Below are positions 1 to 49,107 of a stretch of 49,107 nt of DNA, one piece after another. The stretch lies in the NCBI GenBank assembly GCA_017474925.1, contig JAFVGN010000033.1, forward strand, positions 1 through 49,107. Reading direction: 5' to 3'. The notes beneath the pieces were generated by a model that saw only the letters and a program-made list of their open reading frames with translations, was not told where the DNA came from and made no database searches. The position numbers and the translations under genes are program-made. Origin of the DNA: Prevotella sp. (GTDB lineage Bacteria; Bacteroidota; Bacteroidia; Bacteroidales; Bacteroidaceae). How positions within the stretch are numbered: position 1 is the first letter of the stretch; each line of letters begins with the position of its first letter.

Positions 1-9
1 ATCATTTTA

Positions 10-420
10 TTATATCTTTTTAAGAGTCGGTTGAGCAAGAATCGGAAAAATCAAAAAATCGCTTATTCGCTTGATACTAAGCACTTTATTTGTCACTTCC
101 TTTCTTATCCTTTCCAACCAATTTTGGAGGACTAAGATATTTTTCACGTCCTGTTCCTCGTTGTTCATGGCGATGTAAACGCTTATGGCTCCGACAATTG
201 CAACGACACCTGCAATGGCATAGCAGAGCTTCACCACGATAGGTACATACTTGGCAATCTCCTCCGTCACTGTGGTAAGCGCGGTCGTTCCTGCCGAGTA
301 GTCGCCGGCTGCGTTCTGTGCCATTGCTGCGGTGGTGCCGACAAGCAACATCAGGGCGAGCGTTTTCATGCGCTGTGAAGAGAAGAATCCCTTCACCTTC
401 TTGTTAATCCTTTCAAACAT
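10..420 (-). CDS. DUF4134 (TraE-like) conjugation membrane protein, aberrant C-terminus
   Basis: 136 residues. The first about 95 resemble the small DUF4134/TraE-type inner-membrane proteins of Bacteroidales conjugative elements: an N-terminal hydrophobic segment ending AAMAQ (signal-like) and a second membrane segment around residues 62-85 (LCYAIAGVVAIVGAISVYIA). It parallels the neighbouring gene at 479-811 up to the motif NNEEQDVK. There the family normally continues into a third hydrophobic segment (GACLFLIGATIV in the neighbour), but here the reading frame runs into a charged, unrelated tail of about 45 residues ending in LKKI. This suggests a chimeric or truncated copy with a sequence junction near base 155. 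The Met chosen begins MFERINKK; a start at MKTLALM (residue 18) would give a more typical signal peptide. The family call is from remembered patterns. Confidence 0.6.
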   Translation of the reverse strand: MFERINKKVKGFFSSQRMKTLALMLLVGTTAAMAQNAAGDYSAGTTALTTVTEEIAKYVPIVVKLCYAIAGVVAIVGAISVYIAMNNEEQDVKNILVLQNWLERIRKEVTNKVLSIKRISDFLIFPILAQPTLKKI

Positions 421-478
421 TCTTTTTACCTTTTAATTTGTTACACTTTGAGTTATCTTATCTCGTATCACCTGTATC

Positions 479-811
479 TCAAATCTGATAACCGAAGAAA
501 GCGGGGAAGACGATGGTCGCTCCTATGAGGAACAGGCAGGCTCCCACCAGCATCATGATGTTCTTCTTCACTCCTTCTTCGCCCGTATTCATCTTTATAT
601 ATATCTGCAAGGCGCTGACTATGACCACGATGCCCGCCACTGCATAGCACAGATAAACGATATAGAGCATCATCGTCACGGCATAGTCATGGGCACTCGC
701 AAGTGCGTCCGCTCCCCAGCTGTAGTCCACGTTGCCACACTTAGCACTGGCCAGAGCTGGGGTTAAAGCGGCATATAATGATAGAAATGCACTTCTTGTT
801 TTTGACATCAT
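479..811 (-). CDS. DUF4134 (TraE-like) conjugation membrane protein
   Basis: 110 residues and apparently complete. It has an N-terminal signal-like segment (ending LASA), a short soluble stretch with DYSWGADAL, a membrane segment near residues 46-69 (YIVYLCYAVAGIVVIVSAL), the polar link KMNTGEEGVKK, and a last membrane segment (GACLFLIGATIVFPAFF). This is the layout of DUF4134 proteins, which in Bacteroidales conjugative transposons occupy the traE position and are thought to belong to the mating-pore inner-membrane complex. Its ATG overlaps the stop of the upstream gene by four bases, so the two are probably translationally coupled. Its exact role in transfer is not known from the sequence. 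Confidence 0.72.
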   Translation of the reverse strand: MMSKTRSAFLSLYAALTPALASAKCGNVDYSWGADALASAHDYAVTMMLYIVYLCYAVAGIVVIVSALQIYIKMNTGEEGVKKNIMMLVGACLFLIGATIVFPAFFGYQI

Positions 812-1260
812 ATCTCATTATTGAGTGATTCCACCTTGACCATGTCACGTCCATTGTGACGAAGACCGCGGGCGATGATGGTGTTGTTCAATTCTTCCGA
901 ATACATGGGGTCGGAATAGGTGGTATTCACTTCCTCCATCTTCTTCTCGATTGCGCTTTGTATCTTTTCAAGCACATGAGGCTTGCTCTCTTCCGCAGTG
1001 GCGGCTGCCTCCTCTGTAGGCTCTGCAAGCTGCTTCTCCTCGTAGGCTGTCTCATATTGGTTGTCGCCTACGCTGAAACCACCGTCGCTCTCGCTGACCG
1101 CTATCGACTCTTCCTCGTCGGTCATGTCACTGACATCAAACGACTCGCCCTGTGACTTCTCGTCCTTGGGCTTTCCGTACAGATCCTGCACGATGATGAC
1201 CGTATAGTAGATGACATAGATTATGGTCACGACAATGGCGAATATTACAAATGACTTCAT
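808..1260 (-). CDS. small single-pass membrane protein of the transfer region
   Basis: 150 residues. One N-terminal membrane anchor (residues about 4-26, FVIFAIVVTIIYVIYYTVIIV) is followed by a very acidic, low-complexity linker (residues 33-90, rich in Glu, Ser and Ala) and a C-terminal segment with a charged helix (HVLEKIQSAIEKKMEE). No catalytic motif is visible. It is first in a leftward operon with the two DUF4134 genes, overlapping the next by four bases, which places it in the tra region upstream of traE-like genes. I do not recognise a named family. By position it may be a TraD-position accessory protein. Confidence 0.55.
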   Translation of the reverse strand: MKSFVIFAIVVTIIYVIYYTVIIVQDLYGKPKDEKSQGESFDVSDMTDEEESIAVSESDGGFSVGDNQYETAYEEKQLAEPTEEAAATAEESKPHVLEKIQSAIEKKMEEVNTTYSDPMYSEELNNTIIARGLRHNGRDMVKVESLNNEI

Positions 1261-1419
1261 ATTTTCAAGTTTGATTTTACTATGGTTTGGCTTATTGCCG
1301 ATGCAAAGGAACTACCTTTTCTTCAATCTTAAACCGAAATGACTTTCCGCGGAGCCAAATCTTAACTCTAATTTTGATTACACTCGCAATCATACTCAAA
1401 AATCAAACTCGAAAGGCAC

Positions 1420-1449
1420 AAAAAAAGCCCTTCCGATAGGGAAGAGCTT
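1420..1449 (-). terminator. rho-independent terminator of the three-gene cargo operon
   Basis: On the minus strand an imperfect stem (AAGCTCTTCCC / GGAAGGGCTT, loop TATC) is followed by a run of T residues. It lies about 30 bases past the stop of the metallophosphoesterase and closes the 1482-3987 operon. The gap 1261-1481 otherwise holds only presumed upstream sequence for the transfer genes. Confidence 0.7.
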
Positions 1450-1481
1450 GTAAAGAGGGTGGATGAAAAAAATGTGGATGG

Positions 1482-2252
1482 CTATATGGTCAGGTACTTG
1501 CCATGGGAGAAGTCCTGATGTTCGTTAGAGAAAACATAGCCCAACTGGTTGGACAAGCATTGGGTGTTGCCTATCCTGGCATCGATGTTGGTGTGCGAAT
1601 GTCCGTATATCCAATAGTCTATGCCGCTATCGGTGATATAGTCCTCCAACTCTACGGTGAACGCCACGTTTGCCTTGCTGCCTTGAAACTTTGGGTGGAG
1701 CATACGGAACGATGGTACATGATGGGTGACAACAATCTTATGGGCTGCTTGCGAATATGCCACTGCATCCTTGATAAAGGTGAGGCAACGTTCATGCTCA
1801 GCATTGAATTGGGCATGGGTCATCAGCTCACCTTTATATAATATACGGCGGAAGTCGCTTATCACTTGCTCGGTGAAGTAAGCGTCCTCCAAAGGAATCC
1901 TCGACCAAAGGGTGGAGAGGATGATGTCGGTGTCGCCAATCCTCGCAATACCGTTGTAGTGGCTGAATACATTGGGACGTACCTCCAAGAGATAGCCGTC
2001 GGGCAGTGTCGCCACATCATAATATTTGTAGAACTCATGGTTGCCCATGCAGCAATGCACCTCCTTGTAGTTCTCCGATGCCCAGTCCCAAAAGGGATGC
2101 TTGGAGTAGTTGTCATCGCCGAGATAGCCGATGTCGCCGGCAAGCAGCAGTATGTCGCCCGTCACCTCCAAGGGGTGGGCTTTCAGATACCGCCAATTGT
2201 CGGCAAACTCCAGATGCAGGTCGGATGCGTATTGTATCTTCATATTGGTCAT
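1482..2252 (-). CDS. calcineurin-like metallophosphoesterase
   Basis: 256 residues. The metal-binding motifs of the calcineurin-like phosphoesterase fold occur in order: ASDLH (residues about 9-13), AGDIG (about 38-42), GNHEF (about 70-74), VTHH (about 174-177) and YGHSHTN (about 216-222). These residues bind two metal ions, so the enzyme should be an active phosphomonoesterase or phosphodiesterase; the substrate cannot be told from the sequence. Its ATG overlaps the stop of the nucleotidyltransferase-like gene by four bases, so the two are translationally coupled in one operon. M4 is an alternative start. The coupling hints that it acts on the same substrate as the nucleotidyltransferase (for example removing a nucleotidyl or phosphate group), which is inference. 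Confidence 0.85.
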   Translation of the reverse strand: MTNMKIQYASDLHLEFADNWRYLKAHPLEVTGDILLLAGDIGYLGDDNYSKHPFWDWASENYKEVHCCMGNHEFYKYYDVATLPDGYLLEVRPNVFSHYNGIARIGDTDIILSTLWSRIPLEDAYFTEQVISDFRRILYKGELMTHAQFNAEHERCLTFIKDAVAYSQAAHKIVVTHHVPSFRMLHPKFQGSKANVAFTVELEDYITDSGIDYWIYGHSHTNIDARIGNTQCLSNQLGYVFSNEHQDFSHGKYLTI

Positions 2253-3028
2253 GCTTCTATAAACAATTCATCCAGTTGATCTAACAGTCCGGTCACAAAT
2301 GCCTCGTCTTGACCGAGTGACTTTGACAATGGTTCTGCGAGAGTTGACCAGTCGGCTCTGATGGAGGCGACAAACTCCCTTATACATGCCACTATTGAAG
2401 CAGGAGCCTCAATGTTGTCCTCAGTCATTATGACCACATTTTTCAGGATGTCCGAACGGTGCTTCTTGATGTCTTTGGTGTTCACATGCTTGCCGTCCCG
2501 CTTGTCTGCCATGAGATTTAGGTAGGCTCTTGCCTTCAGTGCTATCAAGGCAGCGGAATTGGCATGGCGTATGCCATCAGTCAGTTGGCTGTGTGCGATA
2601 GTAAAGTGATAGTAATCATCGTCCATGATGATGGCACTAAGACTCGACACATCTTCATCGGTCGGGATAGGTTCTATGACAAATCCCTTTGGCTCTCCAA
2701 GCACGTCGGGGTGGCGTGACAGCAGTTCTATCATCTCGGGATAGCCGTCTTTACCATCAAGGAAACGATACATTTCATACCTTGGTGGCTCACCAGCCTC
2801 CTGTTTCCTCTTTTCAGGTCGATAGCCAGCCTCCCGCACAAACTGCCAGAAGCGATTGGCGAAAGCCTCGGTCATGTTCTCTACGATGACTATCATGTCG
2901 ATGTCGTGTGTGGCGCGTGGACGCACCACGGTATTGGTCATGGTGATGTCACAGGCTGCTCCGCCTATCACCACATAGTTTTCTGAGTATTCCGCAAATG
3001 CTTCACGGAACTTGACTAATCCTTCCAT
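2249..3028 (-). CDS. AbiEii-like nucleotidyltransferase (putative toxin)
   Basis: 259 residues. The N-terminal part has a nucleotidyltransferase signature: VIGGAACDI (residues about 20-28, the GG(x)A loop) followed by THDIDMIV (about 40-47, the D-x-D metal site). This pattern is typical of AbiEii/MNT-type minimal nucleotidyltransferases, and the helical C-terminal half fits that architecture. In AbiE-type systems the partner gene encodes a winged-helix antitoxin-like protein, and such a gene lies immediately upstream with a 13-base overlap. The product is therefore likely a toxin or defence effector that transfers nucleotides to RNA or protein. It could instead be a nucleotidyltransferase with an unrelated substrate. 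Confidence 0.65.
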   Translation of the reverse strand: MEGLVKFREAFAEYSENYVVIGGAACDITMTNTVVRPRATHDIDMIVIVENMTEAFANRFWQFVREAGYRPEKRKQEAGEPPRYEMYRFLDGKDGYPEMIELLSRHPDVLGEPKGFVIEPIPTDEDVSSLSAIIMDDDYYHFTIAHSQLTDGIRHANSAALIALKARAYLNLMADKRDGKHVNTKDIKKHRSDILKNVVIMTEDNIEAPASIVACIREFVASIRADWSTLAEPLSKSLGQDEAFVTGLLDQLDELFIEA

Positions 3029-3987
3029 TTCTGTTCACTGATTATTCGTTCTACTTCTTTTTCTACTCTCGGATCATCATCATCTCTCAACGAAAGGACA
3101 AGGGAAAGGCGATCAACCCACTGGCTTTTGTCGCCCATTTTGCTGACAACAGGGTATTTCCATACCTCTATGATATAGTTGCCGTCATAGATGTTGGGAT
3201 TCTCCATGACATCAGCCGACTTGACGGCACGATATTCCTTGCTTGTCATCATTATCATCTCTTCCCGGTCACGATTAAGCATGGAATAATGTGCCAGGGC
3301 ATTGATGCCGCATACGGGGTATTCCGCATCCAAGCGTATGTCATCGCAAAAGATGCGGTTCTCCACAGGTGACAGCAAGACGTTCTGAGCCTTGTCCCAC
3401 AGTTCCTTGCCCTTCAACTCGAAGTGTACCACCTTGCTGCGCTGTCCGTTCTGAATCTTTTGACACAGTCCTACATCTTCAAGACAGGTGACACCCAACG
3501 TGACGCTTTCGTAAGAATATGGAAGCAACGGTGCAATATCCCTTGGCGACATTCCTTCAATACTGCCCACCTGTAGGTGATAGAGTAGTATGTATTGCGC
3601 CACAGGGGTCAATACTTCGGCAATCTTCCTGTTGCTTGTCTTCTCCAATGCTATGATGCCTGGCAGATGGGCATATTCCTCGGACATGACAAAGAAGACT
3701 CCTTTGTCTGCCAGTCTGTGTCGCTCGTAGGTGGGTCCGGGCGCAAGGATAAACACCGCAGGCAGTCCCAGGGCTTCGGTCAACCGCTTGCCCGTGATGG
3801 CGCAAGTCCGTGGAGAGGGATTGCCCTTCTTGGGCTCAACGAACAGCAGGGGCGTGCCTTGGTATGTGCCATCATAGAAACGGTATGAGAGTTTCTCGCC
3901 AACCGTGATGCCTTTCAGGCTTTCCTTGGCACGAGGTTCCACCTCAAAGCGTCTGCCCAATATCCTTATTTCTTTTTTCAATTCCAT
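3016..3987 (-). CDS. winged-helix protein, probable AbiEi-like partner of the nucleotidyltransferase
   Basis: 323 residues from the Met at 3987. The frame is open upstream to 4092, but a -7 promoter box at 4021-4028 lies inside that extension, so the inner start MELKKEIR is preferred. The central part (about residues 130-180) looks like a winged helix-turn-helix (AQYILLYHLQ, SPRDIAPLLPYSYESVTLGV, LEDVGLC). The C-terminal region carries CGINALAHYSML and ends in charged helices. The order DNA-binding protein then nucleotidyltransferase resembles AbiEi-AbiEii type IV toxin-antitoxin pairs, where the first protein binds its own promoter and offsets the toxin. I see no close match to a named family, so the antitoxin role rests on context and fold. 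Confidence 0.55.
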   Translation of the reverse strand: MELKKEIRILGRRFEVEPRAKESLKGITVGEKLSYRFYDGTYQGTPLLFVEPKKGNPSPRTCAITGKRLTEALGLPAVFILAPGPTYERHRLADKGVFFVMSEEYAHLPGIIALEKTSNRKIAEVLTPVAQYILLYHLQVGSIEGMSPRDIAPLLPYSYESVTLGVTCLEDVGLCQKIQNGQRSKVVHFELKGKELWDKAQNVLLSPVENRIFCDDIRLDAEYPVCGINALAHYSMLNRDREEMIMMTSKEYRAVKSADVMENPNIYDGNYIIEVWKYPVVSKMGDKSQWVDRLSLVLSLRDDDDPRVEKEVERIISEQKWKD

Positions 3988-4020
3988 TCTGCTACATTTT
4001 AATAATGTATTAAAACGATG

Positions 4021-4050
4021 CAAAAATAAGGATAATAATTGAGAATCAAG
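4021..4050 (-). promoter_or_regulatory. promoter of the 1482-3987 operon
   Basis: On the minus strand TATTTTTG (4021-4028) matches the Bacteroidetes -7 box TAnnTTTG, with a weak CTTG about 18 bases upstream (4047-4050). Transcription would begin near 4014, giving a leader of about 26 bases before the ATG at 3987. No palindromic operator was identified nearby. Confidence 0.55.
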
Positions 4051-4143
4051 CATGTTTGGGCGAAAAAGTGCAGATTTGATATGTAATTTCAATGCATTTG
4101 AGCCATTTTTGCATCAAATGATGGTGTTTTCGTCTTTATAATG

Positions 4144-5043
4144 TCATTCAGATGCCGTTCGTTTCTTCCTCATCAGATAGTCGTTGACATCCTTGTAGTC
4201 GGCATATCTGAAGGACTCGTCCGTCACCCTGTACTCGAATACATTGCTGATGCTCTCAACCGTCTTGCGTCCTGCCTGGTCGTTGTCGAGGAAGCAATGG
4301 ATGTGGGTGTAACGGTCAAGGTAATGCAATGCCTGTTTGAGGTTGGCGACTGAGTTCAGTATCATATAGTCGCAAGGGCTTTCAACGACAAACCATCGGT
4401 CTTGCTGTTTAACGAGGGTCATATAAGCAAGGAAGTCCATGAAGCCCTCAAAGACCAGACAACCGTTTTGCCACTCGTTGAACGTATGGGCAAGCAGGGT
4501 GATGTCCTTATGCCCGATGCAGCCCTTGAAATAGGGATTGCGCACCTCATGTCCTTCACTCAGATTGCCAAAGGCAATGCCATAGTAATGTTTTTGCTCA
4601 ACCTTGTAGTGTATCTCCCTGCAATACATCCTGCCAATGGTGATGTCTATCCGTCGGCTACTGAAATAGGACAGCAGAGAATGGTTGCTCAGTGGGAGCA
4701 GCTTCACATCGTTCATCTTGGTTGTCGTGTATTCCTTGGCTGCGATAGCGGTCTCGATTGCCTTATCCACAGTGGCAATACTCTTGGACGCAAGGTAGGC
4801 AAGGGCATCGGAAACGGATTGTTTGTTATACATACGCTTTACCAGCTCCACAAGGTCACCGCCCTCCTTAATGGCGTAGTCGTACCACAGGTTCTCCTTC
4901 TTGCTGACCTTGAACGATGCGGTCTTCTCGTCCCTGAAGGGTGACAGATACCAGTAGGCATTGCCCTTCTTCTTTTTCAGCGTTACATTCTCCTTGTCTA
5001 AGAAGTCTATAATGCTCAGTTTCTTCGATTGTTCAATATTCAT
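4144..5043 (-). CDS. Toprim-domain primase-like protein of a mobile element
   Basis: 299 residues. The N-terminal part (about 25-65) follows the DnaG-type zinc-domain pattern (YLSPFRDEKTASF, LWYDYAIKEGGDLVEL), but the metal-binding Cys/His residues are missing. The C-terminal half holds a Toprim domain: an acidic strand FEGFMDF (Glu, Asp; about residues 218-224) and the DND motif in CFLDNDQAGRKT (about 255-266). Proteins of this type sit beside a RepA-like ATPase in Bacteroidales integrative and mobilizable elements and are thought to help replicate the transferred strand. Here it is separated from that ATPase by about 200 bases of repeats. Loss of the zinc ligands is seen directly; whether it primes DNA is unknown. 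Confidence 0.78.
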   Translation of the reverse strand: MNIEQSKKLSIIDFLDKENVTLKKKKGNAYWYLSPFRDEKTASFKVSKKENLWYDYAIKEGGDLVELVKRMYNKQSVSDALAYLASKSIATVDKAIETAIAAKEYTTTKMNDVKLLPLSNHSLLSYFSSRRIDITIGRMYCREIHYKVEQKHYYGIAFGNLSEGHEVRNPYFKGCIGHKDITLLAHTFNEWQNGCLVFEGFMDFLAYMTLVKQQDRWFVVESPCDYMILNSVANLKQALHYLDRYTHIHCFLDNDQAGRKTVESISNVFEYRVTDESFRYADYKDVNDYLMRKKRTASE

Positions 5044-5057
5044 TGTACTTTCATTTG

Positions 5058-5240
5058 TTCGGTTTTACTTTGTCCATGGAAACAGTTTACTTTACCCTTT
5101 CTCCTATATAGGCACACCCGTAAACTAAACCATTTGCTAAACTACTTTTCCGCTTCCCAATTCAGCCTCCGATTTCGGTTTACTTTGGCCTTATTTCTTA
5201 TATATAGGTACGGACGTAAACTAAACTGGTTTCTGAACTG
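5058..5240. repeat. iteron-like direct repeats with internal inverted repeats
   Basis: Two related units of about 65 bases each carry GTTTACTTT, a variable T/C-rich stretch with TATATAGG, then GTAAACTAAAC followed by a CTAAACT/CTGAACT copy. Unit A runs about 5082-5147 (GTTTAC 5085, GTAAAC 5120) and unit B about 5175-5240 (GTTTAC 5178, GTAAAC 5216). GTTTAC and GTAAAC face each other as an inverted repeat around TATATA. A partial third copy (TTCGGTTTTACTTTG) lies at 5058-5072. The array fills the gap between the RepA-like ATPase and the Toprim gene, as expected for a replication origin or an operator. Confidence 0.7.
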
Positions 5241-5243
5241 TTT

Positions 5244-6356
5244 TTATTCCTCTTCATGGAACAGGTCAATCTCGGCAGGTGTATATCCGAAATAGTAATG
5301 ATTATCCCGCTTCACTATGAGCTTTTGCTCGTTAATCAGGTATTTCAGCATTTTGATGATGACGCTTCTGCCACGCTTAAAGCCAATGTCTGCATAGGCT
5401 TGCGTTAATTCCTCCACCATGCGATCGAATCCTTTGATAGGTTTCTCCTTGAATGCAGCCGTCAGCGCCTCGTTATGCTGTTCGGATGTCAAGTCTTGGT
5501 AAGTAAACCTTGACGGTTGCTTGTCACCTTCTTCCTTCTCCGGCGTGTGCTCGACAATCTCTGGCAACCCTTCCTCATTGACTGTAAAGGCAAACGGCTT
5601 GAACTCCTTCTCACGGATGTGCATCGCCTTCACCTCGCTGATGTCGGGATTGGTGGTGCTCTTGGTGATGACAAGCACCGTCTCTGCCTTGTTGTTCATC
5701 TCCGTACCGATATGCCCGCGCACGTTATTGTCGCCCTTGTTCTGATGCAATACGCAATGGATGTGCAGGTCATACTTTGATGACCATTCCATCATCTTGT
5801 TGATGACCTCGACCGATTCTCCCGCATTGTTGATGTCGAGAAGCAGGTCTCTGATTCCGTCGATGATGACCAGTCCATAGCTTTGGTCTTGGGCAAGCGC
5901 ATAGTCTATGACCTCTATCCTGACGGAGGGCGTGTACTCTCTCAGACAGATAAAGTCAAGGTTCTCGTTGTCGATGCTTGTAGGTAGACCAGCGAGCTTC
6001 AGGATGCGCTCCAGCACATTATGGCAGTGATAGCGGCTCTGCTCCGTATCTACATACAGTATCTTGCGTTTCCCCTCTGGCAGACTGGCGCGATAGTTCA
6101 GTACCTTGCCGTTGGCGAGGGAAGCGGCTACCAAGGCAGACACGTTGAAGGTCTTTTTCGCCTTTGCCTTACCAGTAGAAGCACTGAAGTTGCCCAATGT
6201 GGCTATGCTGGAATTATCAACCCATATAATCTGAGGAGGTGTTTTATAAGTATCTGTTGCCTTTATCAACGATTCGCTCAATATGCGATTGAGACGCTGT
6301 ACTCCTTCCTCTTTTGAGTTAGGCTGTACATGTTTGTTATTTTCTTCCATTTTCAT
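5244..6356 (-). CDS. RepA-like AAA family ATPase of a mobile element
   Basis: 370 residues. The central domain (about 45-250) resembles RepA/DnaB-type hexameric helicase ATPases: a P-loop-like segment STGKAKAKKTF (about 61-71), an acidic strand ILYVDTEQSR (about 99-108), a Walker B-type strand YGLVIIDGIRDLL (about 161-173) and HCVLHQNKG (about 201-209). The usual Ser/Thr after GK is Ala, a variant I associate with ATPases of Bacteroidales mobile elements. The C-terminal 80 residues look like a winged helix (AYADIGFKRGRSVIIKMLKYL). The start overlaps the upstream HTH gene by four bases. It probably binds and unwinds DNA at the element's origin, possibly at the repeats just downstream of its own stop. 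Confidence 0.75.
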   Translation of the reverse strand: MKMEENNKHVQPNSKEEGVQRLNRILSESLIKATDTYKTPPQIIWVDNSSIATLGNFSASTGKAKAKKTFNVSALVAASLANGKVLNYRASLPEGKRKILYVDTEQSRYHCHNVLERILKLAGLPTSIDNENLDFICLREYTPSVRIEVIDYALAQDQSYGLVIIDGIRDLLLDINNAGESVEVINKMMEWSSKYDLHIHCVLHQNKGDNNVRGHIGTEMNNKAETVLVITKSTTNPDISEVKAMHIREKEFKPFAFTVNEEGLPEIVEHTPEKEEGDKQPSRFTYQDLTSEQHNEALTAAFKEKPIKGFDRMVEELTQAYADIGFKRGRSVIIKMLKYLINEQKLIVKRDNHYYFGYTPAEIDLFHEEE

Positions 6357-6694
6357 TCTTTCGGATTATCAATTTCTATTTTCGTTACCATTCCAATGAC
6401 CTCTTGTTTGTTTTGGAGCAGCCACTTGTCGATTTCTTCTCTATTAAAATACAGCATTTTTCCCCTTGGCTTATAGTGTGGAACTTCTTTTGCGGCTGTA
6501 AGTTTGTATAGCAGGCTTTCAGAAACACCAATATACTTACATGCTTCGTCAAACCCCAAGACGGTTTTGGTCTGCTTGACCATCTTCTCCAATTCCTCGA
6601 TTCGCTCTATTAGTTTGTCAATAGGTCCCAAAGCCTCCAAACTGTCTTCTATTGCGACAATTCGCTCATAGAGTCTAAAATGTCTTTCATTCAT
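6353..6694 (-). CDS. excisionase-type helix-turn-helix protein
   Basis: 113 residues. The N-terminal half is a charged, probably coiled-coil helix (IDKLIERIEELEKMV). The C-terminal half has the MerR/excisionase-type HTH: VLGFDEACKYIGVSESLLYKL, then VPHYKPRGKMLYFNREEIDKWL. This pattern of an HTH followed by a basic wing is typical of the pairs of small regulators found between integrase and RepA in Bacteroidales integrative elements, where they govern excision and expression. It overlaps the RepA-like gene by four bases, so it is co-transcribed with it. Confidence 0.8.
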   Translation of the reverse strand: MNERHFRLYERIVAIEDSLEALGPIDKLIERIEELEKMVKQTKTVLGFDEACKYIGVSESLLYKLTAAKEVPHYKPRGKMLYFNREEIDKWLLQNKQEVIGMVTKIEIDNPKE

Positions 6695-6737
6695 GTGTCA
6701 CGTACCTTAATTAAATTGTTTACAGACAGTAGCACGG

Positions 6738-7106
6738 TTATATTAGCCGTCTATTCTTTCTTTGTGTAGATAGTACATATTCCTCTGCTTCTCTTTGAAT
6801 CTCGTTCTTCGATTTGCCCTTGGTTCCTTGAAGCCATTCATCTATCTCAGATTTGAGGAACATGATGCGTTTGCCTCTCTTGTGAAACGGTATTTCCCGA
6901 TTGCTTGTCCAGCAATATATGGTATGCTCTACCGGATGTGTTGGGAGATAAGCACATAATTCAGCAACCGTAAACCATGTTTCTTCTTTTTCTGATTGAA
7001 CAAGTTCATATATACCATCAATCTTGTCTTCTAATGATGACAGCTTTTTCAGTACCCCCGTTATAGCGTTGGGAATATCTTCAAATCTTATACTATTTTC
7101 TTCCAT
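6738..7106 (-). CDS. excisionase-type helix-turn-helix protein
   Basis: 122 residues with the same layout as the following gene: an N-terminal helical segment (ITGVLKKLSSLEDKIDGIYEL) and an excisionase-type HTH/wing (WFTVAELCAYLP, REIPFHKRGKRIMFLKSEIDEWL). It is the first gene of a leftward operon with the second HTH protein (43 bases downstream), the ATPase and the Toprim gene. A -7 box (TAACTTTG) lies about 28 bases upstream, and a perfect 11-bp inverted repeat sits just behind that promoter, a plausible site for autoregulation. Confidence 0.78.
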   Translation of the reverse strand: MEENSIRFEDIPNAITGVLKKLSSLEDKIDGIYELVQSEKEETWFTVAELCAYLPTHPVEHTIYCWTSNREIPFHKRGKRIMFLKSEIDEWLQGTKGKSKNEIQREAEEYVLSTQRKNRRLI

Positions 7107-7133
7107 GCTAATTATTTTTTATGATTTTTGATG

Positions 7134-7141
7134 CAAAGTTA
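7134..7141 (-). promoter_or_regulatory. -7 promoter box of the HTH-HTH-RepA-Toprim operon
   Basis: Minus-strand TAACTTTG matches TAnnTTTG. No convincing -33 TTTG is present at the usual distance, which may mean an activator is needed. Confidence 0.5.
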
Positions 7142-7170
7142 TGGGGAGACTGTCACTAAATAGAAAAAGT

Positions 7171-7209
7171 AACGTGATAGTAAGGCAGTATCAACCAAAC
7201 TATCACGTT
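7171..7209. promoter_or_regulatory. 11-bp perfect inverted repeat upstream of the HTH operon
   Basis: AACGTGATAGT (7171-7181) and ACTATCACGTT (7199-7209) are exact inverted copies separated by 17 bases, with partly matching A/T-rich flanks (AAAAAGT / TTTTTACTTT). The site is about 30 bases behind the -7 box of the HTH operon and about 30 bases past the stop of the upstream gene. It could be an operator, or a terminator for the 7240-7968 gene, as the flank on the exit side is fairly T-rich. Confidence 0.6.
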
Positions 7210-7239
7210 TTTACTTTCATTTAGCAGAATTATTGTGAT

Positions 7240-7968
7240 TTATTCCTCTCTTAATATCTGTTCGATGGATTTGCAGATGGCATATTGACTTGCTGTCATG
7301 GAAACGTTTCTTCTTATCCTTGAAAGAGAAGAGGAAAGACAACTTGAAGTTATGAATTTCTCTGTTCCATCCTTTTTGATACTGGTTAAGAAGCGACCTT
7401 CTCCCATGACATATTGCCAATTATTGTTTATCAAATGGTATTGAGCCATAGCGTCAAACAGTACGGCTACATTACGTACATTCTTTACACGGATAGATGC
7501 GTCCAAGTCGCACTTGAATAGGCGACACAACTCGCTACGCACATCACTGTTGTCGGCAAAATCAAATATGTCGTGACTTTGGACAAGTTCTACCAACAAA
7601 TCCATCTGTCTGTCTGACAATTGGCATCCCAAAGTGAGGATGGACGATTTCTTTCGGGTAAGGATTGGCAGACCAGTACCCACATGTTGAAGAAACAACT
7701 CAATAAGTTCCTGCTTGGAATAATCTTCTTTTTTCTTGATTATTGACACACACTTAGAGTCTCTAAACAAAGTACCAATAATGCCAATTGCCATCTGTCG
7801 CGAGTTCTTACAACGTGCACAATCACAGTCAATATATTGGTGACTGCGCTCAAATAGTTCTATGAAGTACTCTGTCTTCATATGATTCTTTTCAGCTTGA
7901 AGATACCAACTTCTTGCGATCTCAAACAACTCATACAGTTCTCTGTAGAAGTCTTCTGTACACTCCAC
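7240..7968 (-). CDS. uncharacterised mobile-element protein
   Basis: 242 residues from a GTG codon; no ATG start is visible at this end and the true start is uncertain. Features seen are a Cys-rich motif CDCARCKNSR (about residues 53-62) that could bind metal, a hydrophilic helical middle, and a C-terminal part with basic helices (SLSRIRRNVSMTASQYAICKSIEQIL). I do not recognise the family. Its place between the integrase and the HTH regulators is where Bacteroidales elements often carry regulators of excision, but nothing in the protein proves such a role. Confidence 0.5.
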   Translation of the reverse strand: MECTEDFYRELYELFEIARSWYLQAEKNHMKTEYFIELFERSHQYIDCDCARCKNSRQMAIGIIGTLFRDSKCVSIIKKKEDYSKQELIELFLQHVGTGLPILTRKKSSILTLGCQLSDRQMDLLVELVQSHDIFDFADNSDVRSELCRLFKCDLDASIRVKNVRNVAVLFDAMAQYHLINNNWQYVMGEGRFLTSIKKDGTEKFITSSCLSSSLSRIRRNVSMTASQYAICKSIEQILREE

Positions 7969-8134
7969 ATGTTTGTGGACACGCTTGCTCTCTTCAAAAA
8001 GAGAGAAGCCAAAAAAGGCTGTCTTTTTTCATTTTTATCTGTTTATTGTTATAAATGTTTGGTTTCCACGAAAGGTTAAAGTGCCAAAACAATAGCATCA
8101 TTACATAGAATGTTGAAAATGAAAGGCACTAAAA

Positions 8135-8172
8135 ACCACCTGTACAATAAAGGACTTATTGATACAAGTGGT
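8135..8172 (-). terminator. imperfect stem-loop downstream of the integrase
   Basis: CCACCTGTACAATAA (8136-8150) pairs with TTATTGATACAAGTGG (8156-8171) with one mismatch and one bulge around a 5-base loop. It lies about 35 bases past the integrase stop. It lacks a strong T-run, so it may be an mRNA-stabilising hairpin or a recombination-related site rather than a simple terminator. The remaining gap 7969-8204 also contains two short hairpins (CTCTCTT/AAGAGAG and AGCC/GGCT around 7989-8021). Confidence 0.45.
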
Positions 8173-8204
8173 CTTCTATACTAAGTGCTTACAAATGATA
8201 ATCA

Positions 8205-9452
8205 CTATTCATCTATGTCCAACTTAAAAGCTTCTGTAGCTTCATCTTTCTTCTTGTCAATTACTTTTGCGTAGATTTGCGTGGTTTTTACATTGGTATG
8301 CCCTAACATTTTGCTTACGGTATATATGTCTGTACCGTTAGCCAATTGTAACGTTGCATAGGTGTGGCGGAAGCAATGAAAGGTGATGTGCTTGGTAATC
8401 CCTGATGCTTTTACCCACCGTTCCAAAGGCCTAGATATCCATGAAGGGTCAGGCAGTCCGGCAAACACCAACAGTTCTCCGTCTTTCTTGCGCTCACCGC
8501 AAAGCTTGTATGCCTGTGGCGATATAGGCATGTATTCAACGCCCTTAGTCTTCTGCTGAGTGAAATTGAGACGGTACCCACCATTGTATTCTTCAACCTC
8601 TGACCATTTAAGCTTTTGAATATCGCTATGTCGCATTCCTGTCAGTGCAGAGAACAAGGCTGCCCGTTTTAGTATATCATCACACGGAGTCTTTGCCAAT
8701 ATATTAAGTTCTTCCAGTGACAGATACTCTCTTCGAGCACTCTGAAACATGATATTTTTAGCCTTGGCAGCAATATCACAATTCAGATAGCCATCCACGA
8801 AAGCTTGTTTGAGTGCCGCCTTGAAGATAGAGAAGTACGTCGATGCCGTATTCCTTGAAATAGTTCCTTTCTTAGAACCACCCTGCGGTGCCTTTATCAA
8901 GAAGGAACGGAATGCCTCAATATACTTCATGTCAATCTGCGAGAACTGTATGTAGTCACACTTGGCAAACATTGACAACAGTGTGTGCAATCTGCGCCAG
9001 TTGACAACTATCGATTCTGACGCAGTTTCCTCTCTTTCTTTGATTAACTTCTCAATATACTCCAGAACATTGCATTTTGAGCGTTCGCTTTGTTCTGCCA
9101 TTTCCATTTGCTGGTCAGTAAAGAGAGCCATGTTGTCGTACTCTTTTTGACGCAGGACTCGAACGCCATCCGCATAAAGGCAAGTTTCCATATCTTGCTT
9201 GGATTTACACTGAATAACGCCATTGTCATCTCGCTTGGGCTTGTACTTTATTCTACCAGCAACGGCTCGCTCGCTTCGTCGTTTATCCCATATAGGGGTA
9301 GTAATAGACCTCCTGAGATATTCACGCACTCGTTTGGGTTTGTCATTTCCCGTCTCATAAACAGGATAAGCTTCAAGATAGATGAACCACTCATCTCTCC
9401 ACTCACTTTTCTTTAATTTGACGGAGACTTTAGTATAATCTAATCTTTTCAT
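8205..9452 (-). CDS. int: tyrosine recombinase (integrase)
   Basis: 415 residues, the usual length for Bacteroidales element integrases. The N-terminal region (about 1-100) is an arm-binding type domain (WFIYLEAYPVYETG, RREYL-like patches), followed by a SAM-like core-binding domain (about 128-225). The catalytic domain shows the family residues: Arg in ALTGMRHSDI (about 270), the box HCFRHTYATL (about 355-364), LGHTNVKTTQIYAKV with His and the nucleophile Tyr (about 383-397). It should catalyse integration and excision through a covalent Tyr-DNA intermediate. It overlaps the upstream zinc-ribbon/HTH gene by four bases and is the outermost recombinase next to dnaK, so the element end is close by. 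Confidence 0.93.
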   Translation of the reverse strand: MKRLDYTKVSVKLKKSEWRDEWFIYLEAYPVYETGNDKPKRVREYLRRSITTPIWDKRRSERAVAGRIKYKPKRDDNGVIQCKSKQDMETCLYADGVRVLRQKEYDNMALFTDQQMEMAEQSERSKCNVLEYIEKLIKEREETASESIVVNWRRLHTLLSMFAKCDYIQFSQIDMKYIEAFRSFLIKAPQGGSKKGTISRNTASTYFSIFKAALKQAFVDGYLNCDIAAKAKNIMFQSARREYLSLEELNILAKTPCDDILKRAALFSALTGMRHSDIQKLKWSEVEEYNGGYRLNFTQQKTKGVEYMPISPQAYKLCGERKKDGELLVFAGLPDPSWISRPLERWVKASGITKHITFHCFRHTYATLQLANGTDIYTVSKMLGHTNVKTTQIYAKVIDKKKDEATEAFKLDIDE

Positions 9453-10015
9453 AATGGTTTTATATCTTTATAAAGTTTGTCTATTGATTCCTTGTGAGCA
9501 TACACATAATTACCGATTTGCCGGGTCGGTATTGAGTATTTTCGTATATGAGCATACACGGTGCTGTCATCCAGATGAAATTTCTTGGAAATCTCACCTA
9601 TTGTATAGCAATCCTCTGGTTCCATGCGGTACATGGTAACTGGTTTCCTTGGCTTGGTGTCAAGCGGAGACTGTCTTAACGGAAACAGATTCATTAGTTC
9701 TCCTTTGCATACAAGTCGTATTCCTTTCTCTGGCTCAATGAAGGAAATCTTTTTCATGTAGATGAGCCTATAAATGGTTGAGCGGCTTGCACCAAACATA
9801 GCATACGCTTCCGTTATGCTGATATACTCTTTAGACTTGGGCATATTGCTTACAATCTTGTCCAGTTCAAGTTGGCGTTTTTCTTCATCATGCTTACGCT
9901 TCCACGCCACCTTGGAGCATTTGGGTGAACAATACCAGGACTCCAAAGTCCTTGCGAAGAACTCTTCTCCGCACACAGGACATTTCCGTACTATCTTATA
10001 CTTTGCTACTGCCAT
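9449..10015 (-). CDS. zinc-ribbon and double HTH protein coupled to the integrase
   Basis: 188 residues. The N-terminus has four cysteines in a ribbon-like arrangement (KCPVCGEEF, WYCSPKC; residues about 12-36). Two excisionase-type HTH segments follow: YISITEAYAMFGASRSTIYR (about 65-84) and CYTIGEISKKFHLDDSTVYA (about 136-155), each with a short wing. It is the last element gene before the chromosome and is translationally coupled to the integrase (four-base overlap). It likely controls integrase expression or acts as a directionality factor. The double-HTH plus zinc-ribbon build is seen directly; the function is inferred. Confidence 0.72.
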   Translation of the reverse strand: MAVAKYKIVRKCPVCGEEFFARTLESWYCSPKCSKVAWKRKHDEEKRQLELDKIVSNMPKSKEYISITEAYAMFGASRSTIYRLIYMKKISFIEPEKGIRLVCKGELMNLFPLRQSPLDTKPRKPVTMYRMEPEDCYTIGEISKKFHLDDSTVYAHIRKYSIPTRQIGNYVYAHKESIDKLYKDIKPL

Positions 10016-10140
10016 AATTCATTCATTTTGTAGTTCTTAATATCTATTCTTCTCATCATATCTACTTTTTCTTACAGGTACAAATAAGGTACAGATGTTT
10101 ATAATAATAACGCAAAGATAGCAATATTATTGTGTACGGC
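10016..10140. other. probable element-chromosome junction (attachment site region)
   Basis: This A/T-rich stretch lies between the integrase-coupled gene and the dnaK terminator. Since dnaK and its terminator look intact, integration occurred downstream of dnaK. The exact crossover cannot be fixed, because the other end of the element is not in the window and no tRNA gene is present here. Confidence 0.45.
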
Positions 10141-10182
10141 CAAAAACAAGAAAAGCGTGTAACTCATTGAGCTACACGCTTT
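10141..10182 (-). terminator. rho-independent terminator of dnaK
   Basis: On the minus strand AAAGCGTGTA and TACACGCTTT form a strong 10-bp stem with an inner CTCA/TGAG pairing, followed by TTCTTGTTTTTG. It lies about 35 bases past the dnaK stop. Confidence 0.85.
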
Positions 10183-10216
10183 CCATTTGATATTGTATTC
10201 TTATTTCTCTATGTGC

Positions 10217-12133
10217 TTATTTCACCTCCTCAAAGTCAGCGTCTTGGATGTTGTCATCCTTTGGGGCTTGTTGCTGCTGAGCCTGCTGCTGACCAGCGAA
10301 GGGGTTGTCCTGTCCGGGCTGCTGGGCACCAGCGCCTTGATACATCTGCTGTGAGGCAGTCTGCCAAGCCTGATTGAGGGCAGCCATAGCTGTGTCGATG
10401 GCATTGATGTCGCCTGACTTATGAGCATCTTTCAGCTGTTGCAAAGCCTGTTCGATAGCGGGCTTGTGCTGGGCAGGAATCTTGTCGCCAATTTCCTTCA
10501 GCTGGTTTTCTGTCTGGAAAATCATAGAGTCAGCCTGATTCATCTTGTCTACACGCTCGCGCTCACGCTTATCAGCTTCTGCGTTCTGCTCTGCCTCTGC
10601 CTTCATGCGGTTGATCTCGTCCTGTGACAGACCAGATGAAGCTTCGATACGGATGGCCTGTTCCTTGCCTGTAGCCTTATCCTTGGCGCTGACTTTCAGG
10701 ATACCGTTGGCATCGATGTCGAAGGTTACTTCAATCTGAGGAATACCACGACGTGCAGGGGCAATACCTGTCAGGTTGAACTGTCCGATGGATTTGTTCT
10801 GTGCGGCCATTGGACGCTCGCCTTGTAGCACGTGGATTGTTACCTCAGTCTGATTGTCGGCAGCAGTAGAGAACACTTCGCTCTTCTTGCAAGGAATGGT
10901 TGTGTTAGACTCAATCAGCTTCGTCATTACACCGCCCATGGTCTCAATACCAAGTGTCAGCGGAGTTACGTCGAGCAGCACGATGTCGCCTACGCCACCT
11001 TCCTTGTTCAGGATGGCACCCTGGATAGAGGCACCTACAGCTACGACCTCGTCAGGGTTGACACCTTTCGAAGGCTCCTTGCCGAAGTAGTTCTTGACAA
11101 GTGTCTGAACAGCAGGAATACGGCTTGAACCGCCAACGAGGATGACCTCGTCAATGTCAGAGGTTGACAGTTTGGCATCAGCAATGGCTTTCTGGCATGG
11201 AGCGAGACAAGCTTGGATAAGATCATGAGCCAACTGCTCGAACTTTGCACGGGTCAGCGTCTTCACCAAGTGCTTGGGAATACCGCCTACGGGCATGATG
11301 TAGGGCAGGTTGATTTCTGTGCTGGTGCTTGAAGACAGCTCAATCTTAGCTTTCTCGGCAGCCTCCTTCAGACGCTGCATAGCCATTGGGTCAGACTTCA
11401 GGTCGGCACCCTCGTCGTTGCGGAACTCCTGTACGAGCCAGTCGATGATTACCTGGTCGAAGTCGTCACCACCGAGGTGTGTGTCACCGTTAGTCGAAAG
11501 TACTTCGAACACACCACCGCCAAACTCAAGGATAGAGATATCGAATGTACCGCCACCCAGATCGAAGACAGCAATCTTCATGTCCTTGTTGGCTTTGTCG
11601 ACACCGTAGGCCAGAGCTGCAGCTGTAGGCTCGTTGACAATACGGCGTACGTTAAGACCAGCAATCTGTCCTGCCTCCTTGGTGGCCTGACGCTGAGAGT
11701 CAGAGAAGTAAGCGGGTACGGTAATAACAGCGTCAGTTACTTCCTGTCCCAGATAGTCCTCGGCAGTCTTCTTCATTTTCTGAAGCACCATGGCAGAAAT
11801 CTCCTGCGGGGTGTACTTGCGTCCGTCAATGTCGACACGAGGATAGCCTCCTTCGTTTACTACTAAATAAGGTACGCGCGAAATTTCTTTCTCCGTCTGC
11901 TGCCAGTTCTCGCCCATGAAACGTTTAATAGAGTAAACGGTTTTCTTGGGGTTGGTGATGGCCTGACGCTTGGCGGGATCGCCAATTTTGCGCTCACCGT
12001 TTTCTACAAAGCCAACGACAGAAGGCGTTGTACGCTTACCTTCGCTATTGGCGATTACTACCGGCTCGTTACCTTCGAATACGGCAACGCAGCTGTTTGT
12101 TGTTCCTAAGTCGATTCCAATAATCTTTCCCAT
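10217..12133 (-). CDS. dnaK: molecular chaperone DnaK (Hsp70)
   Basis: 638 residues, full family length. The N-terminus [13 protein letters not shown] is the phosphate-1 loop of the Hsp70 ATPase domain, followed by [15 protein letters not shown], the second phosphate loop [13 protein letters not shown] (about 190-202) and the adenosine motif [11 protein letters not shown]. The substrate-binding domain contains [14 protein letters not shown], and the C-terminal lid ends in a Gln-rich stretch and DADFEEVK. It folds client proteins in the cytoplasm in an ATP cycle driven by DnaJ and GrpE, neither of which is encoded here. It appears monocistronic, with its own terminator. No clear consensus promoter was found; the best candidate -7 (TATCTTGT, near 12193-12200) has mismatches. 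Confidence 0.98.
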
Positions 12134-12322
12134 AGTTGTATTTTTTTTAATTGTTAATAATCACTTTTGTTGAAAGTCCATATTAGGACACTGACAAGAT
12201 AGCAAAGCATGTGCCAAAAACAATTATTGCATAGATAGGTGTGACATTTTGGCATAAGTATTAAAAGTTTTTTCGCCTTAGACTATATCGAAGATGCTTT
12301 TGCTCGAAAAAATGCAAAATTA

Positions 12323-12354
12323 TTTGCTTTTTTGCTTGCTAATTTGTATCTTTG
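12323..12354 (+). promoter_or_regulatory. consensus promoter of the 12387 gene
   Basis: TTTG (12323-12326), a 20-base spacer and TATCTTTG (12347-12354) match the Bacteroidetes primary sigma-factor promoter. Transcription would start near 12361, giving a leader of about 26 bases before ATG 12387. The frame is open upstream to 12294, but that would place the promoter inside the gene. Confidence 0.8.
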
Positions 12355-12386
12355 CAGCATCAAATCGATTAATAGTGATTATCATC

Positions 12387-13790
12387 ATGATGAAGAAAAC
12401 GATTTTACTGGCAGCAATGGCACTTGCAGTGCTGAATGCCTCGGCTCAGGACAATCCATACATTGTCAAGACGAAAAATGTGAAAAAGACTGATATCAAG
12501 TCGACTGCGACCTCTGACGGATTTGATTCCAAGAGCACAGAACCTAAGGATTTCCTAGGTAAGAATTTCCGTTATTACAGTCTGTGTGACTGGCAGGATG
12601 GCATGCGATTTATGGTGATGCCTGAAAAGTACGACCTTTTGGTGAATACTTTCCATGATGCCGTTTCGAAAAATGAGGTAAGCAGTGCCCGTCTGCGTTA
12701 TAGTATCATGGTGTACAAAGGTCATGAAGATATGCCCAATGGGCGTGTCCACGTTAATTTTTATTGTGAAACAGACGGCAAACGCTATTATTACGAGTTG
12801 CCAAATGGTATGTTTGACGACTATTGCATGGGCAAGTTAGGCGTTCCGACACTGGCTTATCTGGGCGATGTTGACAAAGCCAAGGAACTGCTACTGGACA
12901 AGTCGCTGATTACGCGAACAGAGTATTTCCGTATTGACACGGAATACGATGGTGAAGGATATCAGGAGGTAAAGTATCCTAAGAACAAGCTTGTCACGGT
13001 AAAGGCTGTCGGTGTAGGAACCCGTTCTTTTCCTGTAAAGATTATCGTTGAGGATGAAAATGGTGAACAGTTCTTTCAGAATGTAGCCATGAGTAAAACT
13101 AATAGCGGATTGCGTGATGATGAGTTTGACTTGGACAATGCCAAGTATCTCTTTGCGGGCTCTTTTGAATTTACAGGTGGCGAAATGGCAGTGTCGGCTG
13201 ATATCGGAAGTTATCTGAATAAAGTTGTTTATACCAAATATCAGTCGATGATGAGTTCCAAAGGTTCAGGTAAGGCGCGCGATGTGGTAGTACCTCGTTA
13301 CACGGGCTTTATTATTGATGCGATTGTTGGCGACAAGAATAACCCTGGCTTCTATGCTTTGACACTGCGTGAGTCAGAGTCGCGTCGTATATACTATAAG
13401 GATGTAACTTTCAGGGATGATGTGCCTAATGCCACAAAAGAAGATTTCTTTGGCTATCTCTTCGGTATGGGTGAGGGTATGTCACGTAATACGACTTTGG
13501 AAACTCGTACCGCTATCCGCGAAGGACGCGTTATTCCTGGCATGACGATGGAGGAGGTTGAGATGGCTGTTGGTGTTTCTTCTTCACAGATCACTACCAG
13601 TGATGGTGTTACGGAGTGGATGTATCCCCGTTCCAACAGCGTACTTGTTGTGCAGTTCGATAAAGAAGGTATCGTAACGAAGGCTGGTGCCCGTCGTGCT
13701 ACCTCGACCTCATCGAACTCAGCCAGGCGTATGGCTGAAAAAAATGCCAAAGGGCATCGTATATCTGGTAATGGAACTCCAGTACAATAA
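12387..13790 (+). CDS. secreted protein of unknown function
   Basis: 467 residues from the tandem ATGs at 12387/12390; the promoter at 12323-12354 rules out the longer frame. The signal peptide MMKKTILLAAMALAVLNASAQ ends in a typical Ala-x-Ala-Gln cleavage site. The mature protein has no recognised catalytic motif. Residues about 385-440 (VIPGMTMEEVEMAVG, WMYPRSNSVLVVQFDKEG) resemble the small SmpA/BamE-like or lipoprotein-type alpha-beta unit in which a G-M-T-x-x-E-V helix precedes a sheet. The C-terminus is basic and Ser/Arg-rich. Likely periplasmic or surface-exposed. It is monocistronic and shares a bidirectional terminator with recA. Confidence 0.75.
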   Translation: MMKKTILLAAMALAVLNASAQDNPYIVKTKNVKKTDIKSTATSDGFDSKSTEPKDFLGKNFRYYSLCDWQDGMRFMVMPEKYDLLVNTFHDAVSKNEVSSARLRYSIMVYKGHEDMPNGRVHVNFYCETDGKRYYYELPNGMFDDYCMGKLGVPTLAYLGDVDKAKELLLDKSLITRTEYFRIDTEYDGEGYQEVKYPKNKLVTVKAVGVGTRSFPVKIIVEDENGEQFFQNVAMSKTNSGLRDDEFDLDNAKYLFAGSFEFTGGEMAVSADIGSYLNKVVYTKYQSMMSSKGSGKARDVVVPRYTGFIIDAIVGDKNNPGFYALTLRESESRRIYYKDVTFRDDVPNATKEDFFGYLFGMGEGMSRNTTLETRTAIREGRVIPGMTMEEVEMAVGVSSSQITTSDGVTEWMYPRSNSVLVVQFDKEGIVTKAGARRATSTSSNSARRMAEKNAKGHRISGNGTPVQ

Positions 13791-13812
13791 GTGAAAAGTA
13801 AAAAGTAAAAAG

Positions 13813-13849
13813 AAAAAAGGTAGGAGACCGACTGGCTTCTACCTTTTTT
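13813..13849. terminator. bidirectional terminator between the 12387 gene and recA
   Basis: AAAAAAGGTAGGAG and CTTCTACCTTTTTT pair across a 9-base loop, giving a T-run on both strands between two convergent genes. Confidence 0.88.
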
Positions 13850-13866
13850 CTTTCTGGTATGTTTTG

Positions 13867-14892
13867 TTATTCCTTGTCGGAAATGGCTTCCATGATTTTA
13901 GCTTCCAACTCATCGCAGAGCTCTGGGTTGTCTTTCAGCAGTTGCTTGACAGCATCGCGCCCTTGTCCCAGTTTGGTGTCGCCGTATGAGAACCAGGAAC
14001 CGCTCTTCTTGATGATATTCAGCTCGGTGCCCAAATCGACGATTTCGCCAATCTTCGAGATTCCCTCGCCAAAAGTGATTTCGAATTCAGCCTTACGGAA
14101 TGGTGGAGCCACTTTGTTCTTGACAACTTTTACTCTCACAAGGTTGCCGATGACATTATCCCCATCCTTAATTGCCGATGACTTTCGGATGTCTAGACGG
14201 ACGCTGGCATAGAACTTCAGGGCATTACCTCCTGTTGTGGTTTCAGGATTGCCAAACATGACACCAATCTTTTCACGCAGTTGGTTGATGAAGATGCAGG
14301 TAGTGTTGGTCTTAGAGATGGTGGCAGTCAATTTGCGCAGTGCCTGACTCATCAGACGGGCATGCAAGCCTACGGCAGAGTCGCCCATGTCACCTTCAAT
14401 CTCTTTCTTGGGAGTCAAGGCTGCCACAGAGTCGACAACGAGAATGTCGATAGCCGACGAACGAATGAGCTGGTCGGCAATGTCCAAAGCCTGTTCTCCA
14501 TTATCAGGCTGGGAGATATAGAGGTTGTTCACGTCAACTCCTAGCTTTTCAGCATAGAAGCGGTCAAAGGCATGCTCTGCATCGATGAAGGCGGCAACGC
14601 CTCCTGATTTTTGTGCTTCTGCAATGGCATGGATAGCCAATGTCGTCTTACCGGAAGACTCTGGACCGTATATCTCGATGATTCTACCTCGTGGATATCC
14701 TCCAACACCCAGTGCAGCATTCAGCCCAATGGAACCAGTGGGAATCACGTCAACGTTATCAATATTTTCTTCACCCAGTTTCATGATACTACCCTTGCCA
14801 AAGTCCTTCTCTATCTTTGACAATGCTGCTTGCAGGGCTTTCATTTTTTCCTGTTGCGAGTTCTGTGCCTCGCCTTCTACTTTCTTAGCCAT
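13867..14892 (-). CDS. recA: recombinase A
   Basis: 341 residues, normal for the family. It shows the Walker A loop GPESSGKTT (about 72-80), the strand FIDAEHAFD, Walker [11 protein letters not shown] (about 145-154), the loop-1 region [17 protein letters not shown] and the polymer motif [21 protein letters not shown]. RecA forms filaments on single-stranded DNA, promotes strand exchange and triggers LexA-type cleavage. It follows the saccharopine-dehydrogenase-like gene by 38 bases, so read-through is possible, though an own promoter in the short gap cannot be excluded. Confidence 0.98.
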
Positions 14893-14930
14893 TTTTGTTA
14901 TTTGTATGATGTTAGTATAATGTTCAGTTC

Positions 14931-16181
14931 TTATAGTTCCAAATCACCGTCGTGAATCTCATGCCAGGGCAGTCCTTGTTTGTTGAGCTGTTCCATAAAG
15001 GGATCTGGGTCAAACTCCTCGACGTTGTAGACACCGGGCTTCTTCCATAGTCCTTTGCAGAACATCATGGCGCCAATCATGGCCGGCACGCCAGTAGTGT
15101 AGCTGACTCCCTGCATTCCCGTCTCTTCGTAGGCAGCACGGTGCGAACAGTTGTTGTAGACATAGTAGGTGTGTTGGTTGCCATCTTTGCCGATGCCACG
15201 TATGCGACAGCCGATAGAAGTCTCACCTTCGTAGTTCTCGCCCAGGTCTTGCGGGTTGGGCAGTACGGCCTTGAGGAATTGTAAGGGTACTATTTTCACC
15301 TTCACAGTCTTTCCGTCACCGTCTGCAAGTGGTGCTTCGTATTCTACCTCGTCGATACGACTCATTCCGATGTTCTGAATTACTTCAAGATGCTTGAGGT
15401 ATTGTTGGCCGAAGGTCATCCAAAAACGTGCTCGCTTGATGGTTGGGAAATTGATGACCAAAGACTCAATCTCTTCGTGGTGCAGCAGATAGCTGTCACG
15501 AGGCCCTATGTTAGGATAGGTCAAGTTTTTGTGAATCTCCAGGGGTTCGGTCTCTACCCATTGGCCATTTTCCCAATAAAGGCCTTTCTGGGTAATTTCG
15601 CGGATGTTGATTTCTGGGTTGAAATTGGTGGCAAAGGCCTTGTGGTGATCACCGGCATTGCAGTCGACGATGTCCAGATACTCAATGGCATCGAAGTGGT
15701 GTTTGGCTGCGTATGCTGTATAAATGCTGGTTACACCTGGGTCGAATCCGCAGCCGAGGATGGCTGTCAGGCCCGCTTCGCGGAAACGTTCACGATAGGC
15801 CCATTGCCATGAATACTCGAAGTGGGCTTCGTCCTTCGGCTCATAGTTAGCTGTGTCCAGGTAGGAGCAGCCGCAAGCAAGACAGGCCTCCATGATGGTC
15901 AGGTCCTGATAGGGTAGGGCCAGGTTGATGACCAGCTCTGGCTTGTAGTCATTAAACAGGGTTTTCAACTGTTCTACATCGTCTGCATCCACCTTTGCAG
16001 TAGAAAACTTGGGAAGTCCCCTGTCCTCCAGCTTCTTTTTAATAGCCTCTACAATAGCGTCGCACTTTTCCTTGCGACGACTTGCTATCATGAATTCTGT
16101 AAACACGTCAGCGTTCTGAGCAATCTTGAACGCTGCTACTGTTGCGACGCCTCCTGCGCCAATCATTAATACTCTTGCCAT
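14931..16181 (-). CDS. saccharopine dehydrogenase-family protein, probable carboxynorspermidine/carboxyspermidine synthase
   Basis: 416 residues. The N-terminal Rossmann fold starts [18 protein letters not shown] (residues about 4-21), a dinucleotide-binding Gly-rich loop. [25 protein letters not shown] and [14 protein letters not shown] follow the pattern of carboxynorspermidine dehydrogenases. In Bacteroidetes this enzyme reduces a Schiff base of aspartate semialdehyde and a diamine with NADPH, in the polyamine route that replaces S-adenosylmethionine-dependent spermidine synthesis. The partner decarboxylase is not in the window. Lysine-pathway saccharopine dehydrogenase is the main alternative, but the length and motifs favour the polyamine enzyme. 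Confidence 0.85.
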
Positions 16182-16234
16182 AGCATTTTTAGATTTATGA
16201 TGTTTTTACTTTTTTCTTCGCTATTTTTCCCAGA

Positions 16235-16843
16235 CTACCGTGCTCCAACCAGCTCTTCCGAATGTATGCCCAGAGCGGCCATAAGCGAGTAGCCGAGTAT
16301 TTCCTGACGGAAGTTCTCGTGATGCTTGCAATTTAGTCCTCCTTCCATTGGCAGCATGGTCAGTATTGTGGCATGCTTGCCGTCACGGGTCTGACAGAGT
16401 ATCGCGCGAACCTTATTATATAATTGTTCTGCGTTAGGTACCGCAATGATTGTCTTAACTTCCTCGGCATTGCTTAGTACCTGTGTGGATTCGATAAACA
16501 ATTCGTCCATAGTCACCATGTCATTCACAGTAACGCAGCTGATGAGAAACTCGCCCAACTGACCTGTAAATGCTTTTCCGTCCAGTTCGGAATAATTGCT
16601 TGGCAGGAAATTGCCCATCTCCTGCTTTTGGTGCAGCAGCACTACCTGAATGGTGGCTGAAGAACCCTCTGAGGGACGCAGCCCTCCGTCCAGAGCCACG
16701 CATTCCAACCATTTTGCCATGTCAGCTTGGGGAATGCGCCGTCCTATCATACGTTCGAAGTTTACGATGAGGTCAAACGCAACATTATCAACGTAGTCGG
16801 CATCAACAAGGATGACATTTTCACTCCACTTTTGTTCTATCAT
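16235..16843 (-). CDS. conserved Bacteroidales protein of unknown function
   Basis: 202 residues. No signal peptide or membrane segment. The N-terminus (ENVILVDADYVDNVAFDLIVNFERMIGRRIP) looks like an alpha-beta start with acidic residues on a strand end. Further motifs are LPSNYSELDGKAF and a C-terminal GGLNCKHHENFRQEILGYSLM. I recall similar domain-of-unknown-function proteins in Bacteroidales but cannot name a role. A -7 box ends only five bases before the ATG, so the mRNA may have almost no leader. It precedes the dehydrogenase by 53 bases on the same strand and may share a transcript. Confidence 0.7.
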   Translation of the reverse strand: MIEQKWSENVILVDADYVDNVAFDLIVNFERMIGRRIPQADMAKWLECVALDGGLRPSEGSSATIQVVLLHQKQEMGNFLPSNYSELDGKAFTGQLGEFLISCVTVNDMVTMDELFIESTQVLSNAEEVKTIIAVPNAEQLYNKVRAILCQTRDGKHATILTMLPMEGGLNCKHHENFRQEILGYSLMAALGIHSEELVGAR

Positions 16844-16848
16844 ACCTG

Positions 16849-16856
16849 CAAAGGTA
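16849..16856 (-). promoter_or_regulatory. -7 promoter box, near-leaderless start of the 16235-16843 gene
   Basis: Minus-strand TACCTTTG matches TAnnTTTG and is followed by CAGGT and then the ATG. The -33 element is not clear. Confidence 0.5.
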
Positions 16857-16890
16857 CAAAATAATATTCAAGAATGGAAGAATAAAATGA

Positions 16891-16925
16891 AAAAAAATAA
16901 AAACCGTGCCCTCAAGAGGCACGGT
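16891..16925 (-). terminator. terminator of the 34-residue small gene
   Basis: On the minus strand ACCGTGCC and GGCACGGT (16903-16925) form a GC-rich stem extended by TC/GA pairs, followed by TTTTATTTTTTTT. It lies about 30 bases past the small gene's stop. Confidence 0.9.
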
Positions 16926-16953
16926 AGTGTGGTTGATTCTTTTAATTGGCTCC

Positions 16954-17058
16954 TTAATTGTACCAAATGCTAGAATTGTAATGTATAAACCGGTCTTCCT
17001 CATTGTACTGGTTGTCCAGTTCGTACTCCTCTTCATTGTACATCTTCTGAGTTTTCAT
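16954..17058 (-). CDS. small acidic protein of 34 residues, own transcription unit
   Basis: The reading frame starts at ATG 17058 and encodes MKTQKMYNEEEYELDNQ, continues with YNEEDRFIHYNSSIWYN, and stops with TAA. It is rich in Glu, Asp, Tyr and Asn, with the YNEE motif twice. Three signals frame it: a consensus promoter at 17117-17147, an unusually strong Shine-Dalgarno sequence (GGGGGAGGA, seven bases before the ATG; such sites are rare in Bacteroidetes), and a strong terminator at 16891-16925. No membrane segment. The function is unknown; a small regulatory or partner-binding protein is possible, and the transcript could also act as an RNA. Confidence 0.72.
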   Translation of the reverse strand: MKTQKMYNEEEYELDNQYNEEDRFIHYNSSIWYN

Positions 17059-17116
17059 AGTTGTGTCCTCCCCCAATAGTTAGATTTAATAGTAATGAAA
17101 ATGATTTTATCGATTG

Positions 17117-17147
17117 CAAATATAATAAATAAAATGTGTATTTGCAA
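17117..17147 (-). promoter_or_regulatory. consensus promoter of the small 34-residue gene
   Basis: On the minus strand TTGC (17144-17147), a 19-base spacer and TATATTTG (17117-17124) match the Bacteroidetes consensus. Expected transcription start is near 17110, giving a leader of about 50 bases. Confidence 0.75.
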
Positions 17148-17274
17148 CTTTTTCTCTTTTTTTTAACCTTTTTTCTCCAAAAAAAGAATTATTTGCATGT
17201 TTATTCATTATTTTGCCAATGATGATGACATTTTGTAAGTTTAAACGTCATTATAATAACAATTTCGTTAAAAG

Positions 17275-17306
17275 TTTGGAGATTTCGAAGAAAATCCATA
17301 ATTTTG
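17275..17306 (+). promoter_or_regulatory. consensus promoter of the 17345 gene
   Basis: TTTG (17275-17278), a 20-base spacer and TAATTTTG (17299-17306). Start of transcription is expected near 17313, about 30 bases before the ATG. Confidence 0.75.
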
Positions 17307-17344
17307 TAGCGCAGAAACTTTAGTACTAATTTAATAATATTGTT

Positions 17345-18376
17345 ATGAAGAAAATTTTTACGCTTATTTCCGTAGCACTTTGTGCTATGAGTGTCAATGC
17401 ACAAGAACAGTGGAGTGCTTCAAGTTTGGATCTGGCAACGGGAGTTACAAGTGCTCCCAATACCACCGCAACATTGAAGAAGGTTGAGACGGTCTACAAT
17501 TTGAAGGATGGTGCTCAGCCTGATGAAGCTACAGTAAAGGCAGATGCAACAAGTGCATTGGAGTTGAACAACTACACCTTTGTTGCTTCAACGGATAATG
17601 TGACTTTAACTGGCATCTCAACTCCCAATACCGGTACTGAAGAGAAGGATATATGGAAGTTTGCAGGTGCAGACAATGTTAAGTTGAACAAAGCCAATTT
17701 GGCTGATGAGTGTCTCATTGAATTTGACAATCAGTATGTCCTGGCTGGTAACGGCAACCCCAGTTTGGCAGTCTACGAGTATTTCTTTACTAATAGCGAT
17801 GGCGATCCTGTAGGTCCTCGTTATTATGAGACCTATTGGACTCCTGGTTGTGGCTCTGCTCCCCTGAAAGGTTGCTTCTATAAGATTGATGTGAAGTCTG
17901 CTGGTAAATTAGTTCTTGGCTTCTTCTTGAATAAGAACTTGGCAAGTAATCCTCTTTATTTCGTAGATGCTGCTACCAATACATTAGTTCCCAATGAGGC
18001 TTTGACTATTCAGGGCTTCCGTCAGAATTGCAATTTCGAAGTTGAGCAGGGTGGAACTACGAAGTTGACGACTTTTGGTCTGAATGATGATCGCTTCATC
18101 GTCATTCCTGAAGGATTGGGTGGTGGTACCAATCGCCCATTGTATGGTTATCTTACTGTGGAAGTTCCTGCTGCAGGTGCTTATTATCTGTTCAGCCCCA
18201 AGAGTCAGATGGGTGTCTATGGCTTCCAGTTCACAGGTGGTGGGACTGGCATCAACACCGTCAAGGCTGCTGAGCTGAATGCCAATGCTCCTATCTACAA
18301 CCTGGCTGGTCAGGAAGTTTCCAAGGGCTACAAGGGCGTGGCAATCCAGAACGGCAAGAAGATGATTCTGAAGTAA
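17345..18376 (+). CDS. secreted protein with Prevotella-type C-terminal tail
   Basis: 343 residues. The signal peptide MKKIFTLISVALCAMSVNAQ is typical. The body is Thr/Asn/Gly-rich and probably beta-sheet, with no catalytic motif recognised. The last about 45 residues carry the tail pattern seen in many secreted Prevotella proteins: APIYNLAGQEVSKGYKGVAIQNGKKMILK in pattern form (strand, Gly-Gln turn, Gly-Val strand, Asn-Gly-Lys-Lys, hydrophobic end). The tail resembles degenerate type IX secretion sorting domains, so export to the cell surface is plausible but unproven. It is monocistronic, with its own promoter and terminator. Confidence 0.75.
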   Translation: MKKIFTLISVALCAMSVNAQEQWSASSLDLATGVTSAPNTTATLKKVETVYNLKDGAQPDEATVKADATSALELNNYTFVASTDNVTLTGISTPNTGTEEKDIWKFAGADNVKLNKANLADECLIEFDNQYVLAGNGNPSLAVYEYFFTNSDGDPVGPRYYETYWTPGCGSAPLKGCFYKIDVKSAGKLVLGFFLNKNLASNPLYFVDAATNTLVPNEALTIQGFRQNCNFEVEQGGTTKLTTFGLNDDRFIVIPEGLGGGTNRPLYGYLTVEVPAAGAYYLFSPKSQMGVYGFQFTGGGTGINTVKAAELNANAPIYNLAGQEVSKGYKGVAIQNGKKMILK

Positions 18377-18393
18377 TCACTCCTTAAATACAC

Positions 18394-18438
18394 AAACAAC
18401 CGAGGCCGACCTTATAGGTTTGTCTCGGTTGTTTTTTT
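18394..18438. terminator. terminator shared by the 17345 gene and the HU-like gene
   Basis: AAACAACCGAG (18394-18404) pairs with CTCGGTTGTTT (18424-18434), followed by more T residues on the plus strand. The stop codon of the convergent HU-like gene (18412-18414) lies in the loop. Confidence 0.85.
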
Positions 18439-19092
18439 GTTACGAATCCACACTTTATGTGAGTGGGAGCCATGTGTGACAAGGCCTGATGTGGGGTCGC
18501 TGACAAGCTGGTGGAGGTCCTTGGAGGCTGTTGATCGGCTCTGGCTAGTGGCAATGGCGTAGTCGCTGAGGGTCATATAGCCCTGCTTGTCGATGATAGC
18601 GAGGGCTTTCCTGATGCGCTCGTCGCGACTGTCGCTGGGCTTGCGAGGCACAACGATGTCAGTTTCAGTACGCTCGAAGGTGGCCTCCTTGTTCATCTGC
18701 CGCAACAGCTGTGGGTCGGGCTTGAAGCGGATGCCCTTGATGCAGACGTGTCTGTATTTGGTCTTCAGTTCCTCGTCAGCGTTTCCGCTCTTTTGTTTCT
18801 TGGTTGCTGTGGCTTCACTGGGTGTCGAGGTGTCGAAGCCCAGCGTCAGCGAGAACACGCCCAGTCCGTCAATTTTGATGCTATGACCCATCGGCATCCA
18901 GCTTTTCATGGTTGTCACCAGTGCGTCCAGCACACCACGGATGGCGCCCTCGCTGAAGCTTCCGCTGTACTCGTGCATGTGGCGTACAACGGTGTCGAAA
19001 TCGTGCAGTGAGTAGGTCTGCATGCGTGGATATACCTTTTTCTTGCCGTCGCCCATCTCCTCGCTCATCTCCTGTAATACGTAATTTGGCAT
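18412..19092 (-). CDS. HU-like DNA-binding protein with C-terminal helix-turn-helix
   Basis: 226 residues. Residues about 1-130 follow the Bacteroidales histone-like HU family: an N-terminal strand with KKVYPRMQTYSLHDFDTVVRHM, a helix (AIRGVLDALVTTMKSW) and HSIKIDGLGVFSLTLG with the saddle-sheet Gly pattern, then GIRFKPDPQLLRQMN. Residues about 150-220 add a winged-helix-like part (RDERIRKALAIID, LSDYAIATSQSRSTASKDLHQL). Such proteins bind and bend DNA and may act as nucleoid proteins or local regulators. A consensus promoter lies about 160 bases upstream, and the leader in between begins with four tandem 21-bp repeats, possibly its own binding sites. Confidence 0.82.
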   Translation of the reverse strand: MPNYVLQEMSEEMGDGKKKVYPRMQTYSLHDFDTVVRHMHEYSGSFSEGAIRGVLDALVTTMKSWMPMGHSIKIDGLGVFSLTLGFDTSTPSEATATKKQKSGNADEELKTKYRHVCIKGIRFKPDPQLLRQMNKEATFERTETDIVVPRKPSDSRDERIRKALAIIDKQGYMTLSDYAIATSQSRSTASKDLHQLVSDPTSGLVTHGSHSHKVWIRNKKTTETNL

Positions 19093-19161
19093 AGTCTTCC
19101 GATTCTTTTAACTTGGTTCTCTATTCGTTTCTTTTTCTCTTACTGAATAAGTTTTGTACCT

Positions 19162-19245
19162 AACTTGGAAACATGTGTCTACAAGTTGGAAACATGTGTC
19201 GCTAACTTGTAGACATGTGTTTCTAAGTCGGAAACATAATATTTC
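19162..19245. repeat. four tandem 21-bp repeats in the leader of the HU-like gene
   Basis: Four consecutive 21-base units (starts 19162, 19183, 19204, 19225) share the pattern AA(C/G)T(T/C)GgAaACATgtgT. Three contain the palindrome ACATGT; the fourth is degenerate after AAACAT. The unit length equals two DNA helix turns, so bound proteins would sit on one face. The array begins at the predicted transcription start of the HU-like gene and lies within its 5' leader. Confidence 0.85.
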
Positions 19246-19251
19246 AGACTG

Positions 19252-19282
19252 CAAAGATACATTTTTTATTCGAAACAGCAAA
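19252..19282 (-). promoter_or_regulatory. consensus promoter of the HU-like gene
   Basis: On the minus strand TTTG (19279-19282), a 19-base spacer and TATCTTTG (19252-19259). Transcription would begin near 19246, at the edge of the tandem repeat array. No consensus promoter was found for the divergent pectinase operon in 19283-19372. Confidence 0.75.
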
Positions 19283-19372
19283 ATGTTTTGCGTATCATTT
19301 CAATAGGTATAATGTGACAAACCTGATGTTGGTTCGTCTATTTAAACAAAGGATAATAACTACTATTTTAAT

Positions 19373-22051
19373 ATGAAAAGGCAATTGATGATTTTGATGG
19401 CCATAGGAATGGCTTTGAGTGCTTGGTCACAGACAACACTAACAGTCAGTAAAGATGGCAGCGGTGACTATACTACCGTTCAGGGTGCTATTGATGCTGT
19501 TGCTGAGGGAGAGGCAGCTACTATTATGGTGAAAGCTGGTACCTATGAAGAGATGGTGAAGGTGGGTAAGCGCACAAAGGCTTCTACCAAGCGTATTTCG
19601 CTGATAGGTGAGGGTATGGACAGGACCATTATTACAGCGGCTAATGGTAAGAATACCATAGGCAGTGGCAAGGATGTGCGTGATTATGCTACGCTGGCAG
19701 TCTTTGCTCCTGACTTCTATGCTCAGGGCGTCTGTATTCAGAATACAGGCGGAAAGGCCGCTGGTCAGGCGCTGGCCTTACATGTGGATGGTGACTGCTC
19801 GGTGTTCTATCGCTGTAAGATAGCAGGCTATCAGGACACCCATCGTACGAAGAAGGGCGTGCGCAGCTATTATAAGGAGTGTGTCATAGAGGGAGCAACG
19901 GACTACATTTATGCTGGTGGCACATGCTGGTTCGAACGTTGTACGCTGAACAGCGTGGCTGGTGGTTATATCACAGCTCCTGAGGATATTACTGTTTATA
20001 CCACAGCCGAGGACGGAACTAAGATTTGGTTGGGATTCATCTTTAACGAGTGTGCAGTAACCAAGTCCAGTGGGGTCAGCGATAAAAGCGTATCGTTGGG
20101 CCGTTGCTGGGGAGAAGAGAAATGTGGCAGTATGTTCCTGAACTGTCAGCTGAATAACATTATCAAGGCTGCTGGATGGGAGACTATGGGAGGTAATGAC
20201 GGCACGAAGTCGTACTATGCAGAATATAAGAGCAAGAGTGGCTCTGCACTGGCTGACGTGTCACAACGCATCAGCTGGAGCCACCAGTTGACGGATGCTG
20301 ACTACCAGAAGGTAAACACTTGGGCCAAGGTGGATGCCATCTATCGTACGATTAATACCAATGCCCCTGCCTTTGATCCGGAAAGCGTGATAACGGCCCA
20401 CATGGTGACAGACGACTATGCTCCGCTGGAAAACAAATTGCTGGCCTTCCCGACGGCTCGCGGCTTTGGCAAGTATGTGAGTGGTGGTCGTGGCGGCAAG
20501 GTGGTCGAAGTCACCAACTTGGAGGATAATCCCAGCAACCCCTCTGAAGGCTCATTGCGTTGGGCATTGACGATTGCAGGAAAAGAGAATGCCACCATCG
20601 TGTTCCGCGTGAGTGGTGTCATCAAGATACAGCCCAATGCTCAGAAGGTACGCGACCTGCGTGCCAACCTGAAGAATGTCACCATCGCAGGTCAGACAGC
20701 TCCTGGCGATGGCATCCTGATTCGTGGAGGCAAGATGAATTTTGGAGGTTCTGACAATCTGATTATCCGCAACCTGCGCTTCCGCATAGGCGATATTGAT
20801 GAGGCTGACCTGGCCAAGCCTACGGATAGCCGTTTCATCAAAGGTGCAGGCTTTGGACTGGAGAATGCAAAGAATGTCATCATCGACCATTGTTGCTTTG
20901 GCTGGAGCGGCGAGGAGAATATGACGATGTACGACAACCACTTTACCACCGTCCAATGGTGCATTGTTCACGAAGGACTCTACGATGCCGGCCATCAGAA
21001 GGGTGCTCGCAGCTATGCCAACCAGTGGGGTGGCTCGCCTGCTACCTATCATCACAATCTGTTGGCTCACAACTACAATCGCAGTTCGCGACTGAATGGT
21101 GCCAGCAGTACGACGGAGGACCGCAATGTCTTTATGGAGTACATGAACAACGTCAACTACAATTGGGGCAAGAAGAATTCGTGCTATGGTGGCGAGAACG
21201 AGGCAGGCATTTACAGCTCACACGAGTGCAATTTCGTAGCTAACTACTATAAGCCAGGCCCGTCGACTCCTAATGGCAGCTATTTCATGGAGCTCTCTGG
21301 AGCCCGTAGCGGTAAGACGCTGAATGAGAAACCCTCGCGCTGGTATTTTGCTGACAATGTCATGGAGGGCGATGCCAACGCAACCAGTAATAACTGGAGT
21401 GCAGTTCATAATAATACCACTTATACGGTGGCAGGCATGAAATCGGAAACGCTGGTATACCCGTCGCCAGAATACAACCGCCTGGATAAATGTAATTTCG
21501 ACGACTATGACCTATATCGCACTCCAACAGAGAGCGCTGAGGATGCCTACGAGCAAGTGCTGGAGAAAGCAGGAACCATCAACCGTGACCAGACGGAACG
21601 GCGTATCGTCGACGAGGTTCGTAACAAACAGGCACAGTATAAAGGTACAACGCTCAATAAGGCTGGCTTCATTGATTCACCCGACGATGCAGAGGGCTGG
21701 CCTGTTTATGCTGATGTTGCACCCGTTGTGGACAACGACCACGACGGAATGGCAGACGACTGGGAGTTGGCTAATGGATTCAATCCTGCCGACCCAGAGG
21801 ATGGCAAGCAGGTGGTCTCTGCTGAGGGGTATACGGCCCTGGAGGTGTATCTCAACAGTCTGATGGGCGAGAAGATTGTCATCACGACAACTGCCATCAA
21901 GACCCTGAATGCGCAATCTGCAGAAATAGTTGCTCGTCAGTATTTTACCATTGATGGTCGTCAGGTCAGCCGCCTGCAACATGGCATGACTATTGTCCGC
22001 GAGACGATGGCTGATGGTTCAACACGTACAGTGAAGGTGATGAGCAAGTAA
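19373..22051 (+). CDS. pectin methylesterase-pectate lyase fusion (CE8 + PL1-type)
   Basis: 892 residues with a signal peptide (MKRQLMILMAIGMALSAWSQ). Residues about 22-330 form a CE8 pectin methylesterase: VSKDGSGDYTTVQGAIDAV, GYQDTH with the catalytic Asp, TDYIYAG with the second Asp, and LGRCW with the catalytic Arg (Cys replaces the usual Pro). From about residue 355 a PL1-type pectate lyase follows: AFPTARGFGKYVSGGRGG, EGSLRWAL, IDHCCFGWSGEENMT. A Ca-loop-like segment DNDHDGMADDWE lies near residue 785, and the C-terminus is tail-like. It removes methyl esters from homogalacturonan and cleaves the exposed chain by beta-elimination. It leads a three-gene operon with 9- and 12-base gaps; the lyase half is a close paralogue of the third gene. 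Confidence 0.9.
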   Translation: MKRQLMILMAIGMALSAWSQTTLTVSKDGSGDYTTVQGAIDAVAEGEAATIMVKAGTYEEMVKVGKRTKASTKRISLIGEGMDRTIITAANGKNTIGSGKDVRDYATLAVFAPDFYAQGVCIQNTGGKAAGQALALHVDGDCSVFYRCKIAGYQDTHRTKKGVRSYYKECVIEGATDYIYAGGTCWFERCTLNSVAGGYITAPEDITVYTTAEDGTKIWLGFIFNECAVTKSSGVSDKSVSLGRCWGEEKCGSMFLNCQLNNIIKAAGWETMGGNDGTKSYYAEYKSKSGSALADVSQRISWSHQLTDADYQKVNTWAKVDAIYRTINTNAPAFDPESVITAHMVTDDYAPLENKLLAFPTARGFGKYVSGGRGGKVVEVTNLEDNPSNPSEGSLRWALTIAGKENATIVFRVSGVIKIQPNAQKVRDLRANLKNVTIAGQTAPGDGILIRGGKMNFGGSDNLIIRNLRFRIGDIDEADLAKPTDSRFIKGAGFGLENAKNVIIDHCCFGWSGEENMTMYDNHFTTVQWCIVHEGLYDAGHQKGARSYANQWGGSPATYHHNLLAHNYNRSSRLNGASSTTEDRNVFMEYMNNVNYNWGKKNSCYGGENEAGIYSSHECNFVANYYKPGPSTPNGSYFMELSGARSGKTLNEKPSRWYFADNVMEGDANATSNNWSAVHNNTTYTVAGMKSETLVYPSPEYNRLDKCNFDDYDLYRTPTESAEDAYEQVLEKAGTINRDQTERRIVDEVRNKQAQYKGTTLNKAGFIDSPDDAEGWPVYADVAPVVDNDHDGMADDWELANGFNPADPEDGKQVVSAEGYTALEVYLNSLMGEKIVITTTAIKTLNAQSAEIVARQYFTIDGRQVSRLQHGMTIVRETMADGSTRTVKVMSK

Positions 22052-22060
22052 AGAATTGAT

Positions 22061-24712
22061 ATGAGAAAAATAGTAATGATAATGTTCAGTTCTCTGTGCA
22101 CAACCACGTTGTTGGCACAGAAAATTGACTTTGACTTCCCTGGTAAGGAGAATCCCGACAAGCATACGGAGGTAGGATTTACTTCATGGGCAGTAGGACG
22201 AGTGGCCAGTGCCACTAAGACTTTTGACAATGGTGTCACCATCACGCTGACACCTGGTGGTGCCGCAACGTCGCTTGGCAGCAACTGGAGCAAGTTGGAC
22301 GTGGAGACCAACAAACTGAAGCTCATTGGCGAGGAGGTGCTGGTAACCAACCTCGAGAATGGTAACCTGACAGTTATTAATGACAAGCCTACCTCACTGA
22401 CGCTGAACATTACTGGCTTGACTGCTGGCGAGCATACCCTGAGAGCCTACCATAACAACTCAGATAAGAATCAGACACAACCCGATATTGAGGTTGACGT
22501 TGACGGTACAGTGGTGGCTACTGGCCAGAAGTTTACTTCATCAGCACAAAGTGTCAAGGCTGCTGGCCAGTCGTTCGTCCGTTTCACAGCCACAGAGGGT
22601 CAGCCTGTCGTCATCACCTACACTACCAAGCTCATAGACGGCGAGACCTATACCAACACCCGTATGATGCTAAATGGCCTGGAGTTTGACGTCGCAGCCA
22701 TCGCTGCCACTGACCCCAAGCCTGCCAACCAGGATTTCCATGCCGGCACAGACGATGGTACTGTTCATTTCTCCTGGAAGGGTGCTGAGGGCATTGCCAG
22801 TCACCGGTTGGTGCTGGGCACTGACCCTGATGTTGTGGCTTTCTCTACCAGTTATGAATACGAAGGGACTGCTACGGAATATACCAAGACAGGCTTATAT
22901 TCGATGCAGACCTATTACTGGCGCGTTGACGAAGTGGAGGCTGACGGCACCGTACATCAAGGTAGCGTCTGGAGTTTCAAGCCTCGTCAGCTGGCATTCC
23001 CTGAAGCCGAGGGCTATGGACGCTATGCCATCGGAGGCCGTGGCGGCAGTGTGTATCATGTCACGACCCTCAGTGGGGGCGTGGAACCAGGTTCGCTACT
23101 TTATGGCCTGCTGAGCATCGACGAACCTCACTACATCGTGTTTGATGTGAGCGGTATCATTGAACTGGACTTCAATTCACATTTCACCAAGTCCAACATC
23201 ACCATTGCAGGACAGACGGCTCCTGGCAAGGGCATCTGCATCAAGGCCTCGAACATCGGACTGGGCAGTGACGTCATCTGCCAGCACATGCGCTTCAAGC
23301 GAGGACTGGGTGTCTATGGCGAAAATACGGGCAATGCCTTGGGGGCCGGAAACGACCATACCATATTAGACCACACCACGGCGGCATGGGGAACGGACGA
23401 GACCTTCTCCAGTCGTGGTGCCAAGAACATCACTTTCCAGTATTCTATGATTACTGAGGCGCTAGGCATTACAGGACATAAGAACTACAGTGACGGCAAG
23501 AACCACGGTTTTGCAGCTACCATTGGCGGAAGCGTGGGGTCGTTCAGCCATAACTTGCTCGTCAACTGCAATGGCCGTAACTGGTCGATGGGGGGTGGAA
23601 TGGACGGTGCCGGACATGCTGCCGGAGAACTGGACATGTTTAATAATGTGTGCTACAACTGGGGTGGACGCACTACCGATGGCGGAGCACTGCACATGCA
23701 GTTTGTTAACAACTACTACAAGATGGGCGAGGCTAGTAGCCAGAAGAAGCTGTTTATTGCCCAAAATGAAGACTTTGGCAGTACGCGTCAGCAGTTTGCA
23801 TATGTCAGCGGAAACATCCGTGAGAACAAGAACCACTCGCTGACAACCGACAAGTTAGGTGACACTTACGACGCTTCTGGGCCTGACCGCGAGAGCACCT
23901 GGTATGATGCGCCTTTTTTCCCCTCCGAAGCCACTATCCATTCCGCCAAGGATGCCCTGAAGATTGTGGCCAGTTATGCGGGTGCAACGATGCCTCAGCG
24001 CGACGAGCAGCATCTGCGTAATGTCAAGGAGACGCTGAGCGGCACATGGACCTATAGGGGTTCCAAGTCGGGCATCAAGGGCCAGATAGACAGCGAGGCC
24101 GATATTACTGAGCATGTTGCAGGCAATGGGTGGGAGAGTTATCCAGAGGAACATCGTGCTGCCGACTGGGACACAGACCAGGACGGTATGCCAGACTGGT
24201 GGGAACAGACCGTCGGCAGCAATGCCAGTGTGGCCAACCAGAACGATGACCCCAACCATGATGGCTGGACGCTACTGGAGGACTACCTCGACTTCATGGC
24301 ACATCCTTACGTTAGGGTGAAACCTGGCGAGATGGGAACCATGGACATGAAGCCTTTCTTTGCCGGATTCTATGGTCAGAATGATTCATATGGCACGGTG
24401 ACTCCTGCTTATAGCGTCAGCTCCGAAGGTAACCTGTTTACTTCCAGCGTTGGTGGTTCCATACTAACAGTGATGGCTCAGCAGGCTGCAGGATATGGTT
24501 ATGTCACAGTTACTGTGAACGATGGAGAAACTTCGTGGAGTCAGCGTATAGGCGTTGCCGTAACAGGCGCAGCGACTGGTATCCAGACGCTCAATCTTAC
24601 TCAGCACACCTCTACTGGTGCTCCGCTATACGACTTGCAAGGACGTAGGATTGAGCAACCCGCAAAGAGTGGCGTGTATATTTGGAATGGGAAGAAATTC
24701 ATCGTGAAATAA
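22061..24712 (+). CDS. multidomain pectate lyase with N-terminal accessory domains
   Basis: 883 residues with a signal peptide (ending LLAQ). Residues about 20-215 are a beta-rich domain of unknown family (NLTVINDKPTSLTLNITGL), possibly carbohydrate-binding. Residues about 220-315 look like a fibronectin type III domain (GTVHFSWKGAEGIASHRLVL, YYWRVDEVEADG). The lyase domain starts at about 318 with LAFPEAEGYGRYAIGGRGG and continues with FDVSGIIELDF, ITIAGQTAPGKGI, ILDHTTAAWGTDE and SHNLLVNCNGRNWSM. Near residue 705, DTDQDGMPDWWE resembles a calcium-binding loop. The end (LYDLQGRRIEQPAKSGVYIW, NGKKFIVK) is a Prevotella-type tail. It likely degrades pectin backbones at the cell surface. Confidence 0.85.
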   Translation: MRKIVMIMFSSLCTTTLLAQKIDFDFPGKENPDKHTEVGFTSWAVGRVASATKTFDNGVTITLTPGGAATSLGSNWSKLDVETNKLKLIGEEVLVTNLENGNLTVINDKPTSLTLNITGLTAGEHTLRAYHNNSDKNQTQPDIEVDVDGTVVATGQKFTSSAQSVKAAGQSFVRFTATEGQPVVITYTTKLIDGETYTNTRMMLNGLEFDVAAIAATDPKPANQDFHAGTDDGTVHFSWKGAEGIASHRLVLGTDPDVVAFSTSYEYEGTATEYTKTGLYSMQTYYWRVDEVEADGTVHQGSVWSFKPRQLAFPEAEGYGRYAIGGRGGSVYHVTTLSGGVEPGSLLYGLLSIDEPHYIVFDVSGIIELDFNSHFTKSNITIAGQTAPGKGICIKASNIGLGSDVICQHMRFKRGLGVYGENTGNALGAGNDHTILDHTTAAWGTDETFSSRGAKNITFQYSMITEALGITGHKNYSDGKNHGFAATIGGSVGSFSHNLLVNCNGRNWSMGGGMDGAGHAAGELDMFNNVCYNWGGRTTDGGALHMQFVNNYYKMGEASSQKKLFIAQNEDFGSTRQQFAYVSGNIRENKNHSLTTDKLGDTYDASGPDRESTWYDAPFFPSEATIHSAKDALKIVASYAGATMPQRDEQHLRNVKETLSGTWTYRGSKSGIKGQIDSEADITEHVAGNGWESYPEEHRAADWDTDQDGMPDWWEQTVGSNASVANQNDDPNHDGWTLLEDYLDFMAHPYVRVKPGEMGTMDMKPFFAGFYGQNDSYGTVTPAYSVSSEGNLFTSSVGGSILTVMAQQAAGYGYVTVTVNDGETSWSQRIGVAVTGAATGIQTLNLTQHTSTGAPLYDLQGRRIEQPAKSGVYIWNGKKFIVK

Positions 24713-24724
24713 TACCGATACGAC

Positions 24725-26185
24725 ATGAAGAAGTTGATGTTTTTTTTCGTTGCTCTTGGAGCGATAGCTGCTGATGGACTGGCGCAGACGCTGGCCTTCC
24801 CCACTGCTGAGGGCTTTGGTAAGTATGCCTCGGGTGGGCGAGGCGGAAAGGTGGTGGAGGTGACAAATCTCAATGACTCGGGTGAAGGCTCCCTTCGCTG
24901 GGCGCTGACGGAGGCTGGGCGCGAGAATGCCACCATCGTTTTTCGTGTCAGTGGCATCATCGACATTGGTCCCAATCCACAACGAAAGAATGAACGTTCC
25001 ATCCGGGCCAAACTCAAGAATGTCACCATTGCTGGGCAGACGGCTCCTGGCGAGGGCATCCTGTTGCGTGGTGGCAAGTTGAACCTGGGAGGCTCTGAAA
25101 ATGTCATCATCCGTAATATCCGTGCCCGTCTGGGTACCAAGGGTGACCCTGCCAAGTCGAAGAAGGAAAATTTCATAGAAGGTGGAGCTATTGGCATCGA
25201 GAATGCCCAGAACATCATCGTCGACCATTGTTGTTTTGGCTGGAGTGGCGAGGAAAATGTCACCATGTACGACAATCACTTCACCACAGTCCAGTGGTGC
25301 ATCGTGCATGAGGGGCTTTACGATGCTGGACATCATAAGGGCGTGCGTGGCTATGGTTGCCAGTGGGGCGGCTCGCCTGCTACCTTCCATCACAACCTGC
25401 TGGCCAACAACGACAGCCGCTCGGCTCGTATCAATGGCGCCACCAATCCAAAGGTCGACAAGAATGTGTTCCTGGAATACCAAAACAACGTCAACTTCAA
25501 CTGGGGACGTCGCAACTCCTGCTATGGCGGCGAGAACGAGGCTGGCGAGGGCAGTTCGCACGAGTGTAACTTCGTGGGCAACTATTATAAGCCTGGCCCT
25601 GCCCATCCTGATGACAATGTCTTCATCGAACTCTCGCAGGCCCGTAAGGGCAAGCAGCTGACGGGCCCGTCACTATGGTACTTTTCTGACAATGTGATGG
25701 AGGGGCAGAAGACAAGGGACAACTGGGAGCTCATCAGCAACAAGACAGGATTTACCGTGGAGCAGATGAATCAGTACAAGCCTCTCACAAAATCTGAGTA
25801 CGAGACATACCTTACACCTGCCGAGTCTGCCCAAAAGGCATATAAGCGTGTATTGGAGAAGGCAGGTACTGTCCGTCGTGATGCTGTCGAACGTCGTATC
25901 ATTGAAGACGTGAAAAGCGGACGGCCCCGCTATCGTGGGCAGGGTGCCAACAAGCAGGGAATCATCGATTCGCCTGCCGATGCTGAAGGTTGGCCGCAGT
26001 ATGCGGCTGCCATACCTGTAGCAGACAACGACCATGACGGTATGGCTGATGACTGGGAAGTAGCCCATGGGTTGAATCCCAATGATGCAGATGATGGAAG
26101 AAAGGTTGTTACGCCTGAAGGCTACACGGCCTTGGAAGTGTTCCTATGTAGCTTGATGGGTGAGAAGATCAAGATGAATAAGTAA
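24725..26185 (+). CDS. pectate lyase (PL1-type)
   Basis: 486 residues with a signal peptide (MKKLMFFFVALGAIAADGLAQ). The whole chain is collinear with the second half of the 19373 gene product: AFPTAEGFGKYASGGRGG, GEGSLRWALTEAG, IDIG, NVTIAGQTAPGEGILLRGG, DHCCFGWSGEENVT and GSPATFHHNLLANNDSRSAR, then DNDHDGMADDWEVAHG. The stretch YDNHFTTVQWCIVHEGLYDA is identical in both. It lacks the CE8 domain and the tail and ends at KIKMNK. It cleaves demethylated homogalacturonan. It is last in the pectinase operon and converges with mnmA after six bases, with no obvious terminator between them. Confidence 0.9.
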   Translation: MKKLMFFFVALGAIAADGLAQTLAFPTAEGFGKYASGGRGGKVVEVTNLNDSGEGSLRWALTEAGRENATIVFRVSGIIDIGPNPQRKNERSIRAKLKNVTIAGQTAPGEGILLRGGKLNLGGSENVIIRNIRARLGTKGDPAKSKKENFIEGGAIGIENAQNIIVDHCCFGWSGEENVTMYDNHFTTVQWCIVHEGLYDAGHHKGVRGYGCQWGGSPATFHHNLLANNDSRSARINGATNPKVDKNVFLEYQNNVNFNWGRRNSCYGGENEAGEGSSHECNFVGNYYKPGPAHPDDNVFIELSQARKGKQLTGPSLWYFSDNVMEGQKTRDNWELISNKTGFTVEQMNQYKPLTKSEYETYLTPAESAQKAYKRVLEKAGTVRRDAVERRIIEDVKSGRPRYRGQGANKQGIIDSPADAEGWPQYAAAIPVADNDHDGMADDWEVAHGLNPNDADDGRKVVTPEGYTALEVFLCSLMGEKIKMNK

Positions 26186-26191
26186 AACTGT

Positions 26192-27262
26192 TTAGAGGGT
26201 GATTTCGCCACTGCCGTAGCAACGGTGGTGGCGATTGTCGTATATAACACAGAACTGACCTGGAGCAACGCCGTGAATGGGGACTTCAGCATGGATAACG
26301 TATTGGCCGTCGTCTTTCGGAGTTAGTCTCGCCTTCAGGAAGTCTGGCGTATGGCGAATCTTCAACGTGATGTCCTTAGGAGGCATCTGGCCGTTGAGAC
26401 TATGGAAATCTCGGATAAGAAAGTCCTGTCTATAGGCCGTCTGTGGGTCATAGCCGTGGGAGACGTAGATTATGTTATTCTGGATATCCTTTCTGATGAC
26501 AAACCAAGGACCACCACCAAGTCCCATGCCCTTGCGCTGACCGATAGTATGGAACCAGTGACCTTTGTGCTGGCCTATTGTCTTGCCCGTCTCCAGTTCT
26601 ATTACTTCGCCAGGCTGCTCGCCTAAATAGCGACGTATGTAGTCGTTATAGTTTATTTTCCCTAAGAAACAGATGCCCTGCGAGTCTCGACGATGTGCAG
26701 GAGCCAAGTGCTCCCGTTCGGCAATCTCACGTACCTCTTCTTTCATCATATGACCAATAGGGAAGAGGGCTTTCTTCAGCTGCCAATCGTAAATCTGGGC
26801 CAGGAAGTCAGTTTGGTCTTTTACAGGGTCAGGACTGGTGCAGAGCCATTTACGTCCTTCCTCGTCAGTTTCCGTCTGGGCATAGTGGCCTGTGGCAATG
26901 AGATCGTAGTCGTGCCCACGCTTCATATCAAAGGCACCGAACTTTATCAGTCTATTGCACATGACATCCGGGTTGGGGGTCAGTCCCTCGCGTACCTTAT
27001 TTATAGTATAGGTAGTCACTTGGTCCCAATACTCCTTGTGACAGTCTATAACTTCAAGCTTACAGCCATACTTGTAGCTTACAGCTGTCGCCATTTCTAA
27101 ATCCTCCTCAGAAGAACAATCCCATTCCTCTTCTTCTTCTGATCCAATTTTAATATAGAAACAATCAGGCTTCAGTCCTTGATGCACCAGTTCGTAGAGC
27201 ACCACAGATGAATCGACACCGCCCGAAAGCAGTAAAGCTATCTTCTTATCGTTTATGTTCAT
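26192..27262 (-). CDS. mnmA: tRNA-specific 2-thiouridylase MnmA
   Basis: 356 residues, normal length. The PP-loop [13 protein letters not shown] (about 10-22) binds [18 protein letters not shown] (about 98-112) holds the first catalytic Cys, ATGHYAQ and [10 protein letters not shown] follow, and DSQGICFLG carries the second Cys. The C-terminal PUA-like region includes [18 protein letters not shown]. It transfers sulfur to U34 of tRNAs for Lys, Glu and Gln. The start is fixed by the PP-loop beginning about ten residues later. The -7 box ends only four bases before the ATG, so the mRNA is probably leaderless or nearly so. Bacteroidales often carry two mnmA copies; this is one of them. Confidence 0.96.
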
Positions 27263-27266
27263 GCTG

Positions 27267-27297
27267 CAAAGATACTTAAATATTATTAATTATGCAA
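27267..27297 (-). promoter_or_regulatory. promoter of mnmA with virtually no leader
   Basis: On the minus strand TTGC (27294-27297), a 19-base spacer and TATCTTTG (27267-27274), followed by CAGC and the ATG at 27262. Confidence 0.7.
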
Positions 27298-27306
27298 GTA
27301 AATCCA

Positions 27307-27336
27307 TTGTTATTTCAAAAATAGTATGTATCTTTG
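27307..27336 (+). promoter_or_regulatory. promoter of the SPFH operon
   Basis: TTG (27307-27309), a 19-base spacer and TATCTTTG (27329-27336). It lies divergent to the mnmA promoter and excludes the upstream in-frame Met at 27334, so ATG 27373 is the start. Confidence 0.7.
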
Positions 27337-27372
27337 CGATATCAAAATGATATCAATTTAACTGAAGCGAAT

Positions 27373-28338
27373 ATGGAAACAAAAGAATTTAAGTTTAGTG
27401 GCGTTGTGTTGAATGGCTTTTTGATGCTGTTTGTTACCTTAGCAGTGCTTGTTGCCACCATTGTGGGCATTATCTATGGAATTATTCAGCTGGATGCCAC
27501 AAACGGGAGCTATGGTGGCTGGCTGTTGGGTGGAAGTGTTTTGCTGTTGTTAGCAGATATTGTCTGCATGTGTAGTTTCTTGCAGCTGGAACCCAACGAG
27601 GCAAGAGTTATTACGTGGTTTGGCAAGTATAGCGGTACTTTTTCCGAAACGGGCTTCTATTGGATAAATCCCTTCTATGGTACTAAGAAAGTGAGCCTGC
27701 GTGCTCGCAACTTGGATGCAGAGCCAATCAAGGTAAACGACAAGGTCGGCAATCCTGTGATGATTGGTCTGGTGCTGGTATGGAAATTGAAAGATACCTA
27801 TAAGGCTTTGTTCGAAGTGGACACTCAGACGATGGCAGGTTCTCCTAATACTGTAGGGTCTGACACGAAGGGATTGATGAATGCCTTGGAGAAGTTTGTT
27901 CGTGTGCAGAGCGACGCCGCCCTGCGTCAGGTGGCTGGCCAGTATGCCTATGACGATGAAGATAACAAAAATAATGAACCCACGCTGCGCTCCAGTGCTG
28001 ACGAGATTAACGAACAGCTGGAGCAGAAACTGGACGAACGTCTGGCGCTTGCAGGCATTGAGGTTGTTGAGGCACGTATCAACTACTTGGCTTATGCTCC
28101 TGAAATTGCTGCTGTGATGTTACGTCGTCAGCAAGCTTCGGCTATCATTACAGCTCGCGAGAAAATCGTTGAGGGCGCTGTTTCAATGGTAAAAATGGCT
28201 CTCGACAAGCTCTCAGATGAGAATATTGTCGACTTGGATGACGACAAGAAGGCTGCTATGGTGAGCAATCTGCTCGTTGTTCTATGTGGTGACGATGCTG
28301 CTCAGCCAGTAGTGAATACAGGGACATTAAATCACTAA
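27373..28338 (+). CDS. SPFH/band-7 domain membrane protein
   Basis: 321 residues from ATG 27373 ([10 protein letters not shown]). Two N-terminal membrane segments (about 9-32 and 45-66) are followed by the SPFH core: [43 protein letters not shown]-type strands and [12 protein letters not shown] long coiled-coil helix comes next ([27 protein letters not shown]) and the C-terminal [17 protein letters not shown]. Such proteins form large membrane-associated oligomers that organise proteases or membrane domains. It opens a run of six co-directional genes with short gaps, which suggests one operon. Confidence 0.88.
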
Positions 28339-28359
28339 AGGGTTAAATAGGGGTAAATC

Positions 28360-28554
28360 ATGGCCGAGAAAACGACCAAAAGCTTTATCCTTCGTGTTGA
28401 TGCAGACACCATGAACGCGATAGAGGCTTGGGCTGCGGACGAGTTCCGCAGTACCAACGGACAGTTGCAGTGGATTATCACTGAAGCTCTGCGCAAAGCC
28501 AAACGTCTGCCTAAAAAGAAGAACCAACCTCAAAACTCAAAAGGAGATGAATAG
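28360..28554 (+). CDS. Arc-like ribbon-helix-helix protein
   Basis: 64 residues. KSFILRVDADTMNAIEAWA forms the beta strand and first helix, and RSTNGQLQWIITEALRKAK the second helix of an Arc/MetJ-type fold, followed by a Lys-rich tail. In Bacteroidales such proteins accompany SPFH genes and may regulate the operon or help assemble the SPFH protein. It starts 21 bases after the SPFH stop, and its 3' end overlaps the next small gene by eight bases. Confidence 0.8.
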   Translation: MAEKTTKSFILRVDADTMNAIEAWAADEFRSTNGQLQWIITEALRKAKRLPKKKNQPQNSKGDE

Positions 28555-28726
28555 GAAGAAAGTAATATTGTTGATAGCATTGTTTCAGGCTTTTTTGCTT
28601 GGTTTGGCATGTGTCCTGTTTACAATGGGCGCTATTAAATTGACTACGTTTGTTATAATCATTGCAGTCGTGAGTGTAGCAACCTCCTTAGTAACTATTG
28701 TCGCCATCCGTAAATTCCCTATGTAA
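28547..28726 (+). CDS. 59-residue membrane protein
   Basis: The frame starts at ATG 28547, overlaps the end of the ribbon-helix-helix gene by eight bases, and stops at TAA 28724-28726, four bases before the next start. The protein begins MNRKKVILLIALFQAFLLG and has two hydrophobic helices (about 6-28 and 33-53) with short basic ends (RKFPM). AAGGAG stands directly before the ATG. The tight packing between two genes supports real expression; the function is unknown, and the neighbouring 28731 membrane protein is a likely partner. Confidence 0.75.
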   Translation: MNRKKVILLIALFQAFLLGLACVLFTMGAIKLTTFVIIIAVVSVATSLVTIVAIRKFPM

Positions 28727-28730
28727 GAAT

Positions 28731-29144
28731 ATGGAAGAAAAATTCAATTTGGAGAAAGTAAAGGTTTTGCATTCCAAAGAAGGGACTGTTTTTGAGATAA
28801 TTACCGTAGTGATTCTTTTCGTCTCGGTAGTGATGGGTCTTATTAATCATCATTATACCATTCGAGATGCGTTGATATTGCCCCTCGTTTCATTGGTGCC
28901 TCTCTTTGGGAGCTATATGCCCAACCGAATCAATATTTTGGGAGTGAGGCTGAAGAATACGCAACAAGTAGGTCTTGCTGTCCGTATGTCTCGCATCATT
29001 GCACTAGGCTTGGCATTACTGAGCCTGTTGTTGGCTATCGTAGGACCTGATAATTTCATGGTGAAGCCCTTGTCTATTGGTATTGTCATCATCATAGGAT
29101 TGATAGGTTTCTTGTTCATCTATTTAATTCAAAAAGCGGAATGA
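28731..29144 (+). CDS. membrane protein of unknown function
   Basis: 137 residues from ATG 28731 (MEEKFNLEKV); the upstream extension to 28698 overlaps the small membrane gene and is not needed. Four hydrophobic segments are visible (about 20-36, 43-61, 82-100 and 107-131). FGSYMPNRINILGVRL between the second and third is the most distinctive part. It belongs to the SPFH operon; its 3' end overlaps the start of the hydrolase gene by four bases. It could be an SPFH-associated membrane partner. No family was recognised. Confidence 0.7.
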   Translation: MEEKFNLEKVKVLHSKEGTVFEIITVVILFVSVVMGLINHHYTIRDALILPLVSLVPLFGSYMPNRINILGVRLKNTQQVGLAVRMSRIIALGLALLSLLLAIVGPDNFMVKPLSIGIVIIIGLIGFLFIYLIQKAE

Positions 29145-30346
29145 AACGGCCTTTCTTTGCTATAGTTTTTGCATTTATCGTATTGCAGGTTTCTGCCCAA
29201 AATATAAGAGGTACTTGGGCTGGGAAATTGGAAGCAGGTCTGATGAAGTTGGCGTTGGTGCTCCATGTAGATAATGACAGTACATGTCGTGTGGATAGTC
29301 CAGACCAAGGGGCTAAGGATATTGCTGGACGTGTGGTGTATGTTTCTAATGATTCCATACAAGTCAAGTTCCCAAGTCTGGTGGCTCTATATGGTGCCCG
29401 CCTCGTTGAGGGGGAATTGCGAGGTACTTTTATTCAAGGGCTGAGTGCTTTTCCCCTAACGTTAACGAAGGGTGATTTAGTACGTCATCGCCCTCAGACA
29501 CCCCAACCGCCATTTCCCTATAGAACAGAAGAAGTGACTTTTGTCAATGACGATGCAGGAGCAACATTGGCAGGGACGCTCACATTGCCTGACGGGGCTG
29601 CGACTGTTTTATTGATGGTTACAGGTAGTGGACTGCAGAATCGTGATGAGGAATTGTTTGGGCATAGACCTTTTTTCGTCGTTGCCGACTATCTGGCCCG
29701 TCAAGGTATTGCTACATTGCGCTATGATGATCGTGGCACAGGTCAGTCTGTTGGTGGCGATGTGAAGAATGCTACTTCAAAGGATGTTGCACAGGATGCC
29801 TTGGCAGGTGTCAAGTGGTTGCGCCAGTCAGGACGTTTCACCAAGGTTGGCATCCTAGGACATAGTGAAGGCGGTATGGTTGCCTTTATGCTGGGAGCTC
29901 AGGGAGAAGTGGATTTCATTGTCAGTTTAGCAGGTCCAGCCGTTAGGGGCGACAGTCTGCTATTAGAGCAGAACAAAGCAATAGGCGGAAAAGTTACCGA
30001 GCATATGACCATTGACCAAGTACGTGCTAATGTGGCTCGTCAGGCAAGTCCCTGGCTCGACTTCTTTGTGGATTACAATCCCCAGGCGGACATAGCCAAA
30101 ATAACATGTCCTGTAATGGCTATTAACGGCGGTAAGGACACTCAGGTTGTTGCCAGCCAGAACCTTCCGGTTATTCGCAAGACTTTGTGTGAGGATAAAA
30201 AGAATTACGTAAAGGAATATCCTGGCCTGAACCATCTTTTCCAGCATTGTAAGACAGGTTTGCCCAGCGAATATGGTGAGATTGAGGAAACATTTGCTTC
30301 GGAAGTGTTGGAAGATATAATAACTTGGATACAACAACTTAATTAA
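29141..30346 (+). CDS. secreted alpha/beta hydrolase (S33-type)
   Basis: 401 residues with a signal peptide (ending VLQVSAQ). Residues about 20-115 form a beta-rich leading domain (IRGTWAGKLEAG) often seen before Bacteroidetes serine hydrolases. The alpha/beta hydrolase domain follows: GSGLQNRDEE near the oxyanion hole, RYDDRGTGQS, the nucleophile elbow GHSEGGM (about residue 245), INGGKDTQV with the catalytic Asp, and GLNHLFQ with the His. It probably cleaves esters or small peptides in the periplasm. It is translationally coupled to the preceding membrane gene. Confidence 0.88.
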   Translation: MKRPFFAIVFAFIVLQVSAQNIRGTWAGKLEAGLMKLALVLHVDNDSTCRVDSPDQGAKDIAGRVVYVSNDSIQVKFPSLVALYGARLVEGELRGTFIQGLSAFPLTLTKGDLVRHRPQTPQPPFPYRTEEVTFVNDDAGATLAGTLTLPDGAATVLLMVTGSGLQNRDEELFGHRPFFVVADYLARQGIATLRYDDRGTGQSVGGDVKNATSKDVAQDALAGVKWLRQSGRFTKVGILGHSEGGMVAFMLGAQGEVDFIVSLAGPAVRGDSLLLEQNKAIGGKVTEHMTIDQVRANVARQASPWLDFFVDYNPQADIAKITCPVMAINGGKDTQVVASQNLPVIRKTLCEDKKNYVKEYPGLNHLFQHCKTGLPSEYGEIEETFASEVLEDIITWIQQLN

Positions 30347-30356
30347 ATAGTATTAT

Positions 30357-31211
30357 ATGGTAGAACTGAAAAACGAACAGCTGACCATCAGAGTCGCAGA
30401 AGTGGGAGCAGAGCTCCAAAGTGTGAAAGACAATGAGGGTAGGGAGTACATGTGGCAGGCAGGTCCTGAGTGGCCTCGCCATTCTCCCATTCTGTTTCCG
30501 CTGGTATGCAGTGTCAATGACAATACTTATCGTGTGGATGGCAAGGAGTATCATCTGCCTCGTCATGGTTTTGCCCGTGACAAGGAATTTACGCTCATCA
30601 GTCAGATGCAGGACAAGGTGACTTTTGCACTGCACGATAGTGAGGAGACACTGAAGGTGTATCCCTATCACTTTAACCTCGCCATTACCTATCGTCTGGA
30701 GGGTAATAAGATTCATGTCATCTGGCATGTGGAGAATACGGACATTCGCGAGATTCATTTTCAGATAGGTGGCCATCCGGCCTTCAATGTGCCTGGTGGT
30801 AAGTTGGAGGGTATGATTAAACTCGACAACGAGGAACCAATGGAAGCTCTGAAGAGTTATGCTGACGGAAGTCACGATATGGTAGAAGTGCCGTTGGAGT
30901 CTGATATGGGCATTCTCGAAATCAACAATAATTTCTTCCGCAATGACAGCGTAAAGATTCATAAGAGTCAGACTCGTCGTGCTATGTTGATGGACACTAA
31001 TGGTGAGCCTGCCGTGACAGTCGACTATAAGACACCAGTTTGTGCCTTTTGGAGTCCATACAATAAATTTGCCCCTTTCGTCTGTATTGAACCTTGGTAC
31101 GGAATAGGTGACCCAAGAGGTTTTGATGGCGAGTTCAAGGATAAGCCCCTAATGAACCACTTGCTGCCTGGCGCATCGTTTATGTCGAAGTATACGATAA
31201 CGATAGGGTAA
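30357..31211 (+). CDS. aldose 1-epimerase family protein (LacX-like)
   Basis: 284 residues and cytoplasmic (no signal). Motifs fit the galactose mutarotase-like fold: VGAELQSVKD (about 14-23), FPLVCSV, LPRHGFARD with a conserved His (about 63-71), FQIGGHPAFNVPGG with the second His (about 136-149), and the C-terminal VCIEPWYGIGD containing the catalytic Glu. It interconverts anomers of an aldose; the exact sugar is unknown. It follows the hydrolase by ten bases and ends the operon at a terminator shared with rsgA. Confidence 0.9.
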   Translation: MVELKNEQLTIRVAEVGAELQSVKDNEGREYMWQAGPEWPRHSPILFPLVCSVNDNTYRVDGKEYHLPRHGFARDKEFTLISQMQDKVTFALHDSEETLKVYPYHFNLAITYRLEGNKIHVIWHVENTDIREIHFQIGGHPAFNVPGGKLEGMIKLDNEEPMEALKSYADGSHDMVEVPLESDMGILEINNNFFRNDSVKIHKSQTRRAMLMDTNGEPAVTVDYKTPVCAFWSPYNKFAPFVCIEPWYGIGDPRGFDGEFKDKPLMNHLLPGASFMSKYTITIG

Positions 31212-31219
31212 ACAAAAAC

Positions 31220-31258
31220 ATATCGCGATGTCTTAATAGGCTTCGCGATATTTATTTT
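31220..31258. terminator. bidirectional terminator between the epimerase gene and rsgA
   Basis: ATATCGCGA (31220-31228) and TCGCGATAT (31243-31251) form a 9-bp stem with T-rich flanks on both strands. The rsgA stop codon (31233-31235) lies in the loop. Confidence 0.82.
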
Positions 31259-32174
31259 CGTCCTTGTCTTCGAGCATGGACAGATATGACTGATAGCGGC
31301 TCTGCGCTATGTAGTGTTCCTCAACAGCCTTCAACACGGCACATCCTGGCTCATGGGTGTGGGTACAGTCAGAGAAACGGCATTGCTTGGAGTATTCGAA
31401 GATTTCTTTGAAATAGCTAGTCAGTTCTTCGCGTTCCATATCGAAAGTACCAAAGCCTTTGATGCCTGGTGTGTCGATAAGCCAGGAATGGGGGGCAGAA
31501 TCTCCGTCAGTTAATGGTGAAAGGGGTATCATCTCACTGAATGTGGTGGTATGCGTTCCCGTATTGTGAGCTTCGCTGATGTCTGCCACGCGCTGGTTGG
31601 CAGTAGGGACAAGAAGATTGATAAGTGTCGATTTTCCTACGCCAGAGTTACCACTTAGTAGTGTGATTTTCCCCTCCAGCAAAGAACGAAGTCCCTCCAC
31701 TCCTTCGCCATTCAGGGCAGAGATGGCTCTGCACTCATAACCTATCGTCTCATAAAGATGAATCATCATCTGCTGATAGTGCTTCTCTTCGTCAGAGAGA
31801 AGGTCCGTTTTGTTGAATATGAGGACGACAGGTACTCGATAGGCCTCGGCGGAGGCTAGGAAACGGTCAATAAAGGTCGTTGAGGTTTCTGGTTTGCAAA
31901 CAGTGACTATTAGCAGCGCTTGGTCGATGTTTGCAGCCAAAATGTGACTTTGTTTCGACAGATTGATACTTTTGCGAATGATATAGTTACGACGGTCCTC
32001 TATTTCTGTAATAAAGCCGTCCTTGATTTCCACCATGTCGCCTACGGCCACAGGATTAGTATTTCGGATACCACGCAGTCTGAAGTTCCCTTTAATTTTA
32101 CAATTGGCAGTCAGTCCATTGTCCGTTAGGACAGTGTACCAACTGCCAGTATTTTTGATGACAAGTCCTCGCAT
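31233..32174 (-). CDS. rsgA: ribosome small subunit-dependent GTPase A
   Basis: 313 residues. An N-terminal OB fold is followed by a circularly permuted GTPase: [11 protein letters not shown] (G4, about 119-129), the P-loop [17 protein letters not shown] (G1, about 172-188) and [12 protein letters not shown] (G3). The C-terminal zinc site reads [16 protein letters not shown]. RsgA checks and matures the 30S ribosomal subunit. It begins directly after the frr stop with no gap, so the two translation-related genes form one operon. Confidence 0.96.
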
Positions 32175-32735
32175 TTAGACCGTCATGATTTCCTTGTTCT
32201 TGGCCTCCATGAGGCTGTCGAGTTTCTTGATGTACTTGTCGTGCAGCTTTTGCAATTCCAGCTCGGCATCTTTCTCGTTGTCTTCAGAGAGCCCGTCCTT
32301 GATGGCTTTCTTCAGTTTCTCCTTGATGTCGGCACGAACATTGCGCACCTCAATCTTAGCTTTCTCTGCAATTTTGTTGCACTGCTTAACTAGGTCGCGA
32401 CGCCTCTCTTCCGTAGGCTGGGGAATACCCAGACGGATGATCTCACCATTGTTCTCTGGGGTAATACCTACATCAGAGTCCATGATGGCTTTCTCAATGT
32501 CTCTGATTTGCTTTCGATCCCAAGGCTTAATAGCAATGGTACGCGCATCAGGGGTCGACACGTTTGCTACTTGGTTTAAGGGTACCTTCTGACCATACGA
32601 CTCAACTCTAACACCGCTTAGAATGGCCACGTTGGCACGTCCTGCACGGACACGGTTCAGCTCTTCTTCCAGAAACAAGGCTGCCATCTCCATGCGCTCC
32701 TCTGCAGAGGATAATGTTTCTTTAACATCTATCAT
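32175..32735 (-). CDS. frr: ribosome recycling factor
   Basis: 186 residues from ATG 32735 (MIDVKETL), the standard length; the frame is open to 32792 but that start lies within the promoter. Motifs include ELNRVRAGRANVAIL, YGQKVPLNQVANVSTPDART, IAIKPWDR, LGIPQPTEERRRDLVKQCNK and the long helix ending in LHDKYIKKLDSLMEAK. Together with EF-G it splits ribosomes after termination. It leads the frr-rsgA operon. Confidence 0.97.
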   Translation of the reverse strand: MIDVKETLSSAEERMEMAALFLEEELNRVRAGRANVAILSGVRVESYGQKVPLNQVANVSTPDARTIAIKPWDRKQIRDIEKAIMDSDVGITPENNGEIIRLGIPQPTEERRRDLVKQCNKIAEKAKIEVRNVRADIKEKLKKAIKDGLSEDNEKDAELELQKLHDKYIKKLDSLMEAKNKEIMTV

Positions 32736-32764
32736 AATTATTGATAATTTGGGTTTTCTTTCGA

Positions 32765-32795
32765 CAAAGATACGAATAAGCAGGCAAAACACAAA
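32765..32795 (-). promoter_or_regulatory. promoter of frr-rsgA
   Basis: On the minus strand TTTG (32792-32795), a 19-base spacer and TATCTTTG (32765-32772). It is divergent to the kinase-cluster promoter 17 bases away. Confidence 0.78.
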
Positions 32796-32811
32796 ATAAT
32801 TTTAGGAAAAA

Positions 32812-32843
32812 TTTGGAAGATGCATTATTTTTTCCTATCTTTG
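32812..32843 (+). promoter_or_regulatory. promoter of the four-kinase operon
   Basis: TTTG (32812-32815), a 20-base spacer and TATCTTTG (32836-32843). The leader runs from about 32850 to ATG 32885. No further promoter of this kind was noticed in the short gaps between the four kinase genes. Confidence 0.78.
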
Positions 32844-32884
32844 TGCGCAATAAAAGCTTTTGTTCAGTAACGAAACCTTATTCT

Positions 32885-34975
32885 ATGAATTCATACATAA
32901 CCTTGGCAGCCCAGCCAGATGTCTTAATACAAGCGTTTAATGCTGACCACATACTGGCATATGTGATGGCTACTTTTCTGATTGGTGTTTTTGTCCTTTT
33001 GTTCTATAATAGATTATACTTCCTTCGTGAGCAGGATGCAAAAACCCAGATTCAAAGTTTTAATGGAAGACTAGCATTGATTATGCAGACAGGCAATTTG
33101 CAACTATGGCTTTACGATGTTGACAAGCGGCATTATATTACGTTGTCCGAAATGGGTGAATACGATAAGGAGTATATTCCTATTGACTTTTCTGAAAACT
33201 TTGACCGTGAGGATTTCGAGCGTCTGCGAAAGGTAATATTTGACATATGCGAAGGTCGTCAGGATGTTTCTTCTTCAATATCTTTACGAAGTAATTCGAA
33301 ACACAAAACAGACCAGCGGAACTATGAGGTCAGGCTCTCCATTTTTGACAGAGACGAGAAAGGGAAACCACTGACACTTCTTGGCATCCAGCATGATGTA
33401 ACTGCAGACAGGGCGAAGCAAAAGAAAGTCCGCCAGTTACTGATGCGCTATCATACAGTGTTCAATACTTCCCTGATAGATATGCTTTATTATGACAGCA
33501 AGGGTGTGCTTCGTGACATCAATAGCAAGGCCTGCCAATCGTTTGGCGTTCCTTATCATGAGTATGTGTTGGAGAATGAATTCCTGTTGGAGAACAATCC
33601 TTTCTTCAATGGCCTCGAAATGGGAAAGATGGACAACACCCGTACTACGTCGATCGTCAATTTTGATGATTACACGGAAGAACGCTATCATACCAAAGAG
33701 TTTGGATTGTCAGGTAAGCTATATTATGAGTCGACCATTAATCCAATCCGTAACGAAGAAGGCCAGTTGGAAGGTTTCTATATGGCTGGACGTAATGTGA
33801 CAGAGATGGTGGAGTCCTACCATCGCCAGCAGGAAAGCACCAAAATTCTGCGCAAGGTTACCGAGGACATACAAACCTACATCAGTAACATTAACTATGC
33901 CCTACGTGTGAGCGATGTACGTTTGGTGAACTACTATCCATCATCCTTTACACTAGAAATCTCCCGTAATGTGGCTGAGGGACAGTTGCCGCTTTCACAA
34001 CTGCGTTGCATTCGAATGGCCACACCACGTTTCCGGCGGAAGGTATCCAGTGTGCTGAACCGTATGGACCACCTCTCTCCTCATCCTATCGTGGAAACCA
34101 TAGAGACTGAAATACGCGATAGTAAGGGACGTCAGATATGGCTGATGTTCCATATGGTTCCTATGAAGGACGGCGAAGGCCGTGTGATACGATATTTCGG
34201 ACTGTGCCGCAATCTGACGGATATGGTGGAGATGGAGGGCCGTCTAGCCGTGGAGACTAAAAAAGCACAAGAGACAGAACTGCTCAAGCAGTCGTTCTTA
34301 ACCAATATGAGCTATGAGATTCGTACCCCGTTGAATACTGTTGTAGGTTTTGCCGAATTGTTCGAGTCCGAACACGACGTGGCAGACGAACCTGTCTTCG
34401 TGGAAGAAATCAAGCGTAACTCCAATACCCTGTTGAAACTTGTCAACGACATTCTCTTCCTTTCGCGACTGGATGCCAATATGTTGGAGTATACAAAGAA
34501 TGACGTTGACTTTTCCCTCATCTTTGACAGTCATTGCCAGTTAGGGTGGAGTGGTGTCAAGTCCACGGTGAAGACCATTATCGAGAATCCTTACGAACAC
34601 TTGGTCGTTGATATTGACTTTGAGCAACTTGGCAAGGTGATTGAAAGATTGTGTACGCTTGCTGTTCTTTTTACAGATGAGGGGTTCATCCGTGCCAAGT
34701 ACGAATACAGACATGGTGAATTGGCCATCAGTATAGAGGATAGTGGTAATGGCATAGACGAACAGACATTACCTCATGTCTTCGACCGATTTGTTCGTGA
34801 CCAGCATGGGCGGATTATCGGAACAGGTCTCGACCTGCCGATTATCAAGACGTTGGTGGAGCAGATGGGTGGTTCTATAGAACTGCAGTCTGAGGCAGGT
34901 AAGGGTACTACGGTGTGGGTGACTATTCCCTGTGTGGCTAAGACCATTGAGAAGAAACGTGAAATCATCATTTAA
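32885..34975 (+). CDS. multi-PAS sensor histidine kinase homologue lacking the phospho-acceptor His (pseudokinase)
   Basis: 696 residues from ATG 32885; the longer frame begins inside the promoter. There is one membrane segment (about 24-42), then three PAS-like units (about 55-180, 185-310 and 325-450, two of them ending in RNVTEM/RNLTDM-type motifs), a dimerisation helix region and an ATPase domain. The H-box reads NMSYEIRTPLN: Tyr (codon TAT at 34313-34315, residue 477) stands where His should be. The N-box reads ERLCTLAVLFT and lacks the Mg-binding Asn, and the G2 box is GTGLDLP instead of GTGLGLS. It is therefore probably catalytically dead and works as a sensor or scaffold for the kinase encoded 25 bases downstream. 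Confidence 0.85.
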   Translation: MNSYITLAAQPDVLIQAFNADHILAYVMATFLIGVFVLLFYNRLYFLREQDAKTQIQSFNGRLALIMQTGNLQLWLYDVDKRHYITLSEMGEYDKEYIPIDFSENFDREDFERLRKVIFDICEGRQDVSSSISLRSNSKHKTDQRNYEVRLSIFDRDEKGKPLTLLGIQHDVTADRAKQKKVRQLLMRYHTVFNTSLIDMLYYDSKGVLRDINSKACQSFGVPYHEYVLENEFLLENNPFFNGLEMGKMDNTRTTSIVNFDDYTEERYHTKEFGLSGKLYYESTINPIRNEEGQLEGFYMAGRNVTEMVESYHRQQESTKILRKVTEDIQTYISNINYALRVSDVRLVNYYPSSFTLEISRNVAEGQLPLSQLRCIRMATPRFRRKVSSVLNRMDHLSPHPIVETIETEIRDSKGRQIWLMFHMVPMKDGEGRVIRYFGLCRNLTDMVEMEGRLAVETKKAQETELLKQSFLTNMSYEIRTPLNTVVGFAELFESEHDVADEPVFVEEIKRNSNTLLKLVNDILFLSRLDANMLEYTKNDVDFSLIFDSHCQLGWSGVKSTVKTIIENPYEHLVVDIDFEQLGKVIERLCTLAVLFTDEGFIRAKYEYRHGELAISIEDSGNGIDEQTLPHVFDRFVRDQHGRIIGTGLDLPIIKTLVEQMGGSIELQSEAGKGTTVWVTIPCVAKTIEKKREIII

Positions 34976-35000
34976 TTTTTATTCTTTCCTTTTTCCTTCT

Positions 35001-37076
35001 ATGACATTCCTGTTTATGCTGTATATTTCGTTAGCGTTCCAGATGCCTCAGTTGTTGCCGTCGGTGATTATCTTATCGGTGATGGCAGTGTTTTTCATCG
35101 TACTGTTGTCCAACCGTATGATGCTCCGTCGCATTCATCAGCGTTTGAACCGTGCTCAGTCCACTGTCGATATGATGACAAAAGCTGTGGATATTGTTGA
35201 AAACGATGTGGTGCGTTACGATATACGCGAACGGTACATCTATACGTTGTATGGTACGCTGTTCCCCAAAGAAGGCATTAGTGTCGAGCTATGGAAAAGC
35301 CATGTACATCCAGATGATCTAGAAGAAACTGTGGAATGGTTCCTTCAGATCATTAATGGAGGGTTAAAGCGGGCAGAGTTCCACTATCGTTGGAACTTTA
35401 ACTTTAGTGGTGGAGAGCCGCAATGGGGCTATATGCACAATGTCAGTGTTCCAGAGTATTTACCTGGTACTAAACGTGTCGGAAACATTATCAGTACGTT
35501 GAAGGACGAAACCGAATTGTTGAAGAGGGAGGCGGAAGAAAGCGAATTGACAAGCAGGTATAAGATTATTTTTGAGCATTCCATTATCGGCCTGTCGTTC
35601 TATACTCCTGATGGCTGGCTGCTTGATTCCAACAAGATGATGCGTGATATTTGTCATTTCGACAAAGATGATTTCGATGCATTCTTCTCCAAGACCAATT
35701 TGTTCGATCAGTCGCCTTTCCGTGAGTGTTGCGATAAGAATCATATTGACGATTTGTGGATATGTCATCAGAGTATTGTTCCAGAGCGTGACATTCATGA
35801 CTATTTGGAAACCCGCCTGCACCCCATTTACGACGAAGAAGGTAAAGTAACCTATTTGGTTATAGCCACCCGCAATGTGACAGAAGAACGTGAGATGTAT
35901 TTGCAGTCTAAACTGAACGATATTGAGATTCAAAAGGTCAATGAGAAAATCAGGGCCTATGAGGAGGAACTGACTTTCATGATGGATTCATGTGAAATGC
36001 GGGCGTGGCGCGCATCGCTAGCTGACAAGACTGTCAAGTTCTTCAAGGGGTTGAGTGTTGTAGAACAAGAATTGTCATTTGAAGAACTGACTGAATATTT
36101 CCTGGATGAAAAGGACACAGTTCAAAAGTGGTTTGAGAATCCTGCGAAATACTTGACTAACACTGTGAGCTTTATGGCCAGGACGCGTCCAATCTTCCAC
36201 CAGACGGACGAAGTACAGTGGAACCAGATTAATAGTATTCCTATCCATGATAAGGATGGAGAATTAATCGGTGTTTTTGGCTTGATGCGTAATATATCAG
36301 GTCTGATGAAGAAACAGGAACAGTTGAGGCAGGAAACGGAGCGTGCTAACGACTCAGGCAGATTGAAGTCCGTGTTCCTGGCCAATATGACCCATGAGAT
36401 TCGTACTCCGCTGAATGCCATCGTCGGTTTCTCAGATCTTTTGCAGGCCATTGAGTCGCCTGACGATAAGAAGGAGATGATTCGGGTCATCCATAACAAC
36501 TGTGATATGCTTCTCCGACTGACAAATGATATTCTGATGCTTTCCAACGTTGATGCCAATGCCATGGAGCTAATTCCGGAAAAAGTAGACTTCGCCAATG
36601 CGTTCGAGGATATATGTCAATCTCTACAACAACGCGTTCAGGAGCCTTCTGTGGAGTTCCAGAAGGACAATCCCATGCAGTCGCTTATTCTTACAATCGA
36701 TATGGGGCGTATTCAGCAGGTCATCACTAATTTCGTCACTAATGCTGTTAAGTACACCCACCAGGGGCACATCCGTGTGGGATACAGGGTTGAGGACCTA
36801 CAGGAACAGAAAACCGGAAAACTACAGCAGGCCAAGTTGTATGTTTATTGTGAGGACACTGGTGCCGGTATACCCAAGGAGAAGCAGGTTGCTGTATTCG
36901 AACGCTTTGTTAAACTAAACGATTACATTCAGGGTACGGGTCTTGGTCTTTCCATTTGTAAAGCTATTATCGAAAAGTATAGTGGCGAGATAGGTGTCGA
37001 TAGTGACGAGGGTAAGGGGGCTACTTTCTGGTTCAGGATACCTGTGGAAATTGAAAAGGAAGAGCATAACGGGTAA
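35001..37076 (+). CDS. multi-PAS sensor histidine kinase
   Basis: 691 residues from ATG 35001 (MTFLFMLYIS); the frame is open into the preceding gene, so an upstream start is possible. One or two membrane segments lie within the first 40 residues and there is no periplasmic domain. PAS-like units follow (about 65-175, 185-310 and 330-440), then a complete kinase core: NMTHEIRTPLNAIVGF with the phospho-acceptor His (codon 36393-36395, residue 465), NFVTNAVKYT (N-box), DTGAGIP (G1) and GTGLGLSIC (G2). No receiver domain is fused and no response regulator is encoded nearby. It is the only canonical member of the first pair. Confidence 0.9.
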   Translation: MTFLFMLYISLAFQMPQLLPSVIILSVMAVFFIVLLSNRMMLRRIHQRLNRAQSTVDMMTKAVDIVENDVVRYDIRERYIYTLYGTLFPKEGISVELWKSHVHPDDLEETVEWFLQIINGGLKRAEFHYRWNFNFSGGEPQWGYMHNVSVPEYLPGTKRVGNIISTLKDETELLKREAEESELTSRYKIIFEHSIIGLSFYTPDGWLLDSNKMMRDICHFDKDDFDAFFSKTNLFDQSPFRECCDKNHIDDLWICHQSIVPERDIHDYLETRLHPIYDEEGKVTYLVIATRNVTEEREMYLQSKLNDIEIQKVNEKIRAYEEELTFMMDSCEMRAWRASLADKTVKFFKGLSVVEQELSFEELTEYFLDEKDTVQKWFENPAKYLTNTVSFMARTRPIFHQTDEVQWNQINSIPIHDKDGELIGVFGLMRNISGLMKKQEQLRQETERANDSGRLKSVFLANMTHEIRTPLNAIVGFSDLLQAIESPDDKKEMIRVIHNNCDMLLRLTNDILMLSNVDANAMELIPEKVDFANAFEDICQSLQQRVQEPSVEFQKDNPMQSLILTIDMGRIQQVITNFVTNAVKYTHQGHIRVGYRVEDLQEQKTGKLQQAKLYVYCEDTGAGIPKEKQVAVFERFVKLNDYIQGTGLGLSICKAIIEKYSGEIGVDSDEGKGATFWFRIPVEIEKEEHNG

Positions 37077-37088
37077 TAAAAGGATAAG

Positions 37089-39935
37089 ATGCACAAAAAC
37101 ATGAGAAGACTTTTACTACTATTCCTTTGTAGCATATCGTCTACTGTTTCTATTCTGGCAGTAGATGATACTAAGCCAATGGCTGTTAACCCTTCTGACA
37201 GCACGAGGCAGTATACTGAGGAACATCCCCTGATTTATGAGGATGCATGGGATTTATGGCCTTATGTCTTTCTAAATGAGAATGGAGAGGCTGTAGGTTA
37301 CAATATCGATGTCCTTAAGCTCATTTTCCGCGAACTGAACATCTCCTGCGTCATTAAGCTGAAACCCACGGATAAGGTATTGAACGACCTCAAGGCAGGA
37401 CATGCCCACCTGACATTGGGCATGGATGCTTTTTTCCATAATGATTATGGTCAATATGGCAAGTCAGTTATTCACATTTTCACTCATAGCATCGTTCATC
37501 GTAAAGACGAACCCGTTGAGGTCAGGAGTGTAGACGACTTGGCCCATCACAAAGTGATAGTCCATAGAGGCAGTTTTAGCCACCATCTGATGGAACAGCG
37601 TGGATGGGGACAACAGGCTGACCCCTACAATGATATGCAGGAGGCTATACAGTTGGTACACAACGAACCAGGACATCAGATTATCTGGAACACGCTTTCG
37701 CTTAAATGGCTCCTGCGGAAATTCCATTTTGATGATTTGGAACTGACCCCTGTCAATGTTCAGCACGGGGAATACAAATTCATGTCCAACGATACTCATT
37801 TGCTCCATCAGCTGGACAGTGTCTATGCTAAGTTGAATGCAGAGGGGCGTTTCCAACCCATCCAGAACAAATGGTTCTATCCTGAGCGTAAAGACTCGGG
37901 CATCCCATCGTGGATATGGGTGGTTATCTCGGTTTTGTTATTGTTCACTCTTGTTTCCATCATATTCTATTTCATCTATCGTAACAGGGAGAAAAAGATG
38001 ACGAAGAGTCTCCGTAAGAGTAATCGTCGTCTATCGCTCATCCTCAAGACCAGCAACGTGCGTGTCTGGGTTTACAATATTGCTACAAAGACCATCATTG
38101 CCTTCGACGACAATGCTCAGCAGGAGGGAGAGAAATTGTCATTAAACAATTTCTTCTTTTCTATTTTGGAAGAAGATTTTCATCGTATTGAACAAGCTCT
38201 TTCGGACATCTCCCTCGGCAAGGTGGAAAAATGTACGCTCGATGTACAATCCAAGGACGATTCCCTGGAGCGGTTCCGTCATATTTCCATCAATCTCTGC
38301 ATCTTCCGTCATGACAAGAACAATAAGCCTACCGACATTATCGGAACTTCAAGCGACATTACTGAAGAACAGCTTCGACAACAAAAGGTGAAGGATAACG
38401 TATTACGCTACCAGTCCGTGTTCAATTCTGCCATGGCTGACATCGTAGCTTACGATGAACATGGCATCATCATCGATATGAATGATAAGGTGCGTAGCAG
38501 TTTACCAGATGAAATTGACTCCATCCTGAATGCCAAGATTTCAGTCCGTGATGTTTTGGGAAGCGAGTTCAAGGACTTGAAGCATCTGGAGTATACCTAT
38601 GTGACCCAGCTACTCCATTGGCCTGATGACAATCGTGCCCTAAGCCGTCTGTTGAAGCGTCCGGAAATGTTCTATGAACTGCAGATGCTGCCTCTTCGTG
38701 ATGCCAATGGACGGTTGTTGGCAGTATATGGTACAGGCCGCAATGTGACAGACATTGTCAGGTTATACAAAACCCATCAGGCAAATATCCAACAATTGCA
38801 GCAGGCCAATCATTCCCTAGACAGATATATACGCAACATCGACTTTGTACTGAAGTATGGTGGCGTACGGATAGTTTCTTATTCAATTGATACCCATACG
38901 CTGGTAATTTATAGTGAGGTGGGAACGAAGGAGCTGGTACTAACCCAGACCCGTGCTCTCACGCTGACTGGCGACAAGTCCAAGCGGCTGGCCCTAAAGG
39001 CATTCATCAGCATGGACAATCGTACACATTCCCCTGTTGAAGTTACGGTTGTGACATTGTTGCACCACCGAGGTGGGATGGACAACTCGTCATGCCCGCT
39101 TTACTTGCATTTGAAGCTTATCCCCACACTTGACAATGAGGGGCAAGTGACGGGATATTTCGGCATGTGTCGTGACATCAGTGAAATAAAGGCTACTGAG
39201 GAGAAACTGGCTGGCGAGGTGATTAAGGCGCAGGATGTGGAGTCCATCAAGAACGCCTTTTTGCGCAATATGAGTTATCAGATCCGTACACCGCTTAACT
39301 CTGTTGTTGGCTTTTCCGAACTACTGGAGATGGATCATGACCCCGAGGATGAACCGCTTTTTATTCAGGAAATCAGCGACAATGCCTCCCAGCTGCTGGA
39401 ACTTATCAACGATATTCTGTTCCTCTCACGACTCGATGCCCACATGATAGAGATTAAACCTGTCCCAGTCAACTTTGCTGCTTTTTTCGAATCACGTTGC
39501 CAGACTGCCTGGACCAATTATCAGCCGTCTGGTGTCAGCTATGTAGTCGACAGCGAATACAAGAGTTTGGTCCTTGACATCGATGCGCAGAACATAGGAA
39601 TTATCATCGATCAAATTGTAGCCAACTCCGCCCAGCATACTACATCCGGTGAGGTACGTGTCAGTTACAATTATAATGGTGAGGAACTGATGATGACTTT
39701 TCAAGATACGGGCTGTGGTATTCCTGCGAGCCAGTTAGGAATGATTTTCGACCGTTTTGCCACTACGGGCAGTAGGGGTACGGGTTTGGGGTTGTGCATT
39801 TGCAAGGAGTTGGCACAGCAGATGAATGGCAAAATAAGAGTCCAGTCGCAAACAAGCAAAGGCACTATCGTGTGGGTTTCCATTCCCTGCCATTGTAGCG
39901 AATTAGTCAGGAAAAAGAAAGGAGAAAGCGAGTAA
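37089..39935 (+). CDS. sensor histidine kinase homologue with periplasmic solute-binding domain, phospho-acceptor His replaced by Tyr
   Basis: 948 residues from ATG 37089 (an inner ATG at 37101 is possible). A signal peptide is followed by a periplasmic solute-binding protein family 3-type domain (about 35-265: AVGYNIDVLKLIFRELNI, DLAHHKVIVHRGS, ending NKWFYPERK). Then come a membrane segment (about 272-297), PAS-like units (about 310-425, 435-560 and 570-700) and a kinase core. The H-box is NMSYQIRTPLN with Tyr at residue 730 (codon 39276-39278). Unlike the first homologue, the ATPase domain keeps Asn (VANSAQHT), DTGCGIP and GTGLGLCIC. It may bind ATP but cannot autophosphorylate on the usual residue, so it probably senses a ligand and acts with the kinase encoded four bases downstream. 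Confidence 0.85.
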   Translation: MHKNMRRLLLLFLCSISSTVSILAVDDTKPMAVNPSDSTRQYTEEHPLIYEDAWDLWPYVFLNENGEAVGYNIDVLKLIFRELNISCVIKLKPTDKVLNDLKAGHAHLTLGMDAFFHNDYGQYGKSVIHIFTHSIVHRKDEPVEVRSVDDLAHHKVIVHRGSFSHHLMEQRGWGQQADPYNDMQEAIQLVHNEPGHQIIWNTLSLKWLLRKFHFDDLELTPVNVQHGEYKFMSNDTHLLHQLDSVYAKLNAEGRFQPIQNKWFYPERKDSGIPSWIWVVISVLLLFTLVSIIFYFIYRNREKKMTKSLRKSNRRLSLILKTSNVRVWVYNIATKTIIAFDDNAQQEGEKLSLNNFFFSILEEDFHRIEQALSDISLGKVEKCTLDVQSKDDSLERFRHISINLCIFRHDKNNKPTDIIGTSSDITEEQLRQQKVKDNVLRYQSVFNSAMADIVAYDEHGIIIDMNDKVRSSLPDEIDSILNAKISVRDVLGSEFKDLKHLEYTYVTQLLHWPDDNRALSRLLKRPEMFYELQMLPLRDANGRLLAVYGTGRNVTDIVRLYKTHQANIQQLQQANHSLDRYIRNIDFVLKYGGVRIVSYSIDTHTLVIYSEVGTKELVLTQTRALTLTGDKSKRLALKAFISMDNRTHSPVEVTVVTLLHHRGGMDNSSCPLYLHLKLIPTLDNEGQVTGYFGMCRDISEIKATEEKLAGEVIKAQDVESIKNAFLRNMSYQIRTPLNSVVGFSELLEMDHDPEDEPLFIQEISDNASQLLELINDILFLSRLDAHMIEIKPVPVNFAAFFESRCQTAWTNYQPSGVSYVVDSEYKSLVLDIDAQNIGIIIDQIVANSAQHTTSGEVRVSYNYNGEELMMTFQDTGCGIPASQLGMIFDRFATTGSRGTGLGLCICKELAQQMNGKIRVQSQTSKGTIVWVSIPCHCSELVRKKKGESE

Positions 39936-39939
39936 AATT

Positions 39940-42687
39940 ATGAAACGATTCCTTCATCATATTGTCTGTTGTTTGTCGGCTATGCTCTTAGCAGTTCCGG
40001 CCGTATCAGCCAATGGTAGCTACGGCTATACCGACGATCACCCTCTTGTCATTGTCTGCGACTGGGATTTTCAGCCCTTTGAATTCCTCAGTACCGACGG
40101 CGATCCTGCCGGCTATAATATCGAGGTGCTCGACCTGATCCTCAACCGGTTGGGCATCCCCCATCGGTTTGTCATGCAGGAATGGCATGCTGCAACACAG
40201 ATGTTTGAACGTCGCGAGGCCGACTTGATACATGCTCCCTCTCTTGTCTATGGTCGTCCTCCATATATGATGACCCAAAAGTATATCAACTATTATAAGC
40301 TCCGTGCTGCTCGTCGTCTTGATACGCCGCCATTGCCCCATATACGGGATCTTGACCGTACCGACATACTTATTTTGAGGAAAGACGACTATGTAACGAT
40401 GAGCGTTCAGCAGTTGGGCAGAATCCCCTTTCAGGTGGAGTTCCTATCGCCCAAGGAGGCGCTGACAACTATTCGCAGCGAACGCGGCCGCTATTTCATC
40501 TGGGGCGAGATACCCCTTAACCGCAAGGTGAAGGAGCTCGGTCTCGACAGTATTGCCCTTGACGAGATTGACATTCCCACAGCCGAGTTGCATATCATAG
40601 GCTATCGCGAGGACATTGTCAACATCATTGATGACGAATATACCCGTCTTGAACAGGCAGGCGATCTCCAGAAAATCTACGATAAGTGGTTCTATCCCGA
40701 GCGGGTTCACGATGACACCTCTCCCGTTGCCCTCTTCATTCTTGCCGGACTGTGTGCCGTTGTTGCCCTCTTCTTCTTGCTCAACCGTCTGACTACCTTG
40801 CGTGTCAGGGTCGCTGTGCGCAAGAGCGGCGACCTGAACAGCATGATGACCCAGGCCTTGGGCATGGGCGAATATTACGTTCTAGAGTACGACCTTCAAA
40901 CAGGCCATATTCGCAATCTTTATGGGAATCTGATTCCACCTTCTGGCATGCAAATGGATGAGTTTGTCAGCCGCGTCGATGCCAGTCAGCAGCACGACCT
41001 TCTCGACCATCTTGACAAAATGCGCCAAGGGAAGAACTCCTTCTGGGCCGTCAGGCGGCGCTGGAATGCCGGTACCTTGGAGAATCCTCAGTGGAAAGAC
41101 CTGTATGGCAAGGCTATCACTGAGGACGAGCATGGCAGTCAGCGCTACATCATCAATATCTTCAAAGATATTACCCAAGCTGTGGCCGACGAGAACCGTA
41201 ATCAGGAGCTGGCAAGCCGTTACATGAGAATTTTCGACACCAACTTGATGGCCATGTCATACTACGATAGTCAGGGCCTTCTGCTTGACCTGAACCAGAA
41301 AATGCGCGACCTTTGTCAGTTCAGTGGAGAGATGGAGCAATTCTTCCGTAGCATCTCGTTGGGTGATATGCCGATAATTAAGGGGGATTTTGATCCTACT
41401 AGCCACGACCCCTTCCACGTATGTCACCGCATGTTTCACCCCAAGCAGGGGCTTGATCGGTATATCGAATTTCGCATTAACCCCATTTTCGACGACGATG
41501 ACCGTCTGGTGTATTATGTCACCACCTGCCGTGACCTTACTGACGAGCGCAATATGATTCTCCAGCAGCGCGAGCACGACCGTAAGATGCAGGCGACCAA
41601 TGCCAGCATCAGTCACTATGAACAACAGCTGCACTATTTGCTCGAGGAGAGTGGCATGTATGTTTGGAACCTTGATTTGCAGCGGCGTTCTATAGATTTT
41701 TCCCGTACGCTTAGCAAACCCGAATTCAGTGAGTCACTCGACGAGTATATCAAAAGTATGGATGGGCAGCCTCATCAGCGCTTTCTCGAAACTTTTCAGC
41801 AATATATTGACCAGGGGCTTCCCTTCCAGGTTGTCCGCCATTTTGATCATACTCCCGTTGATGAAAAACCAGTATGGTACAATATTAGCGGCATGCCCCT
41901 GACGGACAATCAGGGACGCATTACCCATTATTTCGGTTTGGCTCGTAATGTCACCTACTTGATGGAGGCGCAGGAGCAGCTGCGCAACGAGACCGAACGT
42001 GCCGAGAACTCAGGACGGCTTAAGAGTGCCTTCTTGGCCAATATGACCCACGAAATACGCACACCGCTGAATGCCATCGTTGGTTTTAGCAGTCTGTTGC
42101 ATACCGTAGATACCGTAGAAGAGCGCCAAGAGTTTATCCGCATCATCCGCAACAACTGCGATATGCTGCTGCGACTCATCAACGACATTCTCGAAGCCTC
42201 CAGCATGGGGCAGTCCATGACCATAGAGGCTGTGCCCGTCGACCTCGCTGTTGCGTTCAACGAGATATGCCAGACGCTCTCTCAGCGTGTGCAGGAGTCT
42301 GGCGTAAGCTTCATCATGGACAATCCCTACGTTACCTATCCTGCAACCCTCGACAAGGGCCGTTTGCAGCAGATACTTACTAACTTTGTCACCAATGCTG
42401 TTAAGTATACTCGCCAGGGACATATTTGCGTAGGCTATCGCGAGGAACACCGTCATGGTAAGCCTGGGCTTTACTTCTATTGCCAAGACACCGGTGCTGG
42501 CATTCCCATTGAAAAGCAGTCAGCAGTCTTTGAGCGTTTTGTCAAGCTCAACGACTTTGTCCAGGGAACGGGTCTCGGATTGTCCATCTGCAGAGCCATT
42601 ATCGACCGTTGCCATGGTGACATTGGAGTCAGCTCAGAAGGTGAGGGTCACGGTTCCACCTTCTGGTTCTGGATTCCGACGGTTTGA
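39940..42687 (+). CDS. sensor histidine kinase with periplasmic solute-binding domain
   Basis: 915 residues. The signal peptide (ending AVSA) is followed by a periplasmic solute-binding family 3-type domain (about 28-250: DWDFQPFEFLSTDGDPAGYN, FERREADLIHAPS, DKWFYPERV), one membrane segment (about 265-287), PAS-like units (about 300-410, 420-545 and 560-670) and a complete kinase core: NMTHEIRTPLNAIVGF with His (codon 42049-42051, residue 704), NFVTNAVKYT, DTGAGIP and GTGLGLSIC. The binding domain points to recognition of a small solute such as an amino acid or sugar acid; the ligand is unknown. Codons ending in C are more frequent here than in the first three kinase genes, which may reflect separate ancestry or gene conversion. 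Confidence 0.9.
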   Translation: MKRFLHHIVCCLSAMLLAVPAVSANGSYGYTDDHPLVIVCDWDFQPFEFLSTDGDPAGYNIEVLDLILNRLGIPHRFVMQEWHAATQMFERREADLIHAPSLVYGRPPYMMTQKYINYYKLRAARRLDTPPLPHIRDLDRTDILILRKDDYVTMSVQQLGRIPFQVEFLSPKEALTTIRSERGRYFIWGEIPLNRKVKELGLDSIALDEIDIPTAELHIIGYREDIVNIIDDEYTRLEQAGDLQKIYDKWFYPERVHDDTSPVALFILAGLCAVVALFFLLNRLTTLRVRVAVRKSGDLNSMMTQALGMGEYYVLEYDLQTGHIRNLYGNLIPPSGMQMDEFVSRVDASQQHDLLDHLDKMRQGKNSFWAVRRRWNAGTLENPQWKDLYGKAITEDEHGSQRYIINIFKDITQAVADENRNQELASRYMRIFDTNLMAMSYYDSQGLLLDLNQKMRDLCQFSGEMEQFFRSISLGDMPIIKGDFDPTSHDPFHVCHRMFHPKQGLDRYIEFRINPIFDDDDRLVYYVTTCRDLTDERNMILQQREHDRKMQATNASISHYEQQLHYLLEESGMYVWNLDLQRRSIDFSRTLSKPEFSESLDEYIKSMDGQPHQRFLETFQQYIDQGLPFQVVRHFDHTPVDEKPVWYNISGMPLTDNQGRITHYFGLARNVTYLMEAQEQLRNETERAENSGRLKSAFLANMTHEIRTPLNAIVGFSSLLHTVDTVEERQEFIRIIRNNCDMLLRLINDILEASSMGQSMTIEAVPVDLAVAFNEICQTLSQRVQESGVSFIMDNPYVTYPATLDKGRLQQILTNFVTNAVKYTRQGHICVGYREEHRHGKPGLYFYCQDTGAGIPIEKQSAVFERFVKLNDFVQGTGLGLSICRAIIDRCHGDIGVSSEGEGHGSTFWFWIPTV

Positions 42688-42720
42688 CCTCACGTTGGCG
42701 TTTTCCTCGTCCATCATATC

Positions 42721-43839
42721 TCACTTCACTCCTACAATCTTCGTCTTGGGTAATTCGGCATTTCGGCGGTTGACAACCGTGACGACAGCCTGTGCCAGGT
42801 TGATGAATGCCAAACCAGTGGCGTTGTCGCTGTGCGTGGCTGCTGGCTCGCCGGCATCGCCACTCTCACAGATAGCCTGTATCAAGGGTATCTGTGCCAG
42901 TAGGGGAACATTCATCTGCTTGGCCAGCTGCTTGCAGCCTTCACGCCCGAAGATGTAGTAGCGGTTTTCGGGCAGTTCGGCAGGCGTAAACCATGCCATG
43001 TTCTCAACAAGCCCCAAAATAGGTACGTTTACTTTCTCATTGCGATACATGTCTATACCCTTGCGCGCATCGGCCAGGGCTACCTGTTGGGGTGTCGACA
43101 CAATGACGGCTCCTGTAATGGCCAGCGTCTGAAGCAACGTCAGGTGGATGTCGCTGGTGCCTGGCGGTGTGTCGAGGATGAAGTAGTCGAGCTCGCCCCA
43201 GTCGGCATCGGCAATGAGCTGTTTTAGCGCATTTGTAGCCATGCCGCCGCGCCAAAGCGTAGCAGTGTCGGGCGAGACGAAGAATCCGATGCTGAGCATC
43301 TTCACGCCGTATACCTCGATGGGACTTATTAGGTCGCGGTCACCGACACGTACGGCGTAGGGCCGCTGGTCCTCCGCATGCAGCATCTTGGGCATCGAAG
43401 GACCAAAGATGTCGCAGTCGAGCAGCCCCACCTTGTAGCCTAAGCGGGTCAGGGCAATGGCCAAATTGGCAGATACGGTGCTCTTGCCCACGCCACCCTT
43501 GCCTGAGCTGACGGCAATGATGTTCTTCACCCCAGGTAGTAGCTTGCCCACCTCGGGACGTGGCTTTGACTTGAATTCGGTTTTAATCTCTACCGCCACT
43601 TCCTTGCCACATCGGTACTTGATGGCGGCTTCAGCCGCCTTGACAGTTGACTTTAGGAATGGGTCGGTGTCGCGCGGGAACTGGAGTACCACCGTCACTC
43701 GCCAGACTTCACCCACTTGTTGCGGGGCACTGACGGAAGGTTGGTCGGCTACCATCTGGCTTTCCACTAAGTTTTTCTTCGTGCCAGCATAGGTCACCGT
43801 AGCCAACGCGTCCATAATCATCTGAGGATATATTGTCAT
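42721..43839 (-). CDS. Mrp/NBP35-type ATPase, iron-sulfur cluster carrier
   Basis: 372 residues. The N-terminal about 95 residues resemble the MIP18/DUF59 domain (WRVTVVLQFPRDTDP). The P-loop ATPase carries AVSSGKGGVGKSTVSANLA with the deviant Walker A lysine (about 111-129), LLDCDIFGPSMPKML, and DYFILDTPPGTSDIHLTL. The segment GLVENMAWFTPAELPENRYY lacks the CxxC pair of canonical Mrp proteins, as I recall for Bacteroidetes homologues. It probably carries or inserts Fe-S clusters in the cytoplasm. It starts 23 bases after the TolC-like gene and may share its transcript. It converges with the kinase cluster 33 bases away, without an obvious terminator. Confidence 0.92.
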   Translation of the reverse strand: MTIYPQMIMDALATVTYAGTKKNLVESQMVADQPSVSAPQQVGEVWRVTVVLQFPRDTDPFLKSTVKAAEAAIKYRCGKEVAVEIKTEFKSKPRPEVGKLLPGVKNIIAVSSGKGGVGKSTVSANLAIALTRLGYKVGLLDCDIFGPSMPKMLHAEDQRPYAVRVGDRDLISPIEVYGVKMLSIGFFVSPDTATLWRGGMATNALKQLIADADWGELDYFILDTPPGTSDIHLTLLQTLAITGAVIVSTPQQVALADARKGIDMYRNEKVNVPILGLVENMAWFTPAELPENRYYIFGREGCKQLAKQMNVPLLAQIPLIQAICESGDAGEPAATHSDNATGLAFINLAQAVVTVVNRRNAELPKTKIVGVK

Positions 43840-43862
43840 GACTGTTATATTGTTTTATGTTG

Positions 43863-45221
43863 TTATTCACTGGCCTGTATGTCCAGTATTCGTTTTCTTA
43901 TTAGGTATTCGTACTTCATACGTAGTGCATTCTCAGAGGCTGTAAACCACTGTTGCCTGATTTGGTTGAGGTCGAAGAGTGTGGCCATGCCGGCATCATA
44001 ACGTTTTTGGGCATAGCGGTAGGCCAGCGCACTCGACTCTTCGGAACGGATCTCTGCCTCGTAGCGCCTGCTGGCCGTGAGTGCTGCCTGCCAGGCCTGA
44101 CGTATGTCCTTGTTGATGCGTTGGCGGGCATCGTTATGTGCCAGCCGGGCGTCCTCAAGGTGTACCTTGGCAGTGCGGATGCGTGCACGCGTCTCGAAGG
44201 CGTTGAAGATGGGTATGGAGAGTCGGAGTCCGACATAGCCGAAGAGGAAGTTTTTCCACTTCCAGTCGGTGTCAAAGTTGAGTTTCAATAGATTTTCCAA
44301 TGGTGTTTGGAAAGTCGTTCCGTCGGGAGATGATGCCTTGGTGTCAAGATTGACCCAGTTGGTACCGAGGGCTCCTGCTATCGAGAGTGTGGGATAGTAG
44401 CCGCTGCGGGCTATTGTGACCCCCTGCTCGGCCTGCAGGATGCCATATCTGGCCGACTGCAGGGCAGGGTGACGGGCGACAGTCTGGGTGTAGAGTGCTT
44501 CCGGTGGCAGCGCGGGTACAGCATTCATGGTGTCGGTAGACTGGCTGACGTCGAAGGCAACGGTGTCGGGCAGGTTCATTAGCAGGCGCAGGTCGAGCGT
44601 AGCCATTGCAACGTCGCTTTCTGCCGCTACTAGCAGGGCCTCGTCACGGCTCACCATGGCTGTGGCCTCCACGACGTCGCTCTCAGGGCGCTTGCCCTTT
44701 TCGTATAGCAATCGGGCCTGCTGCAGCAGCTGCTGTGCGACGGCCTGCCGTCCGCGGGCTATTGAGACCTCCCCCTTGTTGTATAGTACCTGAAGATAGG
44801 CTGCAGCCACCTGTACCTTGATGTTCTTCTCGGCTGATAGGACGTCCTCGGCGGCGGCCAGCACGGAATAGCGGCTGGCCTTGATTTGGCTCGACAGTCG
44901 ATTGCCTGTATAGAGGGGCATGTAGCCTATGACCCCCATGTTCACGAGTACTTCTTTGGCATCAAACCGGTTGCCGTTGCTCGAGTGGTGAATCTTGCCA
45001 AGGTATCCGTCTATGTCGCCACTGAACCTTGGCAGGCGGGCGTCCTTGCTGGCCTGTGCATCGATTTCGCGCCGACGCTGCTTGTTCTGTAGGTGCATGA
45101 TATCGGTATTGTGTCCGATGGCGTAGTCCATGCACTCGTCGAGTGTCCACTGCCGTTGCGCCATGACTGAAAGCGGCAGCAGTGCCAGCAACATGGCCAT
45201 AATCATTTTTTTGTGTTTCAT
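43863..45221 (-). CDS. TolC-family outer membrane efflux protein
   Basis: 452 residues from ATG 45221 (MKHKKMIMAMLLALLPLSVMAQ, a signal peptide); the frame extends to a GTG at 45254, but that would put ten polar residues before the signal. The body has the two-repeat pattern of TolC proteins: WTLDECMDYAIGHN at the start, then coiled-coil stretches (AAYLQVLYNKGEVSIARGRQ, LLYEKGKRPESDVVEATAMV) and their second copies (RINKDIRQAWQAALTASRRY, KRYDAGMATLFDLNQIRQQW). It forms the outer membrane channel of a tripartite exporter together with the HlyD-like and MacB-like proteins encoded just upstream. Confidence 0.92.
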   Translation of the reverse strand: MKHKKMIMAMLLALLPLSVMAQRQWTLDECMDYAIGHNTDIMHLQNKQRRREIDAQASKDARLPRFSGDIDGYLGKIHHSSNGNRFDAKEVLVNMGVIGYMPLYTGNRLSSQIKASRYSVLAAAEDVLSAEKNIKVQVAAAYLQVLYNKGEVSIARGRQAVAQQLLQQARLLYEKGKRPESDVVEATAMVSRDEALLVAAESDVAMATLDLRLLMNLPDTVAFDVSQSTDTMNAVPALPPEALYTQTVARHPALQSARYGILQAEQGVTIARSGYYPTLSIAGALGTNWVNLDTKASSPDGTTFQTPLENLLKLNFDTDWKWKNFLFGYVGLRLSIPIFNAFETRARIRTAKVHLEDARLAHNDARQRINKDIRQAWQAALTASRRYEAEIRSEESSALAYRYAQKRYDAGMATLFDLNQIRQQWFTASENALRMKYEYLIRKRILDIQASE

Positions 45222-45257
45222 ATATGATGATTTGTTATTTCCGTTTTCACTCACCTC

Positions 45258-46358
45258 TTATTTTTGATTTCCCCTGAGCAGTTCGCCGGGTTTTACCCCG
45301 TCTTTCAGTTCAATGGCCAATCCGTCTGACAGGCCGATGGTGACGGCACGGCGTTCAAACTGCTGGTGAGAAGTATCGTCTGGGTCGGAAGTCAGTACGT
45401 AGACGTAGGGTTTTCCCCCCTCGAACGATACTGCTGTTTCGTCGCAAGACAGCACGTTGGTGGCTGTGCCCAGCACTATGCTGGCATTGGCGCTATAGCC
45501 CGATCGGACTGTCACGTCGGAGGGGATGCTGGCAGTTGCCTTCACCTCGAACATCTTTGCACCGTTCTGCATTTCGCCCTCTGGGGCTATGTAATCGAGT
45601 TTTGCCGGAATGGCCACCTCCTGCATGGAACCGAGGTGCAGCTGCATGTCCATGCCCACCTTGAGCATGGCCACGTCGGTCTCGTCGATGAATCCACGGA
45701 AGATGATATCGCTCATGTCGGCAATTTTGGCCACTGTCGTACCCTCGGTGAAGGCGCTGGTGCCTGACACGGAGGCCCCCTCCTTTACTGGAACGCTGAG
45801 CACCACGCCTGTGATAGTGGATCGCAGATCGGTGATGTTGACTCCCCCTGAACGGGCCGACTGTCCACGAGTGATGACCTGCACTTGTGACTCTGCAGCG
45901 TTGACGTTCTCCCGTGCCGATGCCAGCTGGCTACTCTTCACTTCAAACTCCTCGCGGCTTACCACCCCGTCCTGATAGAGTGATTTTACGCGGTCGTACT
46001 CACGTTGTACTTCAGCCAGACTGATGCGCGCAGCCTCCACGCGGCTCTTGGCCTCGTTCAATTGTGCCATATCAGGGATAATCTTGACAGTGGCTATTAC
46101 TTCGCCAGCCTTCACCTTGTCACCGGGTTCCACCAGCAGGCGGCTGATGATGCCTGTGGCCTGGGGTTTTACGGCCACCTGCCGGCGGGCTTCCATGCTG
46201 CCTGCTACAGTCGTTCGTTTCACAAGTGTACGCTGCTGTGGACTGACCAGTTCATAAACAATTGGCTCAGGCAGCGACTGCTGCCATAAGAAGTAGAGCG
46301 TGTAGACCACGAACAATGCCAAAAGGCACAAACCAATTACTCTAAATGTTTTCTTCAT
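45258..46358 (-). CDS. HlyD/MacA-type periplasmic adaptor (membrane fusion protein)
   Basis: 366 residues. One N-terminal membrane anchor (about 8-27) is followed by a lipoyl-type half (VKPQATGIISRLLVEPGDKVKAGEVI, about 63-90), a helical hairpin (RVEAARISLAEVQREYDRVK, SRE-rich return helix), the second lipoyl half (GVVLSVPVKEGASVSG) and beta-barrel segments (FRGFIDETDVAMLKVGM). It bridges the inner-membrane permease and the TolC channel. It lies between the two genes with gaps of 67 bases to the permease and 36 bases to the TolC-like start, consistent with one operon. Confidence 0.92.
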   Translation of the reverse strand: MKKTFRVIGLCLLALFVVYTLYFLWQQSLPEPIVYELVSPQQRTLVKRTTVAGSMEARRQVAVKPQATGIISRLLVEPGDKVKAGEVIATVKIIPDMAQLNEAKSRVEAARISLAEVQREYDRVKSLYQDGVVSREEFEVKSSQLASARENVNAAESQVQVITRGQSARSGGVNITDLRSTITGVVLSVPVKEGASVSGTSAFTEGTTVAKIADMSDIIFRGFIDETDVAMLKVGMDMQLHLGSMQEVAIPAKLDYIAPEGEMQNGAKMFEVKATASIPSDVTVRSGYSANASIVLGTATNVLSCDETAVSFEGGKPYVYVLTSDPDDTSHQQFERRAVTIGLSDGLAIELKDGVKPGELLRGNQK

Positions 46359-46425
46359 TTGATATCTTTATTTTTAATGTTCAACTTTCTATTTCTAATT
46401 CACGTTCCATTCCACATCGTCCATC

Positions 46426-48879
46426 TCACTCATCCCTGAGTGCCTCGATGGGTTTGATGGCTAGTGCCCGACTTACAGGCATCCATCCCGCCAGCAGTCC
46501 ACCAGCTACAAGGATGAGCAGTGCGGCAACTGCCGTCCAAAAGGGAATGGAGAGTCCTTGGAAGAGCGTGTCATCACCCTTGGGCAGCATGCTGTCCACA
46601 GCGTGCAGCAACCACATCGACACGCATAGTCCGGCCAGTCCTGCACCTATGGTCAGCGCAAGGCTTTCCGTCATGATGTCTTTCATGATGTCGCGTGGTC
46701 TAGCTCCAATGGCTCGGCGTATGCCTATCTCCTGTGTCCGCTCTCTGACGCTGACGAGCATGATGTTGGTAATACCGATCAGCCCCGCCATCAGCGTACC
46801 CAAACCGACAATCCAGATTAGGATGTGGCTGCCCACGAGTAGGTTATTGTACATGGCGGTCTCCTCGGTGACTGTCGGTGCCCTGATGGCTAGTTCGTCA
46901 TCGGGGTGTATGGAGTGGTTTTCCTTGATGACGCGTGCCAGTTGCTCCTTCTGTTGCTTCATGGGGAAGGCGTCGTCCATGATGACAATGGACATGTCGA
47001 CCTCATCGCCACGATCGTATACCACCTGCTCGGTAGACAAAGGCATGAACACACTTTCAGAGACATCGATGCCGATATTCACATGGCGGTTAGTACAGTG
47101 GGTAACGCCCACCACCGCGAGTGGTATACCGTTGACCTCAATGGTGCTGCCTACGGCCTCTTCATGACTGGCAAAGAGCATGTCGGACACATATTCGCCG
47201 ATGACGCATACCTTGCGGTGCCCGCGAATGTCGAGGTCGTTGATGAAACGGCCCGCAATGACACGCTGGGGTACTCCGTTCATGAATTGGGGGCTGACAC
47301 CCGTCACCTGGTACTGGTAGTTTTGATCACCACGTATGATGTTTTGGTAGCCCGCAAAGCAGACTGCGCTGTACGAAGTCAGCCTGCGTCCGTAGTGGCG
47401 GCGTATCAGCTGCTCATCGTCAGCATTCAGCTTCCACATGCGACCACGTCCAAACCCCTTATAGGGTATGGAGGTCTCCATCGGCATCATGAACATCTCG
47501 TTGGGCGGCAGGGTCTTCACCTTGCTGACGATGCCTTTGTCAAGCCCATTACTGACGCCAAGAAGTAGTGTCAGCAGCAGAATGCCCCAGAATACACCGA
47601 AGGCCGTTATCAGCCTTCGCCCCATCTGGTTATTGCCGGTATCCATCGCCGTGGTCAGCTTGATGCCCGCCGCTTGCCTAGCAGGCACGTAGCCCGCCGT
47701 TAGTCCTGCAACTACCATGATGAGCGTAATCGCGAGTGCATGAATCACGGCGATGGTGGGGTTCGAAAATATGTTGCCGTTGCCCGTCCGCTCCACAATC
47801 CATGCTATGAACTCCATCAGCCCGATGGCTACTATCATGCCTGCATAGCCGAAAGTGACCGCAATGACCACCGACTCAGTCAGTACTAGACTGACAATCT
47901 GGTGAGCCTTTGCACCTACGGCGCGCCGGATACCGATCTCGCGTGTGCGCTCCTTGACGGAAATAAGCATAATGTTCGATACGCCGACAATGCCCGAGAC
48001 GAGCGTTGCCAGGCCCACCACGACAACAAAGATGGTGAGTCCCGCCATGATGGTGCTGAGTAGCACAGGTAGATCGTAGAGGTTGAAAATATTGACGGCA
48101 TGTTTGTCGGTTGGAGCGAAGTCCTTACGGGCAGCTAGTCGGGCGGTCACGTGGTCGTTGAACCTGCGGTTCAGGTCTTCCGTGTTCAGTAATGCAGTCT
48201 GCAAGTAGAGCCGGCTCAGCTCTCCGTCGGGGCGCCAGATCTTTTTGACCGTGCTTAGCGGGGCAATGATGGCACGCGTGGTGTTTATCAGCAACAGTGG
48301 CTCATAGACACCAATGACCTGGAAACTGATGCCATTGATCAGCAACTGCTGTCCTACAGCTGCAGTTGTGTCATTCCTGAAGAACATGTTTCTCAGTAGT
48401 TTAGGTATCACGCACACCTTGCGTTGTTCGCGCATGTCAAGGTCATTGATGTCACGGCCATCCACGATGCGCGTATTCGGAGCTATGGCGTAGCCTGGCG
48501 CATAGCCGTCAACCACGGTGTTGACATATTCCTTGCCATTATTAGCCAGTACGGCATGGCTCACCACGGGGATGGCTTTTGCAATGGTGTCGCCGAACTG
48601 TTCTTTCAGATCTATGGCATCCTCTTCGTACAGACGAATGGTGCGCCCTCGGCTGCGCCCCTCGAAGGGCAGCGATGTCTGGCGTGGCGTCACTGTCACC
48701 ATGCCAACATTGAAGACCTTGAAGTTCAGGTTCATGCCATTGAGAAGTCCGCGTCCTGAGCTGATGAGAACAATGAGAATGAAGATTCCCCACCCAATGG
48801 AAAATCCTGTTAGCGTTATGCGCATCTTGTTGCCCATCATGGCGGCAAACACCTCAATCAGTAGTTCCCTTATTCTCAT
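46426..48879 (-). CDS. double MacB-type ABC transporter permease (two units in one chain)
   Basis: 817 residues, about twice the length of a single MacB-type permease. The first half runs from a membrane helix (TGFSIGWGIFILIVLISSG, about 23-41) through a periplasmic core (LPFEGRSRGRTIRLYEEDA, GRDINDLDMREQRKVCVI) to three helices with the cytoplasmic loop SVKERTREIGIRRAVGA. The second half repeats this from about residue 408: AFGVFWGILLLTLLLG, SIPYKGFGRGRMWKLN, GRFINDLDIRGHRKVCVI, SVRERTQEIGIRRAIGA. There is no ATPase domain, so a separate ABC ATPase must energise it; none is in the window. It probably exports a substrate from the inner membrane or periplasm. Confidence 0.88.
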   Translation of the reverse strand: MRIRELLIEVFAAMMGNKMRITLTGFSIGWGIFILIVLISSGRGLLNGMNLNFKVFNVGMVTVTPRQTSLPFEGRSRGRTIRLYEEDAIDLKEQFGDTIAKAIPVVSHAVLANNGKEYVNTVVDGYAPGYAIAPNTRIVDGRDINDLDMREQRKVCVIPKLLRNMFFRNDTTAAVGQQLLINGISFQVIGVYEPLLLINTTRAIIAPLSTVKKIWRPDGELSRLYLQTALLNTEDLNRRFNDHVTARLAARKDFAPTDKHAVNIFNLYDLPVLLSTIMAGLTIFVVVVGLATLVSGIVGVSNIMLISVKERTREIGIRRAVGAKAHQIVSLVLTESVVIAVTFGYAGMIVAIGLMEFIAWIVERTGNGNIFSNPTIAVIHALAITLIMVVAGLTAGYVPARQAAGIKLTTAMDTGNNQMGRRLITAFGVFWGILLLTLLLGVSNGLDKGIVSKVKTLPPNEMFMMPMETSIPYKGFGRGRMWKLNADDEQLIRRHYGRRLTSYSAVCFAGYQNIIRGDQNYQYQVTGVSPQFMNGVPQRVIAGRFINDLDIRGHRKVCVIGEYVSDMLFASHEEAVGSTIEVNGIPLAVVGVTHCTNRHVNIGIDVSESVFMPLSTEQVVYDRGDEVDMSIVIMDDAFPMKQQKEQLARVIKENHSIHPDDELAIRAPTVTEETAMYNNLLVGSHILIWIVGLGTLMAGLIGITNIMLVSVRERTQEIGIRRAIGARPRDIMKDIMTESLALTIGAGLAGLCVSMWLLHAVDSMLPKGDDTLFQGLSIPFWTAVAALLILVAGGLLAGWMPVSRALAIKPIEALRDE

Positions 48880-48902
48880 TCTTTACAATTCAATATACAT
48901 GA

Positions 48903-49107
48903 TTAATATGTTGTTGCAGACTCGCTCTGCAGGTCGCCCAGGAGACGTTCCGTCACCACGTAGGTATTGTCGTTACGGATTGCAAAGCTCATGTGGTTGT
49001 CATCGACGTGGATAACTTCCATGGTTGGTGCCAACTTTTCCCATTTAGACAGAGTTTCTTCCATATGCGTATTCTCGCGTGTGCAGGCGAAGTACGTCAT
49101 ATGCCCA
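48903..49107 (-). CDS. 3' end of a gene, possibly a thioesterase domain
   Basis: Only the last about 67 residues are in the window, and the frame stays open to the edge, so the visible Met is not necessarily the start. The pattern YFACTRENTHMEETLSKW, then LAPTMEVIHVDDNHMSF with a well-placed His, and a last helix (ERLLGDLQS), resembles the C-terminus of alpha/beta hydrolase thioesterases such as those ending non-ribosomal peptide synthetases. It lies 23 bases upstream of the exporter operon on the same strand. The family assignment is tentative. Confidence 0.4.
   Translation of the reverse strand, partial: GHMTYFACTRENTHMEETLSKWEKLAPTMEVIHVDDNHMSFAIRNDNTYVVTERLLGDLQSESATTY

Follow-up and report, generated by a model that had tools for sequence, protein, structure and literature searches.

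Sensor-kinase genes K1 to K4 of a Prevotella sp. contig form two pairs of unequal members. We put the probability at about 0.6 that each pair encodes one membrane sensor complex in which, judging from the catalytic residues, the downstream member (B; K2 and K4) would be the working histidine kinase and the upstream member (A; K1 and K3) a regulatory partner that usually lacks the phosphoacceptor. The four genes fill positions 32885-42687 of the window (the whole stretch of DNA that was analysed, 49,107 nucleotides), with intergenic gaps of 25, 12, and 4 bases according to the ORF calls. The features are:

32812..32843, + strand: promoter-like site TTTG-N20-TATCTTTG ahead of K1 (pattern scan of the window)
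32885..34975, + strand: K1, A-type sensor pseudokinase of 696 aa with PAS, HisKA with Tyr, and HATPase_c; classified as A by profile
34313..34315, + strand: K1 Tyr codon TAT at the phosphoacceptor position (H-box NMSYEIRTP)
34658..34660, + strand: K1 N-box Leu replacing the Mg-ATP Asn (motif reading)
35001..37076, + strand: K2, B-type sensor kinase of 691 aa, every scored catalytic motif intact
36393..36395, + strand: K2 phosphoacceptor His codon CAT (H-box NMTHEIRTP)
37089..39935, + strand: K3, A-type sensor pseudokinase of 948 aa with a signal-like stretch, SBP_bac_3, a TM-like stretch, PAS, HisKA with Tyr, and HATPase_c
37257..37877, + strand: K3 SBP_bac_3 (periplasmic binding-protein) domain, residues 57-263 (Pfam match)
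39276..39278, + strand: K3 Tyr codon TAT at the phosphoacceptor position (H-box NMSYQIRTP)
39940..42687, + strand: K4, B-type sensor kinase of 915 aa with SBP_bac_3, every scored catalytic motif intact
40045..40692, + strand: K4 SBP_bac_3 domain, residues 36-251 (Pfam match)
42049..42051, + strand: K4 phosphoacceptor His codon CAC (H-box NMTHEIRTP)

HisKA and HATPase_c scored above the Pfam curated cut-offs in all four proteins, each of which also matched PAS. Pfam found one SBP_bac_3 domain each in K3 and K4 and none in K1 and K2. Hydropathy gave the same division: K3 and K4 have a signal-like stretch, a periplasmic domain, and a membrane stretch, and K1 and K2 an N-terminal membrane anchor only (in K1 a single TM-like stretch, with no periplasmic sensor domain found). 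K2 and K4 carry the phosphoacceptor His together with the N, G1, F, and G2 motifs. In K1 and K3 this His is absent and Tyr takes its place, in both cases in a protein with PAS domains. The Mg-ATP Asn of the N-box is present in K3, so far as motifs can tell a protein that looks to bear an ATP site and no acceptor; K1 looks doubly dead. The sequence-only reading had described an H-box order of Tyr, His, Tyr, His with both Tyr encoded by TAT, all four genes on one strand and a promoter at the front; the codons (TAT, CAT, TAT, CAC), the ORF coordinates, and the promoter-like match at 32812-32843 bear this out.

The pattern TTTG-N20-TATCTTTG, which we take to be the Bacteroides-type promoter consensus, occurred 8 times in the window versus 0.48 expected, and the scan gave no exact match within the K1-K4 operon. 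The operon is flanked by frr-rsgA and by a gene for an Mrp-type ATPase, both on the opposite strand. A tblastn search with five receiver queries found no receiver or response-regulator gene beside it in the window.

The window's genome (G000; 2.28 Mb, 64% complete) contains a third pair, K5-K6, on contig C54. K6 has His (SMTHELRTP) and K5 has Gln at the phosphoacceptor position (NMVQEIRNP). This Gln gave the first indication that the pattern is "usually non-His upstream, His downstream" rather than "Tyr". Relatives of K3 (E <= 1e-90) were present in 170 of 398 genomes of the genus, and in 57 of the 175 near-complete ones. The survey sample comprised 139 stretches from 121 genomes (the window, L009, 37 stretches, and 100 further stretches); the latter 100 were picked from the listed best places and are not a random sample, and because the selection drew on the top-scoring K3 matches, divergent members are under-sampled. 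Profiles for A and B split 420 kinase ORFs 210/210. The 407 ORFs that passed 200 bits were retained, and for each of them the scores with the two profiles lay at least 36 bits apart. The 13 left out were other kinases, fragments at contig or stretch ends (among them one A fragment with Glu and three B fragments with His), and one truncated B-like ORF. Three A halves within fused ORFs, each with Tyr, are likewise outside the count of 205 A-type proteins, and three of the 139 stretches (L051, L053, and L075) yielded no core.

We treat the A/B family as confined to the genus Prevotella on the grounds that, in an order-level search (149 genomes, E <= 1e-60), the matches listed included no full-length relative beyond the window's genome and covered only the C-terminal part, mostly HisKA-HATPase and in some cases the last PAS. 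In a family-level search of 151 genomes (E <= 1e-90), a single genome from a different genus (G101) gave a match, which was confined to the sensor region. A GTDB contig scan with the A alignment, left out of all counts, gave four matches to nearly the whole query (L085-L088; Prevotella/Prevotellaceae) among the 80 listed, the rest being generic kinases.

At the phosphoacceptor column, His was found in all 202 B-type proteins, and a residue other than His in 175 of the 205 A-type proteins. The A-type residues were Tyr (139), His (30), Phe (19), Gln (11), and, in six other proteins, Ser, Glu, Lys, Gly, Asn, and Trp once each, the single Trp row (L056) being doubtful as a partial ORF with a gap alongside. 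In the B type, H, E+1, T+4, P+5, and N were present in 202 of 202 proteins, and the remaining scored motifs were intact wherever the residue was readable. The proposed division, an upstream partner without His and a downstream partner with it, is supported by these counts, and His in most homologues of K1 and K3, the outcome that the sequence-only reading had named beforehand as speaking against it, did not occur (30 of 205). Its expectation of a conserved Tyr in the upstream partner stands in part: Tyr is the commonest residue there, but it is not strict. Counted by genome in the fetched stretches, at least one non-His A was found in 110 of 121 and at least one Tyr in 101 of 121; in 11 of 121 every fetched A had His. 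The combination of His, N-box Asn, G1 Asp, and a G2 Gly occurred in 24 of the 205 A proteins, and these may, by their motifs, be active.

The frequency of Tyr raises the question of whether Tyr itself is phosphorylated, as in a sensor of the tyrosine-kinase type. Relatives, however, have Phe, Gln, Ser, Glu, Lys, Gly, Asn, or His at the site, and 59 of 68 K1-type proteins lack the Mg-ATP Asn. Moreover, DivL, which also has Tyr at the phosphoacceptor site (a feature called unique to DivL), is described in the available text of PMC4211667 as functioning with neither kinase nor phosphatase activity, while its Tyr to His form showed DivK~P-stimulated autophosphorylation. In view of the natural substitutions at the site we reject Tyr phosphorylation, to which we give next to no credence.

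The A proteins show two grades of inactivation, K1-type proteins being mostly without both His and the Mg-ATP Asn and K3-type proteins mostly without His alone. Among the 68 short, K1-type proteins (the common ancestor of this clade also holds one longer ORF; support 0.99), His was absent in 64 and the N-box Asn in 59, and one protein had both. The N-box is one of the columns that vary most in these proteins (rank 232 of 239), G1 Asp is kept in 67 of 68 and a G2 Gly in 68 of 68, and the other G2 position is now Asp in 57 of 68. The 137 K3-type proteins retained the N-box Asn in 124 cases, E+1 in 132, and T+4 in 131, and their His column is free to vary (entropy rank 137 of 231).

Alternatively, A might be a dedicated phosphatase arm that takes no phosphate itself but docks the receiver, removes its phosphate, and opposes B, with A and B perhaps forming separate homodimers. 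Of the 205 A proteins, 190 retain the residue corresponding to the Thr of an HxxxT motif (T+4) and 198 retain E+1, His being free to vary. A separation of the two activities is known from EnvZ, in which, according to the part of PMC5727384 accessible to us, T247A abolishes phosphatase activity and H243A kinase activity. Less in keeping with a phosphatase role, K1-type proteins are more relaxed at T+4 (kept in 59 of 68) and have mostly lost the N-box Asn (59 of 68), and the Tyr-bearing precedent, DivL, lacks phosphatase as well as kinase activity in the available account (PMC4211667). We regard a phosphatase arm as a serious possibility, though short of an even chance. Together with a DivL-like role of A, taken up below, it is the main rival reading; neither is mutually exclusive with the others, and a phosphatase arm is compatible with an unequal A-B complex.

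The alternation of K1-K4 is not a matter of chance, since all 121 runs of whole pairs in the 139 stretches read (AB)n: AB in 58, ABAB in 61, and ABABAB in 2 (two of the runs touch a stretch end). Of the 119 that do not touch a stretch end, 71 had a promoter-like site near the start and 115 had no internal one. The remaining runs were ABA (6), A (5), B (4), and BB, BAB, and ABB (once each). A B core directly followed A in 194 of 205 cases, the other 11 lying at a contig or stretch end or next to just a visible piece of B. The sensor architecture, judged by ORF length, was the same in 191 of these 194 neighbours, and the three mismatches were two fused ORFs and one long A frame (L232). Fused ORFs also explain the BB and ABB runs: in L046, L248, and L250 no stop codon separates the first pair's B from the second pair's A (a K2-K3 type fusion). 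The A parts of these fusions have 82-83% mutual identity and Tyr in each, which points to one conserved fusion lineage. Of the stretches with a lone B, L054 has it at a contig start, L248 and L258 contain pieces, and L071, with no A within 2.8 kb upstream, is a real exception, which speaks against the obligate complex that the sequence-only reading had suggested for each active kinase and its partner.

Co-variation was measured as correlation of kinase-core distances over 56 ABAB loci, each with one short and one long pair. Cognate members were more strongly correlated (A1-B1 0.76, A2-B2 0.81) than non-cognate members of the same operon (A1-B2 0.40, B1-A2 0.50), a difference of 0.33 (bootstrap 95% 0.20-0.43). 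Partial correlations were 0.70 and 0.77 for cognate versus 0.13 and 0.25 for non-cognate combinations, and the order was kept in subsets of 54, 47, and 27 loci. The A-B pair is therefore the unit of order and of co-variation, an evolving unit. Linkage of the genes, with replacement of pairs as units, could be the source of both the co-variation and the matched architecture, and since such replacement gives the same signal, the co-variation speaks for an evolving unit and not for protein contact. Mean-field A-B coupling placed 0 DHp-DHp pairs in the top 100 and was dominated by alignment-end artefacts (gaps at the B end). Mutual information within the DHp averaged 0.061 for cognate versus 0.050 for non-cognate combinations, a suggestive difference at most, with the cognate value not larger in 63% of position pairs; the top cognate pairs lie at near-equal positions (+22/+22 and +29/+28).

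In a tree of 63 rows (19 A, 17 B, 7 hybrids, and 20 other kinases), A (100/100) and B (98/95) were sister branches (99/90), and the A stem measured 1.11 changes per site against 0.33 for the B stem. Given this topology and the long A stem, A would seem to have arisen by duplication of a B-like kinase and to have diverged rapidly. Within A, His seems to have been regained several times. The Tyr (TAY) and His (CAY) codons are one transition apart, and on a 232-row tree built with the H column removed, parsimony gave about 11 Tyr to His changes, whereas a scenario without regain required 42 losses, or 26 after weak branches were collapsed. Removing regain from a two-state rate model cost 13.9 log units when only A was considered and 35.8 for the tree as a whole, the former being the fairer figure because B never varies; these regain analyses depend on a FastTree topology and a simple model. 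The His-bearing A proteins have MS ahead of the site in 25 of 30 cases and MT in 0 of 30, and B has MT in 183 of 202, so that the A-like flanks make gene conversion from B unlikely. The apparent repeated regain of His suggests that what matters is not the Tyr as such. We considered, and dropped, the idea that His had already been lost at the base of A, the parsimony margin being only 1-2 steps and the likelihoods level (root His -52.8, non-His -52.4).

The faster evolution of A and its motif losses might also be read as the decay of a functionless duplicate kept merely by the adjoining B. Two loci would suit this: L041, with a truncated and degenerate extra pair (a B-like ORF with Gln and an A-like neighbour of 415 aa missed by both profiles), and L071, with its B lacking an A. 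Yet 205 A cores lie in open frames across a genus, the columns beside the His site are near-invariant, the changed G2 position of K1-type proteins is mostly constant (Asp in 57 of 68), and the rate model favours regain of His. We consider decay very improbable.

Returning to the unequal A-B complex, we infer physical contact between the partners, a direction of control, and a phosphate route as follows. B would catalyse and carry the phosphate and A would sense. The His of B would be phosphorylated from B's own ATP domain and, in K3-type pairs, possibly also in trans by A, whose ATP site is mostly intact; K1-type A is probably no phosphate donor. Signals arriving at the sensor and PAS domains of A would choose between the kinase and phosphatase modes of B. 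Input to K3/K4 would come through the paired periplasmic binding-protein domains, and K1/K2, which have none, would listen from inside. The phosphate would then pass to a receiver encoded elsewhere.

The usual description of histidine kinases is that of homodimers, and the operons of these gut Prevotella, with one to three A-B pairs in a row, point to sensors built of unequal pairs instead of identical twins. Pseudokinase partners are known, to our knowledge, one protein at a time. A literature search, with most subscription papers outside its scope, found no serial alternating pseudokinase-kinase pairs in one operon and none in Prevotella; this agrees with the earlier remark that no described system with two such pairs per operon was known, single pseudokinase-kinase partners (DivL, RocA, FasBC) being known.

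FasB and FasC of group A Streptococcus, which act with FasA, are likewise encoded by two adjacent co-oriented sensor-kinase genes. The available portion of PMC12675982 describes hetero- but not homodimers by two-hybrid and one member proposed to be a pseudokinase; in that account the Fas pseudokinase keeps its His and its kinase domain is dispensable, whereas in Prevotella it is B that supplies the His. Fas also differs in having one pair and a response regulator in the operon, none being found beside the operon in the window. RocA resembles A in being a membrane pseudokinase in interaction with an active sensor kinase, CovS, which it tunes, but in the text available from PMC7028121 its His246 is present though dispensable, and it is a single accessory protein with no serial pairs. 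Communication between two sensor kinases is also described, in the accessible parts of PMC12189002 and PMC13317618, for RetS-GacS of Pseudomonas and RcsD-RcsC of enterics. Homodimers of RetS and of GacS are also possible, however, as far as the excerpt of PMC12675982 goes, and the available part of PMC13317618 describes RcsC and RcsD as homodimers, a 1:1 heterodimer being thought unlikely, and RcsD as having an inactive kinase domain and an HPt domain. ChrS-HrrS heterodimers were seen by two-hybrid in the section of PMC9491836 available.

Against this background, about 200 natural A-B pairs are available across one genus, with a clean sequence-level division of labour, a series of natural substitutions at the phosphoacceptor (Tyr, Phe, Gln, His, and others), and apparent regain of His. 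Together with the two grades of inactivation, this brings two questions within reach of direct tests: how a pseudo-histidine kinase acts on behalf of its partner, and whether heterodimers of kinases are a fixed or an optional arrangement.

As regards the output of the pairs, the five receiver queries matched 6 of the 139 stretches (L067, L217, L219, L288, L291, and L301), the window not being among them. In two of these, the divergent L067 and L301, A is immediately preceded on its own strand by genes for an OmpR-type regulator and a further, ordinary kinase. G000 contains eleven receiver domains, and the best candidates for a pathway of the pairs would be two of them: a stand-alone receiver (a 117-aa frame, G000:C7) and the receiver of a soluble kinase-receiver hybrid (G000:C9). 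Among 60 genomes, the stand-alone receiver (E <= 1e-38 in a frame of 117-150 aa) and the hybrid (E <= 1e-60) were each present in 23 of 25 genomes with the pairs (AB+) and in 0 of 35 without them (AB-). Among 398 genomes, the hybrid was found in 150 of 170 AB+ and 9 of 228 AB-, and the stand-alone receiver (E <= 1e-34) in 144 of 170 AB+ and 7 of 228 AB-. Of the near-complete genomes, 50 of 57 AB+ had both, and the tallies leave 0 of 118 AB- with either. This association lies mainly within one clade. AB+ genomes are essentially a single clade, making up 18 of its 20 rows, in an rpoB tree covering 43 genomes, so that the association has 2-3 independent contrasts, too few to test. The two AB- genomes nested in this clade, G058 (80% complete) and G059 (99%), have neither pairs nor receiver nor hybrid. 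A REC-PP2C (SpoIIE) protein is not claimed as an output, its full-length relative occurring in 17 of 25 AB+ and 3 of 35 AB- genomes, which is not strict.

The same parts recall DivL of Caulobacter, which has Tyr at the site and PAS domains and works with an active kinase, in a network with CckA and DivK whose parts include a hybrid kinase and a stand-alone receiver. DivL is a single protein and is not known as a member of an adjacent gene pair. By analogy, the DHp of A might bind the phosphorylated stand-alone receiver and relay its state to the kinase, the flow running from receiver to A to B. Speaking for this are Tyr as the commonest residue together with PAS domains, the co-occurrence with the pairs of a receiver and a hybrid of the same part types as DivK and CckA, and the two nested genomes that lack pairs, receiver, and hybrid alike. 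But the receiver could equally be a plain phosphate acceptor of B, and the independent contrasts are few; we find such a reader role of A unlikely, though worth keeping in mind.

A wider picture, which we offer only tentatively and would not bet on, extends the unequal-complex reading to serial, obligately asymmetric heterodimers in which the phosphoacceptor of A would be dispensable and repeatedly lost and regained by single-base changes. Wired to the stand-alone receiver and the soluble hybrid, they might be an independently evolved Bacteroidota counterpart of DivL-DivK-CckA, with two to three pairs (in one lineage with B fused to the next A) acting as one multi-input assembly. The Prevotella system differs from that of Caulobacter in that DivL's partner is a hybrid kinase, in that A has its sister branch among its own partners, the B branch, and in that A also uses Phe, Gln, and His. 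In a PDB sequence search with K1, DivL ranked second of 20, level with ordinary kinases, and the tree with A and B as sisters (99/90) was built without DivL. The kinase core of the hybrid is the best non-AB match to K1 in G000, and its position in the 63-row tree is, weakly, beside kinases that came from the order-level search and not with A and B.

The genomic position of the kinase-pair operon was often conserved when its flanking genes were compared across the stretches. Upstream of the operon, 58 stretches carry an rsgA-type gene on the opposite strand. Downstream, 45 have a gene for a CitMHS-type transporter, likewise on the opposite strand; in the window, this downstream position is taken by an Mrp-type gene. 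The flanks in the window are as follows:
31236-32732, opposite strand to the operon, upstream flank
42724-43839, opposite strand to the operon, downstream flank

The promoter-like motif TTTG-N19-21-TANNTTTG was found 8 times in the whole window versus 0.48 matches expected, with two of these sites arranged back-to-back (32765-32795 on the minus strand and 32812-32843 on the plus strand).

Further arrangements of A-type (K1/K3-like) and B-type (K2/K4-like) kinases occur in several stretches. Six alternating kinases form one run (ABABAB) in L045 and L221, and a B-type kinase in L071 (2832-5588) has no A gene within 2.8 kb upstream. In L041, two full pairs flank an additional truncated A/B-like pair (7015-9474), in which the B-like member carries Gln at the H-box and scores only 56 bits. 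A natural in-frame fusion of the first-pair B to the second-pair A was observed in three stretches of one lineage:
L046 2-4135, B-A fusion ORF
L248 5543-10312, B-A fusion ORF
L250 5490-10286, B-A fusion ORF

In 33 of the 139 stretches (L041 and 32 others, the latter assigned by BLAST clustering), an AraC-family regulator is encoded after the final B gene in the same orientation, its frame starting at most 100 bases from that gene in 32 of the 33. No such regulator was found directly 3' of the last B gene in the window operon. The L041 protein contains AraC_binding and HTH_AraC domains, and no receiver domain was found in it:
L041 15240-16127, same strand as the last B, AraC-family regulator

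In two divergent members, the genes immediately 5' of A encode an OmpR-type regulator plus a kinase of ordinary type (H-box NIAHELKTP):
L067 8718-10933, same strand as A, OmpR-type regulator and ordinary kinase
L301 8968-11082, same strand as A, OmpR-type regulator and ordinary kinase
L068 and L303 also have a kinase similar to this ordinary one on the 5' side of A.

A receiver-HisKA-HATPase protein (L406 328-1401, contig G048:C35) is encoded ~5 kb from the kinase-receiver hybrid, and frames of 387-394 aa matching the receiver query lie about as near the hybrid in genomes G015, G052, and G054. A SpoIIE-type phosphatase gene (L009 1939-3882) is convergent on K6, the B-type kinase of the third pair in the window's genome. 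A receiver-SpoIIE protein was commoner in genomes with kinase pairs (17/25) than in those without (3/35).
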